From a virus: 22,977 nucleotides of DNA. The notes beneath the pieces are model-generated. The model did no database searches and was not told where the DNA came from. It worked only from the letters and a program-made list of their open reading frames with translations. Position numbers and translations under genes: made by a program. Location of the stretch: positions 1-22,977 of the IMG/VR virus record IMGVR_UViG_3300008113_005418, one strand, 5' to 3'. This document shows positions 1-22,977 of the stretch, one piece after another (within the stretch, counting starts at the first letter, position 1; each line of letters begins with the position of its first letter).

Positions 1-2189
1 GATAACAGTTCATCCAGGGGCAGGGGTGGGCTCACAAACTCCAGGCCACCGTCGCCGCTGTTGTCAGGATCTAAACTCGAATCGGGTTCTACAACATAGG
101 TACCGGGCTCGCGGCGTCCACCGTGATAACTGCTGCTGGCATTAACTGGACGGCCAATTGCTCGTGAAAAGTCATCGGCTACACTGTTGACGTCCATTTC
201 CCCATCGCCGCCCACAGTTTGCCAATAGGGCCATTCCATGTTGTAGGCGTTTTGGATGTCAGTCATGTGACGATAATCTTGATCTCGCAACCATGCTGAT
301 TCTTCAAAACCATCGGCATAATCGTCGTTGAATTCTTCCTGTGCGTCACTGTAGCCATTGTCTTGATTGTCCCAGGCATCGGCTGCAAATTCATCAGCTA
401 TGTCGTCCAGGCGGTCAGTCACAGCGTCCTGAAACGCTTCAGACTCTTGGTCAATGCCTGCTAGATCTGCAAATTTTTCTCGCACATACTCTCGGGCTTG
501 ATCCATGTATTCGTCACGGTCAAACAAGTTGTTGCGGTCAATATAGTCACGCAGATAATCTTTTCCGTCTTGACTCCATTTTTCGTCCAACTGCTCCATC
601 TTCCAGGTTTCGTAATCTTCGTACATGATTTCGACCATTTGCCGAATGCTTCTGGAGGAGTTGTAGTCGCCGTCGTCAAAGAAACGTTCAGCATCCGCAA
701 TGCTGTCCACACGCTCATCGTAGTCGTAGTCGGGTTCTTGCTCACTATCTTGATCTACATCAATACCAGGCACAATCATTTCAAACTCAATACCGGCACG
801 GGCATCAATGTCCCGCACCAGTTTTTTAAGATTGCTGGGACTCATGTCAATTTCAAACAGGTCTTGCTCCAACAATTCAAACTCTTGCTGCAGACTTTCA
901 GACACATTGTATGTGGGATCTGTTTTGATCCGGCGCATGCCTGCGGGCTGCTTGGGATCAGCAGGATCAACATCAATAACATCCAGTCCAGTTTTTTCTA
1001 AATCTTGAATGAATTTGTGTTCGGTTTCTTCGTCACCAAAACTTATGATGCTGTCAGGCGGTCCGGCACCAAAGTCGTGCTTTCCGAGGCCTTTGAGGTT
1101 GGGAATGTGCTGACCCAGTTTGTACCAGTCGTACACATCGCTGACCCCAACACGTACTGTGCCAGCAGGCATGGTGGGCGGAGTCTCAGGACCTGGTGGA
1201 GTATCAGCACTGTAGTCTTCAGCAGTTTTGAAACGAGCCAGGTCTAGCTTGAGACTTTCTACCAGTCCGTTGGCCTTGGCCACTTGAGGGCGACCTTGAG
1301 CATCAGTTTTGAGTGCCAGTCGGTTGGCGTTCTTGCCTGTGGCACCCGGGCGCACATCGGGGCTGAGTGCCATCTTGAATCTGGGATCATTCCGTTCTTT
1401 CTCAGTTGGAATGTAGCCTGAACTTTCAGCCACAGCGTCGGCACCAAACAGTTCAGGATGACTACGACCATACCCACGCATGAGTTCACCAGCACGAGCA
1501 TTGGCTTCGTTTTCGTACGCACTGCCAGTTTCGCCTGCGTCAGGTGGCAGATCTTGTTGTTCTTGTTGATGATAATGCACCAGTTCATGTGCCACAGTGC
1601 GCAAAATATCCATCACATGACGATCTGCTGTGCTGATGTCCAGACGGTTGGTAGCAGGATCAAACTGTCCAAAGCTGCGAGTGCGTTGACTCCAGGCAGG
1701 GTCTCTACGCAGTTGCAGTCGAGGTGCTTGAGAAATGCCCAGTTGGTCAACGCAGTAGCCCACAAAATCCTGTATTACATCAGCCACGGAGCCTGCATCT
1801 TGTTCTAAAAACATCTTGGTGCTGGCGCTGACACCATCAGGGGTGCTGGCTTCACGAACACTTTCGCCACCCCCTCCGCCATCTCCGCCACCTTCGCCAC
1901 CTAGTTCAGTGCCGCCAAAGTTGAAGCCTGGAGTCCAGTAACCGCCGTAGCCATAACGCACACGGCTTTTTTTCTTCTTGGCAGGGCGCGACTTTTTCTT
2001 TTGGCGCTCAATTACTTCTTGTTGCCAAGACTCAATGATCTGTCTAGCCCCTGCAGTATCGCCCATTTTTAGTGTGACTTCTAGGTCAATTTTATGATGG
2101 TCGTCAGCCTGTTGCCAAAACTCAACAAGTTGTTGTTTCCAAGCAGGTTCGGGTACTGCAACCGGTGGCGAGAGATCTTGTATTTTCAT
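1..2189 (-). CDS. Large metallopeptidase-like protein with C-terminal amidoligase-like motifs (partial, runs off left edge)
   Basis: An open frame of 729 codons starts at ATG 2189 (N-terminus MKIQDLSPP) and has no stop before the window edge. Residues 80-95 are Lys/Arg-rich and about 108-122 form a Gly/Glu linker. Residues 201-205 are HELVH, the HExxH zinc-peptidase signature, followed by ENEANA at 226-231, which could supply the third zinc ligand. Around 466-471 is GIEFEM, and far downstream are PDSSL (702-706) and GLEFVSPPL (715-723). These resemble the ExE and D-S-L...E-[IV]-S-P-x-L motifs of the amidoligase (COOH-NH2 ligase, glutamine-synthetase-like) superfamily, here separated by an acidic insertion of about 230 residues. 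The peptidase call is from motif and context; the amidoligase call is inference from memory of the family. No clear Shine-Dalgarno precedes the start. The protein may be a virion or head-associated enzyme. Confidence 0.8.
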   Translation of the reverse strand, partial: MKIQDLSPPVAVPEPAWKQQLVEFWQQADDHHKIDLEVTLKMGDTAGARQIIESWQQEVIERQKKKSRPAKKKKSRVRYGYGGYWTPGFNFGGTELGGEGGGDGGGGGESVREASTPDGVSASTKMFLEQDAGSVADVIQDFVGYCVDQLGISQAPRLQLRRDPAWSQRTRSFGQFDPATNRLDISTADRHVMDILRTVAHELVHYHQQEQQDLPPDAGETGSAYENEANARAGELMRGYGRSHPELFGADAVAESSGYIPTEKERNDPRFKMALSPDVRPGATGKNANRLALKTDAQGRPQVAKANGLVESLKLDLARFKTAEDYSADTPPGPETPPTMPAGTVRVGVSDVYDWYKLGQHIPNLKGLGKHDFGAGPPDSIISFGDEETEHKFIQDLEKTGLDVIDVDPADPKQPAGMRRIKTDPTYNVSESLQQEFELLEQDLFEIDMSPSNLKKLVRDIDARAGIEFEMIVPGIDVDQDSEQEPDYDYDERVDSIADAERFFDDGDYNSSRSIRQMVEIMYEDYETWKMEQLDEKWSQDGKDYLRDYIDRNNLFDRDEYMDQAREYVREKFADLAGIDQESEAFQDAVTDRLDDIADEFAADAWDNQDNGYSDAQEEFNDDYADGFEESAWLRDQDYRHMTDIQNAYNMEWPYWQTVGGDGEMDVNSVADDFSRAIGRPVNASSSYHGGRREPGTYVVEPDSSLDPDNSGDGGLEFVSPPLPLDELL

Positions 2190-2195
2190 AAATTG

Positions 2196-2203
2196 TATTT
2201 ATT
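2196..2203 (-). promoter_or_regulatory. AATAAATA octamer abutting the start at 2189 (late-promoter-like)
   Basis: The minus strand reads AATAAATA, 7 of 8 matches to the T4 late consensus TATAAATA. It ends only 6 bases before the ATG, so if it is a promoter the transcript would be almost leaderless. It may be a chance match in an AT-rich gap. Confidence 0.3.
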
Positions 2204-2230
2204 GTGATCCGCACAAGCGGTACAGATAGC

Positions 2231-2262
2231 AAAAAGCCCCTTTCGGGGCTTTTATTTTTTTT
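2231..2262. terminator. Bidirectional rho-independent terminator
   Basis: A perfect hairpin AAAAGCCCC-TTTC-GGGGCTTTT is flanked by A-rich and T-rich runs (TTTTATTTTTTTT on plus, GGGGCTTTTT on minus), so it can act in both directions. It follows the GNAT-like gene that ends at 2299 on minus and separates it from the large peptidase gene. Confidence 0.85.
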
Positions 2263-2298
2263 ATGTATGTAAATGTGGAGTTCTTTTTACTGATCTAA

Positions 2299-2730
2299 TC
2301 ACTTATAGATGTAATTCACAGTGGTAGAATTTTCACGCAGTTCTCTAGCGCCGTTCTTCAAATGGAATCGTCGAGCCATTTCGGTCTTGGGACTCAGAGT
2401 CACGTAAGTACTGATGTCGGGAAATTCAGCTTGTATGCTGGTTTGTGCTTCTTGTATTAGATCACGCCCGGCTCCTGCCGCATAACTCCAAATAGTGTAA
2501 AATACCGCAGTTGTAGCACTCTCAACCAGACCAAACAAATCTTCTACAGCAGCAGGCACCTCAGTCAAAAACTTTACACAGGTCACTGCCAAAGTTCGAT
2601 CACCTTCTTTGAGCATGTAAATTCTTGAATTAGCATTGACTCGTTGGCTCACGGGAATTTCAGGACGAACTGGGTCATCCTGAATCAAGGTCTCAATGTC
2701 GTCGGTGATACTGGTTATGGTGTATAACAT
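2299..2730 (-). CDS. GNAT-like acetyltransferase fold protein, conserved in T4-like phages
   Basis: The product has 143 residues. The C-terminal half has a layout typical of a GNAT acetyltransferase: a central strand (AVFYTIWSY, about 94-102), a glycine-containing turn into a helix (AGAGRDLI, about 104-111), a strand (STYVTLSP) and the helix-turn MARRFHLKNGA near 120-130, which resembles the FY-x-x-x-GF acetyl-CoA-binding end of the fold. I recall similar proteins in marine T4-like phages, but the substrate is unknown. The gene is a single unit with a late-type octamer about 30 bases upstream and a strong terminator downstream. No good Shine-Dalgarno is visible. Confidence 0.72.
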   Translation of the reverse strand: MLYTITSITDDIETLIQDDPVRPEIPVSQRVNANSRIYMLKEGDRTLAVTCVKFLTEVPAAVEDLFGLVESATTAVFYTIWSYAAGAGRDLIQEAQTSIQAEFPDISTYVTLSPKTEMARRFHLKNGARELRENSTTVNYIYK

Positions 2731-2758
2731 GATTTACGCTGTGTCCGTTATGTACAGC

Positions 2759-2766
2759 TATTTATC
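2759..2766 (-). promoter_or_regulatory. Late-promoter-like GATAAATA upstream of the GNAT-like gene
   Basis: The minus strand reads GATAAATA, 7 of 8 to T4 late TATAAATA. It would place the transcription start about 23 bases before the ATG at 2730, with no other gene in between. Confidence 0.55.
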
Positions 2767-2782
2767 AAATATACGTATAAAA

Positions 2783-2812
2783 CAAAAATTGGAGACTAAG
2801 ACTCCAATTTTC
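2783..2812 (-). terminator. Rho-independent terminator after the glycosyltransferase gene
   Basis: On minus, AAAATTGGAG - 7-base loop - CTCCAATTTTT is followed by GTTTT. It lies about 30 bases after the stop codon at 2840. The stem also has a T-tail on plus, so it could be weakly bidirectional. Confidence 0.7.
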
Positions 2813-2839
2813 ATGTGACTATTAGTTCTCGGCAGTGTG

Positions 2840-3745
2840 TTATTCAGGTGCCTTGCTGTAGTTTTCAGCAATGACTTCAGGTGCAGCTTCTGCAGTCAAC
2901 ACCGCAGGGTCCACGTTGTGCATGGGCTGTGCAGGAGTTATGGAGTGTGTGGGACCGGCCTTGGCCAACACCATGGCATGCAGATCTTGATACAGCTTGT
3001 CCTGTGTGGCAGCGTCAAATGTGTAGGTACCTGTGTGACGCAGCAGCACACGCTTGTCCACCCAGACCTGTCCACCAAGATCGCGCCAGTTTTCACAGAA
3101 GGTCCAGTCTTCCGAGTAGTAGCGACCTTCGCGCACAGCAGTGTCAAAGTAGGTTTTCATGTACTGGTTCAAGCTGGCATCCAGTCCAATGTCGTTGGCA
3201 AATGGTCGGGTGGCAGGATGTGCATCCAGTTTTTCAAACACATCACGCTTGATCAACAGGAAGCCTGTGCCGGTCTTGCTGACTTCGATCAAGTTGGAGT
3301 TGGGGTCTTCGGTCACACCTGGAATACCGTTTACACACCATTTGATGGGCATGCTTTTCATGGGATACAGGCCGCCTATGACATCTTTTTGTGCGTCCAT
3401 CATGACCAACAGGTGCCAGGGTTCCCAGCCAATGTCAGCGTCGATAAACATCAGGTGAGTGGATTCTTTGGTGGCCAAGAACTTGGCTGTGAGGGTGTTA
3501 CGGGCACGACTGATCAAGCTTTCGTTGGTCATGGTTTCCACCGTCCATTCAATACCCAGCTGTCGAGCCATGTTGGCCCACTTGATGTAGCTCATGAATG
3601 TGCTTTCGGTCAATTGCCCGCCGTAGCAGGGCATGCACATGTGAACCCTGGTGGTTCTCAAATAGTCAAGATTGACCTGGATGTTTTGCTGATTGGTCAC
3701 AGCAGGATCTGTTGGGGGTGTGGTAGTGGGTTGGGCGTCAGCCAT
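2840..3745 (-). CDS. GT-A type glycosyltransferase-like protein
   Basis: The product has 301 residues and starts at ATG 3745, behind a good GGAG Shine-Dalgarno (ACGGAGAACCCA). After a Pro/Thr-rich N-terminus, a Rossmann-like start (VHMCMPCYGG, 34-43) leads to a helix with SRARN (79-83) and then to FIDADIGW (100-107), where DAD is the likely metal-binding DxD motif. Further on are a TGTGFLLIKR strand and a SEDWTFC segment near 210, like the ED-x-x-[FL]C catalytic region of GT-A enzymes. It probably glycosylates phage DNA, virion or host surface; the acceptor is unknown. A long open frame on the opposite strand (2837-3787) is a shadow. The gene stands alone between a promoter region and a terminator. 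Confidence 0.78.
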   Translation of the reverse strand: MADAQPTTTPPTDPAVTNQQNIQVNLDYLRTTRVHMCMPCYGGQLTESTFMSYIKWANMARQLGIEWTVETMTNESLISRARNTLTAKFLATKESTHLMFIDADIGWEPWHLLVMMDAQKDVIGGLYPMKSMPIKWCVNGIPGVTEDPNSNLIEVSKTGTGFLLIKRDVFEKLDAHPATRPFANDIGLDASLNQYMKTYFDTAVREGRYYSEDWTFCENWRDLGGQVWVDKRVLLRHTGTYTFDAATQDKLYQDLHAMVLAKAGPTHSITPAQPMHNVDPAVLTAEAAPEVIAENYSKAPE

Positions 3746-3767
3746 TGGGTTCTCCGTAAAAGTAAGT

Positions 3768-3775
3768 TATTTACA
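3768..3775 (-). promoter_or_regulatory. Late-promoter-like TGTAAATA upstream of the glycosyltransferase gene
   Basis: The minus strand reads TGTAAATA, 7 of 8 to TATAAATA. The expected start of transcription would give a leader of about 17 bases containing the GGAG ribosome site. It overlaps the downstream side of a possible sigma70 promoter at 3777-3805. Confidence 0.45.
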
Positions 3776-3776
3776 G

Positions 3777-3805
3777 AGTATACATGACCCGGACAAAATT
3801 TACAA
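3777..3805 (-). promoter_or_regulatory. Possible sigma70 promoter TTGTAA-17-TATACT
   Basis: The minus strand has TTGTAA (3805..3800), a 17-base spacer and TATACT (3782..3777). The -35 box has 4 of 6 matches and overlaps the stop codon of the upstream gene. It is a weaker call than the promoters at 9084, 9914 and 17568. Confidence 0.35.
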
Positions 3806-5188
3806 CCTGCGCTCGCTCAAATAGTCTTCGTCTATGGGTTGATTGTCCCGGCGTTGGTAACTGGCTGTCATGCCTGCTCCCGCACCAGAGGTATTGGCTG
3901 TAGTGCCTGTGGCTGACACAGTTTCTAGTGTTGCTGCCCAGCCTTGATTTTCTTCTACATCTGCTGATTCAAATTGATCAAAATCCTTGGCTCGACGCTG
4001 CTCACTGCCCTGGGCAGGAAATTGTGGTTTTGTTTGGGCGGTCTGTGCTGTTGACTTTTGAATTTTTTGAGCAGCAGCGTCTTGTGCCTTAGACATCAAA
4101 AAGTTTTTGGTACGAGCATCCAAGGTCCTACCATCTTCTACTGCACGTTGAACCAGCACTTTGTAATATTTGTTGGTGAGTTCGACTTGTTGTGCGTTGA
4201 TATCGGGCATGCTTTGAGCACCAGAGCCCATGGCAGCCAGCGCCATGGCACCACCTGCCACAACATCTTTCCAGCCCTCAGCTACAGAAGTCCGATCGGT
4301 TGCAATAGTTTTGATCTGCTTGGCAATTGCAAGTGCTTGCTCTCCCTGGCGCTGGGTCATGGCCTGTTTGAACTCAGCAATCAGTTTGGTCAGGGCATGG
4401 CGCTCAGCATCGCTGATGTTGCCCACACGATAGCCTTCTAGGGCCCGCATGATTCGATCAGCATTGTACATTTTCACAATGTCTCGCGCTTTTAAGTAAG
4501 CACCTGTGGCCAAGCCTGCGCCCATAGCAGCCAACACACTCAGTATTTCGCCGTAAAATTGAGCATCTGACATGAATTCCACGCTTTCCGCCACATCCGA
4601 TGCACCACCAATGGCAGCGTCTAGGAGTTTGACCACTGTGGCCGCAAGCTTGGCATTGCCCTGTGTGCGTGGATACAGGCTCATGACCAAGGCAGTTTTT
4701 CTGCGTTGGTCTAGTGTAGGCCAGGCCGTGCGTATTTGTGTGGCCGATGTCATGCCCGGACCAAACTCCACTGTGGGCAAGTAGGCCATGTAGGCATGTT
4801 TTGAAAAAGGTTCTAGCTTTTTGGCACCCAACAAGGGCTGCAAGTAACTGGGGGAGCCATCACGTTTGACGCCCCCTGCTTGTGGTGGCTTTGTAGCGTC
4901 TTTTTCTGATCGCACAAAAATCAGTACATCTCGGTTGGGGTCAAATCGAGCAGTAATTTCCTCAGCACGGAAAGGGCTTTTGACCTGCACAAAATGTCCT
5001 GGTTCCACACCAGCTAGTTTGGCCAGTTTTTCTTTTACTGGGAAAGGGAATGGTCTTGCACTGGTGTCGTTGGTTGCTGCCACATACACTTCGGCGTCAG
5101 GAAATGCTCGCTGTGCACTTTGATACAGAGCCAGATGCCCTGCGTGAAATGGATGAAAACCTCCCGGCATGATTACTACTGTGGCCAT
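3800..5188 (-). CDS. Nucleotidylyltransferase domain fused to a long alpha-helical, Ala/Gln-rich phage region
   Basis: The product has 462 residues. The N-terminus MATVVIMPGG-FHPFHAGH (HxGH motif at residues 15-18) and TSATQIR (147-153) are the two hallmark motifs of the HIGH nucleotidylyltransferase superfamily (cytidylyl-, NMN- or phosphopantetheine-adenylyltransferase-like), so residues 1 to about 190 form the enzyme domain. The rest (about 195-462) is unlike any enzyme I recognise: helical, rich in Ala, Gln and Lys, with two VAE[SG] tetrapeptides (199-202, 302-305) and a Thr/Gly-rich tail. It may be a virion-associated segment. The substrate is unknown. The start ATG 5188 follows CTGTT with no Shine-Dalgarno, and a GCTAAATA octamer lies 5 bases upstream. 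A second, small nucleotidylyltransferase occurs at 14482. Confidence 0.8.
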   Translation of the reverse strand: MATVVIMPGGFHPFHAGHLALYQSAQRAFPDAEVYVAATNDTSARPFPFPVKEKLAKLAGVEPGHFVQVKSPFRAEEITARFDPNRDVLIFVRSEKDATKPPQAGGVKRDGSPSYLQPLLGAKKLEPFSKHAYMAYLPTVEFGPGMTSATQIRTAWPTLDQRRKTALVMSLYPRTQGNAKLAATVVKLLDAAIGGASDVAESVEFMSDAQFYGEILSVLAAMGAGLATGAYLKARDIVKMYNADRIMRALEGYRVGNISDAERHALTKLIAEFKQAMTQRQGEQALAIAKQIKTIATDRTSVAEGWKDVVAGGAMALAAMGSGAQSMPDINAQQVELTNKYYKVLVQRAVEDGRTLDARTKNFLMSKAQDAAAQKIQKSTAQTAQTKPQFPAQGSEQRRAKDFDQFESADVEENQGWAATLETVSATGTTANTSGAGAGMTASYQRRDNQPIDEDYLSERRL

Positions 5189-5193
5189 AACAG

Positions 5194-5201
5194 TATTTAG
5201 C
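5194..5201 (-). promoter_or_regulatory. GCTAAATA octamer between two genes
   Basis: The minus strand reads GCTAAATA in the 15-base gap between the stop at 5204 and the ATG at 5188. The same octamer occurs at 6169-6176 and 20913-20920. It matches TATAAATA at 6 of 8, but it is very close to the start codon. Confidence 0.35.
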
Positions 5202-5203
5202 CG

Positions 5204-5635
5204 TTACATGTTTTCTAAAAGCCAGATGTAGACGGGGGTGGAGAATTTAAGACTTAGTGTGCCGTTACAGCCCATGCTGCCGTAGAATCGATCCTGAACT
5301 GCAGGAGCAGATCCGTTGAAATCGTGGTGATACACAGCCTGTTCCTGCACCACTTGATTGACATCAATGTCTTCGAACTCAAAACGACCGACCATGATCA
5401 CAGCGTCTTGTTCGATGTTGCCTTCAGCGTCAATCTTGGTATGTGCAGGCAGTTTGTTTTTTAGAACCACACGCAGTTCATGTTCGCTGTCATCATCTTC
5501 TACATCGAACTGCACAGTTTCTGTAGCACTTAAATGATCTGAGTTGAAGATCTGTTGTCGATCAATCCAGACTTCTACGCCCAAAGGGCAAGCAGGGTCT
5601 GAAGGCAAGATATCAAATGCGACAGAGGCGGTCAT
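5204..5635 (-). CDS. Conserved T4-like phage hypothetical protein, probably a beta-rich virion protein
   Basis: The product has 143 residues, is acidic and is predicted to be mostly beta strand. Conserved-looking elements are VEVWIDRQQI (20-29), a DVEDDDSEHEL block, HTKIDAEGNI, the YHHDFNG motif and the C-terminus YIWLLENM. I recall this pattern from cyanophage and pelagiphage hypotheticals but know no function. Its ATG overlaps the stop of the preceding gene as TGATG, so it is translationally coupled in the 5204-6161 group. A neck, tail or decoration role is only a guess from the neighbours. Confidence 0.7.
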   Translation of the reverse strand: MTASVAFDILPSDPACPLGVEVWIDRQQIFNSDHLSATETVQFDVEDDDSEHELRVVLKNKLPAHTKIDAEGNIEQDAVIMVGRFEFEDIDVNQVVQEQAVYHHDFNGSAPAVQDRFYGSMGCNGTLSLKFSTPVYIWLLENM

Positions 5636-5994
5636 CAGTAGGTCACAGTCACAGTGTTGATCACACCGGCTTCAAAACGTTCTACTCGAGCTCGCAACCA
5701 GGTAAAATTACCCACAACAGATTCTGAAATGTTCTGTGTGGTCACTGTGCTGGCATCGCCATACTCTAGAGTGGGGAACCAAGCAGCGGAGTCTGGATCC
5801 ATGTCCAAGGTGGCTTCAATGGTGATAGTACCTTGAAACCCTGTGACTGAGAATCCCATGGTCTGCACGCCACCACGTCCGCGATAGTAGTCAGCAGCTT
5901 TGACAGCATCACTAAACCAGTCTTGACTTGACCCGTCGTAGTTGCCCGAGGGTGTGCCGTGAGTTACTGCAGTCAGCAAGGCCTGAGTGGTCAT
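5635..5994 (-). CDS. Conserved phage virion-type hypothetical protein
   Basis: The product has 119 residues and is beta-rich. It has a SGNYDGSSQDWFS segment near 17-29, YYRGRGGVQT (36-45) and repeated strand-like stretches such as FQGTITIEATLD, ending NTVTVTY. The composition (Thr, Val, Gly, aromatic residues) and the alternating pattern suggest a jelly-roll-like structural or carbohydrate-binding protein. I recall close relatives in T4-like marine phages as unnamed structural genes. The start ATG overlaps the stop of the 56-residue gene (ATGA), and the stop overlaps the next start (TGATG). Confidence 0.7.
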   Translation of the reverse strand: MTTQALLTAVTHGTPSGNYDGSSQDWFSDAVKAADYYRGRGGVQTMGFSVTGFQGTITIEATLDMDPDSAAWFPTLEYGDASTVTTQNISESVVGNFTWLRARVERFEAGVINTVTVTY

Positions 5995-6161
5995 TGTGCG
6001 CTCACAACCTCTACCACAACTGTGTCGCCCACTAATTCTTGAGCCACTTGTTCCAGTGCTTGTTGAATGTCGGCGCTAGCAATGCCGGCTGCGTCTGACT
6101 CGCTGTCTCGGACGATTTTTGAAAATTTAATGACGATAACGTCTTCGATGATTTTTGCCAT
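5991..6161 (-). CDS. Small conserved-type hypothetical protein, 56 aa
   Basis: A short frame from ATG 6161 encodes a 56-residue protein starting MAKIIEDVIVIKFSKIV, with a Ser/Asp-rich middle and an amphipathic IQQALEQVAQELV helix. The frame is supported by tight packing: the upstream stop TAA (6168-6170) is 6 bases before its ATG and its own stop overlaps the next start as ATGA. No domain is recognised. It probably belongs with the two virion-type genes that follow. Confidence 0.65.
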   Translation of the reverse strand: MAKIIEDVIVIKFSKIVRDSESDAAGIASADIQQALEQVAQELVGDTVVVEVVSAQ

Positions 6162-6167
6162 AGTGTA

Positions 6168-6800
6168 TTATTTAGCCTGTATGGGCAGGGTCTGGCGAAT
6201 TGCCCCGGGCATGACCATTTCGATCATGGTCACATCCAAAGGGCTGTTGTGTTCAATATAACTGTGTCGAGCGAACGGATAGCGGTGACGCCCTAATCCC
6301 AGTCTCATGCGAGTGGTGTAATCTAGGTTAAAATAGTCCCCGCGGCTGATCACAAACTGCAAAAATTGCTGGCCCTGTTCGGGATCCATTCGCTTTTCCC
6401 TAAAGTAGCTGCGATACTGATACTTGGGATTGCGGCGCAACAACACCCCTGCGGGCTGTGTGACCAAGGCCTTGCGATAACTGCCCACAGTTGCATGTGG
6501 AATCTTTTGAATTCTCTCATAATCGTCAGCATTGTTGGTGTAAACAAACATGTTGTTCCAACTGGAGGTCAACTTGATCTTGGGACCTAGATCGATTAGA
6601 CCCTGGGTCACTTCCAACACACTCACCAGTTCGACCTCAGGTGTGTGCCAAGAGTGCTGCATCATGTTGTTGTACTGACTGGTCACTCGCTCAGGGGTCA
6701 GCGCACCAATGTATCGAGCGCCCAGGTAGTGCATCTCCACAGCATAGCAATACTGATTGTGATACAGCCGACTACGATGTTCATGGTGTGGTTGTGGCAT
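6168..6800 (-). CDS. Hypothetical phage protein rich in Tyr, His and Arg
   Basis: I place the start at ATG 6800 (MPQPHHEHRSR), one base after the stop of clpA (TAACATG) and behind GGAGCC. A longer frame from 6833 would add 11 residues overlapping clpA. The 210-residue product has no motif I recognise. Notable parts are the aromatic segment LYHNQYCYAVEMHYLGARYIG near the N-terminus, a WNNMFVYTNNADDYERI stretch, and a basic RMRLGLGRHRYPFARHSY stretch near 170-187. It is probably co-transcribed with clpA. The stop codon TAA is embedded in a GCTAAATA octamer. Function unknown. Confidence 0.7.
   Translation of the reverse strand: MPQPHHEHRSRLYHNQYCYAVEMHYLGARYIGALTPERVTSQYNNMMQHSWHTPEVELVSVLEVTQGLIDLGPKIKLTSSWNNMFVYTNNADDYERIQKIPHATVGSYRKALVTQPAGVLLRRNPKYQYRSYFREKRMDPEQGQQFLQFVISRGDYFNLDYTTRMRLGLGRHRYPFARHSYIEHNSPLDVTMIEMVMPGAIRQTLPIQAK
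6169..6176 (-). promoter_or_regulatory. GCTAAATA octamer overlapping a stop codon
   Basis: The minus strand GCTAAATA includes the last codons of the upstream gene (GCT AAA TAA). It ends 7 bases before the ATG at 6161. The identical octamer is at 5194-5201 and 20913-20920. The coding overlap makes chance likely here. Confidence 0.3.
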
Positions 6801-6801
6801 G

Positions 6802-9060
6802 TTAGGCTCCGGGGAAACGAATGATTCCGTCATCGTCTACTACCGGAATCTCGTGTGCAACCACGTCAAACACCACATCTTCTCCGGACATGTCAGCTGC
6901 AATGTCGCAGTTGCTGAGTCGATCAAACAAGATCCGCTTGCTAAGTGGCACACGGATCAACTGATCGATCTTGCGGCTCAGAGGTCGTGCACCCATCTTG
7001 GCATCATAGCCCTTGTCAGCCAGCATGTCTACCACAGCTTCGGTCAGGGTCAAGCGGATGTTTTTGTTGGCCAGACTTGTCTGCAGTTCTTGTGTGAACT
7101 TCAGCACCACTTTCTTGATGGCCAGGGTATCCAGGCGGGAGAATTTCACAATCTGATCGATACGGTTACGCATTTCAGGTTTGAAGAACTCCCGGAGTGC
7201 TCGTTCGTCTTCGCCGGTCTTTTCCTGTGATCCAAAGCCAATCATGTTGCCTTCGGCGGCAGCAGCACCCAGGTTAGATGTCAGGATAATGATGGAGTTC
7301 TTGACGTTGACCTTTTTGCCATTGCTGGAGGTCAACACACCTTCGTCCAGCATCTGCAGCAGGATGTTGGATACATCAGGGTGTGCTTTTTCAATCTCGT
7401 CAAACAGGATGATGCTAAACGGGTTCTTGCTGATATCCGAGATCAGTTTGCCGCCACCCACACTGCCGTCCTCAAAGCCCACATAGCCCGGAGGTGCACC
7501 AATCAAACTTGATACACTGTGGCGTTCCTGGAACTCACTCATGTCATATTTCAGCAAGGGCATGTCCAGGTTGGCACTCAGTAGTCGAGCCAGTTCGGTC
7601 TTGCCTGTGCCTGTTGGGCCCAAGAACAAGAAACTGGCCATGGGTCGCTTTTCGTTGCTGATGCCAGCAAAGCTGATGTACACACGATCCAGCACAGCAT
7701 CCACAGCAGCATCTTGACCGTACAGCTTTTGCTTGATGTTTGATTCCAGTTCCACAATCTTGGCCGATCGCTCGTTCTGCAGTTTGTCTGTTGGCACACC
7801 AGTCATGCGAGCCACCTGCTGTTCGATCATGTCACGGGTGATAGTGACTGTGCCCGCATCTTTCACACGCTCCCTAGCACAAGCAGCGTCAATGATGTCG
7901 ATACTTTTGTCAGGATTTTTGCGGTCATGAATGTAACGATTGGCCAGTTCCACTGCAGTGGTCATAGCTTCGGTGTCAATTAACACATTGTGAAACTGCT
8001 CCAGGCGTGGGCTGAGTCCAATCAGGATCTGTTCTGTGGTAGCAGTATCAGGTTCGTCAATGGCCAGGCGATAAAAACGACGCATGAGTGCACGGTCCTT
8101 TTCAAAGCTTTCGTAGAACTCTTCCCAGGTGGTTGACGCCACAATCTTGAGACTGCCCCGGGTGATCGCCGGCTTCAGCATGTTGGCAAAATCCAGTCCT
8201 GCACTGGAGCCTGCTCCTGCACCTTTCATAGTGTGTGCTTCGTCCACAAACAAGATACAGTTCTTTTTGGCTTCTAAGGCTGCAATCACAGCCTTGAACT
8301 TTTCTTCGAACTCGCCACGATATTTAGATCCTGCTAGGAGTGAACCAATTTCCAAGCTCCAGACTTCATGTCCTTTTAGAAACTCAGGCACACGCCCTGC
8401 AATGATTTCCTGGGCTAGGCCGTCCACAATGTGTGTCTTGCCCACACCTGGATCGCCTACCATTAGCACGTTGGCCTTGAAGCGTCGAGCCAACACAGTG
8501 ATCATTTCTTCCAGTTCTTTACCACGGCCAATCATGGGCTCCAGCTGATTCTTTTCGGCACGAGCAGTGAGGCTGGTGCAGTACTCGGTCAGCACTTCGT
8601 CGGCCTGCTGAGTGCTCATTTTGACATCTGAAGGTTTGTAGTTCTTTTGCCAGAACTCCACAAATTCTGCTTTCTTCATGCCATATTTCAGCATGTAGTA
8701 TTGTGCATGACTGTTGCCTTCGCTCATGATTGACAGATACAGATCAATCACGCTGAGTGCCCTACGACCAGTAAACATCACCTGCACGTTGGCACGGTTG
8801 AAAATTCTCTCCAGAGCCTGGGTCTTTTTGGGTGTGTCCACATTGCTTTTGACCAGGCTCACCAGGCTTGTGATGTAAGCATCTAGTTCCAGGTCCATCT
8901 GATCCACTGCTACGCCAAAAGCGTCGGCTGTTTTGCGAAATGGAGCAAACCGGATTATGCTCAACAACAGGTGTTCTGTGGTCACATATTCGTGTTGTTT
9001 TTGCTGTGCAATTTTCACAGCCTGATCCACAATGTGTTCAATTTCGGGAGTGGGGGTCAT
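6802..9060 (-). CDS. clpA: ClpA-like AAA+ unfoldase with intact ClpP-binding-type loop
   Basis: The product has 752 residues, full length for ClpA (about 758 in E. coli). Order: an N-domain with the Clp repeat start EYVTTEHLLLSI (24-35); AAA-1 with Walker A GDPGVGKT (202-209), Walker B ILFVDEAH (269-276) and arginine finger region RALMRRF (323-329); AAA-2 with Walker A GPTGTGKT (481-488), Walker B ILFDEIEKAH (551-560) and sensor 2 GARPLSRK (690-697). The ClpB/Hsp104 coiled-coil middle domain is absent. MIGFGSQ (606-612) aligns with the IGL loop by which E. coli ClpA docks on ClpP, and the following FFKPEMRNRID matches the same spot in ClpA. This points to a phage adaptor-type unfoldase that could use host ClpP. 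ATG 9060 has AAAGGA upstream and a sigma70 promoter at 9084-9112. The bacterial ClpS/ClpA pair is not seen here. Confidence 0.93.
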   Translation of the reverse strand: MTPTPEIEHIVDQAVKIAQQKQHEYVTTEHLLLSIIRFAPFRKTADAFGVAVDQMDLELDAYITSLVSLVKSNVDTPKKTQALERIFNRANVQVMFTGRRALSVIDLYLSIMSEGNSHAQYYMLKYGMKKAEFVEFWQKNYKPSDVKMSTQQADEVLTEYCTSLTARAEKNQLEPMIGRGKELEEMITVLARRFKANVLMVGDPGVGKTHIVDGLAQEIIAGRVPEFLKGHEVWSLEIGSLLAGSKYRGEFEEKFKAVIAALEAKKNCILFVDEAHTMKGAGAGSSAGLDFANMLKPAITRGSLKIVASTTWEEFYESFEKDRALMRRFYRLAIDEPDTATTEQILIGLSPRLEQFHNVLIDTEAMTTAVELANRYIHDRKNPDKSIDIIDAACARERVKDAGTVTITRDMIEQQVARMTGVPTDKLQNERSAKIVELESNIKQKLYGQDAAVDAVLDRVYISFAGISNEKRPMASFLFLGPTGTGKTELARLLSANLDMPLLKYDMSEFQERHSVSSLIGAPPGYVGFEDGSVGGGKLISDISKNPFSIILFDEIEKAHPDVSNILLQMLDEGVLTSSNGKKVNVKNSIIILTSNLGAAAAEGNMIGFGSQEKTGEDERALREFFKPEMRNRIDQIVKFSRLDTLAIKKVVLKFTQELQTSLANKNIRLTLTEAVVDMLADKGYDAKMGARPLSRKIDQLIRVPLSKRILFDRLSNCDIAADMSGEDVVFDVVAHEIPVVDDDGIIRFPGA

Positions 9061-9083
9061 TGATTTCCTTTAGGGGTTTGTTT

Positions 9084-9112
9084 ATTATATTACTTACGTA
9101 GCTGATTTGCAA
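9084..9112 (-). promoter_or_regulatory. Sigma70 promoter TTGCAA-17-TATAAT for clpA
   Basis: The minus strand has TTGCAA (9112..9107, 4 of 6), exactly 17 bases, then a perfect TATAAT (9089..9084). It lies in the 66-base gap between dnaJ and clpA and would give a leader of about 17-18 bases containing AAAGGA. It suggests clpA can be read by unmodified host polymerase. Confidence 0.7.
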
Positions 9113-9126
9113 ACAATCTGACAATA

Positions 9127-9906
9127 TTATGATCGGTGTTGTTGTATTGCTGTGACTATTTCGGGTGCGATGATTTTGGGAATTTGAGCCTGCATGCGAA
9201 TCATTAGGTCACCTTTTTGCCCATGTCGATCTTGTATGCCATGTCCACGCAGGCGCATCACTGTGCCGGGTTGGGTACCAGCCGGCACCCGAACCACTAG
9301 ATTGTGACCCAGTATGTTGGTGACTTCTACTTCGGCACCCAAAATCATGTCCCAGATGCTGATCCTGTGTTCGGTATGTAGATTTAGACCTTCTCGACGC
9401 CACTGTGCCATGGGCTGTATTCGAAACTGCACCACCAGGTCCATGCCCCCAGGTGCAACTCCACCGTACTGCACCTGGTCTCCGTCGTCAATGCCTCGAG
9501 GCACCTCAATGGCCACTGTGCTGGAGCCAGCAGAGGTGCTGACATTCACAGCCCGGCTTCCGCCCTGTGCTACATCTTGTAGGCTTACCCAGATGGTCAT
9601 TCTCACATGATTGCGTCGAGACTGTTGCGGTTGTCCAAATTGTTGCCCGAACATCTGCCCAAACATGTCGTGCATGTTGAATCCACCGCCACCGGGAAAT
9701 CCCGAAAACTGTGGACGGGGATTGTCGTATTCAGCTCGTCGTGCGTCGTCGCCCAGCACACCATATGCTTCTTGTATTTCCTGAAACTTGACAGTGTCGC
9801 CGCCTTTGTCCGGATGAAATTTTGATGCAAGCTTTCTATACGCCTGCTTTATTTCGTCAGGCAAAGCCGACTTGTCTACACCTAGTATTTGATAATAGTT
9901 TTTCAC
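9127..9906 (-). CDS. dnaJ: DnaJ/CbpA-like J-domain co-chaperone without zinc finger
   Basis: The product has 259 residues. The J domain fills residues 2-62: [16 protein letters not shown], the essential HPD (31-33), and [14 protein letters not shown] Gly/Phe-rich linker (68-93) follows, then two C-terminal beta-sandwich substrate-binding domains (about 100-259; [30 protein letters not shown]). The four CxxCxGxG zinc motifs of class A DnaJ are absent, so this is class B, CbpA-like. It should stimulate host DnaK. The only start that keeps the J domain is GTG 9906, with no Shine-Dalgarno. A near-consensus sigma70 promoter (9914-9942) would start transcription almost at this codon. It precedes clpA, forming a chaperone/unfoldase pair. 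Confidence 0.92.
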
Positions 9907-9913
9907 GTGTTGT

Positions 9914-9942
9914 ATTGTACAACAAACGGATCACAATGTCAA
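9914..9942 (-). promoter_or_regulatory. Strong sigma70 promoter TTGACA-17-TACAAT for dnaJ
   Basis: The minus strand carries a perfect -35 TTGACA (9942..9937), a 17-base spacer and TACAAT (9919..9914, 5 of 6). It starts immediately after the holin stop codon at 9944. The predicted transcription start is within about 1-3 bases of the GTG at 9906. Confidence 0.75.
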
Positions 9943-9943
9943 C

Positions 9944-10204
9944 TCAATCTGGTTGCACGGTGCGAGCCATTTTTTCTCGACTGCGTTGCCAGGCAGTGAC
10001 ACCCACCACAGCGCCCATGGCCATGTGATACAGGCCTGCACCCTGCAAGGTAAGTGGACTCCACTGAGTAATGGTCTGCCCCAGCGAGGCTTGCAGGAGA
10101 TTCCAGGCCACTGGAAACACAATAAAGTCTGTGACACAGGTGATCATATAGGTCCAACCCATGGCTGGACGCCACTTGTTGTTGAACCAGGTTTCGTTGT
10201 TCAT
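9944..10204 (-). CDS. Holin-like membrane protein
   Basis: The product has 86 residues. The short polar N-terminus NNETWFNNKWRP leads into a hydrophobic segment (about 15-34, ending FIVFPVAW), then a polar stretch with TQWSPLTLQGAG and a second hydrophobic segment (about 58-74, MAMGAVVGVTAW), ending in a charged tail REKM. This layout and the P-L-T/GAG-LYH region resemble phage holins of the 3TM type (PF11351, from memory). It sits at the end of the endolysin-spanin cluster, one base after the upstream stop (TAACATG), which supports a lysis-timing role. It would sit in the host inner membrane. Confidence 0.75.
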   Translation of the reverse strand: MNNETWFNNKWRPAMGWTYMITCVTDFIVFPVAWNLLQASLGQTITQWSPLTLQGAGLYHMAMGAVVGVTAWQRSREKMARTVQPD

Positions 10205-10205
10205 G

Positions 10206-10436
10206 TTATATCAGCATCATGGCCACATTGACAGCTTTGATCAAGGCTGTCTTGGTTTCTATATCTCCAGCCACTCGATCAAGAGAGTCTGTGCGAACCA
10301 GGTCTTCCATGAGTTCGCGGCATTCATCACGAGAGATGTCACCGCGAGCATGTGAATCACAAATGCTTAGAGCCATTTGCGCACGTTGTGCGGCCCAGTC
10401 TTGGCCACAGCCGGCTAGCTTTTTTAATTCATCCAT
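10206..10436 (-). CDS. Small hypothetical protein in the lysis cassette
   Basis: The product has 76 residues, starting MDELKKLAGCGQDW, and is predicted all helical (AAQRAQMALSIC; DECRELMEDLV; a hydrophobic end VNVAMMLI). Its ATG overlaps the stop of the lipoprotein gene as TGATG, and its stop is one base from the holin ATG, so it is translationally locked into the lysis group. There is no signal peptide or long membrane segment, so a soluble regulator or tail-tube-adjacent role is equally possible. Function unknown. Confidence 0.65.
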   Translation of the reverse strand: MDELKKLAGCGQDWAAQRAQMALSICDSHARGDISRDECRELMEDLVRTDSLDRVAGDIETKTALIKAVNVAMMLI

Positions 10437-10816
10437 CAGAATCTCCCCAGCACAGCTCGTGCCACAGTTTCACCTTGTGTGATCATCACACGCTTTTTGA
10501 GTTCGCAGTAGGCAGCACTACCTGGATTCTCCACGCTGCGTCGGTAAAAATCATCCACAGTGGCCTGCATGGGTTGAATCAGCCTAGCAACATCAGGAGT
10601 ACGTTTGCTTTGACTGTACAATTCAAACCACTTGAGATGATGCTGGATAGTTTTGACCTGTGGTGCATGAGCCGCAGCACAGTCAAGATCATCTACACTT
10701 TTTCTCACATCAATGATTCTGGCAGCCTGATTGTCATCCCAGAAACTGGGGATCTCAAACGGCAAAGAACTGCAGCCTGCCAGTGCCAGGGTCAATGCCG
10801 CAACAGCCAGTTTCAT
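10436..10816 (-). CDS. Lipoprotein of the lysis cassette
   Basis: The product has 126 residues with an N-terminal lipoprotein signal, MKLAVAALTLALAGCSS. The lipobox is LAGC with Cys15 as the acylated residue. The mature part has no recognised fold; it has a CAAAHAPQVKTIQHHLK region near 48-64 and two further Cys residues (about 48 and 105) that could pair. The ATG overlaps the stop of the o-spanin-like gene as ATGA, behind AAAGGA. It may be a second outer-membrane component of lysis, or a superinfection/exclusion lipoprotein. Confidence 0.68.
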   Translation of the reverse strand: MKLAVAALTLALAGCSSLPFEIPSFWDDNQAARIIDVRKSVDDLDCAAAHAPQVKTIQHHLKWFELYSQSKRTPDVARLIQPMQATVDDFYRRSVENPGSAAYCELKKRVMITQGETVARAVLGRF

Positions 10817-11217
10817 TTGGGGTCCTTTCGTGCAGGTTCATAGTAGTCTTTGTACTGCTTGATCATGAGTCGTTGTGTGGCAATGAGATTGCGCAGTTCA
10901 GCAATGGTCACTGCTAACTGTTGATACCCATCAGCAGTGATGGCAAACACCACTACATCTTCATCATCTTGGGCCAGGCGCTCCCATACAGCATCCACAT
11001 TGTCAGGAGTTATCACACGCCATTTGATGGGTTTGGTACTGAGTGGCAGTGGATCAGGCAAGGCCAGGGGAGTTTTTTCCAAAGGTCTTGTGGTAATGGT
11101 CAGGGGTTTGACTGGCGCACCGAACAACCCAAAGCTGGCACAGCCTGCTAGATTAGTTGCTAACAGCAGGCTTGTAATTAGGATTAGCAATGGCCGGGCA
11201 TTCACGATTGATCTCAC
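10813..11217 (-). CDS. o-spanin (Rz1-like) lipoprotein nested at the end of the i-spanin gene
   Basis: The product has 134 residues with a lipoprotein signal (LLILITSLLLATNLAGCAS, acylated Cys26). The mature N-terminus is Pro-rich (KTPLALPDPLPLS), as in o-spanins, followed by a helical C-terminal part with VTIAELRNLIATQ and ending YEPARKDPK. It starts 65 bases inside the 3' end of the i-spanin gene in another frame, the classic overlapping Rz/Rz1 arrangement, but is about twice the usual Rz1 size. The start at 11217 is GTG; a later GTG at 11205 is possible. It should sit in the outer membrane and bridge to the i-spanin. Confidence 0.75.
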   Translation of the reverse strand: MRSIVNARPLLILITSLLLATNLAGCASFGLFGAPVKPLTITTRPLEKTPLALPDPLPLSTKPIKWRVITPDNVDAVWERLAQDDEDVVVFAITADGYQQLAVTIAELRNLIATQRLMIKQYKDYYEPARKDPK

Positions 11218-11656
11218 TGGGTTTAGAGGCTGCCTTTTCTGATTCAGTCAAAGGCGAGCCAGACGCTATTTCCAAACAGCGTAGGGCATTTTGTGTGCCA
11301 CGGTTTACAGCACGTTCCAGTGCTTCAGGACGAGCAGCAGCGGTCTTGCCAAAGTCTCGCTTTTGTCCAGCAGCGTTTTGTGTAAAACGATCCTGGAGGT
11401 TGGTCAAGTCTTTGTTCTGTAGTTGTATAGTGGTATTGAGTTGGTTGTTGGCATCACGGATCTGCTGTTGTTCTTGACGTATCTGTGCCATAGCAGCTTC
11501 TTGCTGTTCTACTGCGTCAGTTAGTTTTTTGGAATTTTGTTCACTTATGGCCAAGTCTGCACGTAGGCCGGTCACATACCAGAGACCGGCCGCACAGATG
11601 GCCACAATGATCAACACTGCAATCATGCGAATGGCAGCAGTGGTACCGCCGAACAT
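11153..11656 (-). CDS. i-spanin (Rz-like) inner-membrane protein
   Basis: The product has 167 residues from ATG 11656, which follows the endolysin stop as TAACATG; a TTG at 11665 would add three residues. One N-terminal transmembrane segment (about 9-28) is followed by a long Gln/Glu-rich coiled coil (about 32-90, with QQEAAMAQIRQEQQQIR), exactly the i-spanin topology. Near the C-terminus is ALRCLEIASG (124-133), similar to the RCLE-x-[AST]-G-x-P motif of Rz proteins, from memory. It should span the periplasm with the o-spanin encoded in its 3' end to fuse the membranes. Confidence 0.85.
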   Translation of the reverse strand: MFGGTTAAIRMIAVLIIVAICAAGLWYVTGLRADLAISEQNSKKLTDAVEQQEAAMAQIRQEQQQIRDANNQLNTTIQLQNKDLTNLQDRFTQNAAGQKRDFGKTAAARPEALERAVNRGTQNALRCLEIASGSPLTESEKAASKPSEINRECPAIANPNYKPAVSN

Positions 11657-11657
11657 G

Positions 11658-12122
11658 TTAGGCAATGATTCCGGGTTCGTAAACGGTCTTGCCGTTTTTC
11701 TTGTAGGCAGTCATGACCTGGCACTTGAGGTTGCCGGGATCATAGCTCACATGTACCCAACCTGAGTCAGGAACACCTGGAGTATAGAATTCCAAAATCA
11801 ATTGTGTAAACTTGAGATTGCTTTTGATGTATTCAGCCAGTTCAGCGTTGGCCACACCGGGAATTTCAATGTCAGCAGCTTGACCTTTGCAGTGATCGCT
11901 GGTGCGTGAACCGCCCACAGCAGCGTTGACGTTGGGATGACGGAAGCCGGAGTTGACCTTGATACCCTTCTTGTAGTGATCACGAATAGGCTGCAGAACT
12001 TTTTCGGCCAGGACCTTGAGGTTGGCAGTTTCTGCAGCACCAGGTGTGTTGTCTAGGTTCTGACGCAGAGCAGTTTCGCTCTTGATCATTTCACTCAGAC
12101 TAAAATTTTCGGTTAGTTTCAT
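11658..12122 (-). CDS. M15 family peptidoglycan peptidase, probable endolysin
   Basis: The product has 154 residues with no signal peptide. It has the M15A/VanY-like zinc peptidase motifs: NSGFRHPNVN (57-66), SDHCKGQAAD (75-84, zinc ligands H77 and D84, the S-x-H-x-x-G-x-A-x-D pattern) and GWVHVSY (121-127, zinc ligand H124). It should cleave D-Ala-containing peptide cross-links of murein. It heads the lysis group with the spanins and holin downstream. ATG 12122 has an excellent AAGGAGC site 6-7 bases upstream and a GATAAATA late-type octamer at 12149-12156. A tail-associated role is less likely given the spanin/holin context. Confidence 0.9.
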   Translation of the reverse strand: MKLTENFSLSEMIKSETALRQNLDNTPGAAETANLKVLAEKVLQPIRDHYKKGIKVNSGFRHPNVNAAVGGSRTSDHCKGQAADIEIPGVANAELAEYIKSNLKFTQLILEFYTPGVPDSGWVHVSYDPGNLKCQVMTAYKKNGKTVYEPGIIA

Positions 12123-12148
12123 GGAAAGCTCCTTATGTTATATAAGAA

Positions 12149-12156
12149 TATTTATC
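12149..12156 (-). promoter_or_regulatory. Late-promoter-like GATAAATA for the lysis cassette
   Basis: The minus strand reads GATAAATA, 7 of 8 to TATAAATA. It would start transcription about 20 bases before the endolysin ATG, leaving room for the AAGGAG site. It is the best placed of the late-type octamers and drives genes that must be late. Confidence 0.65.
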
Positions 12157-12208
12157 CCATGCTCTGCCCGAAAACTGGTCACATAATTGTTGTATCATAA
12201 GTATTGCC

Positions 12209-13429
12209 ATGAACGTATTGATACTAACTCCTGACGCAGTAGGCAGCACATTGCTACAAAGAATGCTAACAATTTACATGCAGTTGCATGAGTTTGATCG
12301 CCCAGTGATTAATTTACACGAGTTGACCAATGGACTTGCACGTTACTACAGCCCCGAATTTAACCAGGAGTTGGTTGGCAAAAAAGAAGTAAAAAACTGG
12401 GGATATTATCAAACCCTTGAAGAAATTGCCCAGTTACTCAGCAGCGTGGATCATTACAAAACGTCGAGACTGGCACATTATCATATTCGTCAACGCGGAG
12501 ACACAGTTGAACAACAGATTCCTTTTTATCAGTATCTTAATGAAAATTTTTATGTAGTTGCTTGCAGGCGTGCCAATGTGTTTGAACATGCTCTTAGTAT
12601 GACACTTAACAAAATTACCAAAAAACTAAACGTCTATGACGCTTACGAAAAAATTGACACTTTTTATGAAATATACCGTTCAGGAGTAAATTTAGATTCT
12701 ACAGTGTTTGTTGGTCAACTAAATGCCTATCGCCAATATATAGAATGGAGCGAGCAACATTTTAATATCAGTTCTTATTTTAACTACGAAAAAGATGTTC
12801 CTAGATTAGAAGAATTCATTTTAGATCTTCCGGTGTTTAGCAGTCAGCCCAATAGAATCACCTGGGAGAAAAATTTTGGATTATCATTTAACGACTGGAA
12901 TAGATTGCATTATGCCCGCAGTAATTTAAACAGTTTGTCACTGGAATCACGACAAGAATTTGGTAATTTGGCTCTAGAGCATGCTAAGGTAGTGTCTGAA
13001 TATCAACAACTTGCTCCTGAGCACTGGCCTCCCGTAAATTCATCTGACGATTTTAACAAACTTCCAACTGCAATAAAAAATCAATGGGCACAGAATTTTA
13101 TCAGTCAGCAAGGTATAATTCCTTTACTAGACAGCAAGACACAACAAAATTTAATGCAGTACAATAATGGATATGTGTCTGCGCAAAAAACTATAAATCA
13201 AATGGTGGATCTAGGTATTATAATCAACGGCCCACCAATTAAAAAACAAACCCTGGCAGAGAAAAGAAAAATAATAAAAAATTACCAAGAATTACTTGCA
13301 GTGTACAATGCCTGGGCGGAGAAAAATTCAAATATTGCTAGTGTATTAGACGAAAAAAATTTGTTAGATCAAGGTCAACAAGAAAAACAATTCTGGAACA
13401 AATCATTAACCTCGTTGATCAGCCGTTGA
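12209..13429 (+). CDS. Sulfotransferase-like protein (P-loop, PAPS-type), AT-rich
   Basis: The product has 406 residues. The N-terminus NVLILTPDAVGSTLLQRML has a strand then a P-loop-like turn (7-16) and helix, like the 5'-PSB loop of sulfotransferases. ACRRANVFEHALSM (118-131) fits the 3'-phosphate-binding motif (R...S). The C-terminal half is helical and charged, without recognised domain. It would transfer sulfate from PAPS, if the fold holds; the acceptor is unknown. It is on plus, against its neighbours, and visibly more AT-rich than the lysis genes. Its 3' end overlaps the convergent SGNH gene by 11 bases. No Shine-Dalgarno precedes the ATG. Confidence 0.7.
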   Translation: MNVLILTPDAVGSTLLQRMLTIYMQLHEFDRPVINLHELTNGLARYYSPEFNQELVGKKEVKNWGYYQTLEEIAQLLSSVDHYKTSRLAHYHIRQRGDTVEQQIPFYQYLNENFYVVACRRANVFEHALSMTLNKITKKLNVYDAYEKIDTFYEIYRSGVNLDSTVFVGQLNAYRQYIEWSEQHFNISSYFNYEKDVPRLEEFILDLPVFSSQPNRITWEKNFGLSFNDWNRLHYARSNLNSLSLESRQEFGNLALEHAKVVSEYQQLAPEHWPPVNSSDDFNKLPTAIKNQWAQNFISQQGIIPLLDSKTQQNLMQYNNGYVSAQKTINQMVDLGIIINGPPIKKQTLAEKRKIIKNYQELLAVYNAWAEKNSNIASVLDEKNLLDQGQQEKQFWNKSLTSLISR

Positions 13430-14285
13430 AATTTTCAAGTATCTTCTGAACAAAAAAATTACTAGTGACAAGGTCAAAATGATGGTAATCTCTAGCATAG
13501 TCTAGATTTGACAACTGAAGTAATTGATTCTGTCTATAAAAATTATTTGATAAAAACCAAATATCAAAATTTACCTGTGTAAACACACTTCTAGATTCTT
13601 TTTTTACATGATCAGGCAACTGATTGAATTCAGTCAGTGTAGACGGAAAAGAGTCAGGCCAAGAAACATCTTTAATGTTGTTCCAACTTCTTGTTACGTG
13701 CTCAAAAATCTCGTTCACATCAGAATTTGGTATTATTCCATTGAATATGGTAGTGCCTGCATTGGATTTTTTTAAACTGATATAACAATTAATAAAATTT
13801 GTTATATTGTCAGATTCTGAATCGTATTTGTCAGATCTCACTCTTCTGTCTTCGTCGGGTAAGTTAGTGTCAGGCAACTCTCTACGATGACCATAAGACC
13901 ATAACACTACCATTTGTTTAGGCGCAACTTCTTTAATAATTTGCTGAGATCGACGACTAATCCAGTTATTACTGGCACCGTCCATGCTGACATTGATGCA
14001 TCGACGACCAGTTGCAGCAGACAGCACCTGCGGCCATGTAAAATTGTACGGGCTACCAACGCCCACAGTAAAACTGTCACCCACACACCATATGGAGTTT
14101 TTCAACTCACTTAAAGATTGAGGCCATTCCGCGTCTCTAAATCCTCGACTGTTATAGTTGTATTCAACATGATGCGGATATGATCGAAAGTGATCTTTGT
14201 TCAAACATTCTTGTAAACAATCTATACCTGAAAATTTCCATTTTTTATTTTTTCTTGATTGCAGAATCAAATCACCTAATATCAT
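13419..14285 (-). CDS. SGNH/GDSL-type hydrolase-like protein
   Basis: I choose ATG 14285, which overlaps the stop of the DUF2061 gene as ATGA; a TTG at 14300 would add five residues. The product has 288 residues. CVGDSFTVGVG (67-77) contains the GDS nucleophile block, DGASNN carries the block III G-x-x-N oxyanion residues, and RDYHHF (265-270) gives the C-terminal D-x-x-H. So the Ser/Asp/His set of an esterase or lipase-like SGNH enzyme looks complete. It is the last gene of the coupled 13.4-17.6 kb cassette and, like the opposing sulfotransferase gene, is AT-rich. It could remove acyl groups from a surface glycan. Confidence 0.75.
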   Translation of the reverse strand: MILGDLILQSRKNKKWKFSGIDCLQECLNKDHFRSYPHHVEYNYNSRGFRDAEWPQSLSELKNSIWCVGDSFTVGVGSPYNFTWPQVLSAATGRRCINVSMDGASNNWISRRSQQIIKEVAPKQMVVLWSYGHRRELPDTNLPDEDRRVRSDKYDSESDNITNFINCYISLKKSNAGTTIFNGIIPNSDVNEIFEHVTRSWNNIKDVSWPDSFPSTLTEFNQLPDHVKKESRSVFTQVNFDIWFLSNNFYRQNQLLQLSNLDYARDYHHFDLVTSNFFVQKILENFNG

Positions 14286-14482
14286 TGTTGACCCCAGCAA
14301 ATTTTGTTCCAGATGCGTTCGTGCGCATAATAAAGTATGGTATTGGTAACCATCTGTGCAAGCCCAATTACACCAGCCACGGCAAAATTACCGGTCAACA
14401 AATATGCAATCAAGAATGTGGCACCGGACCCAGTGATGCGCCAACTGATGGTTTTGACCAAGCTTCTGCGTGGTGAGTCCAT
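14282..14482 (-). CDS. DUF2061 family small membrane protein
   Basis: The product has 66 residues: a basic start (SPRRSLVKTISWRITGS), a hydrophobic segment FLIAYLLTG (about 23-31), a second one from AVAGVIGLAQMV, and the end TILYYAHERIWNKICWG. The K-[AT]-x-[ST]-WR-x-x-[AG]-[ST] start and YYxHERxW end match DUF2061 as I recall it. It would be an inner-membrane protein of unknown function. Its start overlaps the stop of the nucleotidylyltransferase gene as TAATG, and its stop overlaps the SGNH start, so it belongs to the coupled cassette. Confidence 0.82.
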   Translation of the reverse strand: MDSPRRSLVKTISWRITGSGATFLIAYLLTGNFAVAGVIGLAQMVTNTILYYAHERIWNKICWGQQ

Positions 14483-14892
14483 TACAGTTTGCCCGCAGCT
14501 CGTAACTCGGCACGTATTTGAGTGGCAGAAATTGAGTGAATTTCTTCGCCTAGATCATGCTGTGAGAATGTGTAGCCTACCCCGCGGCCGTAGCTGATGT
14601 CCACAATGTTGGGCACCTGCATGATGATATAATCCTCGTTGTAGACAAATCCTTCCGCAGCCAAAGCATCAACAATGTTGGCCTTGACAGTGTCTAGGTC
14701 AAACGGATTGTCTGTCTGTGCAGCAGTGCGCCCAGCGCCAGCATCCTGCCCCACAATGCCACCAACGTCACGAATCTGAATACACACTTGCCCAGTTTCC
14801 ATCAAGGCTTTTTTAAACAGTGCAGTGTGTCCTGGGTGCCAAGGTTGCCACCGGCCCAACATCTGTGTAGTGGGTCGTTTCCAATCAAACAT
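14482..14892 (-). CDS. Small nucleotidylyltransferase (HIGH superfamily)
   Basis: The product has 136 residues, near the minimal size for this fold. GRWQPWHPGHTALF (13-26) is the Rossmann HxGH signature and ISATQIRAEL (121-130) the second active-site motif. The WQPWHPGH version and ISATQIR resemble NMN adenylyltransferase (NadM) and ATP-sulfurylase-type families. In marine phages I recall such proteins being named cytidylyl- or adenylyltransferases. The middle region is shorter and has VGGIVGQDAGAGRT. It overlaps the end of the kinase gene by 8 bases, so the two enzymes are probably made together, possibly acting on the same substrate. Confidence 0.8.
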   Translation of the reverse strand: MFDWKRPTTQMLGRWQPWHPGHTALFKKALMETGQVCIQIRDVGGIVGQDAGAGRTAAQTDNPFDLDTVKANIVDALAAEGFVYNEDYIIMQVPNIVDISYGRGVGYTFSQHDLGEEIHSISATQIRAELRAAGKL

Positions 14893-15322
14893 TTGGTGTT
14901 TCCTTTTGATAATAATCTTTGAACACGCGGAACAGTTGTTCGTGTGTGTCAGTGAACCATTTGCTCACATGGTAGTCTACCCGGCTGGGTTTTTCAAACA
15001 TTTTGTTAGTATCTTCAAATCTACCTTCTGCGATAGTGTCCATCCATACCACATAGTCCGCAGCAAATCCTGCACGAGCAGCTTCGGTAGGACACACAAA
15101 GTCTGCCACGGCAATCCGTCCGGCCTTGATCACGCCGTCTGCAAGATATCTCATGCGATGTGCTTGGCGTTGACGACCTTCGGGGGTGAAGTCCCAGTCA
15201 TTGTATTCGGCTCGCACAGCATCAGCATTGAGCCATACTCCACCTACCAGGCGAGCAAAAGGCTCAGCCAAGGTGCTCTTGCCCGAACCAGGCAAGCCCA
15301 TGATTAAAATTCGTTTGGTCAT
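14885..15322 (-). CDS. APS-kinase-like P-loop kinase
   Basis: The product has 145 residues. MTKRILIMGLPGSGKST gives a perfect Walker A (GLPGSGKST, residues 9-17); VWLNADAVRAEYNDWDFT (29-46) and GRQRQAHRM (49-57) follow the D-x-D-x-V-R and R-x-x-x-x-x-R-[IM] pattern of adenylylsulfate kinases (CysC), and FVCP (75-78) matches their conserved FISP-like turn. A shorter or altered substrate is possible. I prefer the ATG at 15322, which overlaps the upstream stop as ATGA and has AGGA 7 bases upstream, over the ATG at 15328. Together with the nucleotidylyltransferase and two sulfotransferase-like proteins it suggests PAPS or nucleotide-activated metabolite chemistry. Confidence 0.82.
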   Translation of the reverse strand: MTKRILIMGLPGSGKSTLAEPFARLVGGVWLNADAVRAEYNDWDFTPEGRQRQAHRMRYLADGVIKAGRIAVADFVCPTEAARAGFAADYVVWMDTIAEGRFEDTNKMFEKPSRVDYHVSKWFTDTHEQLFRVFKDYYQKETPNV

Positions 15323-15939
15323 CGCCATTTCCTTGATGAATGCCGTGCTAGATCGTCTGTGGCATGATGATCTACAGGACTGAAATACTTACTGTTGGTA
15401 TCCACCTCCAGTATTTTTTCCACTGCAGGATTGCTCCAGTCAATAGGAAAGTCCAACTGTTGTGCCACATTTCTCAAATAGGCTGCACCATACAGGTGCA
15501 ACAGTTCATAACTGAGATAAGCATCTGGGGTCAACTGTTGATAGCTGGTCAAGGCCTGACTCAGGGTAGGCTGTCCCCGCACACGCTGTTCCTGCATGGC
15601 CACAATGTTGCGGTCTCTGCCCAGTAGAGCAATCTTTACTGCATGTCCCTGTTGCTGCACTGCGGACACAAATTGCTCAAGGTCAGGCACAGTGAGTGTG
15701 CCGTTGAGAGCGTAAGGAACTGAAATGCTGGTCACATACCAGTCGCTTTGACTCCAGTCAAACTTGGACAGTGTATCAGGTCGGACCCAGTAATCGGCAA
15801 ACGGCTCTTGGTCATGACCCTGCCAGTATTGATCCAGCAGGGCTTGCCAGCCCTGCACGTCAGGATGTAAAGCAAAGATCTTGCTCCACATGTGATTGCC
15901 CGAGCCCTGGGGCCCGGTTAAGATTAACACAGTTTTCAT
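15319..15939 (-). CDS. P-loop sulfotransferase-like protein
   Basis: The product has 206 residues. The start MKTVLILTGPQGSGNHMWSK has a strand followed by a P-loop (G-P-Q-G-S-G-N) and helix, a form I recall from sulfotransferase-like P-loop proteins of phages; the SGN in place of GK[ST] argues against a kinase. A later RDRNIVAMQEQRV segment near 120 could be the 3'-phosphate motif. The first start overlaps the stop of the oxygenase gene (ATGA) and the end overlaps the kinase gene, so it is tightly coupled. The acceptor and reaction are unknown. Confidence 0.65.
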   Translation of the reverse strand: MKTVLILTGPQGSGNHMWSKIFALHPDVQGWQALLDQYWQGHDQEPFADYWVRPDTLSKFDWSQSDWYVTSISVPYALNGTLTVPDLEQFVSAVQQQGHAVKIALLGRDRNIVAMQEQRVRGQPTLSQALTSYQQLTPDAYLSYELLHLYGAAYLRNVAQQLDFPIDWSNPAVEKILEVDTNSKYFSPVDHHATDDLARHSSRKWR

Positions 15940-16604
15940 ACAGTGTATGTTACAGTATTTCTGAGAGTTTGTAAAAACTTTTGGGTCTGTGCAGTTGCTA
16001 CACCAGTTATCTGCAGTGTGACTCGGGGATGACGACCTGCGTTGGCTGTAGAATGTGGCACGTTCTGCCAGTCAAATGTGGTCACGTCTCCGGCCCTCCA
16101 CTGATGATAGTGATAGTTGCCATACTCCCAGAACTGTCCTGGTTGCCAATCAGTTAGCTGTATCATGATTCGCATGACTCGATCAGGATCTTCTGGGCAC
16201 CACTTCTGCAGTTTGTCAATGTGCAAGTTCCAAACTTCACCGGGACGCTGCACATGAATACGATTCATGGTGTCCTCTAAAGCAAACAGGTCGCTGATCC
16301 GCTGCAGCACAGGAGGCATGTTCCAGTTCAGGTGGGTGATTGTGGCAGCAGGATCAACTCCCACACTTTCCAGATCATACGTTTCGGCTGCTTGATCTTC
16401 TGGCGGCGGCTCAACACCACGACCTTTGTAGCCACGAGTGGCCCAGGTGGCCGGTTCAGATTCTGATACAATTTGTTCCAGTTCGGATTGCCACATAGGT
16501 GCAAATCTTCCCAGGCCGATCACTGTGTCCCATCTAGGGTCTGTAACAACAGGATCAAAGTGATAGGCGCTGGTTTGTTTGGTTTGTTGCCAACTGCTTT
16601 GCAT
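15936..16604 (-). CDS. 2-oxoglutarate/Fe(II) oxygenase-like (Asp/Asn beta-hydroxylase type) protein
   Basis: I choose ATG 16604, one base after the stop of the TctC-like gene (TGATATG); an upstream TTG would add three residues. The product has 222 residues. HVQRPGEVWNLHIDK has the H-x-D iron motif (HID, 128-130); VPHSTANAGRHPRVTLQI supplies the distal His (about 184) and the Arg that would bind 2-oxoglutarate (about 194), in a double-stranded beta-helix-like C-terminus. GQFWEYGNYHYHQWRAGDV is a typical pre-motif loop. It would hydroxylate a protein or small molecule. In context it is second in a coupled modification cassette. Confidence 0.78.
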   Translation of the reverse strand: MQSSWQQTKQTSAYHFDPVVTDPRWDTVIGLGRFAPMWQSELEQIVSESEPATWATRGYKGRGVEPPPEDQAAETYDLESVGVDPAATITHLNWNMPPVLQRISDLFALEDTMNRIHVQRPGEVWNLHIDKLQKWCPEDPDRVMRIMIQLTDWQPGQFWEYGNYHYHQWRAGDVTTFDWQNVPHSTANAGRHPRVTLQITGVATAQTQKFLQTLRNTVTYTV

Positions 16605-16605
16605 A

Positions 16606-17574
16606 TCAATCAAACTTCATTTTTTGCACATACGGGAACCATTTTTTACGCAGTTCAGTCAAGTGCTTTCTCACACCTTCGGGAGTATGCTCTGCTGGCA
16701 CAGTAAACATCAAGTTCTCGTCAAAGAACTGTTTGGCTTCGGGGCTGCGAATAGCAGCAACAAACTGCCGGTTGTAGTGGTCCACTTGATTTCTAGGAGT
16801 TCCTGGCGGCATGGCAATGGCCCAGGCAGCATACACGTTGAGTCCAGGCACAGTTTCTTGCCACAGTGGAACATCGGGGATACGAGCCAGGCGCTGTTCA
16901 CCAGCCAGTGCAATGTATTTGACCTTGCCGCCTTTGACCAAGCCATAGGCCACTGCAGTGGGCAAGATACCAAATTCCACATGTCCCCCAGCCACGTCAT
17001 TCACCGCCTGTGCTGGACCTTTATACATCACGCTGCTGACCAGTTGGCGATTGCCTTGGCCTTTGTCCATGAGATATTCAAACACCAGTTTGTGTGCACC
17101 TGCGCCCAGACCAAATGTGATGGGTTGCTGGGTGTTTTTGATGCGAGCCAGCAACTCTTTCGGAGTGTTGGTAGGACTGTTGATGTTGGCCACCACAGCC
17201 AGTGGGCTCTTGGCAATAGTGGTCACAAACTCCATGTCAAATGGATTGAATTTGATCTGATCAGGATACCAGTGGTCAACGGCTGTGAACACACCCTGGT
17301 GACTGGTGACATACAAATTGTCGCCTCGGGGCTCAAGCTTGGTAAACCAGTTCAGGGCAACCACTTCATCTGCTCCTGGACGATTTAGAACCACATAGCT
17401 GGTGCCAGGATTTTGCTTTTCCACAATGGCTGCAACTGCTCTAAAGCTGACTTCGTTGCCAGATCCAGGACCAAAACCTGTGGTCACCGTCACAGTGCGT
17501 GGTGGTTCAAAAGCATGTGCTGCTGTGCCCAAAACAACAGCAGCAGCAGCAATAAGTAATTTTTTCATTGACAT
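16606..17574 (-). CDS. tctC: TctC/Bug-family periplasmic substrate-binding protein
   Basis: The product has 322 residues. A clear Sec signal peptide (MSMKKLLIAAAAVVLGTAAHA, cleavage after Ala21) is followed by a complete Bug (tripartite tricarboxylate transporter) binding protein. Landmarks are the start VTVTTGFGPGSGNEVSFR, the YKGPAQAVNDVAGGHVEFG region near 180-200, and LARIPDVPLWQETVPGL (about 230-246) followed by MPPGTPRNQ. Typical members bind citrate, C4-dicarboxylates or aromatic acids; the ligand here cannot be told. ATG 17574 has AAGGAG (17580-17585) with good spacing. No TctA/TctB membrane genes are visible, so it would depend on the host's. A bacterial-type transport gene in a phage operon is unusual. 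Confidence 0.92.
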   Translation of the reverse strand: MSMKKLLIAAAAVVLGTAAHAFEPPRTVTVTTGFGPGSGNEVSFRAVAAIVEKQNPGTSYVVLNRPGADEVVALNWFTKLEPRGDNLYVTSHQGVFTAVDHWYPDQIKFNPFDMEFVTTIAKSPLAVVANINSPTNTPKELLARIKNTQQPITFGLGAGAHKLVFEYLMDKGQGNRQLVSSVMYKGPAQAVNDVAGGHVEFGILPTAVAYGLVKGGKVKYIALAGEQRLARIPDVPLWQETVPGLNVYAAWAIAMPPGTPRNQVDHYNRQFVAAIRSPEAKQFFDENLMFTVPAEHTPEGVRKHLTELRKKWFPYVQKMKFD

Positions 17575-17597
17575 AGGGACTCCTTAAATAGTATAAT
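17568..17597 (+). promoter_or_regulatory. Consensus sigma70 promoter TTGACA-18-TATAAT for the methyltransferase gene
   Basis: On plus, a perfect TTGACA (17568-17573), 18 bases, and a perfect TATAAT (17592-17597). It reads rightward with a leader of about 62 bases to the ATG at 17666. The -35 box overlaps the first codons of the tctC gene on the other strand. Confidence 0.75.
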
Positions 17598-17649
17598 GAA
17601 AAACAAGGCACAAGTAAATTTTTTTGGTGCTTTGTAAAAATTTCAACTT

Positions 17650-17657
17650 TATTTATA
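17650..17657 (-). promoter_or_regulatory. Exact T4 late-promoter octamer TATAAATA for the tctC cassette
   Basis: The minus strand has TATAAATA, identical to the T4 late consensus. It would start transcription about 70 bases before the tctC ATG at 17574. It lies downstream of the plus-strand sigma70 promoter at 17568-17597, so the two promoters face each other. A weaker sigma70-like pair (TTTACT-17-TATACT) is also present on minus in this gap. Confidence 0.6.
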
Positions 17658-17665
17658 AAATTTCT

Positions 17666-18400
17666 ATGAATACCAAAATTTTTGACCTAATCACAAAAAA
17701 TTTACACCAGGCTTTTGCCCTGGCCAAGTATGACACAATACGCAGTGCTATCAGTCCGGATACTTGTGTAGATCAGTTGCCCTGGACACCGGCCCGCTAT
17801 CGCAAGTTCAAAGATGCTGTGACTGCTGAATTGCAACTGGATTCAGATTATGTGGGCACATTAAAAGACATCGTGGCTGATTTAAGCGAGCGATATACTC
17901 ACAGATTTTTTGCTGAAATCTGGAAACCCAGAACCAATGAATACGAATACACAGGCTGGCAACTGGTGGAAGAAATCAACAAACTGAACCCCGAATCTGT
18001 GTTGGACGTGGGCTGCGGATACCATCCGTTCAAGGGTCGCATTCAAAACATTGTGGGCATTGATCCCTACAATAACTTGGCCGACTATGAAGTTGACATC
18101 CTGGACTATCGGGTCCGGCCGGCCAGCTATGATGTGATCATTGCCCTGGGATCTATCAACTTCAACAGCCAGGATGAAATTGAACAACGCTTTGCTCACT
18201 GTGTGAGTTTGTTAAAAACAGGTGGAAAATTTTATTTGCGAGCCAATCCAGGTGTGCCGCACAAAGCCGGTCCGTATGTGGACATTTTTCCTTGGACATT
18301 CGAAATAGTCAATGAGTTTGCAGAACGGTACAATCTGCATCTTGACACATTCAAGCGTGATGCCAACGAACGCCTGTACTTTGTTTACACTAGACTTTGA
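17666..18400 (+). CDS. SAM-dependent class I methyltransferase
   Basis: The product has 244 residues from ATG 17666 (MNTKIFDLITKN); a longer frame from 17624 begins in the AT-rich leader and is less likely. After an alpha-helical N-terminal part, VLDVGCGYHPF (112-122) is motif I, NIVGIDPYNNLADYE (128-142) the acidic strand 2 end, YDVIIALGSINF the motif IV region and LLKTGGKFYLRANPG the motif post-III. So it should methylate using SAM; the target (lipid, small molecule or nucleic acid) is unknown. It lies on plus, with a sigma70 promoter upstream, and its 3' end overlaps the SGNH-like gene by 16 bases. Confidence 0.85.
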   Translation: MNTKIFDLITKNLHQAFALAKYDTIRSAISPDTCVDQLPWTPARYRKFKDAVTAELQLDSDYVGTLKDIVADLSERYTHRFFAEIWKPRTNEYEYTGWQLVEEINKLNPESVLDVGCGYHPFKGRIQNIVGIDPYNNLADYEVDILDYRVRPASYDVIIALGSINFNSQDEIEQRFAHCVSLLKTGGKFYLRANPGVPHKAGPYVDIFPWTFEIVNEFAERYNLHLDTFKRDANERLYFVYTRL

Positions 18401-19029
18401 GATTTAATGTACTCAAATGCTGCCTGATGCGCTTGCTCCAAAGGATGCCAATTTTTGCTAATAGCATAGTTGTTTGTTTGCGCCCACTTTAAAAAAGAGT
18501 GATTCTCAAACCAGGTCATGTGCGGCTTGATTGAATCTTGAAGCATGTCAATTGCACTGTCATGATGCCACTGGGTTTCTAGTATCAGGGGATCTTGTGC
18601 TGTGACAATGAACTTTCTTTTTTGATTTAGTAGTAACTGCGTAGCCTGGCTGATCAAACTCAACGAACGTAGTTTATCTGCGTACTGTGAATGCAAATGT
18701 TTGTAGTAAAACTCAGCTGTATTGGAGATTGCAGCAGGTCTAAGGGTATGCCATTGATCAGTACCTGGGTCAACATAATCAAATCGATCAATCCATGTCC
18801 ATCCAATGACAAAAATTGCAGACTCAGGATCAGCAAGTTGTTGTATCAAAGACTGATATATTTGTAAATTCCCTGCACCTGATTGTGCAAAACATTCGTG
18901 CCTCAATTCAAGGTCTTGAGCTAATAGTGCCGGCCAGGTGTAATCGCTCCATGGATCTTCTGCCAGAAAAGTATCGTGCAGATCATCGCCAAAAATAAAA
19001 CTGCATCCAAAACTTTTTAATTTGTTCAT
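18385..19029 (-). CDS. SGNH-like hydrolase
   Basis: The product has 214 residues, starting MNKLKSFGCSFIFGDDL. The GCSF-x-x-G motif (8-14) takes the place of GDS in block I, as in a group of SGNH-like phage proteins; IFVIGWTWIDRFD is a strand then loop; and the C-terminal KNWHPLEQAHQAAFEYI (about 191-207) has the catalytic-type His (NWHP). The Ser/His pair is visible, the Asp less clear. The second SGNH-type protein of the window; the two are only weakly alike. It is convergent with the methyltransferase gene and AT-rich. The substrate is unknown. Confidence 0.68.
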   Translation of the reverse strand: MNKLKSFGCSFIFGDDLHDTFLAEDPWSDYTWPALLAQDLELRHECFAQSGAGNLQIYQSLIQQLADPESAIFVIGWTWIDRFDYVDPGTDQWHTLRPAAISNTAEFYYKHLHSQYADKLRSLSLISQATQLLLNQKRKFIVTAQDPLILETQWHHDSAIDMLQDSIKPHMTWFENHSFLKWAQTNNYAISKNWHPLEQAHQAAFEYIKSQSLV

Positions 19030-19062
19030 GCAGTTATATATTTTGAAACAACAGTTGTGTGA

Positions 19063-19350
19063 TTATTTTCCGGCAGCGCGGAGGTTGGCACCTTTATTGA
19101 AACTGGGGCTGTAGGGACTCGTGCCCTGGATGTTGCCTTTGCGAGCACTCCACTCGTAGCCAGCACGGTGACCTGAACAGTCTTTGGTGCACTCAGACCC
19201 CAAAAAAGACAACTCATCCAGTTGTTCATCTTCGTTTTTGTTGCGTCCGGCACAGTGAGCACGTTGACTAAACCCTCGTGGCCTGGCACAATTGATAGAG
19301 CTTTTGTATTTGGTGCTCCACTTTTCGGCCACAAACTCTTGTGCTCTCAT
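19063..19350 (-). CDS. Cys-rich small hypothetical protein conserved in T4-like phages
   Basis: The product has 95 residues, starting MRAQEFVAEKWSTKYKSSINCARPRGFSQRAHCAGR. It has four Cys (about 21, 33, 54, 58) and His and is basic, possibly a small metal-binding or DNA-associated protein. The start ATG at 19350 overlaps the stop of the preceding 35-residue gene (TAATG). I recall related sequences in marine phages without known function. It is one of four adjacent products sharing an M-x-x-x-E-[FI] N-terminus. A 33-base AT-rich gap separates it from the SGNH-like gene. Confidence 0.72.
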   Translation of the reverse strand: MRAQEFVAEKWSTKYKSSINCARPRGFSQRAHCAGRNKNEDEQLDELSFLGSECTKDCSGHRAGYEWSARKGNIQGTSPYSPSFNKGANLRAAGK

Positions 19351-19457
19351 TAGACTTCCGCAGCAATCAGTTCGGCCAGTTGGGCCCTGGCCACCTGAAA
19401 GTTTTCGGCCTCAATTGTGTAGGTACGGCCATTGGTGGTAAATGTGTATGTTCTCAT
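19350..19457 (-). CDS. Very small protein, 35 aa
   Basis: A 36-codon frame from ATG 19457 starts MRTYTFTTNGRTYTIEAENF and continues with an amphipathic helix (QVARAQLAELIAAEV). It is held by overlaps on both sides: ATGA with the preceding gene and TAATG with the next. The alternating beta pattern and the coupling argue that it is real; no family is known to me. Confidence 0.6.
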   Translation of the reverse strand: MRTYTFTTNGRTYTIEAENFQVARAQLAELIAAEV

Positions 19458-19807
19458 TTTTTCTTGGTGGGCACGTTCTTGGCGGCACCACTACGGTTGG
19501 GGTTGGGGTCTTGACGACGTTTACGAGCAGCAGCACTTGCACGGCCTTTTTTGCCCAGTGCATGTGCTTTGGCTTGTGGCAAACACTTGGGCTTGCCTTC
19601 AGAGCTTGATCCTCTGGCACAGTCGCCACGGATCTTGCCATCGGGTCCAAAACGAACCCACTTTTGTTTGAACCACTTCTTGAGATCTTCTTCCATGGCC
19701 TCTTCACTCACAGGCACACAGTTGGGCACCCGGCGGTCGCCCTTTTTCTTCATGCCCTGGCGACGATAGCCCTGCCAGCAGCTTTCGAGAATTTCGCGGA
19801 ATCTCAT
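19454..19807 (-). CDS. Basic small protein with Lys/Arg-rich C-terminus, conserved in T4-like phages
   Basis: I start it at ATG 19807, which overlaps the preceding stop as ATGA (MRFREILESCWQGY); a longer frame from 19846 is out of register with this packing. The product has 117 residues. PDGKIRGDCARGSSSEGKPK (about 56-75) leads to AHALGKKGRASAAARKRRQ and ends KNVPTKKK, strongly basic, suiting nucleic-acid binding. I recall near-identical motifs in many cyanophage and pelagiphage proteins of unknown function. The short start peptide FREILE has an [IL]-x-E end like T4 prohead-protease sites. Confidence 0.72.
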   Translation of the reverse strand: MRFREILESCWQGYRRQGMKKKGDRRVPNCVPVSEEAMEEDLKKWFKQKWVRFGPDGKIRGDCARGSSSEGKPKCLPQAKAHALGKKGRASAAARKRRQDPNPNRSGAAKNVPTKKK

Positions 19808-20010
19808 GACTTGTTGCCCCAGTTGGCAGCACCTTTTTTGCGACATTGTACCAGGGCACCTGACGCATAGGCACTAGGCCAAACTTTGTATCTGCTGCGA
19901 ACTTTGTTGTAGCAGGCATCTTTCTTTTCTGCCAACACCAGGTCTGCAAAAGCAGGACCGCCACACCGGGGGCAGGTCATTGGGGGTTGGTCAAATTCGT
20001 TTAGTCTCAT
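19804..20010 (-). CDS. Small conserved phage protein with CxxC zinc-like start
   Basis: The product has 68 residues: MRLNEFDQPPMTCPRCGGPAF, then a DACYNKVRSRYKVWPSAYAS block (32-51) and GALVQCRKKGAANWGNKS at the end. CPRCGG is a zinc-knuckle-like pair (C13, C16). The KVRSRYKVWPSAYASGALVQC stretch is a block I recall as recurring in marine T4-like phages. It overlaps both neighbours as ATGA. Function unknown; an internal capsid or DNA-bound protein is one possibility. Confidence 0.75.
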   Translation of the reverse strand: MRLNEFDQPPMTCPRCGGPAFADLVLAEKKDACYNKVRSRYKVWPSAYASGALVQCRKKGAANWGNKS

Positions 20011-20891
20011 TTTTTAGGTTGCACCGCTGTGGGCATGTTTCGATACACACGCTTTTGTGGATCCCACACTGTTTTTAGTGGACCTGCACCGGCCAACTGT
20101 TTGAGTCTGGCCATGGCCGAATCAAATCGATCAGCAGGCATGTTGCCAACTTTTTCTTGTTCTGCCACACCTTGCTCGTTCATGCTTTGTGCGCTGGCAT
20201 AGAACTTGGCGTGGGGTGCAATCATGTCGCCTATCCTGCGCTCTAATCGTGCTGGATTACGGCGAACCGAGTCGGGAATTTCGTTTGCAAAATACTCGTA
20301 TAGTTCTTCGAACATGGGTTTTGTTGGATCAATGTATCCGGTATTTACAAAGTGTCTAACTTCATCAATGTGCCGCATCAATATGTCTTTGAGATAAGGA
20401 TTTGGTGCAGGAGCAGGTGTTGCGCCACTTAGCTTTTTTGTTGTCGAATCTTCGTTTGCGCTTTCGGCCAAGCCGGGAATAGGTGAGAGACCTTTTGGAA
20501 CTTGGCCGGTCCAGTATTGGCTTCCGGGTTCGGCTGGCAAATCTCGCTTGGCATTGGGCTCTGCTAAATCACACAACTTGGTGTGATGTAAGAATATGGT
20601 GCTGCCACAATCGTAACAAGGATAATCTTCAGTTGGATCATCGCTGTCATCCAGCGCAAATTCGTTCAGTTCGTCTTCACTATCAGCATAGTCATTAAGG
20701 CTGACATCACCGGCTTGAAAACTTTGTGGTCCATAGTTGTAGAGGTCAACCACAACAAATGCACCATCACGGCCAATTTCTCGCACGTCGCCAGTCCGGC
20801 CCTGATATTTAACCGCACCGGTGATGATCACAGGATCGCCCACACTAAACGGTGCAGCAGCGCGGCCTTCAGTAAATTCTTCAAACAACAT
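20007..20891 (-). CDS. KOW-like domain hypothetical protein with acidic middle
   Basis: The product has 294 residues starting MLFEEFTEGRAAAPFSVGDP. Residues 15-65 look like a small beta barrel (VGDPVIITGAVKYQGRTGDV, VVVDLYNYG, a KOW/SH3-like fold). An acidic linker with CYDCG (92-96) follows, then LAES (141-144), a helical central part (HIDEVRHFVNTG, ELYEYFANEIP, LERRIGDMIAPH) and VAEQ (242-245), with a basic end. It is the first gene of the 19063-20891 chain, behind a GGAG site and a GCTAAATA octamer. It may be a processed capsid-associated protein; this is inference. Confidence 0.7.
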   Translation of the reverse strand: MLFEEFTEGRAAAPFSVGDPVIITGAVKYQGRTGDVREIGRDGAFVVVDLYNYGPQSFQAGDVSLNDYADSEDELNEFALDDSDDPTEDYPCYDCGSTIFLHHTKLCDLAEPNAKRDLPAEPGSQYWTGQVPKGLSPIPGLAESANEDSTTKKLSGATPAPAPNPYLKDILMRHIDEVRHFVNTGYIDPTKPMFEELYEYFANEIPDSVRRNPARLERRIGDMIAPHAKFYASAQSMNEQGVAEQEKVGNMPADRFDSAMARLKQLAGAGPLKTVWDPQKRVYRNMPTAVQPKK

Positions 20892-20912
20892 ATATTCAGG
20901 GCTCCAATCAAC

Positions 20913-20920
20913 TATTTAGC
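20913..20920 (-). promoter_or_regulatory. Late-type GCTAAATA before the 19-21 kb chain
   Basis: The minus strand reads GCTAAATA, 6 of 8 to TATAAATA. A transcription start about 16 bases before the ATG at 20891 would keep the GGAG site in the leader. The gene chain 20891 to 19063 would be its unit. Confidence 0.45.
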
Positions 20921-20926
20921 TGGATG

Positions 20927-21205
20927 TTAGGCACTAGTGGGTGCGTGTTCTGCTGCTGCATCTGCTGCATCTGCTGCATTGTTGGCCACTTGCCACGCAT
21001 CCAACGCTGACTGGTATGGCGATAAGTTGGTAATCTCCTCATTGGCAACAATTCGGCCACGACTGTCACAGCGTTCAATTTCGCCATCAGTGTTGTACCA
21101 CTGTAGCGCATGAATGTCAGTGTCCATGAAGGACAAGTCAAGTCCGCTGTAGCCCTTGCCATCAACTGAAACAAAGCCGTCTGCTGGAATGATAGTGACT
21201 CGCAT
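20927..21205 (-). CDS. Small tail-fibre-associated protein
   Basis: Two adjacent ATGs exist; I choose 21205 because GGAGG lies 6 bases upstream. The product has 92 residues starting MRVTIIPADGFVSVDGKGYS, then LDLSFMDTDIHALQWYNTDG and IERCDSRGRIVANEEITNL, ending in an Ala-rich tail (AADAADAAAEH). I recall this pattern from a tail-fibre-linked or chaperone-like family found next to fibre genes in many tailed phages. The Ala/Asp tail is encoded by a 9-base repeat. It overlaps the preceding stop as TGATG. Confidence 0.75.
   Translation of the reverse strand: MRVTIIPADGFVSVDGKGYSGLDLSFMDTDIHALQWYNTDGEIERCDSRGRIVANEEITNLSPYQSALDAWQVANNAADAADAAAEHAPTSA
20948..20980. repeat. Short tandem repeat (CTGCTGCAT)n in coding sequence
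   Basis: Three near-perfect copies of a 9-base unit encode the Ala/Asp tail of the gene at 20927-21205. Likely slippage-prone, no regulatory sign seen. Confidence 0.6.
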
Positions 21206-21495
21206 CATTGACCTCCAATGGCTTTGTGTGCAGCAGTCATTAAGATCTGCTGGCTGGCCTCATTGGCCCGGACCATCTCGTTGCGGAACGACTCTACTGC
21301 TGCCCCGGTTTGACGACTCATCTGTGCGTTTTCGATCAACAAAATTGGCATCCAGGACATGGAGCAACCCCAGTCGTCCATGTCCTCGCCGGTGTTGGGG
21401 TTTCGTCCACGTATTTGTAAAAACCAAGCACAATCAAGTTGGCGGCAGGGTTCAAAGTTGTTGAGTGGACATTGGTTTTTTGATTCTATTTTCAT
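21205..21495 (-). CDS. Conserved Cys-containing small phage protein near tail fibres
   Basis: I start it at ATG 21495, preceded by AAAGGATTGACA, and not at the longer frame from 21600 that runs into the collar gene. The product has 96 residues: MKIESKNQCPLNNFEPCRQL, then DCAWFLQIRG, NPNTGEDMDDWGCSMSWM and a helical GAAVESFRNEMVRA segment. Four Cys (about 9, 17, 22, 44) may bind metal. I recall close relatives in many environmental phages beside tail-fibre genes. It is coupled to the next gene (TGATG). Confidence 0.78.
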   Translation of the reverse strand: MKIESKNQCPLNNFEPCRQLDCAWFLQIRGRNPNTGEDMDDWGCSMSWMPILLIENAQMSRQTGAAVESFRNEMVRANEASQQILMTAAHKAIGGQ

Positions 21496-21497
21496 TG

Positions 21498-22373
21498 TCA
21501 ATCCTTTGTAGCAATAATAGTATCTACATATTGCACAGCCATATCGATTGCTGTGCCTGTGAAGCTGTGGTTGTGGGAACCGCTGCCGCCAGTGTCCCAA
21601 GCCGTTAAAACTCCTGTGTACGTAGTAGTATTAACAGGATTTCCATCTGGACTCATATTGGTTGCATTAGTACTGTCATTTGGTCCAAATCTTACGCCAA
21701 CTGAATCTCCCCGAAAATCTCCTCTAATTGGATGCCTATGCGTTGGTATTTGTGCTGTTGTCAGTGTCGTACTACCCACTGTTCCACTCACTGCTTTTGA
21801 AGCAAATGCCGTTGTAAACGCAACCGTACCCCCAGAGCTGGCTGTGCCAGACACCACACGCAGAGCCTTGTTGTCGTGCGTGGTGTCCTTGGTCCAGCCT
21901 GTTGGTGCAGCGGTCTGCACAAACATCATCTTGGTACCAGAGGGAAATACGCCCTCAAATGTGGTGGCAGTAATTTTACCGGCTGTGGTCACATTGCCAC
22001 CAGTAATATTACCCACGGTGTTTACCACATTGGCCGCAATCACGTTGCCTGTGATGTTGCCAGTAGCACTCACAGTGCCAGCTGTGGACACGTTGCCTAC
22101 GGTTACTGTTCCAGTTGCACTGAGTGTTGATACCCCTGTGACCGCACTAGCATCAATGGTCACTCCGGATGTTCGTAAGTTGCCACCTGTGATGTTGCCT
22201 GTAGCAGTCACTGTGTCACTAGCAATAGAGTTAGTAACAACAATGTTTCCTGCACTGATGTTGCCAGCAGTGTTGGTCAACACTGCCCACACACCCAGAG
22301 TGGCATTGTAAATGTACACTATGCCATTTTGTGTGGTTTGTTCACCGTTGACGGGGGCTAATGGAAAAGGCAT
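21498..22373 (-). CDS. Tail fibre protein with phage tail-collar domain
   Basis: The product has 291 residues from ATG 22373, with GGGAG 7 bases upstream; a TTG at 22376 is not preferred. The N-terminal half (about 35-135) is made of Gly/Asn/Thr/Val repeats such as GNITGGN and GNVSTAG. The C-terminal half starts at FPSGTKMMFVQTAAPTGW (about 143-160), which matches the phage tail-collar domain (PF07484-like, as in T4 gp12), and carries H-x-H pairs (PTHRH near 211-216 and SGSHNHSF near 268-275) that could bind metal as gp12 does. It is probably a host-recognition or short tail fibre. The gene is followed by two small fibre-associated genes. Confidence 0.88.
   Translation of the reverse strand: MPFPLAPVNGEQTTQNGIVYIYNATLGVWAVLTNTAGNISAGNIVVTNSIASDTVTATGNITGGNLRTSGVTIDASAVTGVSTLSATGTVTVGNVSTAGTVSATGNITGNVIAANVVNTVGNITGGNVTTAGKITATTFEGVFPSGTKMMFVQTAAPTGWTKDTTHDNKALRVVSGTASSGGTVAFTTAFASKAVSGTVGSTTLTTAQIPTHRHPIRGDFRGDSVGVRFGPNDSTNATNMSPDGNPVNTTTYTGVLTAWDTGGSGSHNHSFTGTAIDMAVQYVDTIIATKD
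21980..22300. repeat. Degenerate repeats encoding GN-x-TGGN fibre motifs
   Basis: Short near-copies of sequences such as CAGTGATGTTGCC and CTGTGATGTTGCC recur on plus; on minus they encode GNITGGN, GNVSTAG and similar blocks. Further copies are at 22870-22977 in the neighbouring fibre gene, which may allow recombination between the two. Confidence 0.7.
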
Positions 22374-22977
22374 CAATATCTCCCTACTGCTATTTCAATT
22401 GTGTGCACTGCTGAATCCTCAATGGTTTCTAGGTTTTTGCCAATCACACAACCTGGGCGATACTGGGCAAAATCCACAGCACCTGCTATGCCCGGCTCAA
22501 TATTTACCAGTTGCTCACCCTTGGCCACAGGACCACGTACTTGACAAGGCACACGTCCAGTTAATGCCACAGCAACTCCTGCGGCAGTGCTGTTCATGAC
22601 ATAGGCAGGCTTGGTGGATACAACTCCTGCTGCACGAATGTCGTGGCTGACATTGCTGACTGTGACTTCGTGTGTGCCGCCAAACACTATTACTGTGCCA
22701 GGCGTATAGTTCTGATCTGCTGAGTAAATTTCTGCCAAGTCAGCGTACTGTGCCGACGTGGCCTTGGCGAATATAGTATTAAATGATCCTGCTGCAGAAC
22801 CAATATTGCCCACACCATTTGAGCCGCCAGTCACAATGGCTGTGGTCAAATTGCCTGAGTTCACTGTGATAGAATTGGCTACTACTGCACTGTTGGCGTT
22901 GAAGATACCTGTTGCAGCATTGCCAGCAGTGATGTTGCCTGTGGTCGAAATAGTGTTGCTACCAAACGAGCTCAGCA
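22373..22977 (-). CDS. Tail fibre protein, C-terminal part (partial, runs off right edge)
   Basis: The frame is open from the window edge, so the true start lies outside; a GTG at 22864 is internal. At least 201 residues are visible. They start with GNITAGN-type repeats, as in the next gene, and continue with KATSAQYADLAEIYSADQ (about 73-90), VFGGTHEVTVSN, ALTGRVPCQVRGPVAKGEQL, and end HTIEIAVGRY. This C-terminal block is one I recall at the ends of long tail-fibre proteins. The stop overlaps the start of the collar-domain gene as TGATG. Confidence 0.85.
   Translation of the reverse strand, partial: LSSFGSNTISTTGNITAGNAATGIFNANSAVVANSITVNSGNLTTAIVTGGSNGVGNIGSAAGSFNTIFAKATSAQYADLAEIYSADQNYTPGTVIVFGGTHEVTVSNVSHDIRAAGVVSTKPAYVMNSTAAGVAVALTGRVPCQVRGPVAKGEQLVNIEPGIAGAVDFAQYRPGCVIGKNLETIEDSAVHTIEIAVGRY

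What the first reader, a model, noticed from the sequence alone, without database searches (positions are those of the whole stretch)
1..2189. HExxH peptidase fused to amidoligase-like motifs
One protein carries HELVH plus GIEFEM and PDSSL...GLEFVSPPL. Amidoligases join amines to carboxylates; joined to a peptidase the protein might cut and re-ligate peptide bonds or cross-links on the virion or host wall. The long gap between the two amidoligase motifs is unusual.
Basis: partly seen in the sequence, partly recalled or inferred. Interest (0 to 1): 0.7.

Follow-up and report, generated by a model that had tools for sequence, protein, structure and literature searches.

The report
Phage head polyprotein of separable enzymes
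A large virus of water bacteria appears to make one long chain of enzymes, among them a protein-cutting enzyme and a bond-forming enzyme, which its own head-building protease probably dices into separate parts carried in the virus head and possibly injected into the host cell.

Summary
One 729-aa frame (3-2189, minus strand, cut by the contig end) carries a zincin metallopeptidase and the first half of an amidoligase. The full gene cannot be obtained, because the window is the whole viral record. Full-length relatives complete it: 30 of 32 amidoligase members match Amidoligase_2, a relative's model aligns to glutamine synthetases throughout the top 50 rows, and the catalytic-type motifs are invariant. 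The 'long gap' is a confidently predicted helical insert shared by the family.

The better reading is a mosaic head polyprotein of T4-like, mostly jumbo, phages. [VIL]-x-E|[SAGN] motifs, the rule of the T4 gp21 prohead protease, sit at the module junctions (113 against 38 in shuffles) and are scarce inside the folded modules. Stand-alone amidoligases and most stand-alone peptidases begin like the T4 capsid-targeting sequence. Five long contigs with these genes encode a gp21-type protease. Packaging and cleavage are inferred from sequence; injection and substrates are unproven. No description of this arrangement was found in the papers held.

The parts
3..2189 (-). Mosaic polyprotein gene, 729 aa seen, 3' end missing (contig end)
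   Evidence: 248 related stretches in viral contigs
1851..2189 (-). aa 1-113: N-terminal stretch ending in VRE|ASTP. The Pol-beta-type nucleotidyltransferase that relatives carry here is absent
   Evidence: L014 (74% identical downstream) has aa 1-265 with no counterpart in the window; relatives' NTase
1425..1850 (-). aa 114-255: zincin-like HExxH metallopeptidase, bounded by VRE| and VAE|
   Evidence: HExxHxxQ ... GSxxExxA invariant in 42/42; pLDDT above 90 over the domain; zincin metallopeptidases fill most of the best fold matches
1257..1424 (-). aa 256-311: module A (SSGYIPT...DPRFKMAL), bounded by VAE| and LVE|; sits at the C-terminus of many other phage ORFs
897..1256 (-). aa 312-431: module B (VRVGVSDVYDWYKLGQHI...), 60-78% identical across phages, bounded by LVE| and VSE|
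   Evidence: low-confidence fold
852..896 (-). aa 432-446: spacer ending in LFE|IDMS; predicted start of the mature amidoligase
   Evidence: Glu before [IVL]xMSPS invariant in 32/32; separate amidoligases begin with a short leader ending at this position
3..851 (-). aa 447-729: first part of the Amidoligase_2 / glutamine-synthetase-fold domain, cut by the contig end before GLHxNxS and xIEFRSPGGD
120..758 (-). about aa 478-690: family-specific insert, mostly helical, between the first strand (GIEFEM) and EPDSSL...GLEFVSP
   Evidence: pLDDT about 96 over the long helices; Pfam alignment resumes after it
3800..5188 (-). Neighbour: cytidylyltransferase-like ORF with internal VAE|S, VAE|G and VEE|N motifs; possibly a second processed head polyprotein
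   Evidence: motif excess not significant for this ORF alone (p 0.11)
2840..3745 (-). Neighbour: weakly Anp1-like putative glycosyltransferase, conserved beside the polyprotein in 49 loci
19063..19350 (-). Small ORF starting MRAQEFVAE|K, like the T4 internal-protein capsid-targeting sequence
20007..20891 (-). ORF starting MLFEEFTE|G with ten [VILM]xE motifs (3.9 expected)

Best explanation
The gene encodes a mosaic head polyprotein of T4-like, mostly jumbo, phages. It strings together a zincin metallopeptidase, two small linker modules and a GS-fold amidoligase with a long helical insert (relatives add an N-terminal nucleotidyltransferase). Predicted course: the chain enters the prohead core; the phage's gp21-type prohead protease cuts it after short [VIL]-x-E motifs at the module junctions; the freed enzymes stay in the filled head and enter the host with the DNA, where the amidoligase uses ATP to couple an amine to a carboxylate of a host protein or metabolite and the peptidase cuts host protein. 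Shown here: domain identities, fold, conserved active-site motifs, motif placement, capsid-targeting-like leaders on stand-alone relatives, a prohead protease gene in the same long contigs. Inferred: actual packaging, cleavage, ejection and every substrate.
For: Amidoligase: Pfam Amidoligase_2 above its cut-off in 5 of 6 proteins scanned and matching in 30 of 32 members; model pLDDT 81; the 50 structures listed are all of the glutamine synthetase family, Z 10.4-11.5 over about 190 residues; motifs invariant. Peptidase: invariant HExxHxxQ and third Glu in 42 of 42; zincin fold. Processing: [VIL]xE[SAGN] 113 observed against 38 shuffled in 131 linkers of 40 proteins, but 0 against 12.5 inside the peptidase and 1 against 7 inside module B; with 11 representatives under 55% identity still 25 against 11.4, 0 of 500 shuffles as high, while shifted, Asp, Gln and [AST] controls show no excess. 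In the window four such motifs bound the peptidase, A and B, and no [VILM]xE lies inside any of the three. T4 gp21 cuts after L/I-x-E (PMC9026906). Five long contigs (166-342 kb) hold a gp21-type protease and a gp23-type capsid protein whose leader ends in a matching [LI]xE. Leaders: M[KR]...[VILF]xE in 76 of 551 ORFs against 11.8 shuffled, matching MKTYQEFIAE of T4 IPII and IPIII. Stand-alone amidoligases carry such leaders, from MRYREFELTE to MKLYELFNE, including MRWQDISSKKLTE in Atu_ph07; stand-alone peptidases begin MNYKQFLRE (phage B23) and MRFNEVILE. Atu_ph07's copy, gp196 by numbering, lies two genes from the portal inside CDS 170-215, a cluster rich in virion proteins by mass spectrometry (PMC6102473).
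Against: No experiment shows any of these proteins in a virion or cut; Table S5 of the Atu_ph07 paper could not be read. The motif is short, so single sites are weak: for the window protein alone the excess is 5 against 2.4 (p 0.08). The amidoligase also contains [VILM]xE motifs, mostly in its insert, which must be shielded if the enzyme is to survive. The window's own N-terminus (MKIQDLSPPVAVPE|P) is a poor capsid-targeting match, and the NTase-bearing relatives begin M[ND]IxELD instead. The cyanophage S-SRM01 peptidase has no clear leader as annotated. The window is too short to contain the protease gene. The contigs behind L001 and L036 (over 200 kb) showed no gp21 or gp23 match, perhaps because they are fragments. 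Related linkers are not independent, so z-scores overstate significance.
Confidence: 0.66

Rival explanations
1. Self-processing polyvalent protein: the zincin domain cuts its own chain, as Iyer and co-workers proposed for phage and plasmid polyvalent proteins, and the chain is delivered whole or half-processed.
For: Zincin plus Pol-beta NTase is a leading theme of polyvalent proteins, and autoproteolysis is proposed for P1 DdrB (PMC5512222). The peptidase motif is intact in every fused relative.
Against: Related chains with NTase, B and A but no peptidase keep the same [VIL]xE motif before module A. The motif fits gp21-type specificity, and that protease is present in long contigs. Stand-alone peptidases exist in phages with nothing fused to them.
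Confidence: 0.14
2. One reading: peptidase and amidoligase act together to cut and re-ligate peptide bonds or cross-links on the virion or host wall.
For: The two domains share one chain in about 25 of 32 distinct amidoligase ORFs seen in the first loci, and both look active.
Against: Each occurs without the other in named phages and long contigs; module order is shuffled, e.g. L063 and L068; cleavage-like motifs lie between them. No cell-wall-binding or tail domain was found in the scanned relatives.
Confidence: 0.06
3. Structural or core protein: the chain is a head-core or scaffold-like component whose enzyme domains help head assembly (for example cross-linking or trimming capsid proteins) and never act in the host.
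For: Conserved neighbourhood and capsid-targeting-like leaders; Atu_ph07 copy close to the portal gene.
Against: Presence of individual domains is patchy between related phages, unlike assembly essentials; the domain set resembles host-directed effector enzymes (PMC5512222).
Confidence: 0.11

Closest known systems
Polyvalent proteins of phages and conjugative elements (Iyer et al. 2017, PMC5512222)
   Same: Many-domain chains mixing zincin metallopeptidase, Pol-beta NTase and other effector enzymes, thought to be delivered with the DNA; mosaic domain order
   Different: Amidoligase is not mentioned in that paper; here the junctions carry gp21-type sites rather than relying on the zincin; T4-like head system
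T4 internal head proteins IPI-III and Alt
   Same: Short N-terminal capsid-targeting leader ending in [L/I]xE cut by the prohead protease; injected with DNA in T4
   Different: T4 proteins are single effectors with terminal propeptides; here one chain holds several enzymes with sites between them
Amidoligase_2 (PF12224), including phage amidoligases (PHROG 2443, Bacillus and Porphyromonas phages)
   Same: Same Pfam family, GS fold, same motif order
   Different: Helical insert of about 200 aa after the first strand, and fusion to peptidase/NTase modules; only 24-30% identity to isolated-phage members
Agrobacterium phage Atu_ph07 AUZ94978.1 (gp196 by numbering) and Salicola phage SCTP-2 gp124
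   Same: Relatives of the amidoligase domain in isolated jumbo phages, each with a [VIL]xE leader
   Different: Stand-alone genes, no peptidase found elsewhere in those genomes; annotated hypothetical
Synechococcus phage B23 gp332 and the S-SRM01 homologue
   Same: Same peptidase family with all invariant residues (37-39% identity)
   Different: Stand-alone protein of about 125 aa; no amidoligase found in those genomes

Membership tests
Amidoligase_2 (PF12224) | Score above Pfam's gathering cut-off | tested here: met
   Relatives: 5 of 6 scanned proteins above cut-off, 30 of 32 match at E 0.01. The truncated window fragment alone gives no hit
Amidoligase_2 (PF12224) | Glutamine-synthetase-like fold | tested here: met
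   Model of relative L001, top 50 rows all of the glutamine synthetase family, Z up to 11.5
Amidoligase_2 (PF12224) | Conserved catalytic-type residues (GxExE, LE, GLH, EFR) | tested here: met
   Invariant or nearly so in 30-32 sequences; the window contains the first two only
Amidoligase_2 (PF12224) | ATP-dependent amide-bond formation | not testable with these tools
   Needs biochemistry
Zincin-like metallopeptidases | HExxH on one helix and third-ligand Glu on the next | tested here: met
   Invariant in 42/42; helices at model 93-112 and 125-144
Zincin-like metallopeptidases | Zincin fold | tested here: met
   Selecase/abylysin, IrrE and Wss1-type matches, Z 8-9; the single top row (1oz9, Z 9.6) is a hypothetical protein
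Peptidase_M78 / DUF6782 / Tox-MPTase3 | Score above curated cut-off | tested here: not met
   Window domain below every cut-off; filed only as zincin
Polyvalent proteins | Several unrelated effector domains in one phage chain | tested here: met
   NTase, peptidase, A, B, amidoligase in varying order
Polyvalent proteins | Delivered into the host with the DNA | not testable with these tools
   No proteome available here
T4-type internal head proteins | N-terminal capsid-targeting leader ending in [L/I]xE | tested here: inconclusive
   Met by stand-alone relatives; the window protein starts MKIQDLSPPVAVPE|P, a poor match
T4-type internal head proteins | gp21-type cleavage motifs | tested here: met
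   (as motifs; cleavage itself not observed)
T4-type internal head proteins | gp21-type protease in the same genome | tested here: met
   Five long relatives' contigs; cannot be seen in the window itself, a 23-kb fragment
T4-type internal head proteins | Presence in the virion | not testable with these tools
   Needs virion mass spectrometry

The most novel reading that the evidence does not exclude
Uncultured T4-like jumbo phages package an enzyme cocktail as mosaic polyproteins that the prohead protease dices at a readable [VIL]xE code, and one of the pieces is an injected GS-fold ligase that conjugates host proteins; the same code then reveals many other injected effectors from sequence alone.
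Probability: 0.35. Interest if true: 0.85.

Novelty: new variant of a known kind. Interest (0 to 1): 0.6.

Why it matters
If right, it links two known ideas, T4 head-protein maturation and polyvalent effector proteins, into a processed effector polyprotein, and gives a simple rule for spotting head-packaged proteins in uncultured jumbo phages. It also adds a glutamine-synthetase-fold ligase to the enzymes a phage may inject, beside ADP-ribosyltransferases and acetyltransferases. The prediction is directly testable: Atu_ph07 is cultured, and its virion proteome has been published.

Tried and rejected
Extending the gene past the left edge: impossible, the window is the whole record. Pfam and PHROGs on the fragment: nothing above cut-off. 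PDB sequence profiles for both domains: no meaningful hit; only fold comparison worked. Genome-contig scan for cellular relatives of the amidoligase: none confirmed, so no bacterial donor was found with the patterns used. Modules A and B got low-confidence models, so no fold is claimed for them. Whole-protein enrichment of the motif in the window chain alone is not significant; the case rests on the family. The phiKZ/SPN3US-type [AST]xE motif was tested as the cleavage rule and shows no excess. Iyer et al. 2009 on amidoligases is not held.

Full report
Observation. The window holds one long minus-strand frame, 3-2189, of 729 aa with a start codon and no stop before the contig end. The window is the entire virus record, so the gene cannot be completed from its own source. 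The fragment gives no Pfam or PHROG hit above cut-off.

Relatives. A scan of viral contigs found 248 related stretches; 80 loci were kept. Full-length fused versions run to about 1,330-2,070 aa and match Amidoligase_2 above its cut-off, with a weak N-terminal nucleotidyltransferase hit. That NTase region has invariant GSNA and SDxDLH motifs in 43 sequences. The window protein has lost it: the first 265 aa of its close relative L014 have no counterpart in the window. A GNAT-like ORF (2299-2730, hit to the malonyl-CoA decarboxylase C-terminal model) sits at the place; that this is a GNAT fold is my inference from the family.

Amidoligase. In 32 aligned sequences the expected motifs GxEFE, EPDxSL, GLExxSP, TGLH and EFR are invariant or nearly so. 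A model of the L001 domain has mean pLDDT 81. The 50 structures listed by VIA-align are all of the glutamine synthetase family, Z 10.4 to 11.5, about 190 residues aligned across model residues 22-456. Foldseek alone gave weaker support for the same fold (best E 0.002). The unaligned stretch is the 'long gap': a set of long, confidently predicted helices between the first strand and EPDGSL. Pfam's alignment starts after it.

Peptidase. HExxHxxQ and GSxxExxA are invariant in 42 of 42, including stand-alone proteins of Synechococcus phages B23 and S-SRM01. The predicted domain has pLDDT above 90 and the order helix, strands, HExxH helix, Glu helix, as described for zincins in PMC5512222. Fold matches are mostly zincins (selecase, IrrE, Wss1, others). 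It falls below the cut-off of every Pfam peptidase family.

Mosaic structure. Modules NTase, peptidase, A, B and amidoligase occur in different orders and subsets. In at least seven loci the amidoligase is its own ORF. In the contig behind L041 it coexists unfused with the peptidase, in two copies; in the contig behind L052 it occurs as three tandem copies. Phages Atu_ph07 and SCTP-2 have the ligase and no detected peptidase; B23 has the peptidase and no detected ligase. This argues against a joint cut-and-ligate machine. A conserved neighbourhood (Clp ATPase, small ORFs, cytidylyltransferase, putative glycosyltransferase, polyprotein) recurs in 40-odd loci.

Junction motifs. Module A is almost always preceded by [VILM]xE then a small residue, though what lies upstream differs. 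Across 131 linkers from 40 proteins, [VIL]xE[SAGN] occurs 113 times against 38 in shuffles, and is depleted inside the folded modules. With 11 diverse proteins the excess remains (25 against 11.4), and control motifs show none. L014 and the window differ by an insertion exactly after VAE|. In the window the sites are 113, 255, 311, 431 and 446, bounding the modules. T4 gp21 cuts after L/I-x-E (PMC9026906).

Head context. Five long contigs carrying these genes (166-342 kb) encode a Peptidase_S77 prohead protease, and seven of nine tested encode a gp23-type capsid protein with a leader ending in [LI]xE. Many ORFs around the loci begin M[KR]...[VILF]xE (76 of 551, 11.8 expected), very like MKTYQEFIAE of T4 IPII and IPIII, read from the T4 record. 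The stand-alone amidoligases begin in this way, as do most stand-alone peptidases. The Atu_ph07 ligase gene lies two genes from the portal, inside a gene range that the authors report as rich in virion proteins. That places it by location only; its own detection was not checked.

Mechanism and status. I conclude that the chain is a head polyprotein cut by the prohead protease into separate enzymes, probably co-injected. Domain identities and motif placement are shown; packaging, cutting and injection are inferred; substrates are unknown. An amidoligase of this type most likely uses ATP to join an amine to a carboxylate, by family knowledge. Self-cutting by the zincin remains possible but is less likely, since peptidase-free chains keep the same sites.

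Novelty. Polyvalent proteins and T4 internal proteins are both known. The combination, with a GS-fold ligase and gp21-type sites between modules, was not found in the papers searched; the library lacks most subscription journals, so absence there is weak evidence. I rate it a new variant of a known kind.

Noticed in passing
window 16606-17574 (-): A TctC/Bug-type substrate-binding protein, of bacterial type, in a phage contig; suggests a Burkholderiales-like host (inference). One relative locus (L056) carries a homologue.
   Followed up: no
window 2299-2730 (-): GNAT-like ORF at the place where relatives have the NTase domain, with four [VIL]xE[SAGN] motifs against 0.6 expected.
   Followed up: partly
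L108 (contig of L052), 977-10001: Three tandem paralogous amidoligase ORFs of 825-1034 aa, with starts like capsid-targeting leaders (MKLYELFNE, MKLYELFE, MKLYEFLIQQLDE).
   Followed up: partly
loci around the polyprotein, e.g. L018, L019, L045, L048: Runs of neighbouring ORFs starting MRAxEFxxE or MKLFELFE; probably a large set of head-packaged proteins in these phages.
   Followed up: partly
L001 aa 1060-1376 and similar C-termini: Beyond the amidoligase, relatives carry repeated domains of about 50-60 aa (GNWGIWxxxxxRFxRxP..., GPWEVFRxSD...), of unknown function.
   Followed up: no
window 12209-14300: AT-rich patch (36-44% G+C against about 50%) with a weak GDSL-like hydrolase (13419-14300) and an ORF of unknown function on the plus strand; looks like a recent insertion.
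   Followed up: no

Follow-up and report, generated by a model that had tools for sequence, protein, structure and literature searches.

A clpA-like phage gene with a retained putative docking loop, proposed as the ATPase of a phage-borne ClpAP(S) protease

The clpA-like gene and its neighbours

The window, by which we mean the whole 22,977-base stretch of DNA analysed here, carries a clpA-like gene on its minus strand (Table 1). The gene opens with an ATG at 9060, with AAGGAA a short way upstream, and closes with a stop codon at 6802–6804; the initial annotation had placed a gene at 6802–9060, and these coordinates proved correct, with a product of 752 aa. No near-identity match to the window as a whole was found among phage records.

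Table 1. Features of the clpA-like locus, in window coordinates
Feature	Coordinates	Strand	Details and basis
clpA-like gene	6802..9060	-	752 aa, Hsp100, two AAA+ modules, phrog_4871
N-terminal domain, ClpA-like, residues ~1–140	8641..9060	-	sequence and model
D1 Walker A, GDPGVGKT, residues 202–209	8434..8457	-	sequence motif
D1 pore loop, KYRG, residues 246–249	8314..8325	-	sequence motif
D2 Walker A, GPTGTGKT, residues 481–488	7597..7620	-	sequence motif
D2 pore loop, GYVG, residues 525–528	7477..7488	-	sequence motif
IGF tripeptide, residues 607–609, of the putative ClpP-docking loop (~599–616)	7234..7242	-	alignment, conservation, pLDDT
dnaJ/cbpA-like co-chaperone gene, 66 bp upstream of clpA	9127..9906	-	PF00226 and PF01556
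221-aa gene of unknown function, overlapping the clpA 3′ end	6168..6833	-	ORF and Pfam search

Sequence comparison confirmed the product as a full-length ClpA-type Hsp100. It matches phrog_4871, labelled ‘ATP-dependent protease’, at full length (residues 5–732 of 752, E 1.8e-234, 782 bits), and its best PDB match by sequence is E. coli ClpA. The NCBIfam ClpA model TIGR02639 scored best of all models, yet at 777 bits against an equivalog cut-off of 993, which is a naming threshold, so the model does not class the protein as an equivalog of bacterial ClpA. Walker A and Walker B motifs are intact in both AAA+ modules and a GARPL sensor is also found; of the Pfam Clp_N repeats the first alone passes (residues 14–62). 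In phmmer, residues 6–716 align in a single continuous stretch with residues 5–726 of E. coli ClpA, whereas ClpB matches break into two parts; judged from these alignments, the phage protein lacks the ClpB/Hsp104 middle domain, as had been claimed at the outset. An AlphaFold2 model (mean pLDDT 75, pTM 0.42) is good for the order of the elements and for loop disorder, not for domain arrangement.

Compared with E. coli ClpA (PDB 1KSF, 1R6B, 6UQE, 7UIV), the phage protein has the same domain order, two AAA+ modules and an N-domain, as well as like KYR and GYVG pore loops and an IGL/IGF loop. The two differ in sequence (~40% identity), in the loop tripeptide (IGF in the phage, IGL in E. coli) and in gene context, the phage gene lying in a dnaJ operon and the E. 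coli gene beside clpS. The window protein belongs to a kind already known, the phrog_4871 proteins of many jumbo phages; in PA5oct, Atu_ph07, RaK2 and GAP32, for example, these go under the name ClpA or ‘ATP-dependent protease’. The identity of the window protein to those of named phages is 34–40%.

The dnaJ/cbpA-like gene is the probable operon partner of clpA. It lies upstream of clpA in all 80 window-clade loci, and clpA is likewise directly downstream of dnaJ in PA5oct and Atu_ph07. The pairing is missing from SCTP-2 and from the RaK2-like phages; in the latter, clpA is located among tail and virion genes and, unlike in the window, the docking loops are mostly degenerate. In Sinorhizobium phage Phosso (L084:6545–10307) dnaJ and clpA are separated by a peptide deformylase gene; an enzyme of this kind uncovers N-termini and would fit ClpS-type recognition. 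On the other side of clpA, a 221-aa ORF occurs in the nearest sizeable relative at the position matching the 221-aa gene of the window.

Farther off in the window, a minus-strand gene at 16606–17574 encodes a TctC-type receptor of a tripartite tricarboxylate transporter (PF03401, E 1.5e-27), possibly a metabolic gene of host origin in a phage fragment. Positions 12000–14000 have a GC content of 0.34–0.38, compared with ~0.50, and may be a recent acquisition; the ORFs of this stretch, at 12209–13429 (plus strand) and 13419–14300 (minus strand), have no known Pfam family. Two minus-strand genes, at 3800–5188 and 14482–14892, encode proteins with cytidylyltransferase-like starts (PGGFHPFHAGH and LGRWQPWHPGH, respectively), and only the former passes in Pfam.

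The putative ClpP-docking loop and the origin of the gene

Residues 606–612 of the phage ClpA read MIGFGSQ, exactly as numbered in the initial annotation, which had taken them for the counterpart of the ClpA IGL loop. Tripeptides of this kind occur three times in the protein, at residues 347, 527 and 607, so the bare tripeptide is weak evidence and carries little meaning; position and conservation carry the weight. The alignment bore out the assignment. IGF at 607–609 aligns with IGL at 617–619 of E. coli ClpA, and E. coli ClpB has no such motif at the aligned position. I607, G608 and F609 never change across 25 aligned relatives, in a setting where most adjacent residues do, and the loop is kept in all 80 IMG/VR relatives, as IGF in 75 and VGF in 5. 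In the AlphaFold2 model residues 600–616, which link a D2 strand to a helix, fall below a pLDDT of 50; this fits a flexible docking loop and does not by itself prove exposure. From the alignment with E. coli ClpA, the conservation among the 80 relatives and the flexible model, we regard the putative docking loop as genuine and retained. In solved structures IGL/IGF loops dock into clefts of the ClpP ring (PMC7707817; PMC7112952), and bacterial ClpP pockets take both IGF and IGL (PMC7707817). The E. coli ClpX loop is IGF, the same as that of the phage ClpA.

In the tree, phage ClpAs fall into a single 40-row clade (SH-aLRT 99), which groups with bacterial ClpA and not with ClpB or ClpC. It joins two Gammaproteobacterial ClpAs, those of E. 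coli and Acinetobacter (support 93), among few bacterial rows. A recent bacterial donor was sought by genome scan and rejected: two short contigs aside, no bacterial relative exceeded ~41% identity. Given the single phage clade and the lack of a close bacterial relative, the phage ClpA probably represents a long-standing phage lineage, as opposed to a gene captured recently. The two exceptions are GTDB MAG contigs of 3.5 and 4.8 kb (L269 and L270), whose ClpAs fall inside the phage clade; these are probably phage contigs binned into bacterial MAGs. The opposite case was met in Acinetobacter phage MD-2021a (L089), which was discarded as a relative when its contig was seen to resemble a bacterial chromosome (rpiA, argC, clpS-clpA); its ClpA was handled as bacterial, and the record indicates that the phage collection includes host sequence.

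ClpP, ClpS and ClpX in ClpA-bearing phages

Records that bear ClpA usually bear its partners too. ClpP (PF00574) was found in 22 of 25 such records and ClpS (PF02617) in 20 of 25, each including all ten named phages, although one of the ten ClpS matches, that of XaC1, falls under the Pfam cut-off. In a second set, which includes many fragments, ClpP turned up in 18 of 27 records and ClpS in 10 of 24. ClpX exceeded the cut-off in 13 of 21 records, none of them in the RaK2 group. Some large ClpA contigs (187–270 kb) had no detected ClpP. As a control we took seven large or classic phages without ClpA (phiKZ, PhiPA3, SPN3US, phiR1-37, T4, KVP40 and G): ClpS was found in 0/7, and canonical ClpP in Bacillus phage G alone, adjoining a ClpX-like ORF. 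Phage ClpA and ClpP show correlated patristic distances (Mantel r 0.58), with the ClpP tree the more mixed of the two.

No clpP was found within the window. Its nearest sizeable relative, a 98.9-kb contig (G041) that shares the window gene order and has a ClpA 89% identical, carries clpX, hsp20, clpS, clpP, a second clpP-like gene and the dnaJ-clpA pair; its ClpP retains the full catalytic triad and most of the docking pocket. At one of its loci (L355, G041:12500–17500) clpX, a 90-aa ORF, the Hsp20 gene and clpS are consecutive; several further relatives have clpX and clpS ~1–3 kb apart.

The functional residues of these partners were compared at ClpP pocket and ClpS adaptor positions that we take from established knowledge of the E. 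coli proteins. Every canonical phage ClpP keeps the Ser97/His122/Asp171 triad. In the window clade the ClpP pocket is largely E. coli-like (L48, F49 or Y49, Y62, F82, I90, L114, R192), with positions 60 and 112 variable, and the ClpS rows retain N34, D35, T38, H66, E79 and K84. ClpA loops in the RaK2 group are IGV, LGM or MNM (XaC1 has VGF), the ClpP pocket is altered and several ClpS residues are lost. Salicola phage SCTP-2 (L086, L145) has IGY in both ClpA and ClpX, along with an altered phage ClpP pocket.

Across 38 ClpA–ClpP pairs, ClpP R192 is lost in 6/6 pairs with a non-canonical ClpA loop and in 3/32 with a canonical one, a raw association with a Fisher value of 3e-5. We do not take this as proof of loop–pocket coevolution: on the trees it reduces to two or three independent changes, and it is not significant once relatedness is allowed for. 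Pocket positions are modestly enriched among the changed ClpP positions (p 0.03); at the same time many non-pocket positions change in the loop-degenerate lineages, and some of them, such as N64, E141 and I121, rank above R192. With so few independent changes, the sequences make joint change of loop and pocket suggestive only.

A second ClpP-like gene was noted ~2–3 kb from clpP in eight contigs (L110:1354–1956 in G001, and in G002, G003, G004, G006, G013, G014 and G041). Its product keeps Ser-His-Asp and has lost the docking pocket (F49H/Y, Y62M, F82S, loss of R192); it could join ClpP as a subunit of a mixed ring or act as a protease in its own right.

Proposed role and alternatives

We propose that the product of the window gene is the ATPase component of a ClpAP(S) protease borne by the phage, and put the probability of this at roughly 60%. 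A ClpA hexamer would take substrates at its N-domain, directly or via a phage ClpS adaptor, and the adjacent DnaJ, with host DnaK, would perhaps hand substrates over. The substrate would be threaded through the D1 and D2 pores, IGF loops would anchor the hexamer in clefts on the apical face of a ring of ClpP, most probably a phage-encoded one, and the chain would be passed into ClpP for degradation. The window itself contributes intact ATPase and pore motifs, the conserved loop and the dnaJ-clpA pair, all read from its sequence; in close relatives we see clpP and clpS genes with catalytic residues intact. From these we infer the formation of the hexamer, the docking, the identity of the ClpP and the degradation of proteins. 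We infer, too, that the window phage carries clpP and clpS, as both would lie outside this 23-kb fragment.

The initial annotation had suggested that the phage may steer host ClpP to chosen substrates and not just refold proteins. The second half of this held up: for a ClpA-type protein with a kept docking loop, ClpP-linked degradation is likelier than refolding alone. The assumed partner did not fare as well, because every one of the ten named ClpA phages tested encodes a ClpP of its own, as do most sizeable contigs and the nearest sizeable relative. Docking of phage ClpA on the ClpP of the host, to turn that protease on selected substrates, is accordingly an improbable account, even if it draws on real observations: the loop is the canonical IGF found in E. 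coli ClpX, bacterial pockets accept IGF and IGL alike (PMC7707817), some large ClpA records have no ClpP, and neither does the window. Against it, ClpA phages usually encode ClpS as well as ClpP, and in the RaK2 group and SCTP-2 the loops have drifted from bacterial IGF/IGL with the phage ClpP pocket changed too. Since IGF is a standard loop, host ClpP would probably accept it too, and is a possible second or sole partner. The phage ClpP, for its part, could serve ClpX and not ClpA, as ClpX is also encoded in the clade.

Two further accounts do without a ClpA–ClpP pair. The protein might be a ClpP-independent remodelling chaperone, working with DnaJ (and host DnaK) on aggregates or virion assembly, its loop a relic. 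The dnaJ neighbour, constant across the window clade, the Hsp20 gene by clpS in a relative and the degenerate loops across most of the RaK2 group speak for this, and jumbo-phage papers propose virion assembly or aggregate clearance (PMC7824862 and PMC6102473). We think it distinctly unlikely. The ClpB middle domain docks DnaK, and the phage ClpA has no such domain; an IGF that stays invariant as the loop around it varies points to selection on docking, and phages with drifted loops still have a phage ClpP. Least credible to us is an ATPase of the virion or of structural assembly, in which case the ClpP-like proteins of the phages would be head-maturation proteases and not ClpA partners. It would comport with the clpA position among tail and virion genes in RaK2-like phages and with PHROGs, which groups ClpP-like proteins with head maturation proteases. 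Yet canonical ClpP of the window clade scores 311 bits with the bacterial ClpP model NF001368, which clears the 249-bit cut-off of that model, and a far poorer 101 bits with the ClpP-related head-maturation model, where 120 would be needed; it also keeps an apical pocket needless for a head protease. Neighbours of ClpA in PA5oct are annotated as structural by mass spectrometry, while ClpA is not.

The proposed phage-borne protease resembles the bacterial ClpAPS N-degron protease in that all three components co-occur in relatives of the window, with the catalytic and most adaptor residues kept in its clade. It differs in being phage-encoded and in that clpA is not beside clpS. It also differs in having no leucyl/phenylalanyl transferase (Aat), which was found in 0/21 records, so the likeness stops short of a full N-degron pathway.

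Components of such a system have been listed before. For a single genome, that of Agrobacterium phage Atu_ph07, the published description lists ClpX, ClpA, ClpB, ClpP, ClpS and DnaJ, which makes up the same Clp set; the passages concerned do not address the docking loop, the pocket of ClpP or whether ClpA, ClpP and ClpS occur jointly across phages (PMC6102473). A jumbo-phage review casts ClpA as a translocase that possibly helps virions assemble; to ClpS it gives the role of adaptor to the ClpAP of the host, in phages said to have ClpS instead of ClpP (PMC7824862). The genome of its ClpS example, phage CBB (AMM43882.1, L361), also encodes ClpA and a ClpP-like gene. In the open-access literature we found component lists only, and no description of phage-encoded ClpAP or ClpAPS as one machine.

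The window gene itself adds to a known kind, and the interesting part is the system-level reading. Phage ClpA is usually annotated alone; gene content in the genomes examined suggests that the ClpA, ClpP and ClpS parts belong together as a phage-encoded protease. More tentatively, at somewhat less than even odds, many large phages may carry a complete, self-sufficient Clp system (ClpA, ClpX, ClpP, ClpS, DnaJ and Hsp20), whose loop and pocket would in some lineages have drifted jointly from the host pair, yielding a viral protease that works with an adaptor of its own on substrates peculiar to it. An old annotation thereby becomes a testable question, namely which host or phage proteins the virus degrades with its own Clp machine, and whether defence proteins are among the targets.

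Follow-up and report, generated by a model that had tools for sequence, protein, structure and literature searches.

Our analysis identified seven minus-strand genes that probably form the central part of a sulfation cassette carried by a phage, in which a kinase (KIN) and a nucleotidylyltransferase (NT) would form a minimal PAPS synthase that feeds sulfotransferases. These genes lie in a viral DNA stretch of 22,977 nucleotides (IMG/VR record IMGVR_UViG_3300008113_005418), which we refer to as the window. In the proposed mechanism, NT would use ATP to adenylylate sulfate, and KIN would phosphorylate the resulting APS on the 3' hydroxyl; the product would be PAPS, the pair thereby acting as a minimal PAPS synthase. 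The small predicted membrane protein DUF2061 is probably part of this activation module, and the sulfuryl group would be moved onto an acceptor by the protein ST, normally also by a protein that we call X44, and perhaps by the neighboring protein up406. For the genes outside activation and transfer we infer the following roles: the acceptor, for which a glycan of the cell surface or of an adhesin is the likeliest candidate, is probably hydroxylated by the oxygenase (2OG) and would be trimmed or capped by the methyltransferase (MT) and the SGNH protein, and TctC would be exported to the periplasm, where it probably delivers an organic acid to a permease of the host. A broader proposal, to which we give about even chances, is that KIN-NT is a previously unrecognized minimal PAPS synthase, of neither the Sat nor the CysDN type, whose 136-aa NT replaces ATP sulfurylase; it would supply PAPS in SAR11 and SAR86 bacteria, in most of which no other source can be recognized, and be carried by large aquatic phages, together with sulfotransferases, as a mobile cassette that rewrites surfaces by sulfation.

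Organization of the locus

The preliminary description of this DNA had proposed seven linked minus-strand genes, and all seven ORFs were found at 13419-17574 on that strand, with successive genes overlapping or lying 1 base apart; they are presumably co-transcribed. In the order from TctC to SGNH, the ORFs with their outermost starts overlap by 8, 4, 10, 8, 1 and 19 bases, and likely inner ATGs at 16604 (2OG), 15322 (KIN) and 14285 (SGNH) turn the first, third and last junctions into a 1-base gap or 4-base overlaps. Regarding the gene identities that had been suggested, Pfam backs TctC, the APS kinase and DUF2061; the SGNH/GDSL-like hydrolase (13419..14300, minus strand) has a weak match (GDSL, E 0.002), and 2OG, ST and NT have no Pfam match of their own. 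The cassette adjoins lysis and tail genes, a place where phages collect cargo. A tRNA scan found no tRNA genes in the window, and a nucleotide search of the whole region against a collection of isolated phages gave no match.

The same description had pointed to an exact TATAAATA upstream of the genes. This box is present once, at 17650..17657 on the minus strand, about 76 bases upstream of TctC, and 25% of shuffles are expected to contain at least one copy at some position of the window. Only one of the 32 relatives has it at the equivalent site, against 0.6 expected; a conserved late promoter is thus rejected, and the box lends the cassette no support.

Conservation of the cassette among viruses

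Our study identified 62 distinct viral loci with at least five of the eight cassette genes, at median identities of 43-73% (73% for MT), in which the other genes of the window are seldom present. The full unit runs in the order methyltransferase (on the opposite strand), TctC, X44, 2OG, ST, kinase, NT, DUF2061 and SGNH, and X44 is missing from the window's copy. Among the 46 distinct ST-anchored viral loci with enough flanking sequence, MT was found near ST in 40, 2OG in 38, X44 in 37, TctC in 36 and the kinase in 33; MT (17624..18400, plus strand, likely ATG 17666), which is divergent from the cassette, is its usual left border, and SGNH, near ST in 12 of these loci, stands at the unit's end in a subset of relatives. 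The conservation of gene order had been set beforehand as the test of refutation, and the cassette reading survives it because the order is kept over dozens of divergent viral contigs. The claim of one unit that joins activation to transfer is well supported in this respect; it has been narrowed to sulfate, and the unit extends beyond the seven genes to MT and usually X44.

The activation module also has a distribution of its own. NT lies within 1.5 kb of KIN in all 41 distinct kinase-anchored loci, and 17 of the 41 also have DUF2061 within this distance, which makes it a recurrent third partner of the pair. The kinase-NT-DUF2061 module occurs on its own in hundreds of phages, and in most phage loci with KIN-NT the other genes of the cassette, ST and 2OG included, are all absent up to a distance of 8 kb. 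The KIN of the window groups with this widespread phage clade (support 0.995) and not with the KIN of other cassettes; the activation module has been swapped in place, with a kinase from another clade in the identical slot. These observations bear on the possibility that the locus is a random accumulation of unrelated cargo, as its position beside lysis and tail genes could suggest. Chance falls far short of explaining the gene order, which is held at the above identities in the 62 loci even with the exchange of the module, and a random accumulation is largely refuted and scarcely credible as an explanation.

The kinase and the nucleotidylyltransferase

KIN (14885..15328, minus strand) belongs, from its sequence, to the APS-kinase family. 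It matches the Pfam APS_kinase model (PF01583) with 31.7 bits against a cut-off of 21.1, an AAA_33 match is also above its cut-off, and its closest PDB relative is the adenylyl-sulfate kinase 2yvu (E 2e-10). The P-loop (GLPGSGKST, 15272..15298, minus strand), the DxxR motif, the F and R of the substrate loop and the FxxP motif of APS kinases are all found in KIN, and its residues G11-K17, D36, R39, F47, R52, F77 and P80 are conserved in 40 sequences and align with 2yvu. Two features count against our reading. The Pfam match stops at profile position 90 of 152, and in the alignment the segment of the full C-terminal lid is missing or shortened. The alignments also place a Q at the site of an asparagine found in many APS kinases. 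That asparagine is thought to touch APS.

NT (14482..14892, minus strand) is a compact HxGH nucleotidylyltransferase of 136 aa, in which the motifs GRxQPWHxGH (LGRWQPWHPGH in the window, 14827..14859, minus strand) and ISATxIR are invariant or nearly so. It has no Pfam match, the Sat model (PF01747) included. The AF2 model is of no more than fair quality (pLDDT 79.7), and its fold matches are HxGH adenylyltransferases, none with E below 0.001, several of the top ones being NMNAT; ATP sulfurylase is found among them at E 0.015, not at the top. The hhalign probability is about 3% against both ATP sulfurylase and NadD and does not discriminate between them. In many genomes the two proteins are fused; the fusion, kinase first, is found in phrog_10255 (whose N-terminal half corresponds to KIN), in loci L003-L005 and in SAR11 proteins of 257-281 aa. 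We propose NT as the sulfate adenylyltransferase half of the minimal PAPS synthase, with sulfate as its presumed substrate.

The nearest solved sequences to NT are NadM-type adenylyltransferases (a local match over the HxGH half, E 7e-5), and, together with the NMNAT fold matches, this would fit a nicotinamide salvage pair, that is, a riboside kinase and an NMN adenylyltransferase (NadR-like) that restore NAD during infection, next to transferases that are unrelated cargo. In SAR86 genomes there is also no NadD match above the cut-off. Nevertheless, KIN falls in the APS-kinase family and not with riboside kinases; a separate NadD is above the cut-off in 17 of 30 KIN-NT genomes (those of SAR11 and marine alphaproteobacteria), and in SAR86 a different NadD-like domain is present, attached to one that by eye resembles the CinA type. 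The neighbors of the pair are sulfotransferases and CysQ, and DUF2061 (14282..14482, minus strand; 66 aa, a predicted membrane protein, Pfam E 1.3e-22) occurs in free-living bacteria on a CysN-like protein (L429) and next to CysC (L423). Because of the separate NadD and these neighbor genes, we consider a role in NAD salvage unlikely.

KIN-NT in marine bacteria

The KIN-NT pair is also encoded on the chromosomes of SAR11, SAR86 and marine alphaproteobacteria, where some copies adjoin sulfotransferases or CysQ. Across 30 bacterial genomes that carry the pair, the APS-kinase model is matched above cut-off in all 30 and CysD in none, the Sat model is matched in only one (29 lack it), and 25 have Sulfotransfer_3. 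In the 247 genomes of the SAR11 family, KIN and Sulfotransfer_3 co-occur (counts 87/35/28/97, odds ratio 8.6, Fisher p 6e-15, uncorrected for kinship and genome completeness). KIN or KIN-NT adjoins sulfotransferases in SAR11 regions of glycan type (L326, L328, L331 and L342), and in marine alphaproteobacteria CysQ, a PAP phosphatase, lies 15 bases upstream of KIN-NT; in the latter, Sulfotransfer_3 is weak or absent. Some SAR11 genomes have a second, canonical-looking APS kinase. If our proposal is correct, KIN-NT would explain how PAPS is supplied in streamlined SAR11 and SAR86 cells that lack Sat and CysD but possess sulfotransferases, and sulfated products would be implied in cells that rank among the most abundant of the sea.

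Among the viral sulfur genes catalogued in virome surveys are cysC, cysD and cysH (PMC8066274; PMC12766990), and the usual reading of a virome cysC is that PAPS is made for assimilatory reduction to sulfide and cysteine. In one SAR11 clade, KIN-NT adjoins a Rieske oxygenase and methylated-sulfur genes instead of sulfotransferases, which would suit this reading. However, the cassette contains no PAPS reductase, and in phages as well as in the SAR11 glycan-type regions the partners of the pair are sulfotransferases, making an assimilatory role very unlikely. A paper that seemed to bear on phage PAPS (PMC10434257) was set aside, its subject proving to be PAPS reductase.

Candidate sulfotransferases

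ST (15319..15939, minus strand) is a predicted PAPS-type sulfotransferase on the basis of its modeled fold. Its AF2 model has a mean pLDDT of 95.6, and the top PDB fold match is tyrosylprotein sulfotransferase-1 (TPST1) with PAP (E 5e-6, TM 0.49), many further PAP-bound sulfotransferases being found among the top matches, mixed with P-loop kinases. The putative phosphate-binding loop GPQGxGNH (GPQGSGNH at 15892..15915, minus strand) is invariant at G9, P10, Q11, G12, G14, N15 and H16 in 71 sequences. None of these 71 members has a sulfotransferase family match in Pfam, and at least 554 viral relatives of ST were found. X44 is connected to a described family: 46 of 59 members match Sulfotransfer_3 (PF13469) at E up to 1, with a best E of 1.9e-6, the first member being weak (14.8 bits, below the cut-off of 27). 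The convergent neighbor up406 (12209..13429, plus strand) possibly represents a third sulfotransferase-like protein, judging from TPDxVGSTLLQR, R121 and S130, which are invariant in 12 sequences; Pfam gives it no sulfotransferase support, and profile searches of Pfam and PDB sequences with ST and up406 gave nothing useful.

Relation to known systems

The pair resembles bifunctional PAPS synthases (animal PAPSS1/2 and bacterial SAT/APS kinase fusions) in that it joins an APS-kinase-family kinase, as a partner or within one fusion protein, to an adenylyltransferase of the HxGH superfamily, with the kinase first as in the animal enzymes. It differs in that KIN is shorter and NT has 136 aa, against about 400 aa for ATP sulfurylase, with a NadM-type nearest relative and no Sat match. 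If confirmed, a sulfate adenylyltransferase of this size would represent a new type of enzyme and a convenient means of producing PAPS. In the case of PAPS-dependent sulfotransferases (Pfam Sulfotransfer_3 and Sulfotransfer_1), X44 has the family match and ST a predicted fold that resembles theirs, with a putative phosphate-binding loop, but ST is small (206 aa) and falls outside the Pfam models. Sulfotransferase or APS-kinase-like genes of aquatic phages have been listed singly as virome auxiliary genes (PMC10580990, PMC8066274, PMC12766990), whereas here activation and transfer form one conserved unit. According to PMC10580990, it is still not clear what sulfotransferases do in phages, and a conserved unit with a PAPS source and transferases makes their function directly testable. 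The proposed purpose, altering host surface chemistry during infection, is that of phage O-antigen conversion modules, which act by glucosylation or acetylation and not by the sulfation proposed here.

Accessory genes

The predicted 2-oxoglutarate/Fe(II) oxygenase 2OG (15936..16613, minus strand) carries an HxD...H...R ligand set (H131, D133, H187 and R197) that is invariant in 70 sequences, with the HxD iron-binding motif at 16215..16223 on the minus strand. By tblastn it matches, at E 5e-7, a protein of Synechococcus phage S-SCSM2R that is annotated as a 2OG-Fe(II) oxygenase, and its profile matches a PhyH protein inside a SAR11 sulfotransferase cluster. The protein of the window has no Pfam family match, and its profile found nothing useful among PDB sequences. 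TctC (16606..17574, minus strand) is a tripartite-tricarboxylate (Bug) substrate-binding protein: it matches the Pfam TctC model with 97 bits (cut-off 27, E 1.5e-27), among proteins of known structure its relatives are TTT binding proteins, with TBP 8hka as the best match (E 1e-24), and its N-terminus has a signal-peptide-like stretch.

An oxygenase that hydroxylates, a kinase and NT that activate and transferases that decorate would together suit a unit that builds a hypermodified DNA base or nucleotide. T4-like phages often modify their DNA. PMC10829341 suggests such a role for phage sulfotransferases, citing Iyer et al. 2013 for proposed phage DNA modification systems that include them. Against this, the 2OG family has no match to DNA-modifying oxygenases, and its sole Pfam oxygenase link, weak and seen in 2 of 70 members, is to an Asp/Asn hydroxylase (Asp_Arg_Hydrox); TctC, with its signal-like N-terminus, would work in the periplasm, and bacterial KIN-NT sits in chromosomal glycan-type regions. 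DNA hypermodification is, in our judgment, quite improbable, and sulfation of an acceptor is the reading that we prefer.

The bordering MT is a SAM methyltransferase-like protein (Methyltransf_25, E 3e-4, below the cut-off). Beyond it lies SGNH2 (18385..19029, minus strand), a second neighbor gene without a Pfam match that is frequent among relatives, being found near ST in 19 of the 46 ST-anchored loci.

A gene cassette conserved across viral loci

The preliminary description had proposed that seven minus-strand genes at 13419-17574 of the window, an IMG/VR virus record of 22,977 bases, form one coupled unit, and our study found these linked genes as described, with junctions that are overlaps; if inner ATGs are used, some of these junctions become a 1-base gap and 4-base overlaps. 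One flank of the cassette is a lysis region with an endolysin and two Rz-like spanins, and the opposite flank carries genes that look structural by eye. An exact copy of TATAAATA, the box claimed upstream, does lie on the right strand 76 bases upstream of TctC (16606-17574), but it is not conserved: a single copy is not unusual for the window sequence, and it occurs at the corresponding place in just one of 32 relatives, so we give it no weight.

Viral contigs were searched with TctC, the predicted sulfotransferase ST (15319-15939) and the oxygenase 2OG (15936-16613), which yielded relatives from many samples, including at least 554 of ST and at least 188 of 2OG in the viral collection. Among 46 distinct ST-anchored loci with sufficient flank, the genes found near ST were the methyltransferase-like MT (40; 17624-18400, plus strand, in the window), 2OG (38), the further sulfotransferase gene X44 (37), TctC (36), the APS-kinase family gene KIN (33; 14885-15328) and the nucleotidylyltransferase NT (31; 14482-14892). 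The predominant order was <MT TctC X44 2OG ST KIN NT (DUF2061) (SGNH <up406), with ST and 2OG swapped in some loci. X44 (207 aa) usually occupies the slot between TctC and 2OG and is absent from the window cassette. Five or more of the eight core genes recur together in 62 distinct viral loci, on contigs of up to 524 kb and at median identities to the window genes from 42.7% (TctC) up to 73.1% (MT), and each of the non-cassette window genes occurs in a minority of these loci (DnaJ in 19, ClpA in 14, others in 1-7); the gene order proposed as a test of the unit is therefore conserved in related phages.

The activation module

KIN scores above the Pfam APS_kinase cut-off; among solved proteins, an APS kinase comes closest to it (E 2e-10). 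It retains the P-loop, the D and R of DxxR, the F and R of the substrate loop and the FxxP motif, and part of the lid is missing. NT, an HxGH nucleotidylyltransferase of 136 aa, carries GRxQPWHxGH and ISATxIR motifs, and its closest solved sequences are NadM-type enzymes. Its model, of fair quality, matches several kinds of HxGH adenylyltransferases, including ATP sulfurylase; comparing its profile with those of Sat and NadD was not informative. Within 1.5 kb of KIN, NT is present in all 41 distinct kinase-anchored viral loci and DUF2061 (14282-14482, a predicted membrane protein) in 17 of them. KIN and NT form a single protein in phrog_10255, in the loci L003-L005 and in many SAR11 genomes, where the fused protein (257-281 aa) is matched by both profiles.

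In the tree, the KIN of the window and that of its sister contig L002, whose TctC is 93% identical to that of the window, group inside a widespread phage clade (support 0.995); the KIN sequences of the other cassettes are far removed from them. A different lineage of this module has refilled the slot, an argument that the function of the slot is needed. Hundreds of aquatic phages (L006-L085) carry KIN-NT, often with DUF2061, in T4-like-looking surroundings without the TctC cassette; KdsA-, KdsB- and HldE-like genes were recognized by eye in some of these loci.

An independent line of evidence, from 2 of the 30 loci fetched, links DUF2061 to sulfate activation; of 120 other genomes of the phylum, 30 contain DUF2061. 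At L429, a GTPase-domain protein that reads as a putative CysN has a C-terminal DUF2061 segment (20.9 bits, slightly below the cut-off), and at L423 an unambiguous CysC (221 bits) adjoins DUF2061, together with a PAPS-reductase-like frame.

TRANSFERASES: the transferase genes

Of the 59 members of the X44 family, 46 match Pfam Sulfotransfer_3 (best E 1.9e-6). ST has no family match; the PDB entry closest to its confident predicted model (pLDDT 95.6) is tyrosylprotein sulfotransferase-1 with PAP (E 5e-6), and numerous PAP-bound sulfotransferases come next, along with some P-loop kinases. The GPQGSGNH loop of ST is almost invariant in the alignment. The convergent neighbour up406 (12209-13429, plus strand) has an invariant TPDxVGSTLLQR motif, R121 and S130 in its alignment, which resemble the two phosphate sites of sulfotransferases; none of the libraries searched supports it as a sulfotransferase.

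KIN-NT in bacteria

A genome scan identified KIN in SAR11, SAR86 and marine alphaproteobacteria, with NT mostly adjoining. Among 30 KIN-bearing bacterial genomes, Sulfotransfer_3 occurs in 25, Sat in only one and CysD in none; KIN is the sole APS_kinase match in 10 of 11 SAR86 genomes. In 247 SAR11-family genomes, KIN and Sulfotransfer_3 co-occur beyond expectation (87/35/28/97; odds ratio 8.6, p 6e-15, uncorrected for kinship or completeness). At 10 loci of one alphaproteobacterial group, KIN-NT is preceded at a distance of about 15 bases by CysQ (288 bits against a cut-off of 229), which removes the PAP that sulfotransferases leave behind. Pfam sulfotransferases directly adjoin KIN or KIN-NT in the SAR11 glycan-type regions L326, L328, L331 and L342 and lie close to them in L327 and L333; the phage 2OG profile also detects a PhyH-type oxygenase in L328.

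An alternative role for KIN-NT would be NAD salvage. This role is less likely, because SAR11 and alphaproteobacteria have separate NadD genes, SAR86 has another NadD-like domain, and the neighbours of KIN-NT argue against it. The most economical reading is that of a sulfation cassette, in which NT and KIN would make PAPS, DUF2061 would be part of that step, and ST and X44 would transfer the sulfuryl group. The activation and transfer that the preliminary description placed in one unit find good support and can be narrowed to those of sulfate; NT as a sulfate enzyme is the weakest step, since no comparison singles out sulfate for it. A glycan is the favoured candidate acceptor because of the bacterial neighbourhoods of KIN-NT. 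As guesses from family, 2OG would hydroxylate the acceptor, MT and the hydrolase-like SGNH (13419-14300) would trim or cap it, and TctC would supply a host permease with an organic acid. Phage sulfotransferases and 'cysC' have been reported as single genes (PMC10580990, PMC8066274, PMC12766990), the role of the former being called unclear (PMC10580990). Within the open-access papers searched, we found neither this cassette described nor KIN-NT proposed as a PAPS synthase, and the cassette may possibly contain a new enzyme type.

Other observations

The SAR11 locus L328 (1-11000) contains the PhyH oxygenase, two sulfotransferase-like genes, a CysC-like kinase, a KIN-like short frame and a fused KIN-NT. 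Among L271, L290, L299, L304 and similar SAR11/SAR86 loci, those of one SAR11 clade have KIN-NT flanked by genes for a Rieske oxygenase and for an enoyl-CoA hydratase, with a methanethiol-oxidase-like SBP56 and a DmdA-like GcvT protein nearby; in those of SAR86, a 367-aa gene without a library match overlaps KIN. At the SAR86 locus L396 (667-1776), a CinA-type-looking domain is joined to a NadD-like HxGH domain, possibly the NMN adenylyltransferase of SAR86. Elsewhere in the window, a ClpA/ClpB-like AAA+ protein (752 aa) and a DnaJ homologue adjoin each other on the minus strand at 6802-9906, a 462-aa protein (3800-5188) that lacks a PHROG match has a cytidylyltransferase-like domain at its N terminus, and a 143-aa protein (2299-2730) matches the malonyl-CoA decarboxylase C-terminal domain above the cut-off (E 7e-7).

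What the first reader, a model, noticed from the sequence alone, without database searches (positions are those of the whole stretch)
16606..17574. Bug/TctC substrate-binding protein encoded by a phage without transporter membrane genes
A complete, signal-peptide-bearing Bug-family protein sits in a phage operon. No tctA or tctB is in view. It could raise uptake of a carboxylate by the host's own transporter, act as a decoy, or be secreted. The family's abundance in Burkholderiales hints at the host.
Basis: partly seen in the sequence, partly recalled or inferred. Interest (0 to 1): 0.8.

Follow-up and report, generated by a model that had tools for sequence, protein, structure and literature searches.

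The report
Phage-borne nutrient-binding protein (TctC/Bug)
Many large phages carry their own version of a bacterial nutrient-catching protein inside a conserved gene block, and a few relatives also carry the matching membrane pump, which suggests that these viruses may change what an infected cell takes up.

Summary
It is a genuine TctC/Bug solute-binding protein: Pfam TctC 1.5e-27, and a confident model (pLDDT 91.9) that matches BugE and AdpC at Z about 37. The contig is phage, not host.

It is not a stray host gene. With the window, 37 viral contigs carry this subfamily, some 280-374 kb long. The distinct sequences form one phage clade, and the pairs with usable dS show purifying selection. 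All 33 distinct sequences share a changed signature (Glu where 60 of 61 cellular rows have Asp). A methyltransferase gene lies within 2 kb in 30 of 30 later-found loci, and a sulfotransferase-like gene is next to it in most.

'No membrane genes' is true of the window and of most relatives, not of all: two relatives (142 and 158 kb) also encode TctA and TctB.

Best reading: an exported binding protein feeding a small, probably acidic, compound to a TctA/TctB pair of the host or phage. Ligand, transport and host are not shown. Database entries already name phage Bug proteins, but I found no paper describing the system.

The parts
16606..17574 (-). TctC/Bug solute-binding protein, 322 aa, phage-specific subfamily
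   Evidence: Pfam PF03401 1.5e-27; model pLDDT 91.9; Z 37.0 to BugE 2dvz
17512..17574 (-). coding stretch of the probable Sec signal peptide (residues 1-21, ending A-H-A)
   Evidence: by inspection of the translation; N-terminal helix 3-19 in the model; no predictor run
17650..17657 (-). TATAAATA, T4-type late-promoter core (motif recalled), between the two divergent genes
   Evidence: only exact copy in the window; 25 of 100 shuffles also hold at least one, so weak
17666..18400 (+). divergent methyltransferase-like gene, partner of TctC (start taken at the ATG inside the listed ORF 17624-18400)
   Evidence: weak Pfam methyltransferase matches, below cut-offs; homologue within 2 kb of TctC in 30 of 30 loci
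15936..16613 (-). 2-oxoglutarate-oxygenase-like protein, 225 aa, overlapping the end of the Bug gene by 8 bases
   Evidence: no family match; H-x-D (H128, D130) invariant in 15 of 15 aligned homologues; assignment is by motif, recalled; the distal His and Arg were not invariant in that alignment
15319..15939 (-). sulfotransferase-like P-loop protein, 206 aa
   Evidence: no family match; assignment by motif only, recalled; homologue in 6 of 6 contigs
14885..15328 (-). small kinase, APS-kinase/AAA_33-like
   Evidence: Pfam APS_kinase 31.7 bits against cut-off 21.1; phrog_10255 5.2e-33; NCBIfam APS kinase models below cut-off
14482..14892 (-). nucleotidyltransferase-like protein (second half of phrog_10255; fused to the kinase in G002 and G006)
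   Evidence: phrog_10255 1.8e-20; fused ORFs seen
14282..14482 (-). DUF2061 small membrane protein
   Evidence: Pfam PF09834 1.3e-22

Best explanation
The gene encodes an exported periplasmic solute-binding protein of the TctC/Bug family, in a subfamily that has evolved inside large phages. During infection of a Gram-negative host (perhaps of Burkholderiales) it captures a small, probably acidic, compound and hands it to a TctA/TctB membrane pair, so raising or redirecting uptake. In most of these phages the pair would have to be the host's; two relatives carry their own. The compound is then used with the help of the co-conserved methyltransferase-like, sulfotransferase-like and oxygenase-like genes. 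Shown by computation: family, fold, phage location, conservation, purifying selection, gene neighbourhood, and TctAB on two relatives' contigs. Inferred: export, transport, use of the host's TctAB, acidic ligand, timing, host, and the link to the neighbouring enzymes.
For: Profile match and Bug fold. 37 viral contigs with the subfamily (window), one clade, dN/dS 0.11 for window against L002. Conserved block: methyltransferase within 2 kb in 30 of 30 loci. TctA and TctB on the same contig in G002 and G782. In bacteria many orphan Bug proteins share a few TctAB pairs (PMC5812351, passages and section 13 read). Analogy: cyanophages carry the phosphate-binding protein pstS in nine of 16 genomes (PMC3037559, passages read).
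Against: No ligand, uptake or expression data. The signature loop and aligned ligand side chains differ from characterised Bugs, so the ligand may not be a carboxylate at all. TctA was found on only 2 of 37 contigs of the subfamily (most of the 37 tested only by pattern scans, many are fragments). The tight tie to a methyltransferase and a sulfotransferase-like gene is not explained by plain nutrient uptake. No membrane partner is in the window.
Confidence: 0.5

Rival explanations
1. Binding without transport: the protein is a periplasmic sink or decoy, or it engages a host sensor that normally reads a TctC protein, and so silences a host response or blocks the host's own pump.
For: No TctA detected on 35 of the 37 contigs (mostly pattern scans); none in the 209.5-kb G006 by profile. 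The binding loop is changed in all 33 distinct sequences. A citrate TctC system with an adjacent two-component system is described for Bordetella (PMC5812351, passages).
Against: Two relatives encode TctA and TctB, and two further phages have TctABC with other TctC types, which points to transport. No sensor gene is in the block.
Confidence: 0.2
2. The fold has been reused for something unrelated to solute uptake, such as a virion part, a lysis helper or a carrier for the neighbouring modifying enzymes.
For: Constant neighbours are enzymes, not transport genes; in the window the gene lies between tail-fibre and lysis genes; the pocket signature is changed.
Against: The model is close to ligand-bound Bugs (rmsd 1.9 to 2dvz and 5oei) and further from open ones (3.5 to 8hk9 and 7ndr), and positions lining the cleft are the most conserved, as expected for a working binding site. 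Signal peptide is kept.
Confidence: 0.2
3. A passenger gene or a host fragment mistaken for phage, without a role for the phage.
For: Bug genes are abundant in bacteria: 168 of 399 genomes of the sampled order had a match.
Against: Phage genes around it; 64-94% identity among the first phage set against at most 35% to the cellular matches listed; one phage clade; dN/dS 0.11; same block in 6 of 6 contigs.
Confidence: 0.03

Closest known systems
TctC/Bug solute-binding proteins of tripartite tricarboxylate transporters (BugE 2dvz, AdpC 5oei, TphC 7nds, TBP 8hka)
   Same: Profile, size, two-domain fold (Z 35-37), probable signal peptide
   Different: Only 21-25% identical; signature Asp is Glu, second Gly is Ser or Ala, polar ligand side chains not kept; gene neighbours are phage enzymes
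Cyanophage PstS (phosphate-binding protein carried by T4-like cyanophages)
   Same: A solute-binding protein carried by large T4-like phages, listed there as the only subunit of the transporter (PMC3037559, passages)
   Different: Different transporter class (TTT, not ABC) and probably different ligand and host; some relatives here carry the membrane subunits too; long-lived phage subfamily in a fixed gene block
tctA domain on SUP05 viral contigs
   Same: A TTT membrane gene named as a possible viral metabolic gene (PMC4164917, passages)
   Different: Domain hit only; no TctC or TctB named in the passages read; different host group
UniProt phage proteins named PBP2_Bug_TTT or Bordetella uptake protein (uncultured Caudovirales phage)
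   Same: Nearest model A0A6J5T247, 45% identical, TM-score 0.89; five such entries listed
   Different: Automatic names only; no neighbourhood, subfamily or partner gene described that I could find

Membership tests
TctC/Bug solute-binding proteins (PF03401) | Match to the family profile over its curated cut-off | tested here: met
   97.2 bits, cut-off 27, profile positions 3-246 of 274
TctC/Bug solute-binding proteins (PF03401) | Two-domain type II binding-protein fold as in BugD, BugE, AdpC | tested here: met
   Predicted model pLDDT 91.9; Z 37.0, rmsd 1.9, 294 residues to 2dvz; Bug/TctC chains fill ranks 1-11, then Z 16.6
TctC/Bug solute-binding proteins (PF03401) | Export signal | tested here: inconclusive
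   Clear by inspection in the window and most relatives; no predictor or experiment
TctC/Bug solute-binding proteins (PF03401) | Signature loop P-F-X-A-G-G-X-X-D; described as almost ubiquitous, so typical rather than defining | tested here: not met
   Window reads G-F-G-P-G-S-G-N-E; Glu at position 41 in 33 of 33 distinct phage sequences, Asp in 60 of 61 cellular rows. It is therefore filed as a divergent subfamily, by profile and fold
TctC/Bug solute-binding proteins (PF03401) | Binds an organic acid | not testable with these tools
   Needs purified protein
Tripartite tricarboxylate transporter (TctABC) | TctA and TctB encoded by the same replicon | tested here: inconclusive
   Not in the window by inspection of its ORFs over 400 aa; on G002 and G782 yes; on G006 no; most other relatives are fragments
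Phage auxiliary metabolic gene of the PstS kind | Carried by phages, conserved, probably functional | tested here: met
   37 viral contigs; dN/dS 0.11; phage neighbours
Phage auxiliary metabolic gene of the PstS kind | Shown to change metabolism of infected cells | not testable with these tools
   No isolate or expression data

The most novel reading that the evidence does not exclude
Large phages run a dedicated import-and-modify pathway: a phage-evolved TctC with a new ligand, in some phages joined by their own TctA and TctB and even an outer-membrane porin, brings in a compound that the co-conserved methyltransferase-like, sulfotransferase-like and oxygenase-like enzymes turn into something the phage needs, such as a modification of DNA, virion or cell surface. 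That would be a virus-owned route from outside the cell to a virus-owned enzyme set.
Probability: 0.2. Interest if true: 0.85.

Novelty: new variant of a known kind. Interest (0 to 1): 0.6.

Why it matters
The phage solute-binding protein that I know from the papers read is PstS, for phosphate. Here a different transporter class is carried by many large phages as a conserved, phage-evolved subfamily, and in a few phages with the whole transporter. If it works, phages steer uptake of some organic compound in infected bacteria, and the fixed gene block gives a handle on otherwise unassigned phage methyltransferase-like, sulfotransferase-like and oxygenase-like genes. The G-N-E signature makes the subfamily easy to follow in metagenomes.

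Tried and rejected
Host chromosome fragment: rejected (phage genes around it, phage-only clade). Spurious ORF: rejected (profile, fold, dN/dS). The first structure prediction, from 7 sequences, failed (pLDDT 46.2); a 31-sequence alignment solved it.

NAD-precursor idea (Bug27 and Bug69 bind quinolinate, PMC11452294, passages; the window has a nucleotidyltransferase): not pursued, no positive evidence. Sulfur theme (APS-kinase-like gene, DUF2061, sulfotransferase-like genes): suggestive only; NCBIfam APS kinase models lie far below cut-off and the sulfotransferase-like proteins match no family.

L040-L043 carry TctA at the contig edge in 59-67% GC DNA, have no TctC or TctB, look like prophage or host edges and were not counted as phage TctA. 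The L051 group (L051-L054, L058) has one identical TctA and was treated as one phage group. Unannotated gut records and Salmonella or Escherichia records matching TctC or TctA in the phages collection were not used as evidence. The first tree had long branches meeting; later trees left rows out: 13 of 73; L184, L006, L009, L065, the three divergent phage paralogues and 6 more cellular rows. CRISPR spacer matching was not possible with the scans left.

Literature: ten searches. Titles and abstract starts listed there showed no paper on phage TctC or a phage TctABC; the last, for 'Bordetella uptake' with phage and viral, returned 0 papers. Only open-licence PubMed Central papers are covered. PMC6848030 (passages) treats TctC and phages separately. 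Pages listed but not opened were not read.

Full report
OBSERVATION. The ORF lies at 16606-17574 on the minus strand, 322 aa. The plus strand of that stretch is not open. Pfam TctC matches at 1.5e-27, 97.2 bits against a cut-off of 27. PHROGs and NCBIfam give no match. The N-terminus reads as a Sec signal peptide by inspection.

PHAGE OR HOST. Around it lie an M15 endolysin (phrog_894 1.3e-43), a Clp-type phage protease (phrog_4871), a DnaJ-like protein and a tail-fibre match. The record is a virus record of 22,977 bases, probably a fragment. Two longer relatives, G002 and G006, carry a DNA polymerase of phrog_262, with a clamp loader (G002) or ribonucleotide reductase and DnaB-like helicase (G006). 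'T4-like' is my reading of that set.

RELATIVES. A scan with the window protein gave 4 viral contigs, and one with an alignment gave 6, two of them new: 93% identity (L002), then 64-70%. The TctC genes of L007 and L008 are identical. A scan with the relative on contig G782 gave 30 contigs (G782 itself at 100%, the rest 43-65% to that query), among them contigs of 374, 337, 320, 280, 158 and 127 kb. With the window this makes 37 contigs. The one scan of cellular genome contigs gave a single 32% partial match. Sampled cellular genomes gave 41 of 369 (class of G007) and 168 of 399 (order of G114) with a match; listed identities reach 35%. In both searches at most 5 or 6 candidates per genome were scored, so a closer relative could have been missed.

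PHYLOGENY AND SELECTION. Six phage proteins form one clade among 73 rows (bootstrap 98, SH-aLRT 93), and again in 60 rows after long branches were dropped (SH-aLRT 100). With 32 phage and 55 cellular rows the phage clade has SH-aLRT 100 and a stem of 2.4 changes per column, and it falls beside Bugs of the sampled order with modest support. dN/dS for window against L002 is 0.11 at dS 0.38; for other pairs dS is above 1.7 or saturated, and where a ratio could be computed it was 0.07-0.16.

FOLD AND POCKET. A model from 31 sequences has pLDDT 91.9. Bug/TctC structures fill the top eleven rows of the structural comparison, Z 27.8-37.0; the next row has Z 16.6. The signature loop is changed: position 41 is Glu in 33 of 33 distinct phage sequences and Asp in 60 of 61 cellular rows; position 38 is Ser (27) or Ala (6) in phage and Gly in 54 of 61 cellular rows; N40, F44 and H161 are fixed in phage (L007 and the duplicates L169, L170 and L180 dropped; L006, L009 and L065 left out of the cellular set). 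On sequence alignments, the ligand side chains of TphC (PMC8556258, passages read) are not kept at the aligned positions; loop alignment there is uncertain. So the ligand probably differs from known Bug ligands, and I cannot name it.

GENE BLOCK. With window genes as queries, homologues of the methyltransferase-like, Bug, oxygenase-like, sulfotransferase-like, kinase and nucleotidyltransferase genes were found near TctC in 6 of 6 contigs searched, DUF2061 in 4 of 6 (L007 and G006 in that list are the same or nearly the same phage). In the 30 loci a methyltransferase homologue lies within 2 kb of TctC in 30 of 30. A second sulfotransferase-like gene (208 aa type) is directly downstream in 24 of 30, upstream within 1.6 kb in 4, and not found in 2 (L176, and L184, where the contig ends). 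An oxygenase homologue was found in 14 of 30; several loci end early. In the window the Bug and oxygenase genes overlap by 8 bases, so no 208-aa type gene stands between them. The conserved block argues against a random acquisition.

MEMBRANE GENES. G002 (142 kb, 49 tRNA genes) encodes TctA 1.1e-152 and TctB 1.4e-16, between tRNA genes and genes that look like homing endonucleases, at GC 0.37 and 0.30 in a phage of 0.40. It also has a second, divergent TctC. Its TctA is up to 68% identical to cellular TctA, present in 128 of 300 genomes of the sampled order, and nests among them, so it was probably taken from such a host. That this order is Burkholderiales is my inference from Bug abundance. 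Scans for phage TctA found further phage contigs; a group with L047, L050 and L057 forms its own branch. Both copies of the duplicated TctA motif are present in 9 of 9 phage TctA proteins examined. Of 20 TctA contigs examined by profile, 8 have a TctC and 6 a TctB over the cut-offs (the 20 include L040-L043, which look like prophage or host edges). A, B and C together are on G782, G789 and G791, and on G002. In G782 the TctC stands in the same kind of gene block as in the window, with the G-N-E signature; the TctC proteins of G789 and G791 are of other types. Neighbours with PHROG matches supported phage context for L045, L047, L050, L051, L056 and, through a phage-type glycosyltransferase, L048; that of L057 rests on its IMG/VR class and similar gene order. 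G006 (209.5 kb) has three TctC genes and no TctA or TctB. Of the 37 contigs of the subfamily, TctA was found on 2; the other long ones, apart from G006, were tested only by pattern scans.

MECHANISM. The simplest reading is the orphan-Bug model of bacteria, where many binding proteins share a few TctAB pairs (PMC5812351, passages and section 13; PMC11452294, passages), applied by a phage, as with cyanophage PstS (PMC3037559, passages). A single TATAAATA stands upstream of the gene on its strand, compatible with late expression, but 25 of 100 shuffled windows hold such a site somewhere. Transport, ligand and timing are inference. The fixed enzyme neighbours are the strongest reason to doubt plain nutrient uptake, and they lead to the bolder import-and-modify reading.

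NOVELTY. Five phage entries in the structure library of viral proteins already bear Bug names, the nearest 45% identical, so the occurrence is in databases. Within the papers searched the only related mention I saw was a tctA domain hit on SUP05 viral contigs (PMC4164917, passages; repeated in PMC6359870, passages). I rate it a new variant of a known kind.

Noticed in passing
L021:2041-2991 (G006 202041-202991); L152:336-1293 (G782): A TRAP-type solute-binding protein (Pfam DctP 1.2e-48) starts at what would be the mature protein, with no signal peptide and stops upstream in frame; in G782 a similar gene is split into two ORFs. A binding protein that stays in the cytoplasm would be odd.
   Followed up: partly
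L021:5454-6335 (G006) and L057:3754-4932: Phage contigs carry outer-membrane porin genes (Pfam Porin_4 5.2e-28 and 1.7e-32), one of them about 2.7 kb from TctB and TctA.
   Followed up: partly
L029:2204-3385, L020/L021 around G006 197952-200400 and 204226-205365, L051:9539-10678, L150, L151, L152: A protein of about 390 aa with an S-G-G-x-D-S (PP-loop-like) motif and no Pfam match lies beside the divergent TctC genes of G002, G006, G782, the L051 group, G789 and G791, but not in the window block.
   Followed up: partly
L050:5531-7108 and L048:3020-4546: Tryptophan-halogenase genes (Pfam 1.4e-84 and 1.1e-85) directly upstream of TctB-TctA and of TctA in two phages.
   Followed up: no
L045, L048, L055 upstream of TctA: Short frames of 62-71 aa match only the first third of the TctB profile (below cut-off), as if TctB were shortened in some phages.
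   Followed up: no
window 14482-15328: Kinase and nucleotidyltransferase are two overlapping ORFs in the window but one fused ORF in G002 and G006.
   Followed up: no
window 2302-2730, minus strand: Small protein matches the C-terminal domain of malonyl-CoA decarboxylase (Pfam MCD 7.1e-7), possibly an acetyltransferase-like fold.
   Followed up: no
G002 80000-126000 (L027, L028, L029): 49 tRNA genes by ARAGORN, one with an odd four-base anticodon call.
   Followed up: no

Follow-up and report, generated by a model that had tools for sequence, protein, structure and literature searches.

Putative cleavable capsid-targeting leaders on unrelated, mostly basic proteins encoded by a coupled gene cluster in a phage fragment

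The window analyzed here, an IMG/VR virus fragment of 22,977 bases, carries on its minus strand, from 20891 down to 19063, five translationally coupled ORFs, four of which have products that begin with the motif M-x-x-x-E-[FIL]. In the order of the cluster they encode proteins of 294 aa (20007-20891, start MLFEEFTEG), 68 aa (19804-20010, MRLNEFDQP), 117 aa (19454-19807, MRFREILES), 35 aa (MRTYTFTTNGRTYTIEAENF, 19350-19457, without the leader motif), and 95 aa (19063-19350, MRAQEFVAE), all on the minus strand, and consecutive ORFs overlap by 4, 4, 4, and 1 bases, the last two overlaps being those of the 35-aa ORF with the 117-aa and 95-aa genes. The mechanical start of the 117-aa ORF is at 19846; we took 19807 instead because it gives the 4-base overlap and is conserved in relatives. 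An earlier note on this DNA had called the four motif-bearing genes adjacent; all four do belong to one coupled cluster, but the motif-free 35-aa ORF separates the third from the fourth. The first cluster gene, that of the 294-aa protein, is preceded at a distance of about 22 bases by GCTAAATA (20913..20920, minus strand), a possible T4-late-type promoter element. Exact copies occur only three times in the window (20913, 6169, and 5194), each on the minus strand and ahead of a gene start. The core CTAAATA was observed 4 times compared to 1.3 expected, which is not significant, and the motif is only suggestive of a late-type element.

The leader of the 294-aa protein, MLFEEFTE↓GR (20868..20891, minus strand; arrows mark putative cuts, here after Glu8), is identical in L002, a 92% relative, and is the weakest cleavage match among the window leaders, with Phe at P3. 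It is followed by an acidic middle part and, after GVAE↓Q (residue 244), by a basic C-terminal domain of 50 aa; the net charge is −12 for the whole protein and +6 for this domain, which recurs after GVAE↓G in an 877-aa protein (L004) and also in G004. Neither PHROGs nor Pfam gave a match to the 294-aa protein, nor did tblastn against isolated phages. In the 68-aa protein, the leader core MRLNEF (19993..20010, minus strand) runs into DQP, and the adjoining cleavage Glu is lost; then come CPRCGG, a possible zinc ribbon, the site VLAE↓KK, and the basic body KKDACYNKVRSRYKVWPSAYASGALVQCRKKGAANWG (net +9). In the alignment, relatives of this protein have MIIDELFE↓A, MKINQFVNE↓S, MRATEFVAE↓K, and also ELFE↓S, and the invariant site of the family is the later LAE↓K (VLAE↓KK in the window). 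MRLNEFDQP is a degenerate copy of the leader, and the 68-aa protein would be cut at VLAE↓KK instead; in L196 its body follows directly after MRAHEFVSE↓. The protein matches phrog_727 (3.7e-21).

The 117-aa protein consists of the leader MRFREILE↓S (19784..19807, minus strand), body 1 (CWQGYRRQGMKKKG...PNCV), the site AMEE↓DL (residues 38-40, 19688-19696, minus strand), and body 2 (DLKKWFKQKWVRFGPDG..., net +18); a relative, L231, has MRASEFVTE↓A ahead of the CW body of this protein, which matches phrog_727 (3.1e-19), phrog_9737, and phrog_4359. The leader of the 95-aa protein, MRAQEFVAE↓K (19324..19350, minus strand), has the 9-residue form that is also found in S-SZBM1_140 (MRFRQFIIE↓A), and the site QLDE↓LSF (residues 44-46, 19213-19221, minus strand) separates a first body (KWSTKYKSSINC...) from a second one (FLGSECTKDCSGHRAGY...). 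Mature bodies are thus basic in three of the four proteins (+9 in the 68-aa protein, +2 and +18 in the 117-aa protein, and +7 in the 95-aa protein). The carriers had been described before as small unrelated proteins: the bodies are indeed unrelated, but the 294-aa protein is not small, and taken as a whole it is not basic. No function could be assigned to the bodies of the cluster proteins from Pfam or PHROGs, and the AlphaFold models were poor (mean pLDDT of 41 for the 95-aa and 52 for the 117-aa protein).

In three relative genomes, M-x-x-x-E-[FIL] is found at 41 of 1266 gene starts (3.2%) versus 51 of 5087 internal Met residues (1.0%; p=6e-8), and the stricter M[RK]xxE[FIL]x(1-2)E at 18 of the 1266 starts versus 1 of the 5087 internal Met residues (p=3e-12). 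In the window, at least 4 of ~32 genes bear the first motif (p=3e-4, with an approximate gene count and a motif picked post hoc), and at least 4 of them lie within some run of five (p ~1e-6, for a motif picked after the data were seen). With the ORFs and starts confirmed as well, the common start peptide of the four neighboring proteins pointed out in the earlier note is borne out. Loss of the motif in close relatives had been named as an argument against it; instead, the closest relative, L002, keeps all four leaders (MLFEEFTE, MRLNEFAQP, MRFREILE, and MRAQEFVAE), and the motif is kept in the wider families. The leader consensus among relatives is M-R-A-x-E-F-[VI]-x-E. In 20 sequences of the 117-aa protein, E5, L7, and E8 are invariant, and IMG/VR relatives of the 95-aa protein keep MRAxEF[VI]xE, while the downstream part can differ completely. 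The codons of the tag vary (E5, GAA 95 and GAG 48; F6, TTT 93 and TTC 50; A3, GCA, GCC, or GCT) and its residues are held; what is conserved is therefore the peptide and not the DNA. We also weighed an origin by DNA-level duplication of a gene's 5' end and discarded it, the tag codons being too diverse.

T4 gp21 cleaves behind the Glu of L/I-x-E. Positions 4 and 7 of the T4 CTS are used for targeting and positions 8 and 10 for processing (PMC9026906). If V or F is allowed at P3, the gp21 consensus closes three of the four window leaders; the cut after [IL]-x-E that had been proposed holds for these three in relaxed form and fails for MRLNEFDQP, which lacks a Glu at the usual site. Furthermore, leader-borne bodies are also found internally in longer proteins, preceded at a fixed offset by [LIVMF]-x-E. 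This applies to 15 of 22 internal contexts of the CW body, to 69 of 70 of the KVWPS body of the 68-aa protein, and to 18 of 19 contexts of the KYKRS body. Body 2 of the 117-aa protein (KWF) is preceded by [LIVM]xE↓DL in 44 of 44 internal contexts and by MRAEEFISE↓DL when N-terminal, and the second body of the 95-aa protein (CTKDC) by L/I-x-E, with P2 free, in 69 of 69 contexts. Since the contexts are related by descent, binomial p-values for these counts are overstated and descriptive. The same body can be seen behind a leader and behind another site in the pairs MRAHEFVSE↓AKKDACY (L196) and VLAE↓KKDACY (window), and MRAEEFISE↓DLRKWF (L052) and AMEE↓DLKKWF (window); a third pair matches two leaders, MRASEFVTE↓ACWSDY (L231) and MRFREILE↓SCWQGY (window).

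When the relative records were searched with Peptidase_S77, every one of the 12 that reach 250 kb or more had a match, as did one record of 195 kb; the remaining, shorter records had none, as expected for fragments. In three of the relatives (G004, G009, and G012), the head genes form a T4-like operon of portal, small core genes, protease, scaffold, and gp23. A small gene located between portal and protease also begins with a peptide resembling the leader (MILNEFFNKEPEAYQD), and the gp23 propeptides end, at an aligned position, with L-K-E↓N, L-T-E↓A, or L-A-E↓S. The 23-kb window itself contains no gp21, portal, or capsid gene; a search for the phage's own gp21 gene, as suggested before, was thus negative there and positive in the large relatives. 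G004, one of the genomes with Peptidase_S77, shares local gene order with the window (95-aa gene, methyltransferase, and receptor-type gene), from which we infer that the window's phage very probably encodes a gp21-type protease, too.

Scanning viral contigs for the DNA pattern of the leader, independent of the body, gave at least 127 sites in at least 120 stretches. Among the listed viral matches, 117 of 127 were start-like, that is, with a close upstream in-frame stop and an open frame of at least 40 aa, versus 19 of 120 in the bacterial and archaeal control. Single-linkage clustering of the 409 tagged proteins by body gives 38 clusters, and in the largest ones two or more unrelated domains are lumped together; judged by sequence, one leader heads dozens of unrelated bodies in the relatives. 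The tagged cargo comprises small Lys/Arg-rich proteins, a cytidylyltransferase (L329), an amidoligase-like protein, a HicA-domain protein, and a weak SprT-like match. In some relatives the same bodies occur without the leader, for example in a deaminase fusion of G012 that starts MLLSDFRIKNL.

T-even phages carry variable internal proteins (IPs) that are recognized by their leader, and the IPs of T4 are injected into the host along with the DNA (PMC12373910). According to the T4 record, MKTYQEFIAE↓A is the start of both ipII and ipIII, and MKTFKEFTSTTTPVSTITEA (MKTFKEF...STITE↓A) that of ipI. The leader described here resembles the T4 CTS at the targeting and processing positions (aromatic/hydrophobic, E-F, and [LIV]xE), at a length shorter by one residue and with MRLNEFDQP deviating. 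As in IPI, IPII, and IPIII, a short N terminus with K/R2, E-F, a hydrophobic P3, and Glu at P1 is found on unrelated, mostly basic proteins; a gp21-type protease and a T4-like head operon are present (here in relatives), and a distal cut site occurs, as it does in ipI. In contrast to the T4 IPs, the leader usually has 8-9 and not 10 residues, with R-A common, and there are several bodies per protein with protease-type sites between them. Two things would go beyond T4: the far greater variety of cargo, and protease sites that apparently serve as linkers joining interchangeable basic domains. Cyanophage proteins of the gp114 type (Syn9 gp114 and P-SSM2_123; PHROG 727) also contain the domains CWxGY..GMKKK and KVWPSAYASGA, often with [LIV]-x-E between them, but as one long protein encoded in the neck/terminase region, whereas here they are distributed over individual genes, each with a leader. 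The ejection proteins of phiKZ and SPN3US, which have propeptides, are a further case of large phages packing cleaved proteins with their DNA (PMC5694885, PMC10052503); this likeness is one of description, and the protease of the relatives studied here is the T4-type Pfam Peptidase_S77.

Published virion proteomes of cyanophages give protein presence and no N termini. For S-CREM2 (OR473000), there is a virion proteome with coordinates (PMC10665884), to which we applied a pattern based on the T4 CTS positions (hydrophobic at 4 and 7, [LIVMF] at 8, and Glu at 10). This T4-spaced leader was present on 5 of 28 non-structural virion proteins, 1 of 167 undetected proteins, and 0 of 24 structural proteins (p=2.4e-4, a value qualified by the choice of the pattern, whose positions were from the literature and whose residue classes were set after the sequences had been viewed). 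The virion leaders belong to the SAM hydrolase (MKDFDSFLEE), gp13 (MKDLHSFLTE), the kinase (MKRFDAFLTE), the cytidylyltransferase (MKNFSSFLTE), and gp136 (MQTFSMFFSE); carry-over into the virion proteome is possible according to the authors (PMC10665884). The cytidylyltransferases of S-CRM01, S-B68, S-H34, and P-RSM6 have starts like that of S-CREM2, and a cytidylyltransferase in cyanophage virions is also reported elsewhere (PMC3037559). S-SZBM1_140, likewise a cytidylyltransferase and the sole enzyme detected by MS in that phage, has the 9-residue form given above (PMC9146016). The leader-bearing ORFs 191 and 192 of S-SZBM1 are absent from the MS table (PMC9146016), and therefore, either detection was incomplete or the leader rule is imperfect. 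The virion cytidylyltransferase, kinase, and SAM hydrolase of S-CREM2, S-SZBM1, and S-SM1 resemble the proteins of the window in having a T4-spaced or 9-residue leader (PMC10665884, PMC9146016), but they are enzymes, whereas small basic domains are found here. A leader is not mentioned in the accessible portions of the papers on these virion enzymes. Within the open-access literature (subscription journals being outside our scope), the leader is not described for these phages, and "capsid targeting sequence" appears together with "cyanophage" only in a review.

In our model, the coupled operon would be expressed late, and each leader (M-[RK]-x-x-[EQ]-F/I-...) would bind to the prohead core, by analogy with T4. 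A gp21-type prohead protease would then cleave behind [LIVMF]-x-E, both where the leader ends and between the domains, for which the recurring consensus argues strongly. The released, mostly basic bodies would remain in the head alongside the DNA and may pass into the host along with it. It is highly probable, in our view, that the start peptides direct their proteins to the capsid and are then cleaved off, in the manner of the leaders of T4 IPI-IPIII. The analogy with T4 had been drawn in the earlier note; it was upheld by the alignment with the T4 IP leaders and the protease in the large relatives, by the consensus at interdomain junctions and in gp23 together with the unrelated bodies, and by equivalent leaders on cyanophage virion proteins confirmed by MS. 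With much more reserve, we lean toward a wider proposal for large aquatic T4-like phages: a common leader of 8-10 residues would direct numerous unrelated proteins, enzymes among them, to the prohead, and cargo with several domains would consist of strings of interchangeable small domains with prohead-protease sites between them, so that one polyprotein would give rise to several head-packaged and probably injected proteins.

As another possibility, the leaders would target the prohead and be cut, but the proteins would serve in the scaffold or core, as T4 gp67/gp68 do, and be degraded or lost instead of being kept and injected. The head-operon gene between portal and protease starts similarly (MILNEFFNKEPEAYQD), and the multiple internal sites look like scaffold processing. 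However, the tagged proteins are variable, accessory, and encoded away from the head operon, the bodies between the sites are conserved and mostly basic, and equivalent leaders are found on enzymes that are in mature virions, which makes a scaffold role improbable. Clearly shuffled bodies and an evident cassette structure would also be left behind by recombination, if new bodies had been joined to one shared 5' end (ribosome site, start codon, and first codons) without any targeting. We regard such a relic as very improbable: the codons of the tag vary while its residues are held, the end of the tag coincides with protease sites inside other proteins, and T4-type leaders of another length occur on virion enzymes of cyanophages.

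That the tag is also found on diverse accessory enzymes would agree with an N-terminal signal for localization, stability, or binding at a target other than the capsid (phage nucleus, membrane, or a degron). This hardly seems credible in view of the protease consensus at the end of the tag, the match to the T4 IP leaders, the association with virions in the MS data, and relatives with a T4-like portal-protease-scaffold-gp23 operon. If the peptides are capsid-targeting leaders, the packaged cargo of uncultured phages would be readable from sequence; head-packaged and injected proteins of such phages are otherwise normally known only by proteomics. The leader and the junction rule would provide a testable criterion for virion cargo across a large group of phages from the environment; cargo found in this way may include proteins for counter-defense and host takeover. 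The leader also offers an explanation for the recurrent kinases and cytidylyltransferases in cyanophage virions.

Some further observations concern individual genes. A cytidine-deaminase domain (PF00383) is fused to the CTKDC basic body, without a leader, in G012 (C1:66196-66828) and in L031-L036, and L213 has a HicA-toxin domain (PF07927, 1.7e-8) right behind the leader-like MRYQEFKE, possibly a packaged toxin. The Cas9-like virion protein gp12 of S-CREM2 (L262, OR473000, 7704-10313, minus strand) contains the leader-like LRFASFMAE↓A at residues 17-25 and not at its start; LSLDSFIKE↓A is placed much the same in S-CRM01 g128. The window itself encodes a cytidylyltransferase-like protein (PF01467; 3800-5188, minus strand) that has no leader, although VAE↓S and VAE↓G sites occur within it, and a ClpA/B-type ATPase (phrog_4871) next to a DnaJ-like protein (6802-9906, minus strand). 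An adenylylsulfate-kinase/AAA_33-like gene, a gene that looks nucleotidyltransferase-like by eye, and a DUF2061 membrane protein gene (14282-15328, minus strand) are possibly a sulfate-activation set. A TctC-type periplasmic solute-receptor gene with an apparent signal peptide (Pfam PF03401, 1.5e-27) lies at 16606-17574 on the minus strand; L002 and G004 have similar receptor genes in the same position, indicating a conserved phage-borne receptor without its transporter.
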